A stretch of DNA of 64,000 nucleotides, taken from assembly GCF_964019625.1 (NCBI RefSeq), contig NZ_OZ026458.1, forward strand, positions 434,001-498,000. Direction: 5' to 3'. Shown here in pieces: positions 1-64,000 of this stretch. The notes beneath the pieces are model-generated. The model did not search any database. It was not told the DNA's origin and saw nothing but the letters and a program-made list of their open reading frames with translations. Source of the DNA: Spiroplasma endosymbiont of Diplazon laetatorius. Its GTDB lineage: Bacteria; Bacillota_I; Bacilli_A; Mycoplasmatales; Mycoplasmataceae. The translations under genes were made by a program, and so were the position numbers. The first letter of the stretch is position 1; every line of letters begins with the position of its first letter.

Positions 1-605
1 GAAAATCAACAATAATTAAATTAATATTAAGACTTTATGATGCAAGTAGCGGAGATGTGATAATTAATAACAAATTTAATTTAAAAGAATTGAATTTAAA
101 ATCTTGGGTAGAAAAAATAGGGTATGTCGATCAAGAACCTCAAATTCTTACTGATACAATTTATAACAATATTACCTATGGTTTAGAAAATGTAACACCA
201 GAAAAAGTTCATCAAGCTTGTAAAAAAGCTAAATTACACGATTTAATCCTATCTTGACAAGATGGCTATGACACAATTTTATTTGAAAAAGGTTCTAAAC
301 TTAGTGGTGGGCAAAAACAAAGACTAGTTATTGCTCGTTTGTTCTTAAAAGATCCAGAGATAATAATTTTAGATGAAGCTACAAGTGCTTTAGACAATTT
401 GATTCAATCAGAGATTCAACAAGAATTAGAAAAACTTATGATAGGTAGAACAACAATTTCAATAGCTCACAGATTAAGTACCATTAAATCCTTTGATAAA
501 ATCTTTGTTTTAAATGAAAACTCAGATATTATTCAAATAGGAGATTTTGAAGAATTAATCAAAAAACCAGGACTATTTAAAGATCTTTATAAAATAAATG
601 AGTAA
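1..605 (+). CDS. ABC transporter ATP-binding domain (3' part only)
   Basis: Only the C-terminal ATPase part of an ABC transporter is present; the gene starts left of the window. The reading frame begins at base 3, at the KST of the Walker A motif. It continues through a Q-loop region (YVDQEP), the signature LSGGQKQR, Walker B (IIILDEATSALD) and the H-loop (SIAHRLST). This order and spacing are those of ABCB-type exporters, in which this domain follows a six-helix membrane domain, but the membrane part is not visible, so half-transporter versus separate ATPase cannot be settled. One TGA (about 256) is read as Trp. The substrate is unknown. Confidence 0.9.
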
Positions 606-734
606 AGGTTAATTTTAAACATTCATCAAATCTTTTTTGTACATCCTTTTATCATTAAAGTTAGTAATATAGTATTTATTTATATATAATATATTTATTA
701 TTGGCAATTTTTCATAATAAGGGGGGTAATTAAT

Positions 735-3056
735 ATGCAAACACTAACAGCAACACAAGATCAAGAATTTAATTATGTTGAATGTAGAGATGTTGAAGTA
801 CTTGTTGCAGAAATGCGTAAATACATTAAAAATAACAAACTAATTGAAGAAGTTAAAAAAGCATATTATTATGCTGAAGAAAAGCATAAAGACCAAAAGA
901 GAAAGAGTGGAGATCCCTTTATAATTCACCCACTTTCAACAGGTTATTACTTAGCTCAATGAAGAATGGGTCCAAAAACAATTATTGCCGGACTTTTACA
1001 TGACGTTATTGAAGATACTCCAGTTACTTTCTCAGAAATTGAAGACTTATATGGAGTTGAGGTTGCAGATATAGTTGAAGCTGTAACAAAAGTTAGTTAC
1101 TTTACAAAAGAAAACCGTGAACAAATGAAAGCTAACTATTTAAGAAAACTTTTCTTATCTATGATTAGAGATATCAGGGTTATTATTGTTAAAATAGCTG
1201 ACCGTATGCACAACTTATTAACTTTAGAGCATATGAAACCTGAAAAGCAAAAGATTATTGCTAAAGAAACTTTAGAAATATATTCAACAATTGCTCACAG
1301 AATCGGGATGAAAACTGCCAAAAACATCTTAGAAGACTACTCTTTTGAATACTTAAATCCAAAAGAATATAAAAGAGTTAGAAACCTTTTAGAAGAGGAT
1401 AAAAAATCTAGAAAAGACATAATAAAAGAAATAATTGAAGAAATTAACAAGAAACTAAAAGATGAAGGTATTAAAAATACTCAAGTCTTTGGTAGATCAA
1501 AAACTATTTACTCAATTTATAGAAAATTAACACAATTTGGTAAATCATTTAGTGATATAAATGATATTTTAGCTGTGAGAATTATTACTGAAAAACAAGA
1601 TGATTGTTATAAAATACTTGGTTGATTACACCAATTATTTACACCATTATCAGGTAGATTTAAAGATTACATCGCAACACCAAAAAACAACTTGTATCAA
1701 TCACTTCACTCAACTTTATCAAGTAGAGATGGTATCATTTTTGAAGCTCAAATAAGAACTAATGAAATGGATGAAATTGCAGAAAACGGAGCTGCTGCCC
1801 ACTGAAAATATAAAGAGGGTGAAAAGAACGTTGATATTGCAGAAAAACAAAAAGAGATTGACCAAAAAGTTGATATGTTTACAAGATTGATGAATCTTGA
1901 GAAACTTGCAACTGAAAGTATTGAAATAGATTACAAAGAACAGTCAGAAAAAATTGACTTAAGTGGTGAAGTTGTTGAAGAAACATTCAAATCAGACTAC
2001 TTGGCGCCAATGATCTATATTCTTACACCTGATGGTAGTGTTGTAAACTTACCATTTGGATCAACTGTTTTAGACTTTGCATACAAAATCCATACAGAAG
2101 TTGGTAACAAAACTGTTGGAGCTAAAATAAACGGGGTTTTCTCACCTTATAACACAACATTAAACTCAGGAGAAATGGTTGAAATTCAAACTTCAAAAGA
2201 TACAAATCCTCATGAAAAATGATTGCGTTTCGTTCGTACTACAACTGCAAGAAGAGCAATTGAAGATTACTTAAACGAACAAAAATTAAAAGAAGCTGAA
2301 AAAGAGAAAATAACAAATCAAAAAGTTATTAGAAATACTAAACGTGAAATTGACCGTTATATTATTGCAAATAACTTGAAATGAAATGTTAACTCTCTTG
2401 AAGAAATTCAAAAAAAACTTAGTGTTTTAGATTACAAAAATATTGATGAATTCCTATTATCTGTAGGTAATGGTGACTTTTCTATTCCAGAAGCTGTTGA
2501 TATAGTTTATGTATCAAAAGAAGAATTAAGAGATATTGAAGTAATTAATGACATGAAAACAAGAAAATACAAATCATCAAAAGGTAGAGATGACTTGAGA
2601 ATTAATGGAATAGAAAAAGTTAACTGTTCACTTGCTCAATGTTGTTATCCAATACCAATTGAACCTGTAACAAGTTTCATGTCAAAAACAAAAGGTATTC
2701 AAGTTCACAGAAGTGAATGTTTAAATATTACAAACATTAAAAAAGTTAAAAACTTACTTGAAACTGAATGAATTGAAAAGAAAACTGTAAATAAAAAATA
2801 CAGTTCAAAAATCAGAATTAATGCTTATGATAGACCTGGTATCTTATTAGATATAATATCTGTGTTTGCAACTCAAAGAGCTAACTTAACAGAAGTTAAA
2901 ATTATATCTCAAGAAGATGATTATACAGGTAAAGGAAGTATGATTATTTCTGTAAGTGACTTAGAACAATTAAACGTTATTCTAAAAACACTTTCAGAAG
3001 TTCCTGGTATTATTGGAGTTGTAAGAGCAACTTCTTCAGAAAATATTGTAAATTAA
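735..3056 (+). CDS. rel: bifunctional (p)ppGpp synthetase/hydrolase, RelA/SpoT family
   Basis: A 773-residue long-form RSH protein that makes and degrades (p)ppGpp. Domains in order: HD hydrolase (H65, H89-D90 in LLHDVIEDT, then [10 protein letters not shown]), synthetase ([13 protein letters not shown], then DILAVRII and [15 protein letters not shown]), TGS (about 430-490), helical region, CC/zinc-finger region (CSLAQCCYP) and C-terminal ACT (about 690-770). Both catalytic halves keep their motifs, so both activities are expected. The start is set by an AAGGGGGG run at 719-726, 8 nt upstream of ATG. A TATAAT hexamer lies at 685-690. Several in-frame TGA codons encode Trp. Confidence 0.95.
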
Positions 3057-3080
3057 GGGTGTATTTATACACTTTTTTTT
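3057..3080 (+). terminator. intrinsic terminator after rel
   Basis: Hairpin GTGTA-TTTA-TACAC (3059-3072) followed directly by eight T residues, starting at the rel stop codon. Confidence 0.8.
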
Positions 3081-3150
3081 ATTTAAATTATGTTATATTC
3101 TTTTTAAATAGAATTAACTTTATATTTAAAAAACAAGAGCAATAATAGTG

Positions 3151-3179
3151 TTGTTAGTGATTAGTAAATATGATATACT
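3151..3179 (+). promoter_or_regulatory. sigma70-type promoter for the 3215 gene
   Basis: TTGTTA (3151-3156), a 17-nt spacer, then TATACT (3174-3179) with an extended -10 TG at 3171-3172. It lies about 35 nt before the start codon at 3215. Confidence 0.65.
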
Positions 3180-3214
3180 ATAACTAAATATTTATATTTT
3201 ATATGGAGGTACCT

Positions 3215-4024
3215 ATGAAAAAAGAAATGATCTATTTGCCAATTCAAGAATTTGTTCAAGCTAACTTAGATTTTAATATAGCTTCAAATAGAAAAGAATC
3301 TGAATATGATTTTAACTTCACAAGATGAAAAACAATGATTTTCTCAAGTCAAAAATTAAAATTCGTTCTTAAATATGCACAATCAGTTTTACAATGATTA
3401 AGTAAAGTTGTTAATGTTCAAAACTTTAGTGTATCAATCGATACAACTACAGTTGATAGATTTAACTTATCAATTTATGAGTTCGATACTCACGTATTCA
3501 ACTGTTCATTATTCACAAACTTCTACTTAATACCAGAAGGTGACTGATCAAGTAAAATATTTGAAATGCATTTCTCAAAATTTGATTTAAGAAATGGTGA
3601 ATTACAAAAGAAAGAAAACACTAGTTTTTGAAAAGGTGAAGAAGGATTTGAAAAATTCGTAAACATGCTTTACGCAATTATCAAAGAACCTTATAAATTT
3701 GAAAAGGTAGCTCCAGTTCAATGACAAATTGACTTTAAAGATAAAAAATTATCAAGTTCACAAATTAGAATGCAAATTGCATCACTTGTACAAACAGGTG
3801 TTAGACCAGAAGATCCATACTTAACAATAGAACAAGCTATGAAAATCGAAAATGGTGCAAATCCTGATGTAGTTGCTCAAGAAGCAAAAAGCGAAAGTGA
3901 AATGAAAGAAGTTATTAACCCAATATGAGATGAAGCAATCGAACAAGAATCTAAATATAAAGATTTAAACTTCGCAATGGCTAAATCAAGAGGGTTAGAC
4001 CCAACTAAGAAAAAGAAAAGATAA
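3215..4024 (+). CDS. conserved-looking protein of unknown function
   Basis: 269 residues, start ATG with GGAGGT at 3205-3210. It contains six in-frame TGA (Trp) codons, so the gene is invisible under the standard code. The N-terminal ~180 residues are a mixed alpha/beta soluble domain (no signal peptide or membrane segment). A shorter, Glu-rich C-terminal region ends in a basic KKKKR tail. I do not recognise the family. It has its own promoter and terminator, so it is a single-gene unit between rel and the fructose operon. Confidence 0.85.
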
Positions 4025-4048
4025 TACTTACAGTATTATTTTTTTTTA
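4021..4048 (+). terminator. intrinsic terminator overlapping a stop codon
   Basis: AATACT-TAC-AGTATT hairpin beginning inside the TAA stop of the 3215 gene and followed by a run of nine or more T. Confidence 0.75.
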
Positions 4049-4055
4049 TTGAAAA

Positions 4056-4074
4056 TTTTGGTTGTTTTTGGTTG
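4056..4074 (+). promoter_or_regulatory. direct repeat, possible operator of the fru operon
   Basis: TTTTGGTTG occurs twice, at 4056-4064 and 4066-4074, exactly 10 bp apart, so both copies face the same side of the helix. They lie about 45-60 nt upstream of the DeoR-type regulator gene and just upstream of the region where its promoter must be. DeoR-family sugar regulators commonly bind tandem sites near their own operon; that this is such a site is inference. Confidence 0.4.
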
Positions 4075-4116
4075 TTTTTTATCTTTTTTGGAATAATATA
4101 TTTATGAGGTGAAAGA

Positions 4117-4821
4117 ATGATTAGAGAAGAAAGATTAAGGTTAATCCTTGATTATGTCAACGAACAAGATTATTGCTCTAATGAACAAATTTCAAAACAT
4201 TTAAACATTCCCTTCACCACTCTAAGAAGAGATCTTACTGATCTGCACAATGAATCTAAATTAAAAAGAGTTCATGGAGGAGCGAAGACCATTAGAGAAA
4301 AATCAATATTAGAGGCGGTTTTAGATGAAAAACTACTTACCAATATTGATGCCAAAAAAAATATTGCAAAAAAAGCATTAGCTTGTATTAAACCGTTTGA
4401 AACCATCTTTTTAGATGCGGGTTCAACAACATTTTTCTTAGCAGAGTTAATAAAACCTGAATTTAATAACAAGATTTATACAAATTCTATTATTAACGCT
4501 CAAATATTAGCGAAAAATGGTATTAAAGATATTAACTTATTACCAGGAAAATTAAAAATTTCTACAGTAGCAATTTGTGGAGTTGAAACAATTGCTGCTT
4601 TATCAAAATATAATTTTGATTTAGCATTTCTAGGTATAAATGCAGTAGATAATGAATATAATTTCTTCACAACAGATGAAGATGAAGCAGAAGTTAAAAG
4701 AATAGCTATTAGAAATTCACAATTTGCATTTGGTTTAGCAGATACATCAAAAAATAACTCTAAATCACTTGTTAAATTTAGTGATAAGTCTCAAATAGCA
4801 CTTATCAATGAAGAGGTATAA
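4117..4821 (+). CDS. fruR: DeoR-family transcriptional regulator of the fructose operon
   Basis: 234 residues. The N-terminal winged helix-turn-helix (about 1-60; RLRLILDYVNEQ..., then FTTLRRDLTDLHNESKLKRVHGGA) matches the DeoR-family pattern, and the C-terminal part is a DeoR effector-binding sensor domain (FLDAGSTTFFLAEL). Known relatives respond to a phosphorylated sugar such as fructose 1-phosphate. It is the first gene of a tight fruR-fruK-fruA operon (5 nt to fruK), which supports the assignment. SD GAGGTG at 4106-4111. Confidence 0.88.
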   Translation: MIREERLRLILDYVNEQDYCSNEQISKHLNIPFTTLRRDLTDLHNESKLKRVHGGAKTIREKSILEAVLDEKLLTNIDAKKNIAKKALACIKPFETIFLDAGSTTFFLAELIKPEFNNKIYTNSIINAQILAKNGIKDINLLPGKLKISTVAICGVETIAALSKYNFDLAFLGINAVDNEYNFFTTDEDEAEVKRIAIRNSQFAFGLADTSKNNSKSLVKFSDKSQIALINEEV

Positions 4822-4826
4822 AAAAA

Positions 4827-5765
4827 ATGATATATACATTAACATTAAACCCAGCAATAGACCATATTGTTTTAGCTAACAAAAAAGTAGAACTTGGTGT
4901 TACTAACTATTACAACGATGAATACAAAGTTGTTGGTGGTAAAGGAATCAATGCAGGAATAATTTTAAAAAATTTAACTGCTGAAGTTCAAGCAATTGGT
5001 ATTATGGGTGAAGAAAATAAAGAAATATTTTTAAATAAATTTAATGAAATTAATTTAAATAATAAATTTTTCTTAAATCAAGGATCAACAAGAGTTAATT
5101 ACAAAATTAAACATTTAGAATCAAAACAAGAAACTGAGTTAAATGGTATGGGATTTAATACTCAAAAAGAAGTTTTAGATGAATTAGTTCAATACCTAAA
5201 AGATAACCTTAAAAAAGAAGATATCGTAATGTTAACAGGTAGTGTTGCTATGGGTATTGAAAAAGATATCTATGAACAAATTGGAAAACTAGCAAATGAA
5301 AAAGAAGCAATCTTAATTTGTGACGCTACAAATGACTTATTAAAAAATGTTTTAAATGAAAAACCTTTCTTAATAAAACCAAATTTAGAAGAAATTTGTT
5401 CAACATTAGGATTAGAATTCAATGAAGATATTAGTTTTGAAGAAACAAAAGAGTTAATTCAAAAATTAAAAGACTTAGGAGCACAAAATGTACTTTTAAG
5501 TATGGGTTCAAAAGGTAGTTTATATTTTGATTCAAACAATGATATTTATAAAGTTGGAATAGCTCAAGGTAAACTTGTTAACTCAGTGGGAGCTGGAGAT
5601 AGTATGTTAGCTGGATTTGTTTTTGGTAAATATAAAAACTTATCAATTGAAAATACACTTCAATACGCAGCTGCCAGCGGTGCTGCAACAGCATTTAACG
5701 AATGACTTGCTTCAAAAGAAGAAATTGAAACATTAGTTTCACAAATTAAAGTTGAAAAATTATAG
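4827..5765 (+). CDS. fruK: 1-phosphofructokinase
   Basis: 312 residues of the PfkB sugar kinase family: converts fructose 1-phosphate to fructose 1,6-bisphosphate with ATP. Seen: N-terminal MIYTLTLNPAIDH, the substrate-loop GGKGINAG (about 38-45) and the C-terminal ATP-site motif NSVGAGDSMLAG with the catalytic Asp. One TGA near the C-terminus (5703-5705) is Trp and extends the protein by 20 residues. It lies between the regulator and the PTS transporter, the normal gene order for fructose uptake. Confidence 0.93.
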
Positions 5766-5774
5766 GAGGTTCAC

Positions 5775-8060
5775 ATGGAATTAAAAGATTTATTTGGTAA
5801 ACAAATAAGTTTCTTTGATGTTGATTTAAATTCAAAAGACGAAGTTATTGAATTTTTATCTAACAAACTTCAAGAAGAAAAATACATAAAATCTGTTGAA
5901 GATTTCAAAGCAGCTGTTTACAAAAGAGAATCTGAAGGATCAACAGGTGTTGGAGATGGTATTGCTATTCCTCACGTTTTAAATCCTACAGTTCAAAAAT
6001 CAGCAATCGCATTTGCTAAATTAAAAAATAAAGTTGATTGACAATCATTAGATGATCAACCAGCTGACTTAGTATTTATGATTATGACAAACGGAAAAGA
6101 TGGAAACGAACACTTAACAGCTTTAGCTGACTTATCAGGTTTCTTAATGAAATCAGATGTTCAAGCAAAACTGAGAAGTGCTAAATCTATTAAAGATGTA
6201 CAATCTGCATTAACAAAAGAAGAGAAAAAAGTTGAAAAAGTAGAAAAACCAGGAAGTTATGATGTAATTGGTATTACAGCATGTCCTACTGGAATTGCTC
6301 ATACATATATGGCTCAAGAAAAACTTGAAGAATATGCTAGAGCAAAAGGTTTAACAGTTAAAATTGAAACTCAAGGACGTAGAGGAATTGAGAACAAATT
6401 AACTCAAGAAGATATAAATAATGCAAAAGTTATTATTTTGGCTCATGACAAGGCTCTTGAAGGACTTTCAAGATTGAATGGAAAGAAAGTAATTGATACA
6501 CACACTAAAGAAGCTATCTTTAAAGGTGATCAATTAATTGAAAAATATCAAAAAGGGGAAGGATTAACTGAAGTTAAAGCTGCAGGAGATTCTTCAGATG
6601 CAAGTGAATTTACAATGAGAAAATTCCTTGATGTTAAAGGTAATTTACTTGGAGGAATTTCAAGAATGTTGCCATTCGTTGTTGCTGGAGGAATTATTTT
6701 AGGAATAGCATTCTTAATTGACTTTGCTGCAGGTAACGGAAATGCTGGAGGAGAATTTGGAACTGTTAATCCAGTAGCTGGTTGATTTGCTTCAATTGGT
6801 AAGACATCAATGGCTATGATGATTCCTATTTTAGGAGCATTTATTGCATTTTCAATAGTGGGTACCCAAGGTCTTATGCCTGGTATGGTTGCTGGGTTAT
6901 TCTCAACAAATATATTAGGTTTTGGATATGCTTACAATGAAGATGGTAATTCTATTACAGAAGGGTGAAGTGGACTTTGATCAAGATTACTACCTAAAAA
7001 TTTACAAGGTGTCGAGTCTGGATTTATAGGAGCTATTGTTGGTGGTTATTTAGCAGCCTTATTGGTTGTTGGTTGATCAAAAGCGATGGCTAAATTCCCT
7101 AAAGGGTTACAGGGTGCTAGAGACATAGTATTTATACCGGTTATTTCACTTTTATCAATTTCATTATGTATGTTTGCTCTTAACATACCTTTAGGTTTTG
7201 TTATGGGTGGAATAAGTTTGGGAATACAAAAATTAGCAGAATTGAATTTATTATGATTTGTTTCAATTTTAATAGGATTTATGATGTGTGTCGATATGGG
7301 TGGACCAATTAATAAAATTGCTTATTCATTAGGTAATCTAGCAGTTGGTCAAAAACTTGTAACAGAAGCTGGAACACAAGGATACAATGATCAAACAATT
7401 ATTATGGCATCTGCTATGTTAGCTGGTATGTTATCTCCATTAATGGTAGCTTTATCAACAGTTATATTCCCAAAAGCTTGAACAGCGAAAGATAGAGATG
7501 CTGCAAAAGCAAACTGATTGATGGGTGCATGTTTTGTTTCAGAAGGTGCAATTCCGTTTATGGTTAAAGACCCAAAAAGAGTTGCGGTTTCTGCTATGGT
7601 TGGTGGAGCTGTTGTAGGTGGATTGGTTGGAGTGCTGAAAATTAAATTAATGGCTTCTCATGGTGGAATATTTGTATTCCCGCTATTAGGATCAAGTCTA
7701 ATAAGTGAAGGACCTTCAACTGGATCTATGTTATTTGCAATAGGAATGTCAGTTGTTATCCTTTTAGGAGCAAGTTTCTTATCAGCAATGATATTAGGAA
7801 TTTGAAGAACAGCAGATATTAAAACTGGTAAATTAATTCTTGACTCAACAAATGGGGTAAAAGAATCAATTTTAGCTAAAATCGAAGCTGTAAAATCAAA
7901 TGAAAAAATCAAAAATAAAGAAGAAAAATTAACTTTATTAAATACAAAGTTAACTAAATATGGTGAATTTGAATCAGAATTAGTTACAAAACAAAAAGCT
8001 TATCAAGTTCAATTAGCTGAAAAAGCTAAATTAAGAGAATCTAAAAAAGCTAGTAAATAA
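5775..8060 (+). CDS. fruA: PTS fructose transporter subunit IIABC
   Basis: 761 residues carrying all three EII modules in one chain: EIIA (about 1-145; phospho-His H67 in AIPHVL), EIIB (about 160-265; phospho-Cys C170 in TACPTGIAHTYMAQ) and the membrane EIIC domain (about 290-690, many hydrophobic helices). It imports fructose and delivers fructose 1-phosphate to FruK. The last ~50 residues form a charged Lys/Glu-rich tail beyond EIIC. SD AGGAGG at 5764-5769. Numerous TGA codons are Trp. Confidence 0.93.
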
Positions 8061-8062
8061 AT

Positions 8063-8089
8063 AAAAAAACGCTTAAATGCGTTTTTTTA
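8063..8089. terminator. bidirectional terminator between fruA and the minus-strand gene
   Basis: AAAAAAACGC-TTAAAT-GCGTTTTTTT has U-tracts in both directions. The TAA stop of the convergent minus-strand transporter gene (8073-8075) lies in the hairpin loop, so one sequence ends both transcripts. Confidence 0.85.
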
Positions 8090-9458
8090 TTTTTGTCTCT
8101 TCATTTCTCTTATTGACCATAAACATAACAATAAAAACTAATCCAATAACTCATGATACTAACAAACTGAATCCAAACATAAAAGTAAGTATCTCAACGC
8201 TATATTCTATGGCTCCAATAGAATGTAAAATTATAAAAGGTATAAAAGTTAGTAAATTACAAATTATTGCCTGAGCTGCCATTAATCAATTTTTTCCTTC
8301 TCCGTTGAAATGTGCTGCAATAGTAGAAGATGAAGCATAGAATAAAAAGAATCATATTAACTTTGAGAAAATATCTCAACTTCTTAGTGTAAGTTCGTTA
8401 TTATTTCCTGATATGAATAAAGCAAATTTACAATATGTAGGAATAAAAATAGCAAATGACAACAGGATAGCTACAAGAGATAATATTTGGAATTCAACCA
8501 ACAATATTAATCTTTTTTTAACATTTAAATTAATTTCTGTAGAAACAATAGATTTATTGAGTGAAAATATTACATTTGGCATCATTAATACTCAAGACCA
8601 AATAACTGTATTTGATAATCAATACGCATCGCTCCCGCTTGCAATGTTCATGTTTCTACCCATCATAAATAAGTAGAATGTATTATTTATTATTGAAAAT
8701 AAGAAAGAAGCTGATGCGTTAGATCAAAACATTTTTGTAAATGTTAATTCTTTAATTCTAAAATTAAATGTTTTAAAATTAAAGAATTTTTTAAATCCAA
8801 ATATTTTGGCAATCATCATCAGTGAAACAAAAAATAAACAAATTTCAGCTAGCAGGGAACTTAAACCTAAACCTATATAATTGTTATCAAAAACATAATT
8901 ATTAGCTAAAGTAAAGTCAAACAGTATTGAAATTAACAATTTAGAAATTAGTAACACTAAAAAACCTTTATAATTTTTTAAATTTAATAAAACAACTATA
9001 GAGACTCCTGACAGTATTGCTGGAATTTTACTTCATAGTTGTAGAGAGAAAAAAATTCTCTGTTCATATCCTTTGTCTGACCCCATTACATTAACTAAAT
9101 CTCCTACAAAAATAGTCAGTATTGAAATTATCACCATATAAATTGCAAAAGTTATTAAATAAACTTCTCTAACTTTATTTAAATCTTCTTTTTTGTTTAC
9201 TATTAATCGGCCAAATCATCAAAACAATGGCAAAATTATAGTTTCTTGAATTACCTCCAACATTATGTTTAAATAGTCTCACTGAACATAAGTATCAACA
9301 TTAGCTGACATATATCTTGTTATAACCAATGCCCTTACCAAAACCCAACAAGCTGGTATTAGTGAATAAAGAAACATTCAAATAAATAAGTTTCAATGAC
9401 CTTTCTGTTCTTTTAATGTGATTTTTATATCTCTTTTAAAATTATTAATTAAATTCAT
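8073..9458 (-). CDS. multidrug/oligosaccharide-type flippase, MATE-like membrane protein
   Basis: 461 residues, about 12 hydrophobic segments, most consistent with the MATE branch of the MOP superfamily (Na+/H+-coupled exporters). Seen: the length, paired six-helix halves, and a first-half motif region QETIILPLFWWFGRL resembling the conserved MATE helix 2. It starts inside the preceding kinase gene (14-nt overlap, SD GAGGAG), so the two are translationally coupled. Nine or so TGA codons are Trp. The substrate is unknown; a lipid or choline-related flippase is possible given the neighbour, but that is inference. Confidence 0.65.
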
Positions 9459-10101
9459 CCTCTATTACTCCTCAATTATTTACTATTCATAATTTTATGT
9501 ATTCATATCATTCAAAAACTTCATTGTTTCTACTGTTTTTCTGATCTTTTTCAATTCTATTTAAAATTGTTTCTTTAATTTTCTTCACTTCTCCAACTTT
9601 ATAATTTAAATGTTTAAATACTTTAACTAAATTTTCTATGTACTTGTCATGCTCTTTTTTTTCATCGCCAAAGTTAACTCATAACCAACAAACATAAGCG
9701 ATATCCTCGTATTCATCCCCAAAGTATGATCCATCTCAGTCAATTATTTTCATTATTTTATGATCTTTTTCAAATACAACATTTACGGGACTTAGATCTC
9801 CATGCACTATTACTTGATTTTCTGAGTTTCTATATAAATTGTGCATATTTTTTATAATATCTATTATATGAATAATTGAGTGCAAAGGCATGCAAATTAC
9901 TTTTTCTAAAGTTTCGCCATCAACAAACTCATAACTATATTTGTTTTTATCAATATCTTTGAATTTTGCAATATATTTAAAATTTGCTTTATTTAATATT
10001 TCAAAAATCTTTAAAGTGTTCTTTGAATTATTATTTTTTTCTTTCGTTATTCATTCACCGGACTTGACTAATTTCTTTCCTGATAATCCATTTTCTTTCA
10101 T
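9445..10101 (-). CDS. aminoglycoside/choline phosphotransferase-fold kinase
   Basis: 218 residues. The catalytic motifs of the APH/choline kinase fold are present: VIVHGDLSPVNVVF (Brenner-type HGD..xxN loop) and IIDWDGSYFGDEYEDIA (metal-binding DxD region). Short for the family (usually 260-300 residues); the N-lobe is reduced. Mollicute relatives are often called LicA-like or aminoglycoside phosphotransferase-like. The operon with a flippase-like transporter could mean a cell-surface phosphocholine-type pathway, but no substrate can be read from the sequence. Divergent from hisS. Confidence 0.75.
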
Positions 10102-10217
10102 TTTTTTATTCCTTTTTAAGATAATATAATAAAATTAAAACTTTTTTTGGTGTTTAAATTTTTTTGTTTTTCTCTATTTAAAAAAAGTGTAAAATATTAT
10201 GGTTAGAGGTGAAAAAC

Positions 10218-11453
10218 ATGATTCAAAAACCAAGAGGAACAGAAGATTTAATAGACTTAAAGGTAAGAGAATTCTTTGCTTTAGAAGTAATTATTAGACA
10301 AATAGTTGATACATTTAACTATAATGAAATAAAAACTCCATTATTTGAAAGTTTAGAACTTTTCAAAAGAGGAGTGGGAGAAGAAACTGATATAGTTTCT
10401 AAAGAAATGTATACATTTAAAGATAGAAAAGATAGAGAATTAACTTTAAGACCAGAAGGAACCGCTCCAACTGTTAGAGCTATTTTAGAAAACAAAATGT
10501 ATATAAATGAAAACTTACCTTTAAAATTATTCTATTTTGGATCAATGTTTAGATATGAAAGACCTCAAGCTGGAAGAAACAGACAATTTAATCAATTTGG
10601 AGTTGAGGTTTTTGGACCAAAATCACCTGAAATTGACAGTGAAATTATTTGTTTATCTTCAACTATTCTAAACTCAATAGGTTTAGATAACCACACAGTT
10701 CACTTAAATTACTTAGTGAATGGTGAACAAAGAAAACAATACATAAATGATTTAAAAAAATATTTAGAACCAAAACAATTATGTGATGATTGCAAAAAAA
10801 GAATTGAATCAAATCCTTTAAGGGTATTGGACTGTAAAGTTGATTCAAAACAATTTGGTGATGTAATTGATATGAAAGATTATTTATCACAAGAAGATAA
10901 AATACATTTTGAAACATTGGTTTCAAACTTAAAAAATATTGGTATTAAACCAGTAATTGACAAAATGTTAGTTAGAGGATTAGATTACTACACTGGTTTT
11001 GTTTATGAAGTAAAAGACAAAAAAGGATCTACTTTACTTGGTGGAGGGAGATATGATGAACTTGTAAATCAGCTTGGAAATGTTGATTTACCAGCAGCTG
11101 GATTTGGACTTGGAATGGAAAGAATCTTAATAGCTCTTCAAGAAGAAGAAATTTATATTTCTGAACCTGTAAGTTTAGATGCTTACATCATTGGGTTAAG
11201 CGAAAAAGCAAAACAATTTTCTAATATATTACTTTTAATGTTAAGAAAATCAGGATTAAAAGTTGATTTTGATTTCATGAACAGAAGTATGAAATCTGCT
11301 TTCAAACAATCAGAAAAATTAAACTCAAAAAACATTATCATTATTGGTGATAATGAATTAAAAGATAATGTTGTTGTAATTAAAAATCAAATAACAAAAG
11401 AAGAGAAAAAAGTGGCATTTGAAAAAATAGTAGATGTAATAATGGGAGAATAA
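10218..11453 (+). CDS. hisS: histidine--tRNA ligase
   Basis: 411 residues, class II synthetase. Seen: the N-terminal MIQKPRGTEDL typical of HisRS, motif 2 (RYERPQAGRNRQFNQFGVE), the HisRS-specific VRGLDYYTGFVYE and GGGRYDEL motifs, motif 3 (GFGLGMERI) and a C-terminal anticodon-binding domain (about 325-411). ATG at 10218 is preferred over an in-frame GTG at 10209 because the AGAGGTG Shine-Dalgarno covers the GTG. Followed 3 nt later by aspS, the common HisRS-AspRS operon. Confidence 0.95.
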   Translation: MIQKPRGTEDLIDLKVREFFALEVIIRQIVDTFNYNEIKTPLFESLELFKRGVGEETDIVSKEMYTFKDRKDRELTLRPEGTAPTVRAILENKMYINENLPLKLFYFGSMFRYERPQAGRNRQFNQFGVEVFGPKSPEIDSEIICLSSTILNSIGLDNHTVHLNYLVNGEQRKQYINDLKKYLEPKQLCDDCKKRIESNPLRVLDCKVDSKQFGDVIDMKDYLSQEDKIHFETLVSNLKNIGIKPVIDKMLVRGLDYYTGFVYEVKDKKGSTLLGGGRYDELVNQLGNVDLPAAGFGLGMERILIALQEEEIYISEPVSLDAYIIGLSEKAKQFSNILLLMLRKSGLKVDFDFMNRSMKSAFKQSEKLNSKNIIIIGDNELKDNVVVIKNQITKEEKKVAFEKIVDVIMGE

Positions 11454-11456
11454 AAA

Positions 11457-13175
11457 ATGAAACGTACACATACATGTGGTGAACTTACTTTAAAAAATGT
11501 AAACGAAAACGTTATCTTACAAGGGTGAGTAACTAAGGTTAGAAAGATGGGGGCAATGAACTTTATCGATCTAAGAGATAGATATGGTATTACTCAACTT
11601 GTAATTGATGAATCAATCAGTTTAGAAAATGTTAAATCAGAATATGTTTTAGAAGTTGAAGGAAAAGTTATTGAAAGAAAATCAAAAAACTTAGACTTAA
11701 AAACTGGTGAAATCGAAATTAAAGTTGAAAAGGTTACTTTAATTAATAAATCTGAATTAACTCCATTTGAAATTAAAGATGGAATTGAATCTCAAGAAGA
11801 TACAAGATTGACTTACAGATACTTGGACTTAAGAAGACCAGAAATGCAAAACAACTTACTTGTAAGAAGTAAAATGAATCATGTTGTTAGAAACTTTTTT
11901 GTTGATCAAGAATTTATTGAAATTGAAACTCCTATATTTGGTAAATCAACTCCAGAAGGAGCAAGAGACTTTCTAGTTCCTTCAAGATTAAATGCAGGTA
12001 AATTTTATGCATTGCCTCAATCTCCTCAATTATATAAACAATTATTTATGATATCTGGTTTAGATAGATACTTTCAAATTGTTAAATGTTTTAGGGATGA
12101 AGATTTAAGAATCGACAGACAACCAGAATTTACTCAATTAGATATGGAAATGTCATTTGCTGATGCTGATGATGTTATGAATACAATTGAAGCTCTAGTA
12201 AAAAAAGTAATTTTTGAAATTAAAGGAATTGATATTAAAGAATCAATTCAAAGAATTTCATGACATGAATCAATGGATAAATATGGAAATGATAAACCCG
12301 ATTTAAGATTTGGTTTTGAAATACATTCATTAAATGAAGTTTTCAAAAATACTGAAATTCCATTATTTTCAAATTTAGAAGACAAATCAATTAGAGCAAT
12401 TTGTGTTGATTCTCTTTTAAACAAAAAAGAATTAGAAGACTTAACTGAAGTTGCAAAACAAAATAGTGTAAATATTTTAGCTTTTGCAAAATATGATTCA
12501 AATGAATGAACTGGATCAATAGGTTCAAAACTTTCAGAAGATGAAAAAACAAAATTAATTGCAGAGTTTGATATTAAAACTTCTTCAACTATTTTATTTG
12601 TTGTTGAAGAATATTACAAAGCAAGTCAAGCAATGGGTTCTATTAGAAATAGAGTTGCAAAACTTTTAAACTTAATAGATTCAGAAGTTATGAAATTAGC
12701 TTTAATAGTTGATTTCCCATTATTTGAATTCTCAGAAGAAGAAAACAGATTTGTTGCAGCTCATCATCCATTTACAATGCCAGCAGATTCATCGCTTGAT
12801 AATTTTGAATCAAACAAAAAAGATGCATTAGCAAAAGCTTATGACATTGTTTTAAATGGTTTTGAAATTGGTGGGGGAAGTCAAAGAATTACTGACGCTT
12901 CAATTCAAAAAAGAATGTTTGATGCAATTGGCTTAACAGAAGAGCAAATTGAATCTAACTTTGGGTGATTTGTAAATGCATACAAATATGGAGCTCCATA
13001 TCATGCCGGTTGTGCTCTTGGGTTAGATAGAATTTGTATGTTATTAACTGGTTCTGAAAACATAAGAGAAGTTATAGCATTTCCTAAAAACTCATCAGGA
13101 GTTGATCCAATGACAAATGCACCAGATGTAGTTACAAATCAACAACTAGATGAATTAAACATTAAATTAAAATAA
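11457..13175 (+). CDS. aspS: aspartate--tRNA ligase
   Basis: 572 residues, class II synthetase. An N-terminal OB-fold anticodon-binding domain (about 1-105), then motif 1, motif 2 (FRDEDLRIDRQPEFTQLD), the bacterial GAD insertion (about 285-400) and motif 3 (GLDRI) near the C-terminus. Start ATG lies 3 nt after hisS stop; the first 30 residues contain TGA Trp codons. It probably charges tRNA-Asp only, since mollicutes normally have a separate AsnRS, but discrimination cannot be judged here. Confidence 0.95.
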
Positions 13176-13197
13176 TCCTTTTGGATTATTTTTTTTT
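13171..13197 (+). terminator. intrinsic terminator after aspS
   Basis: AATAATCC-TTTT-GGATTATT followed by T7; begins within the last aspS codons. Confidence 0.85.
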
Positions 13198-13222
13198 GTT
13201 AAAATCCTATTAGGTGAAATGA

Positions 13223-13666
13223 ATGAAAAAACTATTAACTTTAATATCAGGATTAACTCTAACAACTACAAGTTCAAGTACTTTAATTAATGTAACTTCT
13301 TGTTCTATGTTTTGACCTGAATATCCAACTTCTAAAGAAGATGCTCAAAAACTTTATGACGAACACAATGATAAAACAATAAAACTTTATAACTCTCTTC
13401 CTGAAGATTATGATTGAAATAAATCTACATTTTCAAGAAAAGCACAAGATATTATTTTAGAAAGAACTTGGACATTGAGTTATAAGTTGATATTAGACAA
13501 ATTTGATAATAAAGAATGAAATGATAAAAATGATTTAGATGATTTTTTAACTTTAACTTATAATGAATCAACTCAAGAATCAGTTAAATATTCAACAAAA
13601 ACAACAAGAGAAAAACAATTAGATATTTATGTTTGAACCAAAAATGCTGTCAATTCAATAAAATAA
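13223..13666 (+). CDS. small lipoprotein, unknown function
   Basis: 147 residues. N-terminal lipoprotein signal (basic MKKLL, hydrophobic Ser/Thr-rich core) with lipobox VTSC, so the mature protein would start at Cys27 and sit on the outer face of the membrane. The mature part is hydrophilic and rich in Asp, Lys and Trp codons written TGA. The signal is nearly the same as that of the chitinase-like lipoprotein at 15069. No recognisable domain. SD AGGTG 6 nt before ATG; the alternative ATG four bases upstream is out of frame. Confidence 0.8.
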
Positions 13667-13754
13667 ATTAAAAATGTTTTAGTAAGTTAAAACTATTTTT
13701 GTAGATAAAACCCTTTTATATCTTTAATATAGAGAAATAAGGGGGTGAAACAAA

Positions 13755-14519
13755 ATGAAATCACTTAACTTTCAAGTTACTTACAAATATTTCTTTGGAC
13801 TATTGTCATTTTTTACAATATTTTCATACTATATTTGAAACATAGTAACAGCAAGAGAAGTAAATGGCGATTATCAAGGTAATTATGAAATTTATACAAT
13901 TGATTACTTTACTACATTTACTTTACTTTCAAACTTATTAGTACAAATATGATTCATATATGCTGCTATAAACCATAAAAAAGAAGGTAGAACAAAATTC
14001 TTGAGCAATACAACAGCTAATGCATTGGCAACAATTATTACAGTTACTTTAATTGTTTATAATGGAATACTTATTCCTGTAGAAGGTTTCCCAAGCCATC
14101 CATTCTCAATTTTTGTAACACTAGTAGATCACGCTGTAGTTCCAGTTGCTTTTATACTTTATATTAACTTGTTTATGACAAATAAAGAACAAGTGGGGTT
14201 AAAAGAATTCTTTATTAAAAAATTCTGAATACAATTTGCAATGGTTTTAAGTTACTGTTTATATGCAATGGTTCGTGGAGAATTCAGATATAATTCTTCA
14301 GGAGATTATTATTACAATGCAAAAGAGGGTATTAATTTACTTTACCCATATTTCTTCTTAGATGTTCATCATGTTGGACCTGGAGGAATTCCTGGATATG
14401 GTTGATTCTTTATAGCTTTCTTTGCGATATTAGGAATGCTAGTAGGATTTAGTTTCTTATATAATTTTATTAATAACAAAGTTATTAATAAGGGTTTTTA
14501 TCAAAAATTAAATAAATAG
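13755..14519 (+). CDS. Pr6Pr-like integral membrane protein
   Basis: 254 residues with about six transmembrane helices. Segment TIDYFTTFTLLSNLLVQIWF near residue 50-70 and a conserved-looking HAVVPVAFILY segment resemble the Pr6Pr family of bacterial membrane proteins (FT-x-SN-L motif). Function is unknown in that family. A GGGGGTG Shine-Dalgarno at 13741-13747 sets the start. No terminator is obvious downstream. Confidence 0.65.
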
Positions 14520-14636
14520 TATTCTAAAATTAAACAATATTTACTATATAATATAAAAGGTGTTGATAGACACATCTTTTGATAGCGTATTATTTTATTG
14601 CCTTTAAAAGACTTAAATAGAAAGGCAGTAAAACTT

Positions 14637-14933
14637 ATGGGATTTGACAACAAAGATAACTTTAGACGTTCAAGAAGTGAAGGATCAAGAGATGGTGGAG
14701 ATCGTGAACGCGGTGGAGACCGTGGTGGAAGATCTGGTGGATTCAGTGGTCGCGGTGGAGACCGTGGCGGAAGATCTGGTGGATTCGGTGGTCGCGGTGG
14801 AGACCGTGGCGGAAGATCTGGTGGATTTGGTGGACAAGGTGGTAATTCAGGAAGAATTGACAACTTTGAAAAACCACTATTAGAACTTTTAAAAGAAATT
14901 AATGAAAAATTAGACCTTTTATTAAAAAAATAG
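14637..14933 (+). CDS. RGG-box glycine/arginine-rich protein
   Basis: 98 residues in three parts: a short N-terminus (MGFDNKDNFRRSRSEGSRD), a central low-complexity block with three 14-residue repeats of the form RGGDRGGRSGGFGG, and a Leu/Lys/Glu helix (LLELLKEINEKLDLLLKK) that could oligomerise. RGG repeats bind RNA in other systems; here RNA binding is inference. The repeat DNA is unusually GC-rich and uses CGC/CGT for Arg, unlike the AGA used almost everywhere else in the window. An in-frame TTG at 14598 could add 13 residues but has no Shine-Dalgarno. A TATAAT at 14547-14552 would give a long leader (about 75 nt). Confidence 0.75.
   Translation: MGFDNKDNFRRSRSEGSRDGGDRERGGDRGGRSGGFSGRGGDRGGRSGGFGGRGGDRGGRSGGFGGQGGNSGRIDNFEKPLLELLKEINEKLDLLLKK
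14709..14834 (+). repeat. three tandem 42-bp repeats inside the RGG gene
   Basis: Units at 14709-14750, 14751-14792 and 14793-14834 differ by only a few substitutions. They encode the RGG repeats and keep the reading frame, so copy number could vary without breaking the gene. Confidence 0.9.
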
Positions 14934-14946
14934 GTAAATTTTTATA

Positions 14947-14979
14947 AAACTTTCAGATTTATTATCTGAAAGTTTTTTT
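14947..14979 (+). terminator. strong intrinsic terminator after the RGG gene
   Basis: A perfect 12-bp stem AAACTTTCAGAT / ATCTGAAAGTTT with a 5-nt loop, then more T residues. Confidence 0.9.
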
Positions 14980-15068
14980 ATTATCCTTTATTTATCTACT
15001 TTTATGAGCTTGTCAAGTTTTTATTTATTCTAAAAATATGATATTTTAAGATAAATGAGGTAAAAAAT

Positions 15069-16838
15069 ATGAAAAAATTACTTTCTCTAATATCAGCTTT
15101 ATCTTTAACAACTTCGACTTCAACTGCAGTTGTTTCTTGTGGAATTTTTGGTGGTAACAATAATAACCCTGGAGAAAAAACAGAAATATCTAAAGTTCTA
15201 ACAAAATCTTACATTGGAAAAATACCAAATAATACATCAACTAGAATAATGCAAACAGTTGCTGAATTAAATCCAAGTTTAAATTTAAAATTTGTTGATA
15301 TAAAAGATATAACAGAAACTCAGGCAACTATTTTTGCAAGAGAAAGTGGTAATTATACTGGTAGTATTGTTGTTACATTCGAAATAGGTGAAGATGAAAA
15401 ACCAAATCCTGAAAATGATCTTGCTAATTTAATAAAAGTAACTGATTTAGGGACTTTAAATGATTCTCAACAATGAACTATTAAAACTAGAATTGTTGAA
15501 CTAAATTCAAAAATAGATATTAATAATATTTTGATTACTAACATAGAAAAAAATAGTGCTATTGTAAAAGATGCTGGTGGTAATCTATATTCAGGAAAAG
15601 TTACTGTAACTTTCAAAACAAAAGATGAAGAAATCAAACCAGAAATAGATTTATCTACTATTATTAAAAATACACAATTAGGAGAAATAAGAAATAATAA
15701 TCAAAGTACTATCTTAACTGCTGCTAAATCTAAAAATACAGAATTGAAGAAAGACTCTGTAATTGCCACTGAAATAACACAAACAAGTGCTGTTATAACT
15801 GGTAGTGGAAATGGATACTATACTGGAAGTGTTAAAGTTACATTTACAGTTAAAGATGAAGGAACAGAACAAATAGACAAAGTATTAGTTGGATATTATT
15901 ATGATTGAGGTGGAGAAGCCCAAGTAAAACCAACTTTTGAAGAAATAGCTAAAACAAACTATAACGTTATTGATGTGTCTTTCTTGTATTCAAGAGAATC
16001 TTATGTAATGCCTGTTTATGAACCGATAAATGCCTATGAAGTAAAAGAAGGTATTAAACTATTACACTCACAAGGAAAAAAAGTGATTATTTCTATGGGT
16101 GGAGCTACAGGAGATGAAATGAGATTTAGATATGATCAAAAAGATCAATTAAAACAAACCATTTTAAATGTAGTTGATGAATATGGTTTTGATGGACTTG
16201 ATATTGACTGAGAAGGTTCATGTTTAACAGATAGAGAAAGTCAAAGAACAACAATTGATGCTTTAAAAGAAATAAAAGATGAAAGATCTGACTTTTTGAT
16301 AACAATGGCTCCTGAAATGCCTTACTTAAAAAATGATACCGAAGCTTCGAGAGGAAGTTACATACCATTCTTAAAAGGTTTAGATGATTATTATGATTGA
16401 ATAAATCCTCAATTATATAATGGTTGAGCTTTTGGACCATATGTAGATTATGAAGATCAACAAAGACTTAACTTAAATTTAAGTTATATTTCAAATGATG
16501 ATGTGGAACATAGAGCAGAATTTTACTATTTAATGACAAAATACCTAACTACTACTTACAGTTCGCAAAATGGTTTTTATCTGATTGATCCAGATAGATT
16601 TGTAATGGGTGCATCTACAAACGAACCAGCTGGTAGAGGTGCTGCAACAGAAGAAGCAATTAAAAAATCATATCAATGATTAAGTGAAGATGGTATTTAT
16701 ACAAAAGGTCTTATGACTTGGGCTTTAAATTATGATGCTTATGAAGGGCCAATTACTTCTAATGGACAAGTAATTAACTGAAAAAAATGATCATTTGAAT
16801 CATGATTTAATGAAACACATGGTAAAGAAAATAAATAA
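15069..16838 (+). CDS. GH18 chitinase-like lipoprotein with repeat domains
   Basis: 589 residues. Lipoprotein signal with lipobox VVSC (Cys24). Residues ~35-275 hold three repeats of about 80 residues (pattern D-L-x-x-x-I-x-x-T-x-LG-x-I, ending G-x-Y-x-G-x-V-x-V-T-F), likely beta-rich spacers. Residues ~278-589 form a glycoside hydrolase family 18 barrel with the complete catalytic signature FDGLDIDWE (D375, D378, D380, E382) and an upstream KKVIISMGGATG. It is therefore predicted to be a surface-tethered active chitinase or endo-N-acetylglucosaminidase. The same organism carries nagA (60892), which would use the released amino sugar after import. Confidence 0.88.
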
Positions 16839-16858
16839 GTACTTTAAAGGGTAATGTA

Positions 16859-16888
16859 TTGTAAAAGCACACTTAATTGATATATAAT
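16859..16888 (+). promoter_or_regulatory. sigma70-type promoter for the 16921 gene
   Basis: TTGTAA (16859-16864), 18-nt spacer, TATAAT (16883-16888), about 33 nt before the ATG. Confidence 0.6.
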
Positions 16889-16920
16889 TTATTTAATATA
16901 TAAAGATTGGAAGAGATAAC

Positions 16921-17448
16921 ATGGCATTAGACAACAGTGTAAAAAATTTAATTGGAAATCTATTCAGAATAGATGATAACTTAACTTTATTTGCTCCAGG
17001 TTATTTGGCATCAAAAAAAGTTACAGAAGACAACCTACCTTGATTAGGGCTTAAAAATTTAAATAGAGTTGTTTATTTTGCAACAACATTTAATTACTTC
17101 TTTTTTGAAACAATGATAGCAGACATAACAATTGCTATGGATACTAAGAAAAAAGAACCAATCATAATTGAAGTTAGAGATAACTTTACAAACTTAATTG
17201 AATTAGAAAAACTTGGATTCTTACAATCAAAAGTTGAAAATATACCAGCATCACAAATGTTGTTATTAAAAGATATTTATAAATTTATGGCAACTAAATA
17301 TGATAAATTTAATACTTTATTTGAAAATGATCCAAATATTAAAATGCTAGCAAAACACAGTGGTAATTTATCAGCTCCTGTTTTCTTAGAAGAAAGAGAA
17401 GTTTATGAATATTATGAAAAAGCTGCAAAGCAAATATTTAGTAAATAG
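16921..17448 (+). CDS. unknown soluble protein
   Basis: 175 residues, SD GGAAGAG upstream. Mostly helical with no signal peptide or transmembrane segment, although one aromatic stretch (VVYFATTFNYFFFET, about 47-61) is strongly hydrophobic. One TGA Trp. No family recognised. It has its own promoter and a terminator immediately after the stop, so it is probably monocistronic. Confidence 0.75.
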
Positions 17449-17474
17449 AAAATTCCTTTAAAGGAATTTTTTTT
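17449..17474 (+). terminator. intrinsic terminator
   Basis: AAAATTCCTTT / AAAGGAATTTT palindromic stem followed by T residues directly after the 16921 gene. Confidence 0.8.
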
Positions 17475-17486
17475 AGGTGAGAAAAA

Positions 17487-19292
17487 ATGAAAAGAAATGA
17501 AGCGCACAATAAATATAAATGAAACTTATTAGAACTTTATAAAACAGATGAAGAATTTTTAAAAGATTTAGATTTGTATATTGAAAAAAATAAAGAACTT
17601 TTAAATTTTAAAGATACATTAAATAGTAAAGAAAATTTTATAAATTTTTTACATCAATCAATTAATGTTGATAAGTATTCTTCAAAGTTAGGACATTTTT
17701 TAAAACATTTATATGTTGATCAAAAAAATGAGAGACTAACAAATTTAGAATCAATTTACAGTAAAAAGATGCAACAATTTGATGGTAAGTTTTCTTGAAT
17801 AAGTGAAGAAATAAAAAATGCAGGTCAAGAAAATATTTTAGAATGACTTTCGAGTGACGAAACTTTAAAACACTATTCAAAAAGTTACAAAGATTTTTTT
17901 AAACATATAAAATATCTACTTCCTCAAAAAGATAGAGAATTAATTTCAAAAGTTTCAAACTCAAGTTCTATGATTTATGAAATGTATGAAACAATGAGAT
18001 TTAAAGATAATGAAGAAAAAATATTAAACTATAAAGAAAAAGAATACATAGTTAATCAAAAATTTATTTCTGACATCTACACTTATTCTGATCCGATAAA
18101 AGATCAAGAGTTAAGAGCATTAGCAAGTTTAAAATATAAAGAAGATATAAATAATAAAAAACATACGTTTGCAAAAATATATGAGTCAATAGTAAAAGAA
18201 GAAATTGAATCATGCAAAATTTTGGGAATGAAAGGTTTTAAAGAAAACTTTTTTGATGATGATGATTTTTCTATAAAAGATTTTTTAAGTTTACTTGAGT
18301 TTACTTCAAAAAATTCAAAAGTATATTATAAGTATTATGGAGTTATAAAAAATTATTTAAAGCTAGATAAATTTTATGGAACCGATTCAAGTTTAGAATT
18401 ATTTAAATTGGAAAAATTAAATTACAGTGTAGAGGATGCGAAAGAAATTATCACAAAATCTTTAAAACCATTAGGGGATGAGTATCTTAAAAATTTAGAA
18501 TATTGTTGAAGTGAAAATAAAATTGATTATTTTGAAGATGAAAACAAATCAACAGGAGCATTCACTGTTGGAAGTCACACTTATGATTCATTAATTTCTA
18601 TGAACTTTACAGATGATGTAGATTCAATTTCTACTTTAGCACATGAAGTAGGACACGCTGTTCACAACTTGTTTGCAAAACAAAATCAACCCAAACCATT
18701 GAATGGTTTTTCAAACATGATTGCAGAAGTGGCATCAACTTTTAATGAGCATTTATTATTTGATTACTTAATAAAAAATGAAAAAGATGAAAACAGAAAA
18801 CTAACTTTAATTCAAAATAGAATTGAATTTATTTTTAACAATTTCTTTTCAGCTGTTGCAGATGCACAATTTGAATTTAACTGTTATGAAGAAAGTGAGA
18901 AAGGCAAAATTCTTACTTTAGAAAAAATATCAGAGCTATTAAAAATATCTAATAGAAAAATACTTGGGAAATCTATTTTTGATAGATTTGATTCTGAAAG
19001 CTACAAATATAGTTGAATTTCTATATCTCATTTATTTGAACAACCATTTTATATTTATAAATATGCAGTATCAATTGCTGTTTCATTTAAATTATATTCA
19101 CAATTTAAATCTACAAGTGATTCAACACAAATAATAAATTTATTAAAAGACGGGGGAAGTTTAGAAGTTACAGAATTATTTAGCAAGTATGGTTTTGATT
19201 GCAAAAATGAAAATTCATATAGTGAAATAATACAAGAAGTAGAAAACTTAGTAGATCAATTTGAATCTTTATTGAATAAAAAAACAACTTAA
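17487..19292 (+). CDS. pepF: oligoendopeptidase F (M3 metallopeptidase)
   Basis: 601 residues, the usual length of PepF. Zinc site complete: H386-E387-V-G-H390 (TLAHEVGHAVHNLF) and E414 in MIAEVASTFNEHLL. It cleaves short imported peptides in the cytoplasm, an important amino-acid source for mollicutes. No signal peptide. SD AGGTGAG before ATG 17487; a Met at 17571 lies too far inside. Several TGA Trp codons. Confidence 0.92.
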
Positions 19293-19308
19293 TAAAAGTT
19301 GTTTTTTT
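19281..19308. terminator. bidirectional terminator after pepF
   Basis: AACAACTT-AATAA-AAGTTGTT with T tract on the plus side and A tract on the other; it also serves the convergent gene ending at 19307. Confidence 0.75.
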
Positions 19309-20002
19309 AATATACATTTGCCAAAAATCTTGAGTAATATTGAATTATTGAATTTGTAAACACTATTACTTCAATAGATATTATATTAATATCAATCAAG
19401 TTCTGTTCTGATATCTTAGTTTTCTTTTTTAATACTCTTGCATACTTCATCACTTCTCTAACAACATAATCTATACTAGTTATTTGTTCTTTGCTTGAGA
19501 AAACTTTTTCTGAAAGTAGATCAATATATTCATCTTGTTTTAATATTTTTAAAACTTCTCTTTTATACATTTCAAAATAATTTATTATACATTTATTAAC
19601 TTCTTCTAATGCAAATTCTTGTTTTTTACCAATATCTTTTTTTTCTATAGTTTCATAAAATGAACATATTAACTCAATTGATTTTGTTCAACCCAATATA
19701 GCTACATAATCTACTATTAATTTATGAAATTTTGAAAGCAATCTTGAGTTTGAATTTATTAGTTTAAATTTTTGATTATAAAAATTTGTATAATTGTCTA
19801 TTTGCTGAAATAATTCTTTGTAATTGTCATAACTATATGTGTATTCAATTTTAAAATCATCGATGTTTTTGTTAAATTTTACCAATCACATTCTTAGTTT
19901 TTTAATATTTTTCACAACATTTTTTTCTCAATAAGGATTAACATTTTTCGAATTATTAATATCATTTTCACTTATCTTAAAAGGTTTAAAATTACTAATC
20001 AT
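19307..20002 (-). CDS. unknown, mostly helical protein
   Basis: 231 residues, opening codons ATG ATT AGT. Long predicted helices with many Lys, Ile, Tyr and Glu; no signal peptide, membrane helix, Cys pair or recognisable catalytic motif. Four TGA Trp codons. The Shine-Dalgarno is weak. It is divergent from the 20074 gene, with only 71 nt between the two starts, so the two could share control. No family recognised. Confidence 0.7.
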
Positions 20003-20073
20003 TTTTATCAAACTTTCTATAAATCGTTATTTTTATTATATATTAATAATATACAAAGAAGAGGAATACTTTT

Positions 20074-20766
20074 ATGCTTGGAAAATATGAATTTAAAGAA
20101 GAACATATTGAAGATGTAATGAAATTTTTTGAGCCTGCAATACATACAATCGGTGTATTGTTGGAGGAACAAAAAATAGAATTAAAAAGAAATAATTTAT
20201 TAGATGATTCTTTCATAAAAGTATTTGATTTTTTTAAAAACATGCAATACCTAGATGATTTTAATGAAGGTAAAGATATCATAGCTTTTTATTATGATGA
20301 ATTTTGAAAAACTTTAATTAACCTAAACAAAGATCAAGTTGTAGATAGACATAAGTTTTGACCAAATATAATTTCTATTTTTCAAATTTCAGAAGTTTTA
20401 GATAGATGAATTAAAGCAAGTTACGACAACATAAGAAGAGGTGGGTTAGCCTTAACTGTTGAAGAGTGTGTAGAAGACTTAAAAAATATAATTACAAATC
20501 ACTGTAAAAATTTAAAGAAAGTAGAAAAAAATCTTTTTTTCGACAATCAAATAAATGAATTGTTAGATATGTTTTTAAATTCTAGAAAATTTAAAACAAT
20601 GGAAAATTCTTCAGAAATAATTTTAGGTATATTAGAAGATAAAAATACAAATGATGAAAAAGTTCATAATATTTTTGAAACTAATTCTGAAGAATACTGA
20701 AATACTTTTAATATTCTTACTAGAATATCTATTTTATCTGGTTTTGCTTTGCTTCTTGAGGAGTAG
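20074..20766 (+). CDS. unknown, mostly helical protein
   Basis: 230 residues, SD AGAGGA about 12 nt before ATG. Acidic and helical, with aromatic patches (AFYYDEFW) and no recognisable domain. In-frame TGA at Trp positions (FW, RW, YW). Nearly the same length as the divergent neighbour at 19307-20002, but I see no clear sequence similarity. Not recognised. Confidence 0.75.
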
Positions 20767-20771
20767 TCCTG

Positions 20772-20800
20772 TTGAGAATGTAACTTATTTAGTGTATAAT
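20772..20800 (+). promoter_or_regulatory. near-consensus promoter for the 20868 gene
   Basis: TTGAGA (20772-20777), 17-nt spacer, perfect TATAAT (20795-20800). One of the best promoters in the window. Confidence 0.8.
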
Positions 20801-20867
20801 AAGACTAATAAAAAAATTAGGGTATAAATTTTAAAGAGTATTGATTCTTTCTGGGAGACAATTAAAT

Positions 20868-23690
20868 ATGTATTACATTCTTGTTAATAACAATACTTTT
20901 TATGTATCCCAATCAAATGATCATGTCATAATAGCTCAATTTGCTTATATAGATGATGCATTTAGATTTATCAATTATCTTTACAGTTTAAATTGTTGTT
21001 GTGGTTATTGTAATGAATGTGGACAACAAAATACAATACCTGTTTATGATCATGTATTTTTTGGTGACTGCTATCATTGTTATTGTTGTGAAAGAGCTGT
21101 ATATCAAAATTGTGCACCACAAACTCAAATAACAGACTTTGTTGATGTAATGAATTTTGATAATATTATGCCAGAACCAATAGCGGAGTTTAGTGAAGAA
21201 ATAATAGAAGAACCAAAAATTGAAGAGGTTATTGTAAAAGAAGTTATACCAGCACCTGTTGTTGTTAAACCAAAAATTGAAAAACCTAAAAAACCTAAAA
21301 AAGTAAAAGTAAAAAGAGAACCAATCAAATTAAAAAAAGCACATTGAATATCTATTGCTATACTTGCTTCTTTATTAATTGTTGGAATTATTTCAACAGT
21401 ACTTTATTTTGTTCTTACTAAAGTAACTGAAAATAATTTAATAAGAGATAATGAAATATATTTAATAAACAGAAAAACTTACAGCAAAAAAATAAAATTT
21501 AATAAAAAGGTTGAAGACTTAGAAATACAAAAAAAAGATACACCAAGTAATTTAAATATTGATATTGATTCTCAAAATAAAGAAATAACTTTTACAATTG
21601 AAGCTTTAATTTTAGCTGGAAATTATTATGTTAACTTCAACTCAAGCAAATTTGAAGTTGAGAAAAAAGTTTCTGTAAAGGTTATAGATGAAGAATCAAT
21701 TAAATTATCTCCTTCAAAAGCTGAATTAACTCTTGGACCAACTGCAATAAATAATAAAAAAATAAAATATAACGAAAAAATAATTGGTCTTAAAATCGTA
21801 GAACAAGAAGGCACTAAAGTAAATGTATCTATAGATGAAAAAAATCATGAAGTTATTTTAAATCCTCAAGAGTTAGGTGAATCAAAAATAAAATTTGAAG
21901 CTGAAAACTCAAAAACATTTGAAGTACTAACGATAAATACTACCGAACAATTATTTGAAATTGGTTTAGAAGAAGTTGTTGATTTAGAAATCAAAAAAGG
22001 TATTCAAGGAGAAAAAACAATATCTTATAATAAATATATTAGAGATTTAGAAATATCTTCTTCAGAAAACGAAGTTGTTAAAATAGAAATTGATTCTAAA
22101 AATAATAAAGTTAAATTTACAGCATTAAAAAACGGAAGTGTTGATGTTACTTTTAAATCACAAAATGCAATAAAAGATCAAACTGTAAAAGTAAATGTTA
22201 ATGAAATAAAAGAAGACTTTAATATTTCTGAAGATAAAATTGAATTAGAAATAATAAAAGGTAAAATGGAATCAAAAGTTATTAGCTATAACAAAGAAGT
22301 TGTTGACTTAAAAATAACTGAAAAAGTTGGTGGTATAGTTAAATTTGATATCAATTCAAAAGATGGTCAAGTTAATCTAACTTCAATAAAAGAAGGCCAA
22401 GAGACTTTAACTTTAGAATCAATAAATGCAAAAACCAAAGAAACTATTTTAGTAACTGTTACAGAACAAAAAGAAGAAATTAAACTTTCAAAAAAATCAT
22501 CTACTTTAAATATAACCAACGGTAAACCAAGCAGTGACGTTGTAGAATATAGCAAAGAAATAGATAATTTAAGTTTAAGAGAAAATGAACAAGATATTGT
22601 TAATGTTAATATAGATGAAAAAAATAACACAATAAATTTAGTTGCTAAAAATATAGGTCAAACAACATTAACTTTCTTCTCGTCATATTCAAGTAAAGAC
22701 GAAACTGTAGAAGTTATTGTTGAAGAAATTATCATTAAAGATCCAGTTATACAACAAATAAATGACCAAAAATTATTCATTGAAAATAAACCAACTGAAG
22801 TTGAATTAAAAATAATTGGAGAAATTGATGGTGAAAAACCTGTAGTATCAAATTTAAATGATGAAGCTGTTGAAATGGTTTTTGATACAAAAACAAATAT
22901 TATAAAACTTGATCCTAAAAAAGAGGGTGAAAGTGAAATAAAAGTTTCATATACAAAAGCAATCGATATGACTTTTAAAGTTATTGTTAATAATAAAGTT
23001 AATATAAAAGACTTTCAATCAAACTTGGGCTATATTGATGGGTTTGCAAATAAAACATCTCAGTCAGATTTAACCCAAGAAGATAAAGATATAATTTTAA
23101 CAAGACTTTTTGAAGTTAATGGTTATGATGAAAGTTCATCAAAACCATTAATAGATCAACTTGATATTAAAAATTATTTAAAAGATCAAAAACAAACCAT
23201 AAATAGAACCTTTACTGTAGCTTTAAAATCAAATGCTGTTTCTGTTGAGGGAGAAATTAAGGGAGCTATTTTTAAAGCTAATCCATTAGATTTAAGTGAC
23301 CCAGGACAAAGTCAAATAAGAGATGACATTGGTTGAATATATATTGATGGTGATGTTTCGCCAGAACAATTAAACGAAGCTGAGTTTATAGAAAAAGAAA
23401 TAGTAGAACAATTCATAATAGCAAATGAAGAATTAAATCCTATGTTGCCACAGAACTTACAAGTAAAGAAAAATTCCGCTATAAATTCTGCAAGTATCTA
23501 TAAAATAACAATTCAAGCGACTCCTAATCAATTAAACACCCAAGGAGAAGTTGAAATTAAAATGCAGGGATTCTTATTAAATGGTGTTGCAAACAACACC
23601 ATAGATATAGAAGAATTATTTGGAGCTAAAGAATCTATTGAGATTCCAGAAGATAAAGAATACACAATATATAATAGAAAATTCTATTAA
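20868..23690 (+). CDS. membrane-anchored protein with Cys-rich N-terminus and Ig-like repeats
   Basis: 940 residues. Residues ~1-95 carry a dense Cys cluster (CCCGYCNECG, then CYHCYCCERAVYQNC) that could bind zinc; ~105-160 is a Glu- then Pro/Lys-rich linker; one transmembrane helix follows (ISIAILASLLIVGIISTVL, about 161-185). The rest is a series of about six 70-90-residue beta-rich repeats with the recurring pattern I-x-Y-N-K-x-(I/V)-x-D-L-x-I and V-x-V-x-V-x-E, like bacterial Ig-like (BIG) domains, plus a different C-terminal domain (~720-940). Topology suggests Cys-rich domain inside and repeats outside. ATG 20868 (SD GGGAG) is chosen over in-frame TTG 20841. Function unknown; adhesion is a guess. 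Confidence 0.85.
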
Positions 23691-23714
23691 AAAGCACATT
23701 ATTTGTGCTTTTTA
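23689..23714 (+). terminator. intrinsic terminator
   Basis: AAAAAGCACA / TTTGTGCTTTTT hairpin at the stop codon of the 20868 gene. Confidence 0.8.
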
Positions 23715-23715
23715 A

Positions 23716-24178
23716 TTGCTCAAAATCAAATTGGGCGAGGGAAAAAGTAAGGGGGTAGACAATACCTCAAGTAAATATTAAAAAACTGCTATAAAAGCAG
23801 TTTTTATTTTGATTAAGAAAGCAAAGGTGATTTAAACTATCTGCAAATACGCAGTTAAACATTTTGCACATATATGTGCTCTATACCTAAAAAAAAAAAA
23901 AAAACGTCATGACTATAAAATAAAATTTAAAAAGTTGCTAAAGCTATTAAATGCTTAACAAAATATATGCAATTTTTTTTTTATAGTACCTAAATGACAA
24001 AAAGCAGCATAAATAAGTAGATTATAATCTTTTGATTGTATTCTAGAATTATTTATAAAAAACTATTTAAAAATAAGTTTAATTACTTTAAACTTAGAAA
24101 TTAATTTTAAATTACTAATAATCTTTGATTATAATCACTTGATTATAAAAAACTTGAAAACTAAATAAACAAAATAAA
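23716..24178. other. non-coding left flank of the mobile element
   Basis: No convincing gene in about 460 nt. It holds a G-rich stretch (23732-23758), a terminator-like hairpin AACTGCT-ATAAA-AGCAGTT plus T5 (23780-23810), the palindrome GCACATATATGTGC (23866-23879), a run of 16 A (23889-23904), and the GATTATAATC palindromes listed separately. The element boundary probably lies here. Confidence 0.6.
24020..24147. repeat. GATTATAATC palindromes upstream of the first element gene
   Basis: The 10-bp perfect palindrome GATTATAATC occurs at 24020-24029 and 24127-24136, with a partial copy TTGATTATAA at 24139-24148 and a related TTTTGATTGTA at 24030-24040. The setting is very AT-rich. It could be a replication-origin iteron or regulator site; nothing more can be shown. 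Confidence 0.5.
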
Positions 24179-24194
24179 TTTTCCCCAAGGAAAA
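24179..24194 (+). promoter_or_regulatory. 16-bp palindromic box, copy 1 (variant)
   Basis: TTTTCCCCAAGGAAAA; one centre base differs from the consensus TTTTCCCCAGGGAAAA. Ends 15 nt before the ATG at 24210, just before the Shine-Dalgarno GAAGGGA. Confidence 0.8.
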
Positions 24195-24209
24195 ATAGAA
24201 GGGACATCT

Positions 24210-24569
24210 ATGGGGAGTGAAAATAAAAAAGTGTGGTTATTAAACCATTGATTTAAGGGTTGAAATAATAAGAAGACAGCTTTTGCAATTCAAAGTCCTT
24301 GAAATAAGGATGGGTTAATATGAATTTATAAAAATTATTATTTATCAAGCAAATATAAAAATCGTTTTGGTATTGAAGTAAACATTGTTAATTTTAAAAC
24401 TAAAAAAACACATTATTATCAAGAAATAATTTATTCATTAAGAAAAAAGCAAGTAAATATGATTTCAGGTGAAATTTTAGCTAGTTTCTTTGAAGAATTA
24501 AATAATAAAAATTCTCAAGAATATAAAGAATTTGTAACAAAATTTATAGGAGAAAAAATTTATGATTAA
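24210..24569 (+). CDS. small protein of unknown function, first gene of element operon
   Basis: 119 residues. The first ~60 contain six Trp, four of them TGA (HWFKGWNNKKTAF, PWNKDGLIWIYKNYY), followed by a helical C-terminal half. No known domain; a replication initiator role would fit its place just before a DnaC-like ATPase, but there is no motif to support it. SD GAAGGGA directly after the palindromic box. Its stop overlaps the next start (8 nt), so the two are translationally coupled. Confidence 0.7.
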
Positions 24570-25152
24570 AACTAAATTTAATGTTGATCAAGATTTAGAT
24601 TATACAAAATTTAATCCTTTATTTAACAAAGTTAAACAAAAAGAAGGATTTAAAAATAATGGAATCTATATTCATGGCAAACCAGGAGTTGGAAAAACTA
24701 CTTTTATAAAAAAATTTGTTGAACATTCCAAAATTAATTTTGAAGTTGTTAATGTTTCTCAATGAATAAAATCTCATCAACAAGCATGAGAAAACGGATA
24801 TGAGGGAATTTATGCTCCTAGCGCTAATCGTTTAGCTCAAAAACAAATTTTAATTCTTGATGATTTAGGAAGTGAATTTATTCATAAATCTACACTTCCT
24901 TATATCTACAATTTATTAAACGAAAGATTTGAAAACAGCAAACAAGATAGCACATTAATTACAATAGTTACTTCAAATTATGATTTAGAAAATTTAGAAA
25001 AAAATTATAATACTAAATCAGATAATGTAACTTCATCAAGAATTATTTCTAGATTAAAGGGGTTAATTGATCTAAATATAGAATTTGAAGGCATTGATAA
25101 AAGATACTCCAATGAAATTGAAAATAAAAATTTTGAATATATTGATTTTTAA
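24562..25152 (+). CDS. DnaC/DnaI-like AAA+ ATPase (helicase loader type)
   Basis: 196 residues. Walker A GKPGVGKTT (about 38-46), Walker B ILILDDLGSE (about 95-104) and sensor-1 TIVTSNY (about 134-140), then Arg residues (SSRIISRL) where the Arg finger of this family lies. The LDDLG form of Walker B and the short length are typical of DnaC/DnaI/IstB-type ATPases. On this element it probably loads the replicative helicase; without an adjacent transposase an IstB role is unlikely. Confidence 0.82.
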
Positions 25153-25168
25153 TTTTCCCCAGGGAAAA
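25153..25168 (+). promoter_or_regulatory. 16-bp palindromic box, copy 2
   Basis: TTTTCCCCAGGGAAAA begins at the stop codon of the ATPase gene and ends 1 nt before the ThiF start at 25170. Here its own AGGG must act as Shine-Dalgarno, so box occupancy or a hairpin would directly block translation. Confidence 0.85.
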
Positions 25169-25169
25169 A

Positions 25170-25913
25170 ATGAATAAAATAATATTTTTAGTTGGAGTAG
25201 GGGGCACAGGTGGTCTTCTTGCTGGGAAACTAGCAAAATTTTTAACAAATGAAGATAGTTTAGTATTAATCGATGGTGACAAAGTTGAATATAAAAATGT
25301 TATAAGACAACCCTTTCAAAATCATGATGTCTATAGTTATAAAGCTGAAAGTTTAACTAGAAAAATAAACAGTATAAGTAGATTTAAAAATTGTTATTCT
25401 ATTAATAAATTTTTAAATAAAGAAAATTCATTATTTAAAATAATTAAGTCTTTTAACGCCGTTTTTAATAAGGTAATAATAATAAGTTGTGTTGATAATC
25501 ACAAAACCAGAATACTTATTGAAAAATCAACAAATATGTTTAAAAATTTATTGCTAGAAAAAGATTTTAGTTGAATTGGATATTCTAAAGCTTCAGATGT
25601 AATTTATATTGATTCAGCAAATGAAGATATATATGGCGATATTTTAATTAATGAATTTAGAAGTAATATTTATAATTTAAAAATTGAAAAAGAAACAGAA
25701 CTTAAAATATCAGAAGAAAGTTGTGAAGAGTTGATAAATGACGGAATTATTCAACAATTTTCAACAAACGATCAAGCAAGTAACTTAATTTTAAAAGTTT
25801 TATCAAATATTGATATGTATATAAAAAATAAATATCATATTAAGTTTTGAGAATTTAATTCTAAAATTGAAAAAATAAAGCAAAACAACAAAAATGGAAA
25901 AACATCAAATTAG
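25170..25913 (+). CDS. ThiF/E1-like protein (PRTRC-type)
   Basis: 247 residues. The E1/ThiF adenylation fold signature is complete in the first half: glycine loop V8GVGGTGG15, then LVLIDGDKVEYKNVIRQPF with D37, N43, R46, Q47, and the downstream CVDNHKTR (D109, N110, R114). The G-x-G-G-T-G start and N-x-x-RQ-x-F spacing fit the ThiF member of PRTRC cassettes (ParB-related, ThiF-related cassette), in which E1-like, E2-like and ParB-like genes travel together; an E2-like gene and parB-like gene follow here. C107 lies next to the DN motif; whether it is catalytic is unknown. Overlaps the next gene by 20 nt. Confidence 0.8.
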
Positions 25914-26412
25914 TGTTTTTATTAATAATTTAAAAGTTATTGATAAATGCAATATTGAAAGAATATCTTTTTTGAGAAAACACATTATTTCTAAAATTTA
26001 TTTGTTAGCATGACAAAGAGATAATTTGGTTGAAAATGTAGTGATCAGAGATGAAGTTATTTCAAATGATATAAATAGATTTCATTTATACGAAACAATA
26101 TTACTTAATATAAATCAAAATTTATCTGAACCAAATTTTATTTTTGAATCAATAAACAAAAAAGAATTTGTAACTACAAAATATATTAATAAACTTCCAA
26201 AATATCAAAAAGAATATTTATTACAAAAATTTAAAAATTCAGAAAGTATAAAAATCATTAATTTAAATAATGAATTATATTTTGAAATAATACCAATAAC
26301 TAATAAAAACCAAAATCAAGATATTTTGTTTTTAAAAGAATTAGAAGAGAAACGTAAGTTAATAAAGGATCTTATAGATGAAGCTAAACTTAAAAGAAAT
26401 AAAAGAAATTAA
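25894..26412 (+). CDS. unknown protein in the PRTRC-like cassette
   Basis: 172 residues, starting inside the ThiF gene and ending inside the next gene, so it is part of a tightly coupled operon. N-terminal half has beta/helix character; the last ~40 residues are a Lys/Glu-rich helix. No JAB/MPN metal motif, no Cys pair and no P-loop, so it is not the JAB peptidase of PRTRC systems. Not recognised. Confidence 0.7.
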
Positions 26413-26806
26413 ATTTTTAGAAATAAATCCTTTAAAAGTAAAAAATAAAAATACTTCTAATAAAAATAAATACAATAAATTTATTAAAAAAAATGAAAAC
26501 AATTTTAATGATTTAAAAATCGTTAACTCTATTAGAAAAATATCTAAAACATGATACATATATGAAAAACTCAGAGCACAAATTTGTGGTTGAGGCGAAT
26601 TAGATTTAAATTGAGTTATTGAAATTAAAAAAATTATTAATCAAAATTCTAAATTATTAAAAATTAATGTAAATGATTTTTTTAATTTTATTCAATCAAA
26701 AAAAGAAATTGAAAAAGAAACAAAATTTACAGCCATACCTGAAAAGGAAATAGTTTGTACAGAAATTACTTTTGAAAGGAATGATGATTATGAAATCCTT
26801 TTCTAA
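26378..26806 (+). CDS. unknown protein in the PRTRC-like cassette
   Basis: 142 residues, overlapping its neighbours on both sides (35 nt and 17 nt), which supports it as a real operon member. Lys/Asn-rich N-terminus, a central helical part with TGA Trp codons (KTWYIYEKLRAQICGWGELDLNW), and an acidic C-terminus. No recognisable motif. Confidence 0.65.
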
Positions 26807-27449
26807 ACTAAAATTAGAATTTGATAAAAACGATAAAGGATATTGCAAAGTACAATTGGAAAATAAAAGTGGAGTTAATAAATCTGGATGAATCAAATTT
26901 AATGATTTTTTAAATTGATTATTTATTAATGCAAAAAATAATATTGATAAAATTGGAAATATAAGTTTTTCAGAAAAACTTATTGCTATAAAATCAAGTG
27001 ATCATTCTGATTTTTATTTCTTTTATTATGAACCTTCTATAAGAGATATTTTTGCTTATAAAAAAGGTAAATATGTTCACAAAACTATATTTTTACCCCA
27101 ACTAATTGCAGAGGTTAAATTAGATAAAATTAATATTTCAAATAATTGAAATATTAGATTATTTGCCTTTAGTGGGGAATTAAGTGAAAAAACTAAATTT
27201 TTTTCAATGAAATTACCTCATTTTTATGAAACGGGAGATTTATGTTTAGGAAATTTAAATTCACTTAAAAAAATAAAAGAACTAAATGAACTTGATAATC
27301 TAATAAATTATATATTTTCTACAAAATTTAATCATGAATGAACTGAAATAAATGAAGAATTTACAAAACCAGCTCATTTCCTAAAAGGTTTAGAAGGTTT
27401 AAAACAGTACAAAAAAATTAATGAAAAAATACTTTTTAACAAAAGATAG
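26790..27449 (+). CDS. E2-like PRTRC protein B homologue
   Basis: 219 residues. Its second half matches the layout of PRTRC system protein B (prokaryotic E2-like family D): a hydrophobic strand (IRLFAFSG), the short segment MKLPHFYETGDLCLGN with Cys152 in the position where E2-like enzymes carry their active Cys, then an aromatic segment ending FSTKFNHEW. In PRTRC cassettes this protein accompanies the ThiF/E1-like protein, as here. ATG 26790 is chosen because GAAAGGA (26774-26780) is 9 nt upstream; ATG at 26781 and 26784 are too close. A ubiquitin-like conjugation role is inference. Confidence 0.7.
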
Positions 27450-27454
27450 AAAGA

Positions 27455-27470
27455 TTTTCCCCAGGGAAAA
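27455..27470 (+). promoter_or_regulatory. 16-bp palindromic box, copy 3
   Basis: TTTTCCCCAGGGAAAA, 5 nt after the stop of the E2-like gene and 16 nt before the ATG at 27487; followed by SD AAAGGT. Confidence 0.85.
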
Positions 27471-27486
27471 ATAAAGGTAAAAAAAT

Positions 27487-28064
27487 ATGTCAATATTTAA
27501 TGAAAATCAACAAAAAAAGTAACATGACCTACTTTTAAATTTAAAACTGGTAAAAAAATTAAAAAAATTAAAGATGAAGAGAATTCTAATGAAAATGATA
27601 AAAAATGAGTTTGTCCTAATCTTATAAATGACAAAGATAAAAACAATTTAATTCATGGAACTCAATGTTTAAACTGTATTAGTGAATGTGGTGGCACATT
27701 ATGTGTTGATTGTTGTTCAAATGAATATGAAGGTGAAGATTTTGGTGAAGAAAAAAATTTAAAGTCAAATAAAGAAGTAACCAAACAAAATAAATCAAAA
27801 AAAGAAAAATCAAAAAAAATTGAAACTGAAGTAGATGAAATTATAAATGTTCCCAAAGGTTCTATTTTAAGAATAGATGGTGAAGAATTTCAAATACATA
27901 TATCTATTAAAGAAAATGAAATTATTGATCAAAATTATATTCATAAAAAAGTTATTGATCCAAATGGTGTCATTAATAAGTGAGAATATAAAAATGCTGA
28001 ACTTAAATATGATAAAGAAGATAATATATTTTATTATGTAATAGAATCTCCTAAGAAGGGATAA
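27487..28064 (+). CDS. Cys-rich protein apparently requiring a -1 frameshift at A AAA AAG
   Basis: Box, Shine-Dalgarno (AAAGGT) and ATG are all in place, but the initial frame ends after 11 codons at TAA 27520-27522. The preceding bases are CAA AAA AAG, i.e. the canonical slippery heptamer A AAA AAG; a -1 shift enters a frame open to 28064, giving about 192 residues. The downstream frame has no start codon of its own. The product has a Cys cluster (CPN..., CLNCISECGGTLCVDCC) near residues 43-76, a Lys-rich linker, and a C-terminal beta-rich domain ending in ...SPKKG. It sits between the E2-like and ParB-like genes. A Ub-like role for the Gly-ending C-terminus is speculation. A missing A (decay or miscall) is the plain alternative. 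Confidence 0.6.
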
Positions 28065-28069
28065 AAAAT

Positions 28070-28831
28070 ATGTATAAAATTGAATTAATAGAAATTAATA
28101 GAATACTAAATAATCCTTTCCAACCAAGAAAACACTTTGATAGTAATTCAATAGTAGAGCTTGCAAATTCAATATCTAAAATTGGTTTATTACAACCAAT
28201 TATTGTAAATATTAATAATAAAAATGAAATTAAACTAATTGCTGGACAAAGAAGATTAGAAACTTATAAAAAATTAAATAAAAGATTTATTGAATGCTTA
28301 ATAATTCCTGGTAATGCAAGTGAAAAAGACTTTACACAAGCAAGTATTATTGAAAATATTCAAAGAGAAGAAATGTCTTCTTATGATACTGCATTATCTT
28401 TAAAGGAACTTAAAGATAATGGAATGACATTACAAGAGATATCAGAACAAATTGGTAAATCATTAAGTTGAATTTCTAAATCAATTAATGCATTATCGCT
28501 TGGTAAATTAAATTTAGAAATACAAGAAAAAATTGAAAAAGGAAATTTAGAAATTTCTAAAGCAGCATTAATAGCAAGTGAAAAAAAATTAACAAGTAAT
28601 GAAAAATGCGAGTTAGTCAAAGAAGTAATTGAAGGTAATTTAACCAAAAAAGAACTTGAAAATAAATTAAATAAAAAAGAATTTATAAAAAATGCAGATT
28701 GGTTGAATTTAGAATCAAACATTCAAAGAAAATTAGGAACAAAAATCACAATTCAAAAAAATAAGTTAACAATAATGTTTTTAGATAAAGATGATCTTAA
28801 TAGAATTTTAGAAGAAATGAGTTTAATTTAA
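28070..28831 (+). CDS. ParB/Spo0J-like protein
   Basis: 253 residues. ParB N-terminal domain (IEINRILNNPFQPRKHFD, then LLQPIIV, the arginine-patch box IAGQRRLETYKKL and SIIENIQREEMSSYDTALS) followed by a helix-turn-helix (MTLQEISEQIGKSLSWISKSI) and a C-terminal domain of about 90 residues. GQRRL differs from the usual GERRxR by a Glu-to-Gln change. No parA accompanies it, which fits a PRTRC-type or regulatory ParB rather than a standard partition pair. It could be the protein that reads the 16-bp palindromic boxes; this is inference. Confidence 0.88.
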
Positions 28832-28833
28832 AA

Positions 28834-29082
28834 ATGGCTTATAAACTTTTAAAAAAAGAACATTACTTATGACTTTTAAATATTTCAAAATATCATGATT
28901 ATAATGAAATTCATCAAGCTTTAAAAATAATTAGAGAAAAAAAGAACATTATTGATAGCAAAGAAAAATGAGTTAATAACACAACTTTAAATAGAAATAG
29001 ATATTGAATACTTTCTACATTAGTTGAAAAATACAATTATAACGATGTTTTAAATGCTTTAAATCAAATATTTTCAAAATAA
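28834..29082 (+). CDS. small unknown protein after ParB
   Basis: 82 residues, 2 nt after the parB-like stop, hence same operon. Helical, with Trp codons written TGA (HYLWLLNISKYHDYNEI, RYWILSTLVEKYNYNDVL). No motif recognised. Confidence 0.65.
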
Positions 29083-29121
29083 ATAATTGTTATTTAAAAA
29101 AAACAGAAAGTAAATAAAATT

Positions 29122-29256
29122 ATGAAAAAACTAATAAAAAATTGTTATAAATGCAAAAAGAAAATAAAAGATAGTGAAAATTATAATTCTTTTAAAACTA
29201 TAGATGTGTTTGGAAATGATATTTATGAAATATCATGTATTAATTGTTTTGCTTAA
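29122..29256 (+). CDS. tiny zinc-ribbon-like protein
   Basis: 44 residues with CYKC near residues 8-11 and CINC near 39-42, the spacing of a one-domain zinc ribbon or treble clef. Too short for ORF finders with usual limits. SD weak (AGAAAG). Confidence 0.55.
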   Translation: MKKLIKNCYKCKKKIKDSENYNSFKTIDVFGNDIYEISCINCFA

Positions 29257-29283
29257 AATTCAAAAATTAAAGGAGATGAAAAA

Positions 29284-29529
29284 ATGATTTTTTTAAAATG
29301 AATATCTATTTTATTACCTATATTAGCCTTAATATATTTGATTATAGTTATATATAATTGTTTTTCTTGAGAAAAATGTTTTAAATGTGCTTATCCAATT
29401 AAAACAACAAAAGCAAAAGCATTATGTAAAACTTGTAAAAAAGAAGGTTTTAGATTAAAAACAAAAAAGCAAATGCTTTATGAAGCATGAGAAAAAAAGA
29501 TAGATGTTGAAGAAATATATAAAAAATAG
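29284..29529 (+). CDS. membrane-anchored zinc-ribbon-like protein
   Basis: 81 residues. One N-terminal transmembrane helix (about 4-26), then CFKC and CKTC pairs (about 33-52) and a basic helical tail. Strong Shine-Dalgarno AAGGAGATG. It probably exposes a small zinc-binding domain to the cytoplasm. Role unknown. Confidence 0.65.
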
Positions 29530-29546
29530 AAATAAAGGTGAACTCT

Positions 29547-29660
29547 ATGATTGGAATGTGTCAAAAAAGTGGTTGTAAAAAAATATCTTTTAAAAAAAGA
29601 TATGTTAGAAATTCATTAATAAATTTATGTAAAAAACATTATAAAAATATTAATTTTTAA
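29547..29660 (+). CDS. tiny Cys/His protein
   Basis: 37 residues with C-x4-C near the N-terminus (MCQKSGCKK) and C-x2-H near the C-terminus (LCKKHYK), a possible CCCH zinc site. SD AAAGGTG 7 nt before ATG supports translation. Function unknown. Confidence 0.5.
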   Translation: MIGMCQKSGCKKISFKKRYVRNSLINLCKKHYKNINF

Positions 29661-29668
29661 TTAAATAA

Positions 29669-29684
29669 TTTTCCCCAGGGAAAA
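29669..29684 (+). promoter_or_regulatory. 16-bp palindromic box, copy 4
   Basis: TTTTCCCCAGGGAAAA, extended by A and T to an 18-bp palindrome ATTTTCCC-CA-GGGAAAAT. Ends 16 nt before ATG 29701. Confidence 0.85.
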
Positions 29685-29700
29685 TAGAAATGAGAAACAT

Positions 29701-30213
29701 ATGAATATTATAAATAAGTCAAAATTAATTAAAATGATAGATGCTAAAATATCAAATTTAGATCAAAAAAGTATGAGTTGAATGCTTAAATCAAAAGAGT
29801 TAATAATTGCTAACTATGAAAATAATATTAGTATCAAAAAACTTAAAAAGAAAATAGATAATCTTAATATAAATACTTTTAAAACTAAATATATTAAAAT
29901 AGAAAAATATGAATTTAGTAATATCAAAATAACTGCTCTTTTTATATTAAAAAATTTGCATGTTTATAATAAATTATGCCAAAATTGCAATACAAACATC
30001 TGAAATAGAAAAAAAATATATTTTGAGTTTAAAGATACAAAAAATATCAACACAATTTTTTTAAAATTAAAATTATGTGATTTTTGTAAAGAGATATGAG
30101 TTAATTTTTTAGCAAAAGGTGATTTTAAAATATTAACTAATTTTTTTAATTGAAATAAAAATAATTTACCTAAAGATTATACCGGATTATTTTGACCTCC
30201 AGATTTAAACTAA
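29701..30213 (+). CDS. unknown protein with CxxC pairs, possibly truncated by in-frame TAA
   Basis: 170 residues to TAA 30211-30213. The N-terminal ~58 residues (KLIKMID..., then LIIANYENNISIKKLKKKIDNL) are clearly similar to the N-terminus of the next gene, so these are tandem paralogues. CQNC (about 95-98) and CDFC (about 128-131) could form a zinc ribbon. The same frame stays open after TAA for another 58 codons to 30390 (containing CLFC), so the ancestral protein may have been about 229 residues. The Shine-Dalgarno is poor. Confidence 0.65.
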
Positions 30214-30409
30214 AACAGGCAAATAATATTCTATAAAGTTCTTAAAACAAATATAAGTAATGTATATGATTATAAAGCTTATTGTTTATTTTGTACAAAA
30301 CAAAAAGAAGCTAATATTGCTATTGAATCATTAAATTTTTCAATCACCATTTTGAACAATATTAAACAAAATTATGTATCAAAAAAATAATTAATTCTTA
30401 ATTAAATAA

Positions 30410-30425
30410 TTTTCCCCAGGGAAAA
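30410..30425 (+). promoter_or_regulatory. 16-bp palindromic box, copy 5
   Basis: TTTTCCCCAGGGAAAA within ATTTTCCC-CA-GGGAAAAT; 17 nt before ATG 30443. Confidence 0.85.
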
Positions 30426-30442
30426 TAGAAAGAAAAAAATAT

Positions 30443-30955
30443 ATGAAACTAAATTTAGAATCTTTAATTAAAAAAATAGATTTAGAAAATAAAGTAAATA
30501 AAACAGATAAATTTTGAATAGAATCAGCTAAAAAAATGATAATTAATAATTTTGAAGAAAATATAAGTATTGATCAATTAAAATTAAAAATTAGCAATCT
30601 AAAAGTAAATAATGAAAATGAAATTTCTATTAAATCAAATACAATAGCTATTTTAAATAATTTAAATAAAAAATTACTTGAAAAAAATGACTTTAAAACT
30701 TTAAACAACAAATTTATTGGTAAAACAAATAGTGGAGAAAATCAAAAGTTTAATTTTGTTGATATTAAAAAAGAAAATTATATTTTAGATACTTTTTCAA
30801 CAGAAAATGAAAAAACAGAATGTAATGTTGCATTTTGTAGAAATATTTCGTCATATGTTAGAACAGACTTTACAAATAAACCCATTTTAAAAAATAGTTT
30901 AGAATTATATGTTGCTTTAGTTTTATGCAATGAACATTATAATTATTTAAAATAA
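30443..30955 (+). CDS. unknown protein, paralogue of the 29701 gene
   Basis: 170 residues, the same length as its upstream paralogue; similarity covers the first ~58 residues (LESLIKKID..., MIINNFEENISIDQLKLKISNL). The C-terminal part has CNVAFC and a final LCNEHYNYL, a possible C-C-C-H zinc site. As in the paralogue, the frame continues open past its TAA (30953-30955) for 65 more codons to 31150; that extension has no ATG before its hydrophobic part and encodes two possible membrane helices. Confidence 0.7.
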
Positions 30956-31150
30956 TTCTATTATAATAATTTAATTATTTTATTTTTTATTAATACAAGT
31001 ATAACAACTTATGCTATTTGAAATTATAAAATAAAAAACCCCAATTATGTAAAACAGTTATTTATTTTTATGACGATTATATTTAATATATTGAAATTTA
31101 TTTTTTCAATGTTAATGTTCTTATTTAAAAGTTTTTATATATATTTTTAG
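30956..31150 (+). other. open in-frame extension after the 30443 gene
   Basis: 65 codons without TAA/TAG in the same frame as the preceding gene, ending at TAG 31148-31150. The translation is strongly hydrophobic (ILFFINTSITTYAIW, then LFIFMTIIFNILKFIFSMLM). It lacks an early start codon and Shine-Dalgarno, so it is either a lost C-terminal extension, a remnant of a small membrane protein, or chance. Confidence 0.3.
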
Positions 31151-31243
31151 TAAATAGCATAATAAACTATATAAAAATATGTTAATAAAACTATGCTAAT
31201 TTTTGTTAATTAAAATTTTTATGAAAGGTGTGTGGTCTATATT

Positions 31244-31447
31244 ATGAGTTTTAATATATTTGTATTAATTATTTACGTGATAGTGGTAAGTATTCTGCTA
31301 ATTTATGGCATTCATTATTTGATAAAATCAAAGCATTGATTTTGAAAAACAAAAATTTTTAAAATTAGTTTATATGTCTTGATTATTATCTTGATTATTA
31401 TGAGTGGTATTTTTGTTATTTGTCCTTTTAAATATTTTAATTATTAG
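31244..31447 (+). CDS. small two-helix membrane protein
   Basis: 67 residues with two transmembrane helices (about 3-26 and 42-61) separated by a basic loop (KSKHWFWKTKIFK). Shine-Dalgarno unconvincing: AAAGGTG lies about 16 nt upstream. Small di-helical membrane proteins are common on conjugative elements; no specific function assignable. Confidence 0.45.
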
Positions 31448-31545
31448 TCAAACTATTTTAAAAACTGTAATTGTGGATAAATGAAAAATAATAAAATAAT
31501 ATTTTAAATAAAAAAGATTAAAAAATGCATTAAATAAATAATTGC

Positions 31546-31818
31546 TTGATAGATAAAAAAATAGAAGATCAAAATAAAATAAGTATAGTAAATATAATAG
31601 ATTCCCATAAAGTTTCATTATTAAAAATTCAATATAAAAATTTTATCTTAAAATACTTATTTAAAAATAATGAAGCTTTTATTCCAATAAAAATTAATAT
31701 TGTAGGTAAAGTACTTACTCCAAAAATATATAAAAGTTTTATTATGCTGCTTCATTCCATATTTCAATTATATATCAAAATAAAAAATAGAAAGAAGTTG
31801 ATCCAATGACTAAACTAG
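31546..31818 (+). CDS. possible small protein upstream of topA (weak start)
   Basis: An open frame from TTG 31546 to TAG 31816-31818 (90 residues with TGA as Trp), overlapping the topA start by 13 nt. The translation looks protein-like, with a central basic/hydrophobic part (KYLFKNNEAFIPIKINIVG), but there is no ATG or Shine-Dalgarno. The rest of the 31448-31805 interval shows nothing else. Confidence 0.3.
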
Positions 31819-33751
31819 TTATATTAGAATCACCAGGTAAAATTAAAAAAGTAAGTCAATTTTTAAAAGAAATTGACAAAAATAACAATTATATTGTTAA
31901 AGCTTCAATTGGACATGTTAGAGAACTTTCAAATGAAAATGACTTTAATATGGGAATCAATCTAAAGCAAATGATGCCAATTTATAAAATTTCAAATGAT
32001 AAAAAACAAGTTGTAAATGAATTAATTGAACAAGCAAAAAATGTAAAAGAAATAATTATTGCAACAGATCCAGATAGAGAAGGAGAAGCGATTGCTTTTC
32101 ATTTATTTGAAATTTTAAAAGAATATAATAATAATTTTAAAAGAATGAGATTAAATGCCATTACAAAAGAATGTATTCAAAAAGAGTTAAATAACTTAAA
32201 TGGAATAAATCAAAGTTATGTAAACAGTGCTCTTACAAGACAAATTTTAGATAGAATGGTTGGATTTAGAATTTCTCCAATTTTGCAAAAAACTACTGGA
32301 GCTGCAAGTGCAGGAAGAGTTCAAAGTGCAGTGTTAAAAATATTGTGCAATAGACAAAAAGAAATCGAAGTTTTTGATAAAAAACAATATTTTTATATAC
32401 AAGATGAAACCATTAGAGACATTGTTTTTAAAAATTACGTTTATAATGAAAATAACAAATTAGTAATTAATAAAATTTTTGATAAGCAAAAAGCAATAGA
32501 GTTAAAGAATACTTTAACTGATAATTTTGTTGTAAAAGAGATAAAAGAAACTAAATTTGAAGAAAATAACTTTAAACCATTTTCAACAGCGGACTTATTA
32601 AAAGCAGCTAAATCTAAATTAAAGTTAAAAACTAAAGAAACTACTCAATTGGCTCAAAGTTTGTATGAAAAAGGATTAATAACTTATATTAGAACTGACT
32701 CTAATAATTTAGATCATGAAACTGAACAAAATTTAGTTAAATTTATTATTAATCATTTTGGACAAGATAAATTGGACAAACTTATTAAAACTCAAACTAA
32801 AGAAACAGATCAAGAAGGACATCCTGCAATCACACCAACCCATTTTGAATGACTTGTTGAAAATATAGATAGTCATTGTAATGATCAATTAAACGATAAA
32901 GAAAAAAATTTATACTGATTAATATGGCAAAATACTATAAATTCAATTTATCAAAAGCCTAGTGGTATTAAAAAAGAAGTTTTCTTAGAAAACAATAAAA
33001 GTATTTTTTATGCAAATTTAAAACAATATACTAGTAAAGGTTACTATGAAATTGATAAAAGTTTAGAATTAGCTAAAAAATTGAATTTAATTACTTTAAA
33101 GATGATAAATTGAATGCAAATTGTTTAGAAATTATTCAAGATTATGATAAAACTCCAAGTAAGTTAAATGAAGTTAGTTTAATTGAACAACTACAAAAAT
33201 TAGAAATTGGTAGACCCAGTACCTATAAAACAGCAATAGAAGTAAACGTTTTAAGAGGTTATGTTGAGTTGGAAAAAACTAAAGCTGAATCAATGACAGT
33301 TAATGAATTAGGTTTAAAAGTTAATAGTTTTTTAGAAAAAAACTTTAAAAGTATTATAAATCTAGATTTTACTAAAGATATGGAAAAAGATTTAGACTTA
33401 ATAGCTAATAATAAAATAGTTGATCATAAACAATACTTGAAAGACTTTTATTTAAAATTAGATAATTTATCTACTAACTATAATTTTGATGGTCTAAGGT
33501 GCTCAAAATGTCAAATAGGCTATATTTTAGATAGAGTTAGCAAAAAAGAAACAAAGTTTAAAGGTTGTTCAAATTACCCAAATTGTGATTTTATTAAGTT
33601 TAATCAACCAGATTATTCAAATAATAAGTCATGTGAAATTTGTAAAAACGGTTACATGATCGAAAGAAGTTATACTGATAAAAAAACCAAAAAAATTAAG
33701 AAATTTATGGGTTGTTCAAACTATCCAAGTTGTAAAAATACAATATTTTAA
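31806..33751 (+). pseudogene. topA: type IA DNA topoisomerase with a -1 frameshift
   Basis: About 648 residues if repaired. Seen: Toprim motifs LVILESPGK and TDPDREGEAIAFH, the active-site Tyr294 in LITYIRTDS, and at the C-terminus two four-Cys zinc ribbons (CSKCQIGY..GCSNYPNC, CEICKNGY..GCSNYPSC). The frame from 31806 runs to about 33080 and then fails; the following sequence continues in the -1 frame from the A6 run in GCT AAA AAA TTG (33073-33084), giving LAKK then IEFNYFKDDK. The intact downstream zinc ribbons suggest a recent lesion, a miscalled homopolymer, or slippage. Mobile elements often carry a topoisomerase of this type in addition to the chromosomal TopA. Confidence 0.8.
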
Positions 33752-34095
33752 AAATAATTTATTTTTATTATAATTCAAAATTTAATATAAAATAATGAAA
33801 AAATGTGTATTTAATGGCAAATTGATGTGAAATTTATACACCAGTTAAGGTTGTTAAAAATATACTTAACTTAGTTAATTATAAAGATTCTAATTACAGT
33901 TTACTTCAAACATCAAAAATTGCCAACAATTTTAAAGCTTATAATATAAAAAAAATAATACATATATTTAATTTAATTATCATCACTTAAAACTTTGTCA
34001 ATAATCAAACTACTTTAAGTTAAAAAATAATAAATTTTAAAAAGTATATTTTATTTATAATGCTATAATTAAAATATTATAAGGAGAACAAAAAG
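33752..34095 (+). other. mostly non-coding interval after topA
   Basis: 344 nt, very AT-rich. It holds only the doubtful 58-codon frame 33814-33990, which lacks a Shine-Dalgarno, and the upstream region of the ferritin gene. Confidence 0.5.
33814..33990 (+). CDS. doubtful short ORF, possible remnant
   Basis: 58 codons from ATG, no Shine-Dalgarno. The start MANWCEIYTPVKVVKNILNL has a passing likeness to the YTPxxVVxxM segment of N6-adenine methyltransferases, so it might be the relic of a modification gene. Evidence is thin. Confidence 0.25.
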
Positions 34096-34620
34096 ATGGA
34101 TAAATTAGTTTTAAGTAATTTACAAGATTACATTAACAAACACATTGAGATGCAATTAAACTGTTTTAATTTAAGTAAAAAATGTGATGAATTTGGTTAT
34201 CCAGGGTTTACACATTTTTTTCAAGTACAAGCTCAAGATGAATTTTTACACCAAAGAAGAATTATGAATTATATTTTAAATAATCAACAAGATTATAAAA
34301 TAGGTTCAATAGAAATAAAAACATTTGAATTAAAGAATATTGAAGGAATATTGAAGGAATATATTAGTTTAAGAAAAAATTTTATAATTATGACAAACGA
34401 GTTTACAAATAATGCAAAAAATAAAAATGATTTTGCAACAGTAAAATTTTATGAGTGGTTTGCAATTGATTTTTATGAAGAAATATCAGAAATAAACGAT
34501 TTGCTAGATTGAATTAAGATGTCTAATGGAAATCATTATGAAATAGATAAAAAAGTATTAAAAAGAGAAAACCCAGTTACATTAGAAATAATTTCACCTT
34601 TTTCACCTCATTTAGATTAA
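34096..34620 (+). CDS. ftn: ferritin
   Basis: 174 residues in the ferritin-like four-helix pattern. Helix A has E-x2-LNCFNLSKKC, then GYPGFTHFFQVQAQDEFLHQRRIMNYI in the place of the FtnA segment G-(F/A)-xx-FxxQxxEExxHxxKxxxYI, and helix C/D carries YEWFAIDFYEEISEINDLLD. One of the usual ferroxidase-site acidic pair is Asp (QDE). It would oxidise and store iron in the cytoplasm. SD AAGGAG 8 nt before ATG. It is cargo: nothing next to it concerns iron. A redox-protective benefit to the host is inference. Confidence 0.75.
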
Positions 34621-34667
34621 TTTAAAATAAAATGAATTAAGAAATTCTAAAATAATAAATAATACTT

Positions 34668-34774
34668 ATGTTATACTTAAATCAAGGTAAATAGAGCACT
34701 AGCAACGCTAGGACTCTATTTTTTTGTTTAAATCAATATTTTATGTAACTAGCTATTGCTAGTTTTTATTTTTT
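34668..34774 (+). promoter_or_regulatory. repeated leader, copy A: extended -10 promoter plus tandem hairpins
   Basis: TG-T-TATACT (34669-34677) begins the unit. Hairpin 1: AAATAGAG(34689-34696) / CTCTATTT(34714-34721) with inner CTAGC(34699-34703)-AAC-GCTAG(34707-34711), then T tract. Hairpin 2: AACTAGC(34747-34753)-TATT-GCTAGTT(34758-34764), then T tract. The inner arms of the two hairpins are the same sequence, so hairpin 1's GCTAG can pair with hairpin 2's CTAGC and dissolve both terminators. It is followed by SD GAAAGGA and the 34797 gene, without the 16-bp box. Confidence 0.75.
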
Positions 34775-34796
34775 AAAATTAGAAAGGAACTAAAAT

Positions 34797-35608
34797 ATGA
34801 ATATTTATAACATGAAATCAATATTTCCAGGAGATTTTCATTTATTTGATGATCAAAAAGGCAATTACAAAAAGGGTGATTTAAAAATAAGAAAAGTAAT
34901 AAAAATTAAAAATGTTGATAATAACTGAATTATTATTGGTATTTTAAGCAATAAATATAAAAAAGAAAAAACTATAAAAATTAAAACTACTAATAAAATT
35001 TATAAAAATAGTGTTTTAGTTGATACTCATAATTTACAAATTGATGACATTTACATTGTTCATAAAAAAAGACTAAGAGAAAAAGTAGGAAATATTGATC
35101 AAAAAAACTTAGAAGAAATTAAAAAAATATCAAATAAATACTTATTTGAATGTAAAGAAAAATCTTTATTTTTAAAAATGGTTGAAAATAAAGAAATATA
35201 TAAATTAAATTTTGATGAGCAAAAATGGTGAGAAGTTGATAAACAGTTAAGTAAAAAAATAAAGAAAAATATTTTAATATTGATCAAGTAATATTGAGAA
35301 ATAATTTAATTGATAATAGACAAAAAGAATTAAATAAAGATATATTATCAGTTACAAATCAATTAATTATTTTTACTAAAAAAGCTAAAAAAACAATTGA
35401 AAAGATTAATTTGTTAAATAGTAAAAGTTTTTTAGAAAATAAAGATAAAAATTTACAAAAACTTTATTTTGAATTAGCAGACAAAAAAGAAAAATTAAAA
35501 ATAGAAGTTAGTGTTTATAAAAAACAATTAAATTTATACAAATTAGAAAAAGAAGAAAAAAATGAGTATATTAAAAAACTTAAAAACAAGATAAAAGAAT
35601 TAAAATAA
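34797..35608 (+). pseudogene. unknown protein split by a -1 frameshift
   Basis: The first frame (34797-35291, 164 residues) ends shortly after an A7 run at 35253-35259; the -1 frame is open from there to 35608 and continues naturally (KEKYFNIDQVILRNNLIDNR...), giving about 270 residues in all. The N-terminal ~90 residues are beta-rich (GDFHLFDDQ, YKKGDLKIRKVIKIKN, WIIIGIL), loosely like the MazF/PemK fold, though no family motif is secure. The C-terminal half is a long coiled coil rich in Lys/Glu/Leu. SD GAAAGGA. Controlled by leader copy A. Confidence 0.55.
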
Positions 35609-35733
35609 ATGAATGCTATTTATAAGATTCAAAACAATAAAAACATTAAAGAAAATGAATATGATTAATTTATAAAATGTTATGATTTAATTATGTTTAT
35701 TGATATTAAAATTCTAATATAAAAGGAAATAAG

Positions 35734-35934
35734 ATGGAAAAATTTGAAAAATTAGATGGTTTAAAAGTTTGTATTTATATAGAAACTGATGAAGGTAGAT
35801 TAAATTTAGCAAATAAAGATGATTTAGAAAAGTTTAAAAAATATAGTGAAAATTGAACAGATCAAGAAATAAATGATTTTATGAATAATATAAATGAGAC
35901 TTTAGATAAATTAGAAAAAGAGTTTGATAAATAG
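35734..35934 (+). CDS. small acidic unknown protein
   Basis: 66 residues, SD AAAAGGA 9 nt upstream, terminator immediately downstream, so it is probably expressed. One beta strand pair (LKVCIYIETDEGRLNLA) followed by an acidic helix (EINDFMNNINETLDKLEKEF). No known domain. Confidence 0.65.
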
Positions 35935-35956
35935 TTATTTAAATAACTATTTTTTA
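35931..35956. terminator. palindromic terminator
   Basis: Perfect 20-bp palindrome ATAGTTATTTAAATAACTAT (35931-35950) spanning the stop codon, followed by T5. Confidence 0.75.
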
Positions 35957-36088
35957 ATAAAAGTAAATAAATAATGTTATTGTTTTTATTCTTTAAAACA
36001 TTATCTTAAAAATATTAATTTAAAGAATAAATAAAAAAATAAGTATAATATAGATATTGTAAATAAAATTAAAAAGGTTGTGAAAAAA

Positions 36089-37627
36089 ATGAAATTATTA
36101 TTTGCATTTTGAATATTCTTAAATACTTTTTCTTTTTCTTTTTCAAATTATAAAATTCTTAATGAAAATCAATTAGATATTATTAACCTTAATTACCAAA
36201 ATAGTCAATATAATGAAAATATTAGTTATAAAAGTTTGATTATTCCAAATAAGCAATATATGTATTATGGAAGATTGCTCAAATATTATTATTCTAATAA
36301 TATTTTTGTATCAGATAACGAAATAAATCAAATATCTAAAAATATAATAATTAGTGGAGAAAATTCAAATATTTATAATTCTTTATTTATACAAAATTTA
36401 GTAGCAACTACAATAATGCCGAGCATATATGGATCAAGTAGTGATGCTGAATTTTTTGCAGAAAGTTTTAGTAAGTGATTGAATACCGATAATGAATTAA
36501 GAAATAAAAGTTGGGAAGTTACAAATAATTTTTATTTAAAAATTTTGCCTGAAATTATAAAAATTGGTGGTTTAGTTGAGGGCGAATATGAAAATAATCA
36601 AACAATTTCACATAAAGCCATTGAATTAATTAGTGAAAATTCAAATTTAGTAAAATATAATACTAAACTTTCACAAAAACCAAGCGATTCCCTAGAATTA
36701 AAATATAATAATTCATCTATAATTTGAACTCAAGAATATTCAAATAATGCTCTAAATTATATTAAAAATCAAGTTGAATAAGAAGCAAAAAGATCCATAA
36801 TAATTAATGACATTTCAATAATCAATATAACTTCAAAATGGATGAATGATTCTTATACAAAAGCATCAAAAAATTCAATTGATGAATTTAACGTTTTTAA
36901 TGAAAATCATTTTTTTAATTTTGATAATCTCGATAGGAAGATTGCAAATAATTCAAAAGATATAAATAGTTATAGTTCGGTTTGATTTTCACATGTATTT
37001 AGCAGCATAGAAGAAGCATATTTAAAAAGTACTCCTAATTTAAATTCTGATGGAGAAAAATGAACAAAAGAACACACCAAACAATTAAAAGAATTAACAT
37101 TGAAACTTTATAATGTTCTTTTCAATCTAATAAAAAATGAAACATGAGTTCAAAATATATTATCAGCCCTTATAATTAGTCCAGATTTTCCTTTAGTTAG
37201 TGATGATAGTTCTCTAATGGAAAACGTTATGGGTTATACAAATACATCTTATTATGTTGATAGTTCTAATAATTTTTATAGCACCGCTTATTCTTATATA
37301 GTAATTGCTGGCCCAAGTCTAACTTTTCAAAAATTTAATTCTCAATATAAAAATGCTTTTTGAAGTAGTCCAAATAAATTTAGTGTCTGAATTCATGAAA
37401 TGGGTCATGTTGTAGATGCTTTTGGAAGTAAAACTATAAATTATAGATCTATTAATTATTCAAAAAAACTTGATTATAAAAACTTGTATAAAGGACAATT
37501 TTTTGGTGATTATATAGTTTCATCAAGTGGACCAATTTTAATTTGAATTTTTGCAACTTTTTCAGGAGTTACTATAATTATAATTGTTGTTTTTTATCTT
37601 GTTAAAAAATGCAAAAAAAAGCTGTAA
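36089..37627 (+). pseudogene. secreted HExxH metalloprotease-like protein with in-frame TAA
   Basis: About 512 codons. N-terminal signal peptide (MKLLFAFWIFLNTFSFSFS), C-terminal transmembrane helix (PILIWIFATFSGVTIIIIVV) and basic tail, so a surface-anchored protein. The zinc motif is WIHEMGHVVDAFGS (H436, H440). An in-frame TAA at 36779-36781 (codon 231) splits it; the second half could restart at ATG 36842 but has no Shine-Dalgarno. The first half has SSDAEFFAESFSKWL, which looks like the third-ligand region normally found after HExxH, yet lies before it. This suggests two partial copies joined, or a permuted arrangement. Confidence 0.6.
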
Positions 37628-37741
37628 ACTTTAAAAATTTTTTTATTTAAATATGTATTATATTTTATTTAGTTCATTCATACAAAAATCTAGAAAATTA
37701 TTTAATTTATATTTATTTACTTTTAATCATTATTATGTATT

Positions 37742-37850
37742 ATGTTATACTTAAATCAAGGTAAATAGAGCACTAGCAACGCTAGGACTCTATTTTTTTG
37801 TTTAAATCAATATTTTATGTAACTAGCAGCTGCTAGTCTTTTTTATTTAT
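37742..37850 (+). promoter_or_regulatory. repeated leader, copy B
   Basis: TG-T-TATACT (37743-37751), hairpin 1 identical to copy A, hairpin 2 with the same arms but a different loop (ACTAGC-AGCT-GCTAGT), then T tract. Followed by palindromic box copy 6 and SD GAAAGGA. Confidence 0.75.
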
Positions 37851-37860
37851 CATTATTAAA

Positions 37861-37876
37861 TTTTCCCCAGGGAAAA
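37861..37876 (+). promoter_or_regulatory. 16-bp palindromic box, copy 6
   Basis: TTTTCCCCAGGGAAAA inside ATTTTCCC-CA-GGGAAAAT, downstream of leader B and 19 nt before ATG 37896. Confidence 0.85.
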
Positions 37877-37895
37877 TAGAAAGGAAATTTTAAAA

Positions 37896-38223
37896 ATGAC
37901 ATTAAAAAAATGCTTAATTATTTAGAAAATGAATTATCAGCTAATTTTTTAGCGGACCATTATCAAGATAATGTAATAAAAAAGAAATAGTTTGTAAAAA
38001 TGTATATTTTATAAATAAAAATAAATTAATATTAAAAGCAGAACCATTATATATACATGAACCTTTTACAATGTTAAATGATTGAATTCCTTTAGATGAT
38101 AAGACTAGAGAATATAAATATGATAAAAAATTTTTATGTGATTTTAAAATTTTAAAATTAAAACCTAATAAAAAAATACATATTAAAGAATCAGTTATGA
38201 ATATATACTTATTTACAAAATAA
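37896..38223 (+). pseudogene. small protein needing two -1 frameshifts at A-tracts
   Basis: ATG follows leader B, box 6 and SD GAAAGGA, but the frame stops after nine codons. A -1 shift at TTA AAA AAA (slippery A AAA AAA) opens a frame to TAG; a second -1 shift at ATA AAA AAG (slippery A AAA AAG) opens the last frame to TAA 38221-38223. The composite is about 109 residues with a plausible beta-rich C-terminal part (LYIHEPFTMLNDWIPLDDK). Two lesions of the same kind in 110 codons are either decay by A-tract shortening or reading by slippage. Family unknown. Confidence 0.5.
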
Positions 38224-38576
38224 ATCCAATTTCTAATAAATAACTTTTTAGATTATCAATATTTCCAAGTATAATTCTTTGATTTCTATAAAAAAGTGCT
38301 TAATTTCTTGTTTTTAGATTATTTTTTACATTATTTTGAGTGTAAATAAATCCAAAAATATTATTTTTTGATGTTTTTTAACTATTTCAACTAATTTAGT
38401 ATATGTGTTTTGAACATAAGTGCAGGATTTTTTTCTTGTGTGATATTTTTTTTAAAGAATGATTAGTTTTTTATTTCTTGCAAATTCGTATGAAAATTTT
38501 ATTTTTGAAAAAATAGTAATATAATAAAAAAATAAGGTTAGTAGGGTGGGCAAGTTGAAAGAAAGGAAATTTAAAT
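38224..38576. other. non-coding interval with a faint minus-strand coding trace
   Basis: 353 nt. No plus-strand gene. On the minus strand, 38430 to 38213 reads as protein-like fragments (YTKLVEIVKKHQK, then LGNIDNLKSYLLEIGF) only if a frameshift and a TAA are bridged, so it may be a relic. Near 38541 a G-rich patch (GTAGGGTGGGCAAG) precedes the Shine-Dalgarno of the next gene. Confidence 0.35.
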
Positions 38577-39368
38577 ATGGTCAAATTATTAAGTTTAATA
38601 GGCTCAATTAGTTTAAGCACTAGTGGTGTAACACCATTAGTTGAAATTTCAAAAAATTTAGTTACAATAGAAAAAAGTAAATCAATTAATTTAAATATTG
38701 TTGATGGTAATTATTATATTTTTAATACATTTCCATATTATTTTGTAGATTATAATACATGAGCAGTTGCACCTGCTTTTATAACAGGACAAGCAGCAAA
38801 TGCAATCATTAAAGCTGGGGTGAGTGGAGTAAATCCATATGATTTTGAACTAGTAAGTTCTTATAATATTACTGCAGATAGAGAATTAAATGAAGATGAT
38901 TTGTTGGGAAGAACAGGATCTGGTTCAATTCTTGTTGAATCAATTTTAAAACCAACCGATGCCGGAGAAGAAAAAGGATTGTATGGAGAAATGAAAATCT
39001 ATACTGAACTTAATTATGATTCATTAGATTTGTCAATATTAAATGGCCAAATAACACCAGGTTATGTTTCGGGTGTCAATGAAATTGAAAAAATTTCTAT
39101 TTATGTTCACTCAGACATTTTTGAATTTTTTCTTAATTTTTATGAATATCCAACTTTCCAACACGTAAATTCTGTTGAAACTTCAAAATTCTTATTTAAA
39201 AGTGGAACTACTGACTTATTTGGTCAAGAAGATTTAAATGCAATGAAAAATGGAGAAGAAGTTTTGTTGGATTTTTGACTAACACCAACTGTTGAGGGTA
39301 AAGAGAGAGGAATTTATAATAAAGCAAAAATGACTCTTAAATATGTTAAAAATGATTTAAATAATTAA
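38577..39368 (+). CDS. secreted protein of unknown function
   Basis: 263 residues. N-terminal signal (MVKLLSLIGSISLSTSG) very like those of the lipoproteins at 13223 and 15069 but without a lipobox Cys, so it is either released or held by its uncleaved signal. The mature part is acidic, beta-rich and without Cys; no family recognised. SD GAAAGGAAA. Intact, unlike its neighbours, and therefore a candidate surface-active cargo product. Confidence 0.75.
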
Positions 39369-39480
39369 TTAAAATTTATATTTTTTAAAATAGATACTCT
39401 ATATTATTTTCAATGCTATAAATATTTTAAAAATAATATAGACAAAAAAATAAAGACTATGATATAGAAATGTAATTTTA

Positions 39481-39588
39481 ATGTTATACTTAAATTAAGG
39501 TAAATAGAGCACTAGCAACGCTAGGGCTCTATTTTTTTGTTTAAATCAATATTTTTTGTAACTAGCAATAGCTAGTTTTTTATTTATT
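39481..39588 (+). promoter_or_regulatory. repeated leader, copy C
   Basis: TG-T-TATACT (39482-39490). Hairpin 1 differs from A and B by one base (GGGCTC instead of GGACTC), which turns a mismatch in the internal loop into a C-G pair. Hairpin 2 is ACTAGC-AATA-GCTAGT: arms conserved, loop changed. Leads into the inverted box and the relaxase gene. Confidence 0.75.
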
Positions 39589-39597
39589 CTTATTTAA

Positions 39598-39613
39598 TTT
39601 TCCCTGGGGAAAA
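39598..39613 (-). promoter_or_regulatory. 16-bp palindromic box, copy 7 (inverted)
   Basis: TTTTCCCTGGGGAAAA, the exact reverse complement of the consensus box, 14 nt before the relaxase ATG. Its presence in the opposite orientation argues for recognition as double-stranded DNA. Confidence 0.85.
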
Positions 39614-39627
39614 TAGAAAGGAAATAT

Positions 39628-41229
39628 ATGAAAAAAGCACCTGGTGTTATTTTTAAGACTTTAAATTTTAATCAACCAATTGATCCAGTAACAAAAGAAG
39701 TAAGAAATAAGAGTAAGAAATCTAGAGATAATTACTATAAATCTGGTGACTATTTAAACTATATTTCTAGACCTGATGCTGTTTTTAATCTAGATATAGA
39801 TGATGAACAAGTAAAACTATTAAATACTTTAAGAACTGGATCAAAAGAAGAAAAAGTTAAATATAATAAAATGCTTGAAGAAATAAACAAAAACTTTAAA
39901 AGTACAGGAATTTATTCAAAAAATGGATTAATGAGTATAGAAGAAGTAAAAGAATTAAAAAAAGATATGAAAAACTTAGATGATAAACAAGTTTTTTGAG
40001 ATACTATTATCTCTTTTTCAGATGATTTTATTAAAGAAAATAATCTTTATACACCTGAAAAAGTTCAAAAAGCACTAAATGTTGAACTTAAAAGTTTTTT
40101 TAGTGATAATGGTATGGACTTTGAAAAAGTAAACTGATTTTTTGCAATGCATACAAATACCGACAATAATCATATTCATTTGGGTTTTTTTGAAAAAGAA
40201 TCTACTAGCTATGAATATGTTTTAGACAGTAATAAAGATAAGGTTTTAAATAAGTATGGAAAACCTAAAAGAAGAAGGGTTTGAAAACAAAATGGTATGC
40301 TTTATTCTAAAACTGAATTTAGAGCTGGACTAGATATAAATATCAGAAATCAACAAAAAGACAATTTTAAATTTTTAGAAAGTCAGCGTAATTTAAGAGA
40401 TAGATTTGAAATATCATGAAATCAATTTTCTAACACTATAAATACTTCATGAAAAGATGCAAAACAAATTTATGTTGATATTAATAAAAGCAAGGTTAAT
40501 TTAATTGATAAAATTGAATTATTTTCTAATCAATTAAAACAAAAATTAAAGCTAAATTTTGGAAGTTTTAAAGATATTCCTTTAAAGAAAATTACTTATG
40601 GATCTAAATTTATAAGTGATCTAGATAGAAAAAAATTAGATGAAATTACTTTAGATTTTATTAACAGTGATATTAACTTAAAAAAAGAATATGACATTTT
40701 TATTGAAGAAAATAACAAAAAAGCAGAAGAGTTTTGTCAAATTTATTCAAACTATGAATTAGAAAATGTTGATCTAGAAATTGAAGAAAAAAACTTTATT
40801 TTAACTACACAAGATTTATTAAAAGATGAAAAAGATTGAAATTTAAAAGATCCAATTGAAAAAATTAAATATAGAAAACTTAAATATAGAAATGAACATA
40901 TAAAATCATTAAATGCTCAAGGTTATTTTCAAGGTATTTTACCTGCTTTTGGAAATAAAATATTAAAAAAAATTATTTGAAATTGAAAAAAAGAAAAATA
41001 TAAGTCTAAAAGAAGTTATGTTGGAAGTAATTTATTTAATCCAAATGGGATAAGTAACAACAAAAAATACTTTTCTTCTCTTTTATATATGCCCAAAAAC
41101 TTATTTCAAATGATTCAAAAAGAGAAAAAAAAGGCAAGACAATCTGCTATGAGTATTATAAAAGATGAAACAAAACAGAGAAATAGATTAATTAAGGAAA
41201 GAAGGTTTTATAATGGAATTGATTATTAA
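39628..41229 (+). CDS. MobL/MobP-type relaxase
   Basis: 533 residues, uninterrupted. The relaxase metal motif is clear: H175-TNTDNN-H182-I-H184 in WFFAMHTNTDNNHIHLGF. The catalytic Tyr is probably among those of the N-terminal NYYKSGDYLNYI (about 36-47). The N-terminal ~270 residues form the nicking domain; the rest is a basic helical region. It would nick the element's oriT and pilot the strand during transfer. The gene tolerates an A8 run without a frame change. The next gene overlaps it by 17 nt. Strong SD GAAAGGA after leader C and box 7. Confidence 0.85.
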
Positions 41230-41458
41230 AATAATGTCATGTATGTATGCACTATTTTTTGTATTTTTTATTTATTACTTTTATAACTATATTCGCTTAA
41301 TACTAAAATTAAAAAAGATTAATAAAGAACAAAAAGTAGATGATGCATTTAAAATGAAACAAAAGAAATTAAAAATGAAATCATTAGTATTATGAATAAG
41401 TTTTTTATCTTTATTTTTAACTTTTGCAGTAATTACTTATATATTAGTTTATGCATAA
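41213..41458 (+). CDS. small two-helix membrane protein in the transfer operon
   Basis: 81 residues with two transmembrane helices (about 3-25 and 60-80) and a basic loop between. It overlaps both the relaxase (17 nt) and the TraG-like gene (8 nt), so the three are translated together. It may help attach the coupling protein to the membrane; not recognised. Confidence 0.7.
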
Positions 41459-42137
41459 AAGTAATTTAAAATGAATAAATGGTTATAGAAAATTTATTTT
41501 AACTATATTATCAATTATTTCAGTATTTACTATTTCTCTTTTAACAATTATTTTATTATTTATTACAATTTTGATTAAAACAAAATTTAATTTTATTATA
41601 ACAATAGAAAAATTTAGATATTTTAATTTCAATGATGAAACAACTTCGATTATCTATATTATATTTATCATCTTATGTGCTCATTTTAAAGGTAAAAGTA
41701 AACCTAAAAATTTAGTAAATGAAGCAAAAGAAAAGGCATTTGGTAGAGCTAGTTGAGATATAAATGAATATGAAAACCCAATTAGCATTAATGTAAAAAA
41801 CAGAAATCTGCAATTAACTAAATTTGAAAAAATATACAATAAAAACTTTACTGAATCTAGTTATATTACAAGAAGTGAAATTGATTTTAAAAATAAAACT
41901 CTTAATGTTTGGGGTATACCTGTCAAAAAAGCAGTTCACACTATTACTATTGGTTCAACTGGTAGTGGAAAAACTGAAAGAATTATTTATGTTTCAGCTT
42001 TTGCAAATTGTCAGTTAGAGTTTGAAAAAAAACCATGTATGGTGTTTTCAGATCCAAAGAGAGAATTACATGCAAATTTAGCTTCAATTTTAGAAGAACA
42101 AGGTTATGAACAGAAAATTAAAAAATCAAAATATTAA
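41451..42137 (+). CDS. TraG/VirD4-type coupling protein, truncated
   Basis: 228 residues. N-terminal membrane helices (about 15-45 and 65-80), then Walker A IGSTGSGKTE (about 170) and VFSDPKRELHANL, the segment that follows it in TraG/VirD4 proteins. The family usually has 550-700 residues with Walker B and C-terminal regions after this point; here a TAA ends it directly and an unrelated gene starts 24 nt later. The T4-coupling function is therefore almost surely lost. SD AAAG-type is weak, but the start overlaps the preceding gene. Confidence 0.8.
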
Positions 42138-42160
42138 AGAAATAGATAGGTAATTTAATA

Positions 42161-43372
42161 ATGCATCAAAATAATCATTATATACAGAAAGCTTTTATTA
42201 AGGAATATTTTAATTCAACTAATTTATTTGAATATAATCATAATAAGATAGTAAGTAAAAATGTTAAAAATATTTTTACAGAAAATAAATTATATTTAAA
42301 AACTAATGGAGATAATTCATTGGAAATAATGTTTGATAAGTATATTGAAAATGAGGGTATAAAATTAATTAGAAAAATTGGAAATAAAGAGTGAAATGGA
42401 GAAATTACTAGGTTAGAAAGTTATAAAATTAGAAAATATTTTTTAATTCATTTTTTAAGACATCCAATTTGACTTGAAAAAGAAAGAATTGACAAAGATT
42501 CATGGATTGAAATGATAAAAAAAGTCATTGAAATAGATGTCGCTTCTCTTATAAAAAAGGTTGATATTGATTTATTTCATTTAGAAGAAGAAGATTATTA
42601 TATATTTTGGTTTATAAAAGGAAGTATAATGCAATTTTGTGATTTGGAAAAAGAAAATGATTTTTTATTACCAGCCAATTTATGTAATCAAAATTGTATA
42701 GATTGAACGAAAAAAAACAATAGTTTAGCATCTGAAGTTTTAAAAGTAAATCCACAAGATTATATATCAATTTATGGAATGGTTAGTAATAAAAGACTGA
42801 TTGTATTATCTAGTACAATATTAGTTACATTAATTAATAAATTATTATTAGATAATATAAATGGTATTGATAAAAATAATTCATTGAGTATAAATATCCC
42901 AGGAATTGATCAAATGATAGGCTTTGAAACACCTGAAATTAAGCACAAAAATAATAATTTTAAAAAATCTAGTAATTATTCAATTATAGGTAGTAATGAT
43001 AATAATTTCAGAAGAAATTTTACAGAATATGATGAAGAGGACATTTTTAAATATAGAATAATTAAATTGAATAGAAAAAATAATTGAATATATAAAATAA
43101 ATATGTACAAAACTTTTAGTTATGAACCCTTTATTTTTAAAGATTTAATTAGCCAATTAAGTGATCTTGAATATATTGAAAAGAGTTTTAATGAGATTAA
43201 AAGTCTAAAAGAATATTTTGGTAATTCAGAAAATGATTTTATAAAAAAAGTTAAAGATGAAAAGTTTGAACACAAATTTTTCATCTGAAAAAATATACCA
43301 GATGATTCTTTTAGAGAATTAATGTTTTTTAAAGAAAAAATAATTGAAATGATTAATAATAAATCTAAATAA
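42161..43372 (+). CDS. DUF4238-type protein
   Basis: 403 residues. The N-terminus (NHYIQKAFIKEYFN..., then VKNIFTENKLYLK) matches the DUF4238 pattern HxxP-x-F-L-x-F...NV-x-x-IF-x-E-x-x-LY; the conserved Pro is replaced by Gln-Lys. The rest is helical, with TGA Trp codons. DUF4238 proteins have no settled function. The gene follows the cut end of traG, so it was probably brought in by the event that removed the rest of that gene. It is the last element gene. Confidence 0.7.
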
Positions 43373-43440
43373 GTTCATTATTATAAAGTTTTTAATTACT
43401 AAAGCCTATTTTTTATATACAACCTCAAAATCATAGATAC

Positions 43441-43469
43441 TTTATATTTGGGTTTAAATTTGTTATAAT
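43441..43469 (+). promoter_or_regulatory. extended -10 promoter for the 43503 gene
   Basis: TG-T-TATAAT at 43461-43469 with a poor -35 (TTTATA at 43441) 17 nt upstream. Confidence 0.6.
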
Positions 43470-43502
43470 ACTAATAATTGACTAACAAAGGGAGAAAAAT
43501 AT

Positions 43503-44759
43503 ATGCAAGTAAAGAAAATTATAGTTAAAAACTTCTTGAATCCAGGAGAACAAAAGTTTGTTTTTAATGAAGATCAAGTTTTAACAAGAGGTATTTTCCA
43601 TAATCCAAGCGAAATTCCAATGATTAATGATTTAATCAATGGTTCATGAATTGAATCAACATTAAGTTTTGAGAAATATTACCCAAAATTTGCTAAAAGA
43701 CTTAAAGTTAAAGATATGGACTTTCAAATAGATGCATTATTTTACTTAGAAAAAGAAGAATTAGATGAACTTAATAAGATATTAAAAGGTCTTGGTGTAA
43801 GTAAACCTTATAAATCAAGAGCTTATTACTACTCAATTAAATGTGTATATCCATTTATTTTTCCAATAGTTAGTTTAAATCCAGCTGAATTCACTAATGA
43901 AACTCCAATTGGTATTGGAAATCATTATGAAAAATTCTTTAAATCAAGTCTAAACAAAAAAGATATCTTAACAATAATGGGAGTTTCTGCTGTTGGTAGA
44001 ATCAGAGATAGATACTTTGATTATAAAAATATGAACGTTAGAGAAGATCAAAAAGTAATTTACAGAAGATATTTAGATGTAATTAAATCAACATATAGAT
44101 ATGATGAAGAATTTATTAAAAAATTAGGTCAAGCAATTTACAACATTGATGATGGAGATATCATTAATTATGCTGATGAAGTTGAATTCTTCTTAAGAAA
44201 TGATCACTTTAATAATTTCTTAGACACAATTCCTTTATTAAGAGAAGATGAAATGCTAAGAAATGACTTTGCAAAATTAATATTTGATGTATATTTAGTA
44301 GACTTAAAATGAATTTATTCAATTAGAACATCAAATGACGTTGTTGAAATTAGAAAAAACATATTTGAAAATCATTGTGAAAAAGCTCTATATTCAAAAG
44401 AGTTATTTAATTTCTTTAAAACAAAATTAACACTAGACAAAAAACTATTTGACTATAGTGTTTCAATTAACCACTTCCATAATGACTTAGATGAAACTGT
44501 TGTTTATAAAGGTGAAGCTCAATTTGAGAAAATCTTTGAAAAGGGAGCGGTTGAACCTAAATTTGTTGAAATCAAAGATCCTAAAAAAATCAAAGATAAA
44601 AAAATAAAAACAATGAAAGAAAAATTGAAAAAAACTAAAAAAGAAGAAAAAACTACTGAAAAAGTTAGAAAAGAAAAAGTCAAAAAAGTAATGAAAGATA
44701 CTAAAGTGACTAAGAAAAAAATAGAAAAAGAAAGTAAAATAAAAAAAATAGATAAATAA
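43503..44759 (+). CDS. unknown protein with Lys-rich tail
   Basis: 418 residues. Residues 1-335 are a soluble mixed alpha/beta or helical domain with many Tyr, Phe and Asp; the last ~80 residues are almost only Lys, Glu, Thr and Ile, probably disordered and able to bind nucleic acid. SD AAAGGGAG. Only two TGA Trp. It starts a chromosomal run of three unknown genes (43503, 44809, 46145). No family recognised. Confidence 0.8.
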
Positions 44760-44808
44760 TAAAAATTATTGTTTATAGTTTATCTATTTTTTTATGGGGA
44801 GATTTATT

Positions 44809-46119
44809 ATGGCAGAAATCAAAGAAACAGATATTTTATCTAACATTGTTGATAAACAAAAGTTATATAAAGCTGCAAAAAATACTAAAATTTCAAATGA
44901 AGATACTCAAAGATTCATTGATTCAATTTTTGGTAACTACTATTTAGATAATGACAATGTAAACTTCCTTGTAAAGAATGGTTACAACTTTTTCTTATTT
45001 GAAGACGAAGAATTATGTTTTTGTTTAAGTGGAGAACAATTTAAAGATTGTTGTAAAGCTAACATGGTAGAAGAAAAAGATGATAAATACATTCCTTTCT
45101 TAAAGGCAATTATTAATTTTGAAAACTACAATGAATACTTGGACTTTTCTTCAAAATTATATGAAGAAACTTATGCAAGATTAGGTGCAAACGAAAAATG
45201 TAATTTGCCTTATTGTGAAAATAAAGCAGTAGAAAATAAGCTTTATAATGTAGATTTTGAAGAAAATGATTTTGTTTCTTCAAACAAAAGAAACGTATTT
45301 GATAATAATTACCAAATGGGATTCTCATTCTTTAATAAAGTTAAAAATGATCAATTTAAATACTTTGGTTTCTGTTATCAACACTTTATTAAAATACAAA
45401 ATATTGAAATGACAAAAAAAAGTAGTGATGAAGATGTTTTAACTTTAAACTTCACAACAGTTGTTTACAAACTTTTTATTGCCAGAGTACAATTAGAAGC
45501 TTTAAAAATTGAATTTAGAAAATTCTTTAACTCAATTAGTCAAGAAACAATTAAGCCTTTAAATATTTATAATCTAAAAAAAGTATCTAATCATGTTTCT
45601 TCTTTAATTGATACTTATAATTTCTTTTTAGATTCATTAAAAGGTGATTCTAAAAATTACGAAATAGTTAAATTTAACTTGCCAAAAACAAAGAACTTTA
45701 GAATCAAAGATGTTTTCCAACCACAAATAACACCAGAAAACTTTAAAGTTGTTAACTCAATAAATAATTTCTTTATGTCTGAAAGTTTTGCAACAATAGT
45801 TATGAACGGAGATAAAACAAATTCATTTATTACAATGGTTTATGATAAAACAAACCAAAATATGAAAGACTTTTTTGATCAATATTTAAAAGTTGTTCAA
45901 TCAAAAACAAAAAGTGAAGCTGCATTCATTTCAAACTGTGCATTGATTTTAGCTGATAATATTATCTTTGATAAAGAATGATTCGATTCTCTTCAAGATC
46001 AAGAAAAAAGTTTATACTCAGCATTAAATAAATTTAGATTCCAACATCCAAATATGGGTCAAGAATATTTAAAAATGAAATTTTTTGCTGGATTTAGTAA
46101 AGGAAATAATTTTTTTTAA
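44809..46119 (+). CDS. protein with SEC-C-like zinc motif
   Basis: 436 residues. Near residue 70 it has CFCLSGEQFKDCC, a close variant of the SEC-C motif (CxCGSGxxxKxCC) that binds zinc at the C-terminus of SecA and in other proteins; a second Cys group (CNLPYC) lies near residue 130. The remainder is helical. ATG 44809 is chosen over ATG 44794 because GGGGAGA (44796-44802) then serves as Shine-Dalgarno. Role unknown; it sits with a P-loop ATPase gene. Confidence 0.8.
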
Positions 46120-46144
46120 GAAAAAAGTAGGGGTACTTTAAATA

Positions 46145-47524
46145 ATGACAGGAATAATTAGTTCTGAAGAAATTTTGGACAAATTAACCAATTTAATGTT
46201 GGTTTTAAAAAATCAACATGTTTTGATTAATGGTCCAGAAAGATCTGGTAAAACAACTTTAGCAACTACGTTTGCAGATACATTAAAAAAAGATGGATGA
46301 AGTACAATCGTACTAACTCCAGATCAATTTGATTTTTCAAAAGACTTATATGAACAATTCATTTCAATTTTATTGATGGGGATTAGAAAAAAAGTTGGAG
46401 AGAAAGAATTTTTATCATTTTTAAAAAGTAGAAATTTAAAAAACATTGTAAGAAAAAAAATTAAAACAAATAATAGAGCTGTTGCTTTTAGATATTTTTT
46501 TAATCAAAAATATATTAACTATGATATTGATAAAAATGAATTATTGAATACTCAAACACTTATAGAAATAAATGAAGTAATAAGTAAGTTACATATCAAT
46601 TTATTATTAATATTTAATGACTTTGAAAGTTGTGATTTAGTTTCTGACTTGAGTGAGTATAGAGTTATTAGAAAAATAAAAAAATATTTAACTAATGCAA
46701 AAATGATTACTACTTTTAGTTTTACAGATTTAGATTCAATTTCAGAAGATATTAAAGTTAAATTAAGTAGAAATTTTGATAGCATAATTGATCTTAATAA
46801 AGAGAGATTAATGTTTAAACACCCTAATCTTCAAGTAAACCATTTCATTAAGAAAATGAAAATTCATGATTTATTTTTAATAAATTCAATCAACGAAAGT
46901 TTAACACTTCCAGAAAAATGATTGAAAAGAAACTTTAGATTTCATGAAAAATACGAAAGTAAGATTCTTTACTTTGATGAATTATACTTTGTTCTTTGAT
47001 ATTTACATTATTTAAGAGTTGAAAAACCAAAACAATTCAATATCATTATTGAAAATATTAAATTGTTTGATTTTTTAAGAAGAGATATTCTTTCATCTGA
47101 AGAAATAGATAAAAAACATAATTTAGGAAATTTAAAATACATTAAACTACTTCTAAAAACAAGAGGTTATGAGTTTGAAACTGACAGTAAGTATTTTGAA
47201 ATTTTAAAAATGATTGATATGCCTTTTAAATCAGATAATCCAATTTTAATAACTATTGAGCCAAAAAAAGATATATTAAATATAGTTAATGAATATGCAT
47301 TTATGTTTATCTTTGATTGTGTTTTTAGTAATGTAGAAAACGTTATTGAAAATGATAAAGCAGAAACTCTGTTGGTTCACTTTGAAGATGATCAAAGAGA
47401 ACTGGAATTATTTGCTCGTTGTTTAAATCCGAGAAGTTTAAAACAAATAACAACTTCTAAAGATAAAGAAATATATGACTCAAATGTATTTAAAATAATA
47501 AGTGATTTAATAAATAAGATATAA
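46145..47524 (+). CDS. P-loop ATPase of unknown function
   Basis: 459 residues. Walker A NGPERSGKTT (about 31-40), a hydrophobic Walker B-like LLLIFNDFES (about 152-161) and a sensor-like ITTFSFTD (about 188-195): the layout of STAND/AAA+ type ATPases. The C-terminal half (about 270-459) is helical. No DNA-binding or protease domain seen. It follows the SEC-C-like gene by 25 nt and shares its transcript. Confidence 0.75.
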
Positions 47525-47551
47525 AAAAACACCTTAATTGGTGTTTTTTTA
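47523..47551. terminator. bidirectional terminator
   Basis: AAAAAAACACC-TTAATT-GGTGTTTTTTT between the convergent ATPase gene and the small minus-strand gene ending at 47552. Confidence 0.85.
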
Positions 47552-47728
47552 TTAGATTGAGTGTTCTCAATCTATATTGTTTTCCTCTGCTTTATTTTTT
47601 GCATAACATTCATCACACACAAATATAGCGATTTCATCTTCGATGTTTTCATCATAAACATAAATTCTTTTTTTGTCCATGAAGTTTAAGTCGTTGTTAC
47701 AATCAAGATTTTGACATTGTTCTTTCAT
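47552..47728 (-). CDS. small zinc-binding-type protein
   Basis: 58 residues with C-x4-C (CQNLDC) near the start and CDEC at about 39-42, a zinc-ribbon spacing. Acidic. Strong Shine-Dalgarno GGAGATG 5 nt before ATG. Monocistronic. Function unknown. Confidence 0.7.
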
Positions 47729-47852
47729 AGTTTCATCTCCTTAACTACATTTTACTAGATATTAATAAAAATTAAAGTAATCGCTAAAAGGGTGGGTGTA
47801 AAAAATACCTTAAACACTACTCTGTAAAGCATATTTTAATTTTAGGAAAAAA

Positions 47853-47880
47853 TAAAAATGCAATTAACAATTGCATTTTT
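47853..47880 (-). terminator. intrinsic terminator of guaC
   Basis: AAAAATGCAATT-AAC-AATTGCATTTTT directly beyond the guaC stop on the minus strand. Confidence 0.8.
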
Positions 47881-47883
47881 ATA

Positions 47884-48846
47884 CTAGAAATTACTTGTTT
47901 TTAATATAACATAATCAACTTTTTTGATATCGTTTAAAGTTTTTCCACCTGAGTAAGAAATAGATGACTGAAGATCTTCTTGCATTTCTCTGTAAGTGTC
48001 CATTAATTTTCCTCTTACTTTAATTATCTCTTTTTTACCTTCAACATATCTTTTTTCACCTTTGTTGTATTCACTTGCACTACCATAATATTCTTTAAAT
48101 AATTCACCATCAACAGTTACGTTAGCTCCTGGTGATTCTTCATGGGCTGCAAATAAACTACCAACCATACACATTGTTGCTCCAAATCTTATTGATTTAG
48201 CAATATCTCCATTTACTCTTAAACCACCATCTGCAATAATCGGTTTATGAGCAGCTTTGCTACATCATTTGATAGCTCCAAGTTGTCATCCACCAGTTCC
48301 AAAACCAGTTTTTAACTTTGTTATACATACTTTTCCAGGACCAACTCCAACTTTAGTTGCATCAGCTCCTCAAAATTCAAGATCTCTTACTGCGTGAGGT
48401 GTTCCAACATTACCTGCAATAATAAAAGTTCTATCTTGTAAGTGTTTTCTTATGTGTTCGATCATATTTTTAACGCTTAATGAGTGCCCGTGAGCAATAT
48501 CAATTGTTATATAATCTGGTATTACATTATCTTTTGCTAATTTTTCAATCAATTCGTAGTCTTCTTTTTTAACTCCAACACTAATTGATGAAACTAATTT
48601 TGCATCGTTCATTCTTTTTGTGAAAGCGTATGAATCCACATTGAAACGGTGCATTACGTAAAAATGTCCTTCTTTTGCAAGCATTTCACATAATTCTTCA
48701 TTTATAACTGAAGCCATGTTTGCTGGCATTACTGGCATTTTAAAAGTGTTTTTTCCAAGTTTTACTTCTGTGTTACATTCACTTCTTGAGTTAACTACAC
48801 ACATACTTGGTATAAGTTGTATATCTTCATAATCGAAAGCGTACAT
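47884..48846 (-). CDS. guaC: GMP reductase
   Basis: 320 residues of the IMPDH/GMPR barrel family. No CBS pair, and the N-terminus ([18 protein letters not shown]) is that of GuaC. Active-site loop [19 protein letters not shown] with Cys174, C-terminal signature [11 protein letters not shown]. It converts GMP to IMP with NADPH, letting the cell rebalance purines. SD AAGGAG. Upstream, an extended -10 TTGCTATAAT (48873-48882 on the minus strand) is preceded by three AAATTT tracts about 9 bp apart (48884-48907), possibly curved DNA. Confidence 0.93.
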
Positions 48847-48907
48847 TTATATTTCTCCTTGTTTCCTATGAGATTATAGCAATAAATTTAAAAAATTTAA
48901 AAAATTT

Positions 48908-48936
48908 AAAAAAAAAATTAACCAAATGGTTAATTT
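48908..48936 (-). terminator. intrinsic terminator of azoR
   Basis: AAATTAACC-AAAT-GGTTAATTT with a T tract on the minus strand, 1 nt past the azoR stop. Confidence 0.75.
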
Positions 48937-49539
48937 CTAAAACATTTTAGCAGCTGAAACGATTTTATCTGCTATTTGGTTGATTGCTTCATCTGGATTC
49001 ATTGTTGAAACTGGAGCTATTTTTGTTCCTGCAAATAAAATAGGTTCATTTACTTTTGCACCAACAAATTCTCATGTTCCTTTTAAGAATTCAGTGTGAT
49101 TTCCTCATGGATATCATCCAAAAGGTGCACCTTGAGTTGTTAATATTTGAACAGTTAAGTGTTCTAATAATCCTTTAGCATCTCCTTGTTTTACATATTT
49201 ATATGAAAATGTTTGATCTGCTAATAATACGTGATCTAAATAGTTTTTAATTAGTCCTGAAACGTTAAAGTTATTCATTGGACTTGAAATGATTACTTTA
49301 TCAACTTCTTTTAATTGGTTAATGTATTTTAATGCATCTTGTTCATTAAAATATGTACCAAAATTATCTCTTGATAGAGTTTTGTGAGCCATTTCTTCTT
49401 TGTTTAAGTCTAAATTAATGATTTCATCATTTGGATTTAAAGCTTTATATTCTTCAACAAATCTATTTGTTAAAGATAATGAAAATGATTTTTCGGCAGG
49501 ACTAACTGTTCCTGTTATTACTAAAACTTTTTTTGACAT
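48937..49539 (-). CDS. azoR: FMN-dependent NADH-azoreductase (AzoR/AcpD family)
   Basis: 200 residues, a flavodoxin-like fold. The N-terminal strand-loop for FMN phosphate (VLVITGTVSPAEKSFS), the SSPMNNFNVSGLIKNYLDHV segment and TTQGAPFGWYPWG are characteristic of the AzoR/AcpD family. It is an NAD(P)H:quinone-type oxidoreductase in the cytoplasm. SD AAGGAG on the minus strand. Same strand as guaC but with its own terminator. Confidence 0.88.
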
Positions 49540-49647
49540 TTTTTATTTCTCCTTATATCTCTTTAATTTTATATTTAAATTTGTGAAAATAATTTCATAA
49601 TTTTAATAAATTAAATATAAAATATTAATTGAATATAGAGGTACATT

Positions 49648-50271
49648 ATGGAAAAAGTTACAATAATTATCATTGCTGGGGGTAGTGCAAGTGGTAAAAC
49701 AACTGTTGCTCACACAATTGCTAATGAAATTTTTATAAATAAGCCAGTAACTCACTTATCAATGGATAGTTATTATAAAGATTTTAGTGATCTTACTTTT
49801 GAAGAAAAACAATCATTAAATTTTGACCACCCAAGTTCGTTAGATATTAAGCTTCTTTGTAAACACTTAGATGATTTAAAAGAATTTAAATCAATTGAGG
49901 TTCCTATTTATGATTTTAAAACTCACTCACAAATAGGTGAATTCACTACAGTAGAACCATCAAATGTAGTTATTTTAGATGGAATTCTTTCACTACATGT
50001 TGAAGAAATCAGAAAAAGAGGAGATATTAAACTGTTTATTAGAACAGATGATGATATCAGATTCATTAGAAGACTTATGAGAGACGTTAATGAAAGAGGA
50101 AGAAAACTTGATGATGTTGTAAATCAGTATTTAAACACTGTAAAACCAATGTATAAATTCTTTGTGGAACCTTCAATTGACTATGCTGATTTAATAATTC
50201 CATACTATGAAGGAAATAGTATTGCAATTGATATGGTAGCTGCCAAAATAAGCAGTTTACTTAAAAAATAA
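49648..50271 (+). CDS. udk: uridine kinase
   Basis: 207 residues, the usual length. P-loop GGSASGKTT (about 11-19), the uridine-binding LSMDSYYKD and FDHPSSLD segments, and the lid RRLMRDVNERGR. It phosphorylates uridine and cytidine for salvage, as expected in an organism without de novo pyrimidine synthesis. Single-gene unit followed by a double terminator. Confidence 0.93.
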   Translation: MEKVTIIIIAGGSASGKTTVAHTIANEIFINKPVTHLSMDSYYKDFSDLTFEEKQSLNFDHPSSLDIKLLCKHLDDLKEFKSIEVPIYDFKTHSQIGEFTTVEPSNVVILDGILSLHVEEIRKRGDIKLFIRTDDDIRFIRRLMRDVNERGRKLDDVVNQYLNTVKPMYKFFVEPSIDYADLIIPYYEGNSIAIDMVAAKISSLLKK

Positions 50272-50347
50272 ACATTTAATATGAAAAGAAAATGAGTTGA
50301 TAAACTCATTTTTTTGTTTAAATTTTTCTCATATTAAATGTTTTTTT
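50272..50347 (+). terminator. nested double terminator after udk
   Basis: Inner hairpin AAATGAGTT-GATA-AACTCATTT plus T tract (50290-50316) is enclosed by a perfect 13-bp outer stem ACATTTAATATGA (50272-50284) / TCATATTAAATGT (50329-50341), itself followed by T7. Confidence 0.8.
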
Positions 50348-50405
50348 CAATAAAAATAAGAAAAAAATTACCAAAACCCTTTATTTAAGGGGTTTGTTTA
50401 TAAAA

Positions 50406-50435
50406 TTGACATTGATTATTTAAATGTGATATATT
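50406..50435 (+). promoter_or_regulatory. promoter of the parE-parC operon
   Basis: Consensus TTGACA (50406-50411), 18-nt spacer, TATATT (50430-50435), 30 nt before the parE ATG. A weak hairpin AAACCC/GGGGTTT (about 50374-50397) precedes it. Confidence 0.75.
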
Positions 50436-50464
50436 ATGTTTAAATGGAATAATGAGGTATTAAT

Positions 50465-52399
50465 ATGGCTGAAAATAATAAGAATTTATCTTATACAGAA
50501 GATAGTATTCAGATTTTAGAAGGTTTAGAAGCAGTTAGAAAAAGACCTGGTATGTACATTGGATCAACAGATTCAAGAGGACTACACCACTTAGTATGAG
50601 AAATTGTTGATAACTCAATTGATGAGGCATTGGCAGGAATTTGTACTGAAATTAACGTTTCTATTGAAAAAGATGGATCAATTACTGTTAAAGATAATGG
50701 TCGTGGAGTTCCAATTGGTAAGTATAAAGGTACAAATCAATCAACTCCAGAAATCATATTCTCAGTTTTACATGCTGGGGGTAAATTTGGTGGAGATGGT
50801 TATAAAACTTCTGGAGGACTTCACGGGGTTGGATCATCTGTTGTTAACGCGCTTTCAAGTAAATTTAAAGTAACTATTAACAGAGATGGACTTGTTTCTA
50901 AGATAAAATTTGCAAATGGTGGAAAACTTGTTGAACCATTAAAACAAATTGGAACAAGCAAACAAACAGGAACTTGTGTAAATTTCTTACCTGATGAAAC
51001 AATGTTCTCAACTACAAAATTCTCATTTTCTACAATTAGCGAGAGATTAAAAGAATCAGCACTTTTAAATTCTGGACTTAAATTAACACTTAAAGATAAT
51101 AGAAGTGACAAATATGTTGAATACATTTATGAAAATGGTTTAACAGAATTTGTAAATGAATTAAAAGGTGATCAAAAAGCTCTTTGTTCTCCAATACTTT
51201 TAAAAGGTAGCGAACAACAAATTGATGTTGAAATTGCTTTAACATATACTACAGACTTTTCTGAAACTGTTTTAGGTTTTGCAAACAACGTTAAAACTAG
51301 TGATGGTGGAACACACATGACTGGTTTCAGATCTGGATTAGTAAAAGCGCTTAATGAATATGGAAGAGCTCAAAGCATCTTAAAAGAAAAAGACAAAAGA
51401 TTAGATTCTTCAGATATTAAAGAAGGTCTTATTGCTATTGTTACAGTTAAAATACCTGAAAACTTGATTCAATATGAAGGACAAACTAAAGGTAAATTAG
51501 GAACTAGTGAAGCAAGAGTGACTTGTGAAAAAGTTACAGAACAAAACATTAGTTTTTGATTGCAAGAAAACAAAACTATAGCTATTTCTATTATAGAAAA
51601 AGCTCTTTTAGCAAGAAAAGCTAAAGAAGAAGCTAGAAAAGCAAGACAAGCAGTTAGAGATCAAAAAACTAAATCAAAATCTAGAACAATGCTTGGAAAA
51701 CTTACTCCTGCCCAAGGAAGGAACAAAGAAGACAATGAATTATTCTTAGTCGAAGGGGATTCAGCGGGAGGAAGTGCAAAATCTGGAAGAGATAGAAAAT
51801 TCCAAGCAATACTTCCTTTAAGAGGGAAAGTTATTAATGCTGAAAAAACTAAATTAATTGACTTATTAAAAAACGAAGAAATAACAACAATAATAAATGC
51901 TATTGGTGCTGGAATTGGGAGTGACTTTGATTTAAGTGATTCAAATTACGGAAAAATCATATTAATGACCGACGCCGATACTGATGGAGCACACATCCAA
52001 ACATTATTACTTACATTCTTCTATCGTTATATGAAAGAGTTAATAGTAAATAAAAATATTTATATTGCTATGCCTCCTTTATTTAAAGTAACTACAGGTT
52101 CAAATAAAAAGGACTTTATTTATCTATGAACGGAAGAAGAATTAGCTAGTTATATGAAAAAAGCTAAATCAAAAGTTGAAATACAAAGATACAAAGGGTT
52201 AGGGGAAATGAATGCTGACCAACTTTGAGAAACAACAATGGATCCAGAACATAGAAAACTAATTCAAGTTACAATTGACGATGCACTTGCTGCAGAAAAT
52301 TCATTTAGAACTTTAATGGGTGATAACTCTGAAAAAAGAAAAGAATGAATTGAAGAAAACGTTAAGTTTACACTTGAAGAAAACGTTGAATTTATCTAA
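50465..52399 (+). CDS. parE: DNA topoisomerase IV subunit B
   Basis: 644 residues. GHKL ATPase motifs ([32 protein letters not shown]), transducer domain, Toprim motifs ([41 protein letters not shown]) and the C-terminal [19 protein letters not shown]. ParE rather than GyrB because parC follows and the [14 protein letters not shown] wording is ParE-like. It decatenates replicated chromosomes with ParC. SD GAGGT. Several TGA Trp. Confidence 0.93.
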
Positions 52400-52436
52400 T
52401 TTTAATTAAAAATAGCTAGACAGGTGGTGATGATAT

Positions 52437-53417
52437 ATGGAAAACAAATTAACCTTTAATGAAAAGGTCGATATCATTGTGGAAAAATTCGAAGATTACA
52501 ATAAAATAAACAAAGATATTAAAAGATATGGAGATATTTTTAACACCTTTGCTTTTTCTTATGAAATAAAGAAACCTGATCTATTTTTCGAATTAAAAAG
52601 TACAGATTATGATGAAAATAACTTTTCTGTAACATCACTTGCAGCTGAACAGTGAATTGAAATTAACGTTGAAAACGATAATGAAGTTAACTGATTATTA
52701 AAAACTATTACTAAATTCATTTCTAAATCAAAAGAAACAATGAAAAAAGCCAGAGAGTTTTCAAAACCTCATGTTGGTATTCTTGTTTATGATGAATTTA
52801 CAGATTCTTACTACTTGAACCCAACAACTGGACCAATTCTTTTAAAATCAAAAGAAATTGCAAAAGAAATATCTTCAACAAGAATAGATATTTTCAATAT
52901 TTTCATTAACTTGCGTTCGGCTGTTATTGAAGAAGATAGAAGAGTTGAAATATTTGGTTCTTCAATTGAAGAAGTTATTGATAAAATTAAAGCTTCTTTA
53001 AAATCTATTAAATCATCAGCTACAAAAATTATGAAAATAGAAGGTATTCCTAGATATGTTTCTTCAATTGAACAAGAAGGAGAAAGAATATTTTACAATA
53101 CCTATGCAACTGTAGACTTTGGTCTTGAAGCTGCAAACAAAAACAAAGTTAACGAAATCGACATTGAAGCCGATCTTGATAACTTTGAAGATTTAGAAAA
53201 AATTTATGTACAGATAAGAAAAGACGAAGAAGTAAGTAAAAACATGGTTGATTTAGCAAGAAGTTTAGTTTCAAGAAATGATCCTAAATTATATGCGCAA
53301 AACTCAACAACAGGACTTTGAACCTTAACAAAAGAAGGTAAAGAAACAATGAAAAACTTAAACATTATTGATTTCATTAATACAGATATTAGTGGAATTG
53401 AGTTTGAAATTGATTAG
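52437..53417 (+). CDS. unknown protein between parE and parC
   Basis: 326 residues in the topoisomerase IV operon, 37 nt after parE and 12 nt before parC. Acidic, alpha/beta, no membrane segment or signal. Regions of note: a hydrophobic core strand HVGILVYDEFTDSYYLNP (about 113-130) and a long charged helix region (about 140-190). No nuclease, ATPase or DNA-binding motif recognised. Its position suggests a role in chromosome segregation or topoisomerase control; that is inference. ATG 52437 fits; an ATG at 52430 is out of frame. Confidence 0.8.
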
Positions 53418-53429
53418 GAGGAAAATATA

Positions 53430-56003
53430 ATGGCAACAAAAGATGAAAAAGGAATTATTAATTTCGCGCTTGAAGACTTAATGGGTGACCGATTTGGAAG
53501 ATATGCCAAGTATATTATCCAAGAAAGAGCTTTACCTGATGTTAGAGATGGATTAAAACCAGTTCAAAGACGTATTTTATTTACTATGAATGAAATCAAT
53601 TTAACTCATGACAGAGCATATAAAAAATCTGCTCGTGTTGTTGGGGATGTAATTGGTAAATATCACCCACACGGTGATACTTCAGTTTACGACGCTTTAG
53701 TTCGTATGAGTCAACATTGAAAACTAAATATTCCTTTAGTTGATATGCACGGTAACAACGGTTCTATCGATGGAGATAGTGCAGCTGCCATGCGTTATAC
53801 TGAAACAAGACTTGCTAAAATTTCAAGTATTATTTTAGCTGACTTACAAAAAAACACTGTTTTATTTGCGCCTAACTATGATGATTCTGAAAAAGAACCA
53901 ACTGTTTTACCTGGTTATTTTCCAAATATCTTAGTAAATGGTGCTACAGGTATTGCTGCAGGTTATGCAACAAATATGCCACCACACAACATTAATGAAG
54001 TAATTGATGCAGTTATTGCAACAATTAAAAATCCTAAAATTAAATTATCAGATATTTCTAAAATAGTTAAAGGTCCAGATTTCCCAACTGGTGGAATTGT
54101 AATGGGTCAAGAAGGAATTGATTCTGCATTTGAAACTGGTAAAGGAAGAGTTATTCTTCAATCAAAAATGCACAGAGAAGAAAATAACATAGTTATTGAT
54201 GAAATTCCTTATGAAGTTGTGAAACAAGATCTTGTAAGAAAAATTGGAGATGTTGTTGATGCAAATCCTCAAATAGAGGTTAAAGAAGTTAGAGATGAAA
54301 CTGATAGAAGTGGTTTAAGAATAGTAATTGAATTATCTGCAAAAGCTGATTATGAAGTTACAAGAAAATTCTTATTAAAAAATACACCATTACAAGTTTC
54401 ATACAACTACAACAATGTTGTTATTGTTGATAAACAACCAAAACAATTGGGAATCATTCCAATTATCACTGCTTACATTAAACATTACAAAGAAGTTTTC
54501 ACAAGAAAAACTCAATTTGATTTAGATAAAGCAGCAAAAAGATTAGAAATAATCGATGGATTAATTAAAGCTATTTCAATTCTTGATGATGTAATTAAAA
54601 TTATTAGAGATTCTTCAAATAGAAGTGATGCTATTGCTAACTTAATGTCAAAACACACATTTAGTGAAACACAAGCAATTGCCATTGTTGATTTAAGACT
54701 TTATAGATTAACTTCAACTGACGTTGTTAAGTTAGAAGAAGAAAAAAAAGAACTTGCTTCATTAATTGATGGTTACAAATCAATTTTAAGTGATGCAAAA
54801 ATATTGGATTCTAAAATAATTGAACAACTTACAGCAACTAAAAAAGAATTTGGTGTTGAAAGAAGAAGTGAAGTTGTTGGAGAAATCGAAAATATTGAAG
54901 TTGAAATCAAAAAAACAATTGTTCAAAAAGATTACACAATTTGAATTTCTCAAGATGGTTACTTAAAAGCAATTGAAGACTCACAACTTGGTAAAAATTC
55001 AATGGCTGACTTTAAACGTAAACCAAATGATATTTGAATATCACAAGTACCAGCTTCAAGTTTAGACTTTATCTTACTTGTATCAAGTGCAGGAACTTAC
55101 TATTCAATTCCAGTTTACAAAATTATTCCAAGTAAATGAAAAGAAACAGGAATGCATATTAATAAAGTTGCAACCATTGCAGGTAACGAAAGAATTCTTG
55201 CAGCATTTGTTGTAAAAGAATTTAAAGATGCAAAACAAGAAATCTTGTTAGCAACTAAAAAAGGTATGATCAAACGTACTCCAATTGAAGATTTAGAAAC
55301 AAAAATGTTCTCTAAACCATTTAGAATTATTAAATTACAAAATGAAGATGAACTTGTATCAGCTTCATTAGTAACTTCACAAACAAAAACAGCAACTATG
55401 CTTACAAGAAGTGGATTTGCAGTTAGATATGATATTGCAGAAATTCCTTCAGCTGGTCCAAATGCAAAAGGGGTTAAATCAACTGTTGTTAAAGACGAAG
55501 ATATTGTTGCAGGTAAAGCATTTGCAAGTGGAGACATATTAATAATTACTAACAAAGGTAATGTTAAGAAAATTAAACAAGATCTTGTTCCAATCATGGC
55601 AAGACCAAAACGTGGAGTTAGATTATATCCATGAAATAAAAAACGTGATGAGTTTGCAACATTCTTATACAATGTTCAAACAAAAGATATCTTAAACATC
55701 TTGGATGAAGAAGATAACTTAACACAATTAAATGTTAAAAACTTTAAGTTTGCTGAATTAGAAGATGTACCTGAAGATTTAGATATGGTAGAAATCATAA
55801 CTACAACTTTAGAAAAATCATTCATTATCAAAAATGGTGATGTACCTCCAGCTCCAAAAAGTGCTGAAGATGATGATTCAACAAAAGTAGTTGAAGTTAA
55901 AAAAGCAGAACCTAAAAAAACTGTTGCTGCTAAAAAACCAGAAGTAAACATCAACGAAGAAGAAACAAGCGAACTTAAAATCGATGTTGAAGATTTAATT
56001 TAA
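53430..56003 (+). CDS. parC: DNA topoisomerase IV subunit A
   Basis: 857 residues. N-terminal winged-helix/tower region ([40 protein letters not shown]), catalytic Tyr123 in [33 protein letters not shown], then a C-terminal beta-pinwheel (about 490-790). The last ~55 residues form a low-complexity Lys/Glu/Pro/Val tail not usual in ParC. SD AGGAGG at 53415-53420 sits on the stop codon of the preceding gene. Confidence 0.93.
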
Positions 56004-56024
56004 AAACACCTTTGGTGTTTTTTT
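56002..56024 (+). terminator. intrinsic terminator after parC
   Basis: AAACACC-TTT-GGTGTTT followed by T4. Confidence 0.8.
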
Positions 56025-56065
56025 ATTTTATTTATGGTTAAATTAGTAAGAAATGAGTGATATTT

Positions 56066-56497
56066 TTGATTATTCAAGTTATTGGTTTAGATGAAAAAGG
56101 AATTAAAAACTTTTCAAACTATTTATCTAAAAAATATACGCTACCTTTAGTTGATATAAGTTATTTTTTAAGTGATAACAAACAAGCAATTATAGATAAA
56201 TACAGTGATTTTATATTTAATAACAGTGATTTCATAATAGTTGGATCTATGTCAAATATAATTTATTCATCTTTTTATAAAAGAGATTATTTGGTATGAA
56301 TATATAAACAAGATGAAACAAAAATTGATAACAATGATAAAAGAAATAAATTTAACTCAGTATTTAAAGAATATGAAATTGCAAATGGCAATAAAATAAT
56401 TATTAATTCAGATTTAAGATTAATTGATCAAGAAAAAATGTTTTTGAATATATTGGAGAAAAAAGATTATGAATACATACAAGGGAAAAATAAGTAG
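56066..56497 (+). CDS. small CoaE-like or unknown protein coupled to recD2
   Basis: 143 residues from TTG 56066 (Shine-Dalgarno-like GAGTGAT), or 146 from GTG 56057; both are in frame and there is no ATG. The order of elements (MIIQVIGLDEKG..., LPLVDISYFL, IIVGSMSNIIY, a late INSDLRLI) recalls dephospho-CoA kinase-type P-loop kinases, but the P-loop itself (G-x4-GKS) is absent, so an active kinase is unlikely. Overlaps recD2 by 29 nt, hence co-translated. Confidence 0.6.
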
Positions 56498-58676
56498 GTT
56501 TATTTATAAGGGTGACAATGGTTATGCTATTGCAGTTTTTATTTTATTTAATAACGAAAAAAAATCAGTAACTATTACTGGTTCAATAGGCTTAATGAAA
56601 ATGGGTATAGTTTATGAAATAACTGGAGAAGAAGTTGAAGATATAAAAAGAAATCAAAAAAACTTTGTTGTTAAAAGTTTTAGTCAAGTAAAACATTTTG
56701 ACAGAGATGGACTTATAAAATATCTAAGTTCTCCAACTTTTCCAACTGTAGGAAAAAAACTTGCTGAAAATATTGTTGATCATTTTAAAGATGATGTATT
56801 TAAAAAAATACTTGAAAATAAAACTGAGCTTTTTAAAATCCAAGATATGACAGAAGCAAAAGCAGAAATTATTTTTGATGTTGTCAGTTCTAAATTTGCA
56901 GACAATAAAATTTTAGATATTTTTGTTGAGAATAATTTAAAGATGGAATTCTTAAATTATTTACAAAGAGAATTTGAAGATATAAATTTAATTGAACAAG
57001 TTTTAAATGAAGATTTTTATAATTATGCAAACGAAAATAAACTTCAACCATTTAACGAAGTTGATAAAGTTTGTTTAACTTTTGGAATGCAAGAAGAAGA
57101 TGAAAGAAGAGTTTCTTGATTTGCAAGTGAGTTTGTTAAAGAAATTTTATTTAAAGAAGGAAACACATATACTTCTTTAGAAGAACTTATTAAAAAATTA
57201 AGACATCAGTTTAATTTGAGTGATGGTGATCTTTATAAAAAACTTGTTTATGCTAAAAATGAAAAGATACTTTATTTTAAAAATGAAAAAATTTATACAA
57301 AAGAAAGTTATGAAGATGAACAATATATTGCAAAAGAACTTTATGATTTATCAATTAAATCCAATTTCATTAAAAGAGAAATTGATTTTGACAAAAATAT
57401 TTTAGAAGTAGAAAAATTTATAGCATCAAGACATGATGTAGAAACTTTTAAATATAATCCAGAGCAAGTTGAAGCTATAAGAAACTTTATTGATAATGAT
57501 ATTTCAATAATAACTGGTAGACCAGGAACCGGAAAGACAACTGTTATAACTGGAATAATAAAAATGTATGAACTTGTATATAATGATACTAACTTTGCAA
57601 TTACTGCACCAACTGGAAGAGCGGCTGGAAAAATCAAAGATGATTCAGGATATAAAACTTCAACAATTCACAGACTATTACAATATTCTGGAAATGATGT
57701 TTTTGAAGCAAATGAATCAAAACCAATTTATAAAAATTTAGTTGTAATAGATGAATGTTCAATGATTGATAATCATTTATTTGCATCATTGTTAAAAGGT
57801 GTAAAAGGAATCAAAAAAATATTATTGGTAGGGGATGTTGAACAATTACCAAGTGTTAGTTATGGAAATTTATATGAAGATTTAATTAATTGTGATCAAT
57901 TTAAAGTAACAAGACTTGTAACTAACAATAGGCAAAAAACAAATGAAGGTGAAGTCAATTCAATTATTGATCTTTCAAATGCAATTAAAAATGAACAAGT
58001 TAAAGAATTTGATTTTGACTCAACAACAAATGTTGATTTTATATTTTCAAATGAATATCAAGATGTAATTAAAACTTTGAAAGATACTTATTCAAATTTA
58101 AACCCTTCAGGAATTGAAGAGCAATTAAATGATATTCAAATTATTGCTCCAATGTACAAAGAAAAATTGGGAATAGATAATATAAATGCAACAATTCAAA
58201 ATCTAGTAAATCCAACAACTTCAAGAGTTTATAAAAGATATGATGCTGAATTTAGAGTAAATGATAAAGTCATGTATATTGAAAATGATCCGATATTAGA
58301 ACTTTCAAACGGAGATGTAGGATACATTAAAGAACTTAACTTTGTTGGAGAAAAATTAAAAACAGCTAAAGTAGTATTTAATGGAAGAGAAATTGAGATG
58401 GGAAATAACTCATTTCAAAAGATAAAACTAAACTATGCTTGTTCAATCCATAAAACTCAAGGAAGTGAATATAAGAATACAATCCTTGTTTTAGACGGAA
58501 ATAATAGAGTTTCTAACTTTGTTTTAAACAAAAAAATGCTATATACTGCAATAACTAGAGCAAAACAAAAGTTAATCATCATTTCTGATAGCAATTTGTT
58601 TATTAAATCATGTTATAAAAATGCAAAACAAAGATTAACGACATTAAAAGAAACAATAAATTTATTGAAAGGGTAA
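56469..58676 (+). CDS. recD2: RecD2-type ATP-dependent DNA helicase
   Basis: 735 residues. An N-terminal OB-like and helix-hairpin-helix region (about 1-200) is followed by a superfamily 1B helicase core: Walker A ITGRPGTGKTT (G350-K356), APTGRAAGKI (Ia), VIDECSMID (Walker B), LLVGDVEQLPSV, and the C-terminal motif VI region YTAITRAKQKL. Without RecBC partners it is a RecD2 5'-3' helicase involved in replication and repair. Its last 43 nt of sequence around the stop are repeated at 59549-59591. Confidence 0.9.
58627..58669 (+). repeat. 43-bp direct repeat, copy 1 (in the recD2 3' end)
   Basis: Identical to 59549-59591. This copy is coding: it makes up most of the last recD2 codons. Confidence 0.95.
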
Positions 58677-58682
58677 TAATAA

Positions 58683-59402
58683 ATGGAGCACAACGAAATT
58701 AATTCACAAAATCATATAGAAAGAACAAAAAAGATTAAGCAAAAATTAAGTAAATTTAATCAAGTTTTTAGTGAATTTTTAAAAAATAATGCAAACAAAT
58801 TTTCTGATTTACAAAAAAACGCATTAAATCCAGGTGAATTTAATTTTTTAGCTGAAAGAATTGATTCCGCAGAAAATCAACTTTTATCTCATTTCAGTGT
58901 ATTGCAAAACTTATTTAACAATATTGAAGTTAATAATATTGAAAATTTTGAATCTTTTATACTATACACTGTGATAATGAGTTTATCTATAGTTCTTGAA
59001 TTATCAATTTTTCTGAAAGAAACATTAACAAATGATGTTAATTCATTAATTAGTGAGATAAATAACAAAAAATTCAACAAAAATCAAAGTTACTTTCTAA
59101 AAAAACATATTGAAAGCGAAAAAAATAAAGATTTTAATTATCATATTGAATCTCTTAGAAAAATTAGAAACGCAATAGAACACCCACTAAGCTATTATCA
59201 TAAAAGTAAAACTTATTCCATACAAATAGTTGATCATAATAATTCTAATAATATTTTTTCCAAAGAAGAAATGGCAATAATAAGACATCCTGTTTTAGAG
59301 GATGGAAATAATTACGGCAAAATTGAAATCTTTGAAGTTTTTAATTTCATATTGATAGTTGAAAATGTTGTAGATTTTATTTTAAACGAGTTATTAAATT
59401 AA
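58683..59402 (+). CDS. HEPN-like protein, inserted after recD2
   Basis: 239 residues, all helical. Near the middle, LRKIRNAIEHPLSYY contains R162-N-x3-H167, the R-x4-H (RNxxxH) signature of HEPN-fold proteins, many of which are RNases or their antitoxin-coupled partners. No second domain is evident. No Trp at all. It lies between two copies of the recD2 3' end, so it was probably acquired. A T-rich/A16 tract follows. The HEPN assignment rests on this motif and helical content only. Confidence 0.6.
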   Translation: MEHNEINSQNHIERTKKIKQKLSKFNQVFSEFLKNNANKFSDLQKNALNPGEFNFLAERIDSAENQLLSHFSVLQNLFNNIEVNNIENFESFILYTVIMSLSIVLELSIFLKETLTNDVNSLISEINNKKFNKNQSYFLKKHIESEKNKDFNYHIESLRKIRNAIEHPLSYYHKSKTYSIQIVDHNNSNNIFSKEEMAIIRHPVLEDGNNYGKIEIFEVFNFILIVENVVDFILNELLN

Positions 59403-59422
59403 TATTAAAAAAAAAAAAAAAA

Positions 59423-59524
59423 CTATCTTTTTGAACAATTAAGGCATAATTTTATTATTTCAAAGTAATTTTCTTTTTTTATATTTTCTTTTTTTCCGCA
59501 TTTATCACATGTATCAATAGCCAT
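59423..59524 (-). CDS. tiny zinc-ribbon protein
   Basis: 33 residues with CDKC (6-9) and CLNC (27-30), a complete small zinc ribbon. Strong Shine-Dalgarno AAAGGGGTG 6 nt before ATG. Resembles the 44-residue protein at 29122 in size and layout. It lies inside the segment bounded by the 43-bp repeats. Confidence 0.65.
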   Translation of the reverse strand: MAIDTCDKCGKKENIKKENYFEIIKLCLNCSKR

Positions 59525-59548
59525 ATAATCACCCCTTTAAATAATTTT

Positions 59549-59591
59549 AACAAAGATTAACGACATTAAAAGAAACAATAAATTTATTGAA
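59549..59591 (+). repeat. 43-bp direct repeat, copy 2 (intergenic)
   Basis: Perfect copy of 58627-58669. It is not translated here; its last bases TTGAA form part of the -35 of the next promoter. Confidence 0.95.
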
Positions 59592-59615
59592 TAATCAATA
59601 AATACTATATATAAT
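59587..59615 (+). promoter_or_regulatory. promoter of the 59639 gene, built on the recD2 repeat
   Basis: TTGAAT (59587-59592), 17-nt spacer, TATAAT (59610-59615). The first five bases of the -35 belong to the 43-bp repeat. Confidence 0.75.
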
Positions 59616-59638
59616 ATGAAATAGTGGGGTAAAAATAA

Positions 59639-60820
59639 ATGAGACATAAAAATACGTATACATTTGCGATAATAATCACTTCTCTTCTTGTAATAGCATT
59701 CATAGTTGTAGGAACTGTTGGTAGTACAATTGATTATTCATCTATACTTGAATCAAAAATTCAAAGTTCAAACTGAAGTTCAATTGAAAATGTTGAAAAT
59801 TTAAAACAAAATATAACAACACCTCTATCTTTAGCGTTCTTTCTATTTGGAATTGGTGGGGTAGGAGAAATAATGGGAGCACAAAACTGATTTGGTTTAA
59901 TTGTATTTACAATTACATCAATTATAGTTATTCCTGTGTTATTAATATTATTTGTTACTTATGCATCAGTAATAACTGTATTAATTTCTGTTGAATTCTT
60001 AAGAAGAGATTCAGAAATTAACAAAGTAAAAATGATTGGGAAATGAGGTATGTATGCTTCATTTATAGCAGCTTTAATATTTGCATTAATTGGAATTACT
60101 TTATTCAGTTCAACTGAAGCTGCTTTACAAAGAAATTTAGGTAGTCCTTTTGATGGATATGATACTTTTGCTATAACAACTTTCTTAACACACTTAACAA
60201 ATGGAACAGTTTTTGGTGGAATTAGTGGTGGGATAATAACAGATCCAACAGTTATTTCTAATTTACAAGCTGGAATGGCATTTATGGTAATTTTATTACC
60301 AATATCAGCTATTTGTTTAATTGCATTTGCATCAATGTATATTGGAGTTTTCGTTTCAAAAAGAGAAAGTAAATCATCAAGATTCTTTAACTGATTAAAA
60401 AACATTAGAATTGACTCTTTAAGAGAATATATTGATTTAAACTTAAAAAACCCTTGAATTTGAATAATTTCATTAACATTTATGACTACAATTATAATTC
60501 CTGGATTTGCACATCCATATGAAAATTCAACTCAAATATTAATTTCTGCTGTAAACTTCCTAATCATTCCTGTGGCATTTGCTCCAATGATTGTAGGATT
60601 CTTTATGGCAAAAGCTATTAAAAGATTTAACTATAACTTATTAATGTTTGTTCAAATCTTAGTTTTAATGGTATTTACTTGAGGAATACAATTAAATTTA
60701 TGAATTTTCTTTAAAGATTCAATGTACCAAATATCATGATTAAGTGCATTCTTACCATTTATGGCATGTACTACATCATTATTTGCAGCATTTGGATTTA
60801 TTAAATTCTCAGATAAATAA
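59639..60820 (+). CDS. polytopic membrane protein, unknown function
   Basis: 393 residues with about eight transmembrane helices, a larger soluble loop around 35-65 (rich in Ser and Asn) and a charged loop at about 240-280 (SKRESKSSRFFNWLKNIRID). No transporter family motif recognised. SD GGGGT 10 nt before ATG. Own promoter and terminator. Confidence 0.8.
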
Positions 60821-60841
60821 TACGAAAGTATTATTTTTTTT
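60815..60841 (+). terminator. intrinsic terminator
   Basis: AAATAATAC-GAAA-GTATTATTT with T tract; GNRA-type tetraloop, overlapping the stop codon of the 59639 gene. Confidence 0.85.
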
Positions 60842-60891
60842 GTTTAAATCACCTCGAATTGACTTAAAATATACTTGTTAGGAGTTAAATT

Positions 60892-62034
60892 ATGATTTTA
60901 AAAAATGCAAAAATAGTGATTGAAGATAAAATCGTTGAAAAAGGTTGATTAGAAGTTGAAGGAAAAACTATCAAATCAATTAATGAAGGTGATACTAACT
61001 TAGAAGGTATTGATTTGAATGGAAATTGATTAATGCCTGGATTTATAGACTGTCATGTGCATGGTGGATATGGAGTGGATTTTGAAAGTGGAAAAATTGA
61101 AGCTTTTGAAAAGTTTTCAGAAAATGTAGCAAAAGAGGGAATTACTAGTTATGTTCAGGGAAGTGTAACTAATTCTAAAGAAAATAACCAAAAATACTTA
61201 ACTGAATTTGCTAAATTTATGTCAAATGAAATGAAAGGTTCTAAATGTTTAGGACTTCACTTAGAAGGTCCCTTCATTTCAAAAGATAAAAAAGGAGCAC
61301 ATGAACTTTCTCTTTTAGAAGATCCAAATATTGATTCTTTAAAGGAATTAATTAAAGCTTCAAATGATAACATAAGAATTGTTACTTATGCAGCTGATTT
61401 ACAAGATGGAAGCTTTACAAAATTCATGTTAGAAAACAACATTTTACCAAGTGTTGGACACACTAATATGAGTTTTGATCAATGTCAAAAAGATTATGAA
61501 ATAGGATTTAGACATGTAACTCATTTATTTAATGGAATGAGTGGTGTTAGTCAATATGAACCCGGACTTGCAGCGTTTAGTTTATACAAAGATGATATCT
61601 TGTGTGAAGTAATTACTGATGGAATTCATATTGAAAAAGATACTTTAAAATTAATTTACAAAATTAAGGGACCAGAAAATATTTGTATAATAACTGATGC
61701 AATGAACGCAAAAGGTTTAGCTGATGGTGAATATAAATTAGGTAACTTAGAAGTTGTTAAAAAAGGAATGAAAGTTTCTTTAAAAGAAAGTGGAGTTTTA
61801 GCTGGAGCTGGAGCAACTTATGATCACAACATAAGAACAATGTTAGAAGCAAACCCAGAAATTAAAATGACTGACTTAATTAAAATGACTTCAATTAACA
61901 TTGCAAAGCAATTAAATATTTTTGATAAAACAGGAAGCATAGAAAATAATAAAATTGCAGATCTTGTTGTTTTAAATAAAAATTTAGAAGTGGAAAAAAC
62001 AATAGTAGAAGGGAAAGTTGTATATGAAAAATAA
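60892..62034 (+). CDS. nagA: N-acetylglucosamine-6-phosphate deacetylase
   Basis: 380 residues, amidohydrolase fold. Metal-binding MPGFIDCHVHGGYG (H-x-H), LGLHLEGPF with the metal Glu, SVGHTNM and HVTHLFNGM with metal His residues, and the catalytic Asp in CIITDAMNAKG. It converts GlcNAc-6-P to glucosamine-6-P, feeding amino sugars into glycolysis and complementing the GH18 lipoprotein. Overlaps the next gene by 11 nt. Confidence 0.93.
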
Positions 62035-62602
62035 AATTAATCCTGCAAGTTTCACAATGATAAAATTCTTGTTAACTTTAGGTTTAATTTTTAACTATAC
62101 AATTTCTTTATTAGCTTTTTTTAATGTTTACAAAAATGAAGAAGGAAAATTATTATTAGCAACCAAAACTTATTTAGCAATTCAAATATTATTGTTTGTA
62201 TCTTCATTAGTTTGTTTTTTAATATTTTATTTTGTTAGAATAGATGTAAATAAAAAAACAGAATATAAATATAACAAAAAAGAAAAAAAATTAATTTATA
62301 TTACTTTATCTACTATAATTTTAATTTTATTAATTTCTTTAATAAATATCCTTTCTATTTCTTTTATATTTGAAAAAATATTTATTATGATAATAGTTTT
62401 TATGGTTATTCAACTTTTTACAGGTGTTTCAACTTCAATTTTAGAAAGTTATTCAAGATTAACTGAACAGTCAATTGTAAATCAACATTGATTTAAAAAA
62501 GAAGAAGAAACAAAAAAAGAACAAAAAGTAAAAACAGAAACAAAAGTTTTAAAAGAAAAAGAAAACTTTAACCCATTTATGCAGGAGGAAGATAATGATT
62601 AA
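62024..62602 (+). CDS. membrane protein, four helices, unknown
   Basis: 192 residues: four transmembrane helices (about 12-32, 45-68, 85-107, 112-135) and a charged C-terminal cytoplasmic tail rich in Lys/Glu/Thr. ATG 62024, not the TTG six bases upstream, fits SD GAAGGGA. Overlaps nagA and, at its end, the next oxidoreductase, so it belongs to the nagA transcript. Confidence 0.75.
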
Positions 62603-63575
62603 ATTCGGAACTATAGGTACTTCACAAATCACAGAACAATTTATTTCTGCTGCTATAAAAAATCCAAACTGTAAAGTTACATCTTGTTACTCAAGAGATA
62701 GATCTAAAGCTCAAGATATAATTAGAAATCACAAACTTTATGCAAAAGCAGCTGATAGTTTTGATCAAATGTTAGACGAAATTGATGCAGTTTACATTGC
62801 TTCACCTAATGGTTTACACTATGATCAAGCAAAATATTTTTTAACACAACAAAAACATGTGTTGCTTGAAAAACCTTTAACACTTTCTTTTAATCAAGCA
62901 ATTGAATTATATGAAATTGCAAAAAGAAATAATGTTTTTCTAATGGAAGCATATAAAACTTTTCATTGTCCTCAATTTAAATATTTATTTAACTTTGTTC
63001 AAGACTTTCAACCATTCATTGCAAACTTAAATTTAAATAAATATTCATCAAGAATGGACAAAGTTAAATTAGGACAATTTGATTCTGTATTTGATGAAAC
63101 TTTAGGGAAAGGTTCAACTTATGATATGTTAATTTATCCAGTTGAACTAAGTATAGGTCTATTTGGTCCTGTTATTGAAGTTAAATCAATGGGACAAAAA
63201 TTACCAAATGGAAGTGGTTTAAGTGATTGTGTTATTTTAAGACATGAAAGCGATGTAATCACCAACATAGTGTGTAGTAAAGCAAGTGCTGGAAGAATTA
63301 AAAGTGAATTGCTTTCAGATAAAGCAACACTAACTTTTAAAAATGTTATACAATTAGAAGAGATAAGTTTGTTTCAAACAAAATCAGAAGAAGCTCAATT
63401 AATTCACGAAACAAAAGATGACAGAGATCTATTTGAATATGAAATCTCAGTATTCTTAAAAATGATATATGAAAATGATTTCTACTTAAGAGATTATTTA
63501 CTAGATATATCTTGTGAAACAGTAAGAGTTTTAAATCTTGTTGAAAGCAATCAAACAAAATTAGGAGAAAATTAA
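62595..63575 (+). CDS. Gfo/Idh/MocA family oxidoreductase
   Basis: 326 residues. Rossmann start [16 protein letters not shown] with a G-T-I-G-T-S loop, [17 protein letters not shown], and the family hallmark [11 protein letters not shown] (EKP). C-terminal alpha/beta substrate domain. It oxidises or reduces a sugar or inositol-type substrate with NAD(P); the substrate cannot be named. SD AGGAGGAAG, overlapping the previous stop by 8 nt. Confidence 0.87.
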
Positions 63576-63576
63576 A

Positions 63577-64000
63577 ATGAATTTAAACAAATACATTGAT
63601 CACACTTTATTAAAAGCTGACGCTAAAAAAAGTGAAATTGAAAAAATCTGTAGTGAAGCAAAAGAATTTGATTTCGCAACAGTTTGTATAAACCCGACTC
63701 ACATTAGTTATGCAAAAGGTTTATTAGAAGGAACTGATGTAGGAATTACTACAGTTGTTGGTTTCCCATTAGGAGCAACAACAAGTGAAGTTAAAGCTTT
63801 TGAAACTAAACAAGCAATTAAAAATGGAGCAACTGAAATTGATATGGTTATCAATATTGGCGCTGTAAAAGATGCTAACTGAGATTTAGTATTAAATGAC
63901 ATGAAAGCAGTTAAAGCAGCTGCTCCAAATAACTGTGTAAAAGTTATTTTAGAAAATTGTTTATTAACAAAAGAAGAAATTACAAAATGTTGTGAATTAG
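63577..64000 (+). CDS. deoC: deoxyribose-phosphate aldolase (5' part)
   Basis: 141 codons before the window ends. N-terminus [47 protein letters not shown] and [12 protein letters not shown] are characteristic DeoC motifs; [11 protein letters not shown] also matches. It cleaves deoxyribose 5-phosphate to glyceraldehyde 3-phosphate and acetaldehyde in nucleoside salvage. It starts 1 nt after the oxidoreductase stop, hence same operon. The catalytic Lys lies beyond the window edge. Confidence 0.93.

Follow-up and report, generated by a model that had tools for sequence, protein, structure and literature searches.

What recognizes the 16-bp palindrome TTTTCCCCAGGGAAAA, which stands before nearly all of the replication and transfer operons of a conjugative element in a Spiroplasma-type bacterium, and what does this box do there? 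We examined the box in a window of 64 kb (the whole stretch of DNA that was analysed), in the 979-kb genome (G000) to which the window belongs and in related elements.

The box and the genes behind it

The window holds six exact copies of the box and one with a single mismatch (Table 1). At up to three mismatches we found 17 matches in the 64 kb, compared with 0.74 +/- 0.95 in shuffled sequences, and nothing beyond opposite-strand or shifted readings of these seven sites. Among the 7+2+7 palindromes of the window, TTTTCCC-NN-GGGAAAA alone forms a family of several members, and the largest such family in 100 Markov sequences has one. A sequence-only reading of this DNA had described seven copies lying 1 to 19 nt before a start codon, the lack of any copy in the chromosomal flanks, the extension of four copies to an 18-bp palindrome and the provision of a Shine-Dalgarno sequence by the copy at 25153, and our scans of the window agree with it on all of these points. 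The extension, ATTTTCC-N4-GGAAAAT, begins at 29668, 30409, 37860 and 39597, and the GGGA of box 2 is the only Shine-Dalgarno-like sequence at the junction of the DnaC-like and ThiF genes.

Table 1. Features of the element, in window coordinates
Feature	Position	Strand	Spacing to ATG (nt)	Remarks
Box 1, TTTTCCCCAAGGAAAA	24179..24194	+	15	One mismatch, CCAA centre; before first gene (24210) of replication operon; orthologues in G035, G042 (x3), G045
Replication operon	24210..25152	+		Behind box 1; 119-aa protein and DnaC/DnaI-like AAA ATPase
Box 2	25153..25168	+	1	Exact; junction of DnaC-like gene stop and ThiF gene start; orthologues in G035, G042 (x3), G037
PRTRC-like cassette remainder	25170..27449	+		Pfam and NCBIfam
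ThiF-like gene	25170-25913	+		Pfam ThiF above its cut-off; best NCBIfam match PRTRC_ThiF
Cassette genes	25894-26412, 26378-26806	+
Prok-E2_D-like gene	26781-27449	+		Prok-E2_D 23.8 vs cut-off 25
Box 3	27455..27470	+	16	Exact; before frameshifted cassette gene preceding parB; orthologues in G035, G042, G045
Orphan parB (253 aa)	28070..28831	+		Candidate binding protein; ParB_N, HTH_ParB, ParB_C; nearest Noc
Conserved 82-aa all-helical protein	28834..29082	+		Directly after parB; possible partner
Box 4	29669..29684	+	16	Exact; 18-bp palindrome; before 170-aa gene at 29701
Box 5	30410..30425	+	17	Exact; 18-bp palindrome; before 170-aa gene at 30443
Boxless leader	34669..34778	+		Same family; before PemK-like gene 34797-35291 (Pfam); R2 model 102.5 bits
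Leader upstream of box 6	37743..37854	+		Extended -10 TATGTTATACT; terminator-like hairpins H1 and H2; R2 model 111.8 bits
Box 6	37861..37876	+	19	Exact; 18-bp palindrome; behind tandem-hairpin leader, ahead of broken reading frame
Leader upstream of box 7	39482..39591	+		Same family; R2 model 107.3 bits
Box 7	39598..39613	-	14	Exact reverse complement (TTTTCCCTGGGGAAAA on +); before MobP2-like relaxase gene
Transfer operon	39628..42137	+		Behind box 7; MobP2-like relaxase, 81-aa protein, truncated coupling protein

The same reading had placed a gene or operon behind each of the seven copies. The spacing bears this out, but the frame after box 6 is broken by a stop after nine codons and the frame after box 3, which heads the operon containing parB, is shifted, so that some boxes no longer stand before an intact gene. 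Because the homologue in a related element (G035) is readable in one frame, we attribute the break behind box 3 to a 1-nt frameshift or an assembly error. A programmed -1 frameshift at A_AAA_AAG (27513-27519) was rejected, as the G035 homologue is a single frame with a different sequence there. The T4SS coupling protein, truncated in the window, is an intact protein of 820 aa in G035.

The cassette between the replication and transfer genes resembles PRTRC systems in gene content, with ThiF, Prok-E2_D and ParB together, and we call it PRTRC-like because all of its PRTRC scores fall below cut-off (PRTRC_ThiF scores 44.5 against 144.75). Several cassette proteins, and the 119-aa protein at 24210, match no family in Pfam or NCBIfam, and the AlphaFold model of the latter is too poor in quality to judge a fold.

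The box follows the cassette

Three further sites, each with one mismatch, were found in the whole genome. Those at 631861 and 641038 lie ahead of remnants of a second copy of the element, and the one at 889375 lies inside an open frame of 1654 codons. Homologous elements in at least three other species of the genus carry the box at orthologous positions: nine exact copies in G035, seven exact and one variant in G042, and two exact and two variant in G045; the reversed pattern, which served as the control for these genome scans, gave at most one match per strand and genome. The box thus shows no scatter across chromosomes, and in related elements it stands ahead of starts, in keeping with the sequence-only reading. 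All nine boxes of G035, the most intact relative, precede an open reading frame, by 1, 15-18 or 32 nt, a start-proximal position that only 17.5% of non-coding positions share.

Box clusters occur only in genomes with the ThiF/ParB cassette or its remnants, and exact boxes coincide precisely with a detectable element ParB (G000, G035, G042 and G045). Cassette and ParB are both missing from two homologous conjugation backbones, in G004 and on a plasmid of S. corruscae, and these contain no recurrent box and no tandem-hairpin leader (see below); both had been considered as sources of diverged boxes and were dropped, as none was found. The box therefore follows the PRTRC-like ThiF/ParB cassette and not the conjugation backbone. 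A scan of IMG/VR with a relaxed 16-mer gave, among the matches listed, only scattered single matches, which we treated as chance, and neither ThiF nor the extended box turned up a relative when scanned against named genomes.

Across 35 sites the core TTTCC-N4-GGAAA is essentially invariant, with arm positions 2-6 and 11-15 fixed except for one T, while the centre switches freely between CCAG (22 sites) and CTGG (7 sites; the others are TTGG, twice, and CCAA, GCAG, CCGG and TAAT). Fixed arms with an exchange of CCAG for CTGG are what one would expect of a symmetric dimer bound to DNA, and together with the strand symmetry of the sites they favor the recognition of duplex DNA by a dimer that had been proposed from the sequence. 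The other possibility raised at that time was an RNA hairpin over the Shine-Dalgarno sequence; in the version weighed here, a 6-bp stem-loop immediately 5' of that sequence would control translation as the target of a protein or an RNA. Such a hairpin would suit the position of the boxes, all 1-32 nt and often 14-19 nt ahead of a start, two of them at operon-internal gene junctions, and those behind a leader well downstream of the predicted promoter and so transcribed. However, it folds with just -4.6 or -3.4 kcal/mol, and shuffled sequences fold equally well; the arms show no compensatory change while the loop flips; the Shine-Dalgarno sequence lies outside the hairpin in most cases; and in G045 and G035 there are boxes 27-32 nt away from the start. 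We regard control through RNA as distinctly unlikely.

An orphan ParB as the candidate binder

Besides ParB, no recognizable sequence-specific DNA-binding domain is present in the cassette, which makes ParB, as the sequence-only reading had it, the best candidate binder. The protein belongs to the ParB/Noc/KorB fold family TIGR00180 (101.7 bits, cut-off 58.45) and matches PF02195 (5.8e-19), PF17762 (1.3e-8) and, just under cut-off, PF23552 (4.4e-5). Its best structural match is Noc (7ng0) and its best family match the Noc model TIGR04285, although at 124.1 bits it stays below the cut-off of 315; it is likewise below cut-off for PRTRC_parB (54.8 against 278.6), and its match to the KorB-specific PF08535 is weak (E 0.045; 14.1 bits against 22.3). 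Residues of a putative CTP-binding motif (QPRK, GLLQPIIV, GQRR and ENIQR) are present, the invariant ones being common to Noc and Spo0J. The ParBs of four elements share W175, K178, S201, K202 and a hydrophobic residue at 173 (Caulobacter numbering, our own alignment), a DNA-reading helix unlike that of parS or Noc-site binders. The R173/N178/G201 of parS binders are replaced, and the Noc specificity residues Q173, K179, K184 and R201 have become L/I/V, S/M/I, S/E/N and S. The chromosome has two copies of canonical parS, TGTTTCACGTGAAACA, at 8.3 kb and the window has none, which makes it plausible that the two ParBs differ in the sites they use.

On balance we lean toward a model in which the boxes, TTTTCC-N4-GGAAAA, are duplex-DNA operators of this orphan ParB clamp, co-regulating replication, cassette and transfer as one regulon. 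The two arms would be recognized by the helix-turn-helix of a ParB dimer, which would be loaded at the box as a CTP-dependent clamp and would slide over the neighboring ~100 bp, covering promoter, tandem-hairpin leader and gene start. The replication operon, the transfer operons and the ThiF/ParB cassette, with parB among its genes, would thereby come under its common control, most likely repression, and genes with the same promoter-leader that lack a box would escape it. Several observations count against this model. A symmetric dimer alone does not explain why a CA/TG centre is so strongly preferred. Start-codon spacings, often 14-19 nt, are tighter than a sliding clamp needs. The sub-threshold scores of the element ParB in both the Noc and the PRTRC_parB models also weigh against it. 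The degenerate elements of G032, which is probably the S. corruscae chromosome, and of G046 have kept box-like sites while their element ParB was not found, which may reflect recent decay.

Such remnants would also fit an operator read by another cassette protein or a host factor, with ParB doing partition or some other task. The protein at 28834 equals ParB in conservation and is invariably its neighbor, and the proteins without a family match are further candidates. Yet ParB has the only recognizable domain of the kind, the 28834 protein, modeled by AlphaFold as confident helices, has no significant structural match, and a host factor would leave the absence of the box from cassette-free relatives unexplained. 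We consider a different binder unlikely, while giving it real weight. The boxes could also be centromere-like, parS-type sites for partition or DNA organization and not transcriptional operators, given a ParB-family protein with multiple palindromes across the element; NBS sites are likewise dispersed (PMC7383237). Against this, the element has no ParA gene (the sole ParA-type match in G000 lies on the chromosome, at 950 kb), its ParB has no ParA-binding motif, and the boxes are strictly start-proximal. A partition role thus seems very improbable to us, and the system departs from canonical ParABS in its partner, its sites and its DNA-reading residues.

The operator model has precedents. KorB of the IncP plasmid RK2 is a ParB-family CTPase that joins replication and transfer genes in one regulon through multiple 16-bp OB sites lying upstream of its target promoters, where it acts with KorA at a second operator (PMC11790492). 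The element resembles it in repeating one site of the same length before replication and transfer operons, but differs in having the box on the downstream side of the predicted promoter, and we saw no homologue of KorA in it. The OB sequence differs from that of the box. NBS is also 16 bp (PMC8429893), and like Noc/NBS the element pairs an orphan ParB with dispersed, GC-centered palindromes; unlike it, the element ParBs lack the QKKR residues, and the boxes are operon heads of one element and not dispersed over the chromosome. BisD, located in integrative conjugative elements of the ICEclc type, and Shigella VirB are orphan ParB-like clamps controlling gene expression (PMC12704722); both are reported to act as activators or anti-silencers, unlike the repression proposed here. 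The element ParB, at 253 aa, is also far from the 555 positions of the PRTRC_parB model.

A promoter-leader with and without the box

The transfer operons share a leader of ~110 nt in which a predicted promoter, an extended -10 site ~105 bp upstream, is followed by two terminator-like hairpins and then the box. We replaced the RNAalifold structure (R1) with an explicit two-hairpin model (R2). No compensatory changes were counted within H1 and H2, so that the case for the hairpins consists only of their conserved complementarity and their energy; Rfam gave no match above gathering score for the leader in window positions 23500-48000. Boxless copies of the leader stand before accessory genes, which makes the box a separable module and the regulon selective. 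In the transfer operons the box, downstream of promoter and hairpins, is not a classical operator on the promoter, and this too counts against ParB operators. The element-wide operator defining one regulon, as first proposed, thus stands as a strand-symmetric, element-wide site, but one that is selective, follows the cassette and does not sit on the transfer promoter.

AT-rich hexamers (TTTAAT, AATAAT, GATAAT) often precede the box, and a -10-like hexamer ending at its first T would put a transcription start in the box centre, covered by a repressor. These hexamers are poorly conserved within very AT-rich sequence, and the same leader with the same extended -10 precedes boxless genes, so that transcription in this class can apparently do without the box; we give a promoter of this kind hardly any credence. 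Returning to ParB, we tentatively entertain, at somewhat less than an even chance, a wider scheme in which a PRTRC-type orphan ParB of mollicute conjugative elements, having evolved a 16-bp site of its own that is neither parS nor NBS, acts as a global switch over a duplicated promoter-leader with two mutually complementary terminator-like hairpins, the transfer operons passing attenuation and then the box, and the accessory genes having the leader only.

To our knowledge, PRTRC-type ParB proteins have no assigned site or role, and a literature search found none. If the ParB model is true, the ParB/Noc proteins would gain a third recognition code tied to a defined DNA word, clamp regulation of the KorB or BisD kind would reach minimal wall-less bacteria with few transcription factors, and the box would be a single control point for the whole element and a handle on the timing of Spiroplasma element transfer. 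The element family offers a compact pair of site and protein, one 16-mer and one protein of 253 aa, and brings natural controls with it in the box-less leaders and the cassette-free relatives.

The box in the element and its relatives

The 16-bp box (TTTTCC-N4-GGAAAA) was recovered by pattern search at every position where the sequence-only reading had placed it in the window, and matches with up to three mismatches numbered 17, versus 0.74 in shuffles; a palindrome-family search of the window returned no second recurring palindrome of this type. As first noticed, the chromosomal flanks have no box. In the whole genome of this mollicute (979 kb, TGA read as tryptophan) the box is not scattered over the chromosome: a one-mismatch search outside the window's boxes added only three sites, of which two lie by a second, decayed copy of the element and the third falls within a long coding frame. 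Among 60 family genomes, box clusters were confined to a few, all of the window's genus, and the reverse of the pattern, searched as a control, matched no more than once per strand and genome.

The conjugative element carries a replication operon (an unknown 119-aa protein and a DnaC-like ATPase), a PRTRC-like cassette (ThiF, E2-like, ParB), a topoisomerase, a MobP2-like relaxase and a truncated coupling protein. The last has 228 aa versus 820 aa in the relative G035, so the window's copy lacks the remaining transfer genes. The second copy, at 625-645 kb of the genome, retains relaxase fragments and two mutated boxes.

Features in the window
Feature	Position	Basis or remark
Conjugative element	24.1-42.1 kb	Gene content by family search
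Repeated palindromes	24020-24145	Upstream of replication operon
Frameshift at A7 run	27487-27522	Gene behind box 27455
Element ParB	28070-28831 (+)	Candidate box binder
Leader without box	34669-34778	~110 nt, covariance model
PemK/MazF-like protein	34797-35291	Pfam 8e-5 (at cut-off)
Leader	37743-37854	~110 nt, covariance model
Leader	39482-39591	~110 nt, covariance model
Coupling protein	41451-42137	Truncated

Placement before start codons is borne out in G035, whose apparently complete element has nine exact boxes heading the replication operon, ThiF, the pre-parB gene, the relaxase operon and further operons, including a T4SS-type ATPase and a large surface-type protein. These boxes lie 1, 15-18 or 32 nt before starts; just 17.5% of G035 non-coding positions are as close as 32 nt to one. 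The window's genome, G035 and G042 share orthologous boxes before the replication operon, ThiF and the pre-parB gene; in G045 the first and third of these are exact and the ThiF box is degenerate.

The frameshifted gene behind box 27455 is unbroken in G035 (139 aa); the window's A_AAA_AAG, considered as a -1 slippery site, is a look-alike only and is absent from that homologue. Upstream of a box-headed gene, the G035 element also encodes a reverse transcriptase (RVT_1, L034:13124-14887). The palindromes upstream of the window's replication operon are TGATTATAATC repeats with TTATAATCACTTGATTATAA among them, the latter kept in G035 and G042; they are possibly origin iterons or a second operator.

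Probable duplex recognition and the promoter-leader

Two modes had been suggested for the box, recognition as duplex DNA and an RNA hairpin, and the former fits the data better. Across 35 aligned sites the arms are essentially invariant, the centre is variable and no compensating arm changes occur; hairpin energy does not rise above shuffles. CCAG/CTGG, likewise CCAA/TTGG, are each one duplex word seen from opposite strands, and both readings occur in paralogous leaders with gene orientation unchanged. The strand-equivalent centres, lack of covariation and shuffle-level folding argue that the box acts as duplex DNA.

Transfer operons share a leader in which a TATGTTAYWMT-like extended -10 (recognisable in 24 of 30 leaders examined) is followed by two terminator-like hairpins: the strong H1 (-15.1 kcal/mol), which ends in a U run, and then H2 (-7.9 kcal/mol), also with a U run. 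After these come the box, a Shine-Dalgarno sequence and ATG. A covariance model from which the box was left out found 33 leaders in 8 of 60 genomes, none outside the genus, and the family has no Rfam match. Several leaders have no box: one lies in the window before the PemK-like gene, G035 has three, and G045 has one before a gene that is ssb-like from its sequence as read. The box is therefore separable from the promoter and distinguishes a subset of the genes.

ParB as candidate binder

Of the 320 genomes searched in the order, 6 have the ThiF gene, every one in the window's genus. ParB orthologues were detectable in four elements (57-58% identical to the window's), and the same four carry exact boxes. 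Two homologous conjugation backbones that lack the cassette (G004, with ~30-50% identical proteins, and S. corruscae plasmid NZ_CP022536) showed no recurrent box. ParB and box are associated, ParB being the candidate binder. The protein is an orphan, as the genome's sole ParA is chromosomal; the host parB adjoins parA at 949-951 kb, and the only two exact parS sites lie at 8.3 kb. Structure and family comparison place the element ParB nearest to Noc. On Caulobacter numbering, assigned through our own alignment, its DNA-reading residues differ from both codes described for parS and NBS binders (Jalal et al. 2020, PMC7383237), yet are common to the four element ParBs. In the window's protein, 3 aa that the others lack are inserted after the recognition helix.

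KorB of RK2 binds the 16-bp OB, loads CTP, slides, and represses replication and transfer genes (PMC11790492); BisD and VirB are ParB-like clamps regulating gene expression (PMC12704722). If the element ParB acts in an analogous way, it would load at the boxes and from each might reach the predicted promoter ~105 bp away. We lean modestly towards the box being its DNA operator, with repression more likely than activation. On this view the element would be under a global regulator of the ParB type, a kind already known for conjugative elements; no description of the box, the leader or a PRTRC ParB site was found in open-licence literature.

Possible pairing within the leader

Arms and loops of H1 and H2 are mutually complementary. 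Pairing of H1 inner arms with H2 averages -12.8 kcal/mol within a leader versus -8.6 +/- 0.7 kcal/mol between leaders, a lead only because kinship among leaders was uncontrolled. An attenuation or trans-acting RNA system is possible. In the G035 leader upstream of L034:9724-9739, the inner sequences of H1 and H2 differ from those of every other leader and are exact reverse complements (CTAGTTGTACTAG / CTAGTACAACTAG).

Follow-up and report, generated by a model that had tools for sequence, protein, structure and literature searches.

The window, a stretch of 64,000 nt (positions 434,001 to 498,000 of contig NZ_OZ026458.1), lies in the 979-kb genome of the Spiroplasma endosymbiont of Diplazon laetatorius (G000 in our genome set; genetic code 4), a member of a Spiroplasma genus. 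It contains three repeat units of ~131 nt at 34651-34781 (copy A), 37725-37855 (copy B) and 39464-39594 (copy C); copies B and C are 89% and 82% identical to copy A. The order of elements is the same in each unit: the extended -10 promoter element TGTTATACT, a spacer of ~7 nt, AAGGTAAATAGAGCACTAGCAACGCTAGGACTCTATTTTTTT (hairpin 1, H1, with U7), a linker and ACTAGCnnnnGCTAGTTTTTTATTT (hairpin 2, H2, with a U-tract). H1 is formed by strands a and b, H2 by strands c and d, and T1 and T2 denote the terminators predicted at H1 and H2. The features are listed below; energies and z values refer to the pairing of strand a with strand d (a·d).

34669..34677, + strand: copy A, extended -10 promoter element, at the same spacing to strand a in nearly all copies
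34684..34706, + strand: copy A, strand a (predicted RNA 5′ end, 5′ arm and loop of H1; alternative partner of d); a·d -16.4 kcal/mol, z -2.4
34689..34725, + strand: copy A, H1 or predicted terminator T1 (a·b) with U7
34747..34774, + strand: copy A, H2 or predicted terminator T2 (c·d) and tail; the 3′ half is strand d
34783..34788, + strand: copy A, Shine-Dalgarno (SD) sequence AAAGGA
34797-35291, + strand: copy A, downstream CDS with PemK-like domain, 164 aa vs 290 aa in the homologue of genome G185
37743..37751, + strand: copy B, extended -10 promoter element
37758..37780, + strand: copy B, strand a; a·d -19.1 kcal/mol, z -3.3
37763..37799, + strand: copy B, H1 or predicted T1 with U7
37821..37851, + strand: copy B, H2 or predicted T2 and strand d, ending in TATTTATC
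37861..37876, + strand: copy B, third palindrome (H3) TTTTCCCCAGGGAAAA, adjoining the SD; the gene after it is broken
39482..39490, + strand: copy C, extended -10 promoter element
39497..39519, + strand: copy C, strand a; a·d -17.3 kcal/mol, z -3.6
39502..39538, + strand: copy C, H1 or predicted T1 with U7
39560..39588, + strand: copy C, H2 or predicted T2 and strand d
39598..39613, + strand: copy C, H3 TTTTCCCTGGGGAAAA, the reverse complement of H3 of copy B
39617-39622, + strand: copy C, SD
39628..41229, + strand: copy C, downstream relaxase of 533 aa (MobL/MobP2 family), with 91% identity to that of G185

The hairpins themselves are at 34689-34721, 37763-37795 and 39502-39534 (H1, with T7 directly 3′ each time) and at 34747-34764, 37822-37837 and 39560-39577 (H2, with a T-rich tract directly 3′). 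The whole leader measures ~150 bases, ~90 nt of which are switching helices, and its 3′ end lies 22-50 nt ahead of the start codon. The original prediction of three leaders, each with an extended -10 promoter and two hairpins followed by U-tracts, was thus correct in place and content; the H2 loops indeed differ in the three copies (TATT, AGCT and AATA), and an A-to-G change in copy C creates a C-G pair in H1. Scanning 28-47.7 kb of the window for terminators gave 13 sites vs 1.4 ± 1.3 in dinucleotide shuffles, and 9 of the 13 are H1 or H2 of the three units, if palindromic minus-strand matches are counted. A promoter followed by a hairpin and U-tract ahead of the first gene, at a frequency above chance, is what an attenuator should look like, and the predicted attenuator-like geometry is therefore borne out at the level of sequence. 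The palindrome TTTTCCC(CA/TG)GGGAAAA (H3) follows H2 in copies B and C. It also occurs alone (TTTTCCCCAGGGAAAATAGAAAG, 30413-30428), without H1 and H2, ahead of an open reading frame at 30443-30955, which argues that H3 is a separable module, either an operator or an SD-proximal hairpin.

Each unit had been supposed to stand before a gene with a strong SD. The SD is present in all three copies, but only copy C is followed by an intact gene; the frame downstream of copy B ends after nine codons. The topoisomerase I gene of the same element is split into two overlapping frames (31806-33751), and a homologue search detected no VirB4 in G000. Judged by its gene content, the element of the window is decayed and its leader copies are partly decayed, a point that the prediction had missed. 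Two other gene groups in the window should be mentioned. At 36080-37627, two adjacent open frames with a stop codon between them make up one secreted protein with a HEMGH motif (zinc-protease-like), and at 24562-27449 consecutive genes next to ParB encode an AAA ATPase, a ThiF-like (E1) protein and a protein with a weak Prok-E2_D match, perhaps a module of the mobile element with a ubiquitin-like or defence role.

DNA and covariance searches, the latter proposed along with the prediction, revealed ~40 copies of the leader. They are clustered and come from 11 of the 20 genomes belonging to this Spiroplasma genus, two more full copies elsewhere in the genome of the window being among them; a further 40 genomes of the family, from 11 other genera, were searched and had none. 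A pattern scan of a genome contig collection that apparently lacks relatives gave three matches, in unrelated species, and none in viral contigs. The richest locus is in G185, where ~23 kb of a seemingly intact conjugative element carry ten copies. The element encodes a topoisomerase, a MobL relaxase, a type IV coupling protein (T4CP, PF02534), VirB4 (PF19044) and also a protein of 290 aa that matches PemK weakly, below the cutoff. The units relaxase-83aa-T4CP-193aa, VirB4-203aa and 245aa-234aa, among others, are each headed by a leader that lies 24-50 nt ahead of the start codon, so that nearly every transfer operon of the element starts with the same leader. Within one element, the leader precedes the operons for relaxase, coupling protein and VirB4, as expected of the leader of a conjugation regulon. 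One copy in G195 precedes an ssb-like gene. The copies have been duplicated within each element. The G185 element also holds a reverse transcriptase gene (588 aa, L063:9122-10888), probably part of a group II intron.

A structure alignment of 31 copies was used to ask which folds are conserved. In the H1+H2 fold, 88% of the cells are paired, double changes included, and the full H1 stem covaries in the relatives (for example GATTG/CAATC in G188 and AATAAAG/CTTTATT in G184); the variation does follow RNA structure, as had been claimed. The predicted strand exchange was another one, between the 3′ arm of H1 and the 5′ arm of H2 (b·c). This pairing consists of just an invariant CTAG/CTAG and shows no covariation beyond shuffles. 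The RNAalifold consensus is not H1+H2 but a pairing of columns 4-24 with 89-111, which is that of strand a (RNA 5′ end, 5′ arm and loop of H1) with strand d (H2 loop, 3′ arm, U-tract and the following TATTTAYC) over ~20 bp. This outer pairing, which the prediction had overlooked, carries the covariation. In the a·d fold, 92.1% of the cells are paired vs 88.0% in shuffles, with 44 double-change cells vs 17.3 ± 3.6 (none of 500 shuffles reached as many) and a covariation score of 0.222 vs 0.143 ± 0.009, far above slid controls. Variants occur in the stem (GGTAAATA/TATTTAYC, GCAAATA/TATTTGC, GGTTGA/TCAATC) as well as in the part of a that forms the loop of H1 (CAGC/GCTG, CGATA/TATTG, TGGAA/TTCCA, TTGTA/TACAA, GGTACA/TGTACT). 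A C/A mismatch in the H1 stem (alignment A1, columns 15 and 35) is kept in most copies, with 25 of 30 not paired at this position; it may be a protein-binding or tuning position.

Since shuffles across related rows do not give a strict probability, three further controls were added. In divergent lineages, a·d in cis has ~ -17 to -27 kcal/mol vs -11 to -14 across genomes, and swapping d between genomes abolishes the duplex, for example from -25 to -13 (G182), -25 to -14 (G195) and -24 to -13 kcal/mol (G196). A divergent copy in G185 pairs with its own partner at -26.9 and with those of its neighbours at -13.5; as it fits only itself, the pairing is in cis. Compared with dinucleotide shuffles of d, a·d reaches z -3 to -6.5 in most intact copies. 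Finally, the long a·d hairpin (S2) is the more stable fold, relative to the two-terminator fold (S1), in most copies with intact genes: the median of S2-S1 is -4.2 kcal/mol at intact vs +2.4 at broken genes (Mann-Whitney p 0.003, with intact and broken labels given by hand and copies within one genome being non-independent). A conserved alternative fold that would exclude the terminators, the other hallmark of an attenuator, is therefore predicted. The copies of the window show either little difference between S1 and S2 or a more stable S1, and their masking of the SD is weak (P unpaired 0.23 to 0.35 and 0.48 to 0.63 when a takes d). For these reasons, the window is a poor test site and copies of the G185 type are better.

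VirB4 and relaxase homologues were then traced through the family, and the elements that carry them were searched for repeats ahead of genes. Other genera have a leader of the same plan in unrelated sequence, in which the 5′-terminal strand is part of a promoter-proximal terminator and is complementary to a downstream strand that masks the SD; both this recurrence and SD masking as a second lock had escaped the prediction. In G154 there are four clear copies plus a degenerate fifth, one of them ahead of the relaxase, with the order TGTTATACT...GATAAGCAAAGCATTTAAACAGACAAAGTCTCTGTTTTGGCTTTGTTTTTTT followed by GTTTAAATGCTACTTATC or GTTTAAATGCTTTCTTGTC. Here GATAAG...GCATTTAAAC (a) pairs with GTTTAAATGC...CTTATC (d), and GATAAGGAG at the SD is a second partner of d. 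In G208, three copies have strand a in common but each has a different strand d, and all three versions of d are complementary to a. In both genomes a·d is significant (z -3.3 to -7.2). When d is free and then taken by a, the probability that the SD is unpaired rises from 0.02 to 0.80, 0.04 to 0.57 and 0.19 to 0.42 in G208 and from 0.01 to 0.88 and 0.30 to 0.72 in two copies of G154, the two others being open already; the median at ordinary start sites in the window is 0.59 (n = 19). As a control, 78 ordinary terminators in the same loci gave a mean z of 0.07 (sd 1.2), and the three with z ≤ -3 turned out to be further leaders (G154 L178:10368, the VirB4 gene of G162, and G179 L179:2561). All three are in conjugative-element regions directly before an SD and a reading frame, with a -10 just upstream, a T1 and an a·d of -13 to -23 kcal/mol, and a unmasks the SD from 0.15 to 0.74, 0.18 to 0.90 and 0.34 to 0.78. 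The same architecture in unrelated sequence points to a common RNA switch that controls conjugation.

How would such a switch work? On balance, we favor the idea that the unit is a double-locked attenuator which the transfer operons in an integrative conjugative element have in common. The starting points are features read directly from the genomes: the anatomy, covariation of a·b and a·d, position at conjugation operons and recurrence in unrelated sequence. Termination at T1 and T2, the order of folding and a trigger that acts on strand a are what we infer from them. The RNA would begin with strand a, which by default would pair with b (T1), so that transcription would stop ~45 nt after its start. 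Polymerases slipping past T1 would meet a second lock built on strand d: in this genus c·d, the second terminator T2, and in other genera and some copies here an SD covered by d. Because strand a is common to both locks, a transcript that has merely leaked past T1 would stay locked. If a were kept out of T1 during synthesis of the leader, it would pair with d (~20 bp), b would be left to the 5′ arm of H2, the terminators or the SD mask would be undone and the operon would be expressed. Strand d lies downstream of T1 and is made after it; a·d can therefore not be the antiterminator of T1, and another factor, presumably a protein, an RNA or a modified polymerase acting on strand a, must act first. 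We found no factor that keeps strand a out of T1, which is the main gap in the model. Only 19-58 nt, largely taken up by palindrome and SD, separate T2 from the start codon, too little space for another promoter. A promoter inside the linker was also considered and is unlikely, the linker being nearly deleted in two G185 copies (L063:15855 and 16613) whose genes are intact. It is tempting to speculate, although we regard this wider claim as possible rather than probable, that the architecture is family-wide and independent of sequence in conjugative elements of the Spiroplasmataceae: the 5′ terminus of each transfer mRNA would be the key strand common to a promoter-proximal terminator and a second lock (terminator or masked SD), transcription and translation would be gated together with leak-through transcripts remaining silent, and one element-encoded trigger, possibly a trans RNA with strand d, would open all operons at once.

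The leader appears to work like an attenuator, and by the tests made it is not of the leader-peptide or conAn type, nor a member of an Rfam family. Leaders of this and other genera had no match at gathering score to a covariance model of Rfam 15, and the expectation that no named riboswitch has this form held at gathering and permissive thresholds; a snoU6-53 match at the permissive threshold was dismissed, being below the gathering score and in an A+T-rich coding region. There is no conserved ATG frame in the leader, and scattered TTG/GTG frames are not conserved across lineages; terminators of the conAn type inside operons are absent from the G185 transfer region. Both findings argue against ribosome-mediated attenuation and a processive system of the conAn type. 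Among leader-peptide attenuators known from mobile elements of Gram-positive bacteria, erm(K), which has two leader terminators, and mef(E)/mel, together with the trp-type attenuators (1:2/2:3/3:4), resemble the leader in having one or more terminators between promoter and first gene and mutually exclusive pairings, and attenuators of the leader-peptide class are sometimes coupled to SD masking (erm(C)-type), as predicted here. In contrast to them, the present leader lacks a leader peptide and its 5′ terminus has its alternative partner in the segment that precedes the SD (1:4); moreover, many operons carry leaders of a single type. For erm(K), regulation by transcriptional attenuation has been described (PMC4335068). 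The conAn (pLS20) and canT (Tn916) systems also regulate conjugation genes through termination and read-through in which an RNA takes part (PMC8955417, PMC11658703), but these are single loci that act processively over terminators inside long operons, whereas here each operon has a short leader. Like the leader, put RNA (phage HK022) and EAR have a structured RNA or two short hairpins close to the promoter; the hairpins of put and EAR are not themselves terminators, unlike the predicted T1 and T2. Transcriptional riboswitches with tandem expression platforms are likewise bistable, with terminator and antiterminator folds, but the leader has no separate ligand-binding domain and consists entirely of its ~90 nt of switching helices.

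Could the long hairpin instead bind polymerase and make it terminator-resistant, as a loading site for processive antitermination like put, EAR, conAn2 or canT? RNA antiterminators are used by conjugation operons of Gram-positive plasmids and of Tn916 (PMC8955417, PMC11658703), and the leader, which opens the operons, has a conserved long-hairpin fold. However, a·d is complete only after T2 and could not rescue T1 or T2 in cis, every operon has its own promoter and leader rather than being part of one long operon, and in the relaxase/VirB4 stretch of G185 (L064) terminator-like sites are found in leaders or between genes but not inside operons. Between genera it is the architecture that is conserved and not the sequence, and we consider this explanation unlikely. 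Only a shade less likely is that T1 and T2 release RNAs of 45-100 nt which pair with d or the SD of other leaders and thereby co-ordinate them. Within a genome, a of one copy indeed pairs with d of others almost as strongly as with its own d, each element carries many copies, and a working T1 should yield short RNAs; on the other hand, the divergent G185 copy complements only itself, and strand a would be closed in its own hairpin within the short RNA.

The greater stability of S2 at most intact genes and its start at the predicted 5′ end would also fit a hairpin that stabilizes the mRNA or is cut by RNase III, with H1 and H2 being incidental. This is improbable to us, for protection would not need the perfect complementarity of H1, with its U-tract and compensatory changes; in other genera, moreover, d masks the SD specifically. 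We give least credit, and very little, to ordinary promoter-plus-terminator repeats that spread by duplication without any switch: the copies are clearly duplicated within each element, but a·d covaries, is lost at broken genes and recurs in unrelated sequences, and a promoter whose only gene lies behind a terminator requires a means of relief. The double-locked attenuator thus remains the preferred reading; the original interpretation as an attenuator is supported in part, with a·d in place of b·c.

To our knowledge, little is known about how conjugation is switched on in mollicutes, and a literature search retrieved no leader or antitermination control of mollicute conjugative elements. The leader offers a concrete control point common to all transfer operons, together with a covariance model that finds it. 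If the model is correct, ~90 nt would suffice for a leak-proof RNA gate, without leader peptide or separate aptamer, and this gate has apparently been reached in several unrelated sequences.

Looser relatives, for which we do not claim the same switch, were seen in three more genomes. In G171, an SD hairpin without strand exchange occurs eight times: eight genes of a VirB4 element (L186, G171:C1:485000-503000) have a common leader in which a CTTTCG...CGAAAGGAG hairpin covers the SD, apparently a translation-only version. Eight leaders in G174 (L182/L183) and G164 (L191) have the form TATAAT...GATGACCAA(A)TGACACATG..hairpin..CATGTGTTTTTTAT(A)TTGGTA(T/A)ATGACA; T1 follows the promoter immediately, and an outer helix and a recurring ATGACA are present. 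The outer helix is short, nested with T1 and not competing with it, and is weakly above shuffles in G164 and not in G174. The same G174 element also contains the Rfam RNA DUF3800-I (47.2 bits, L183:5143-5254).
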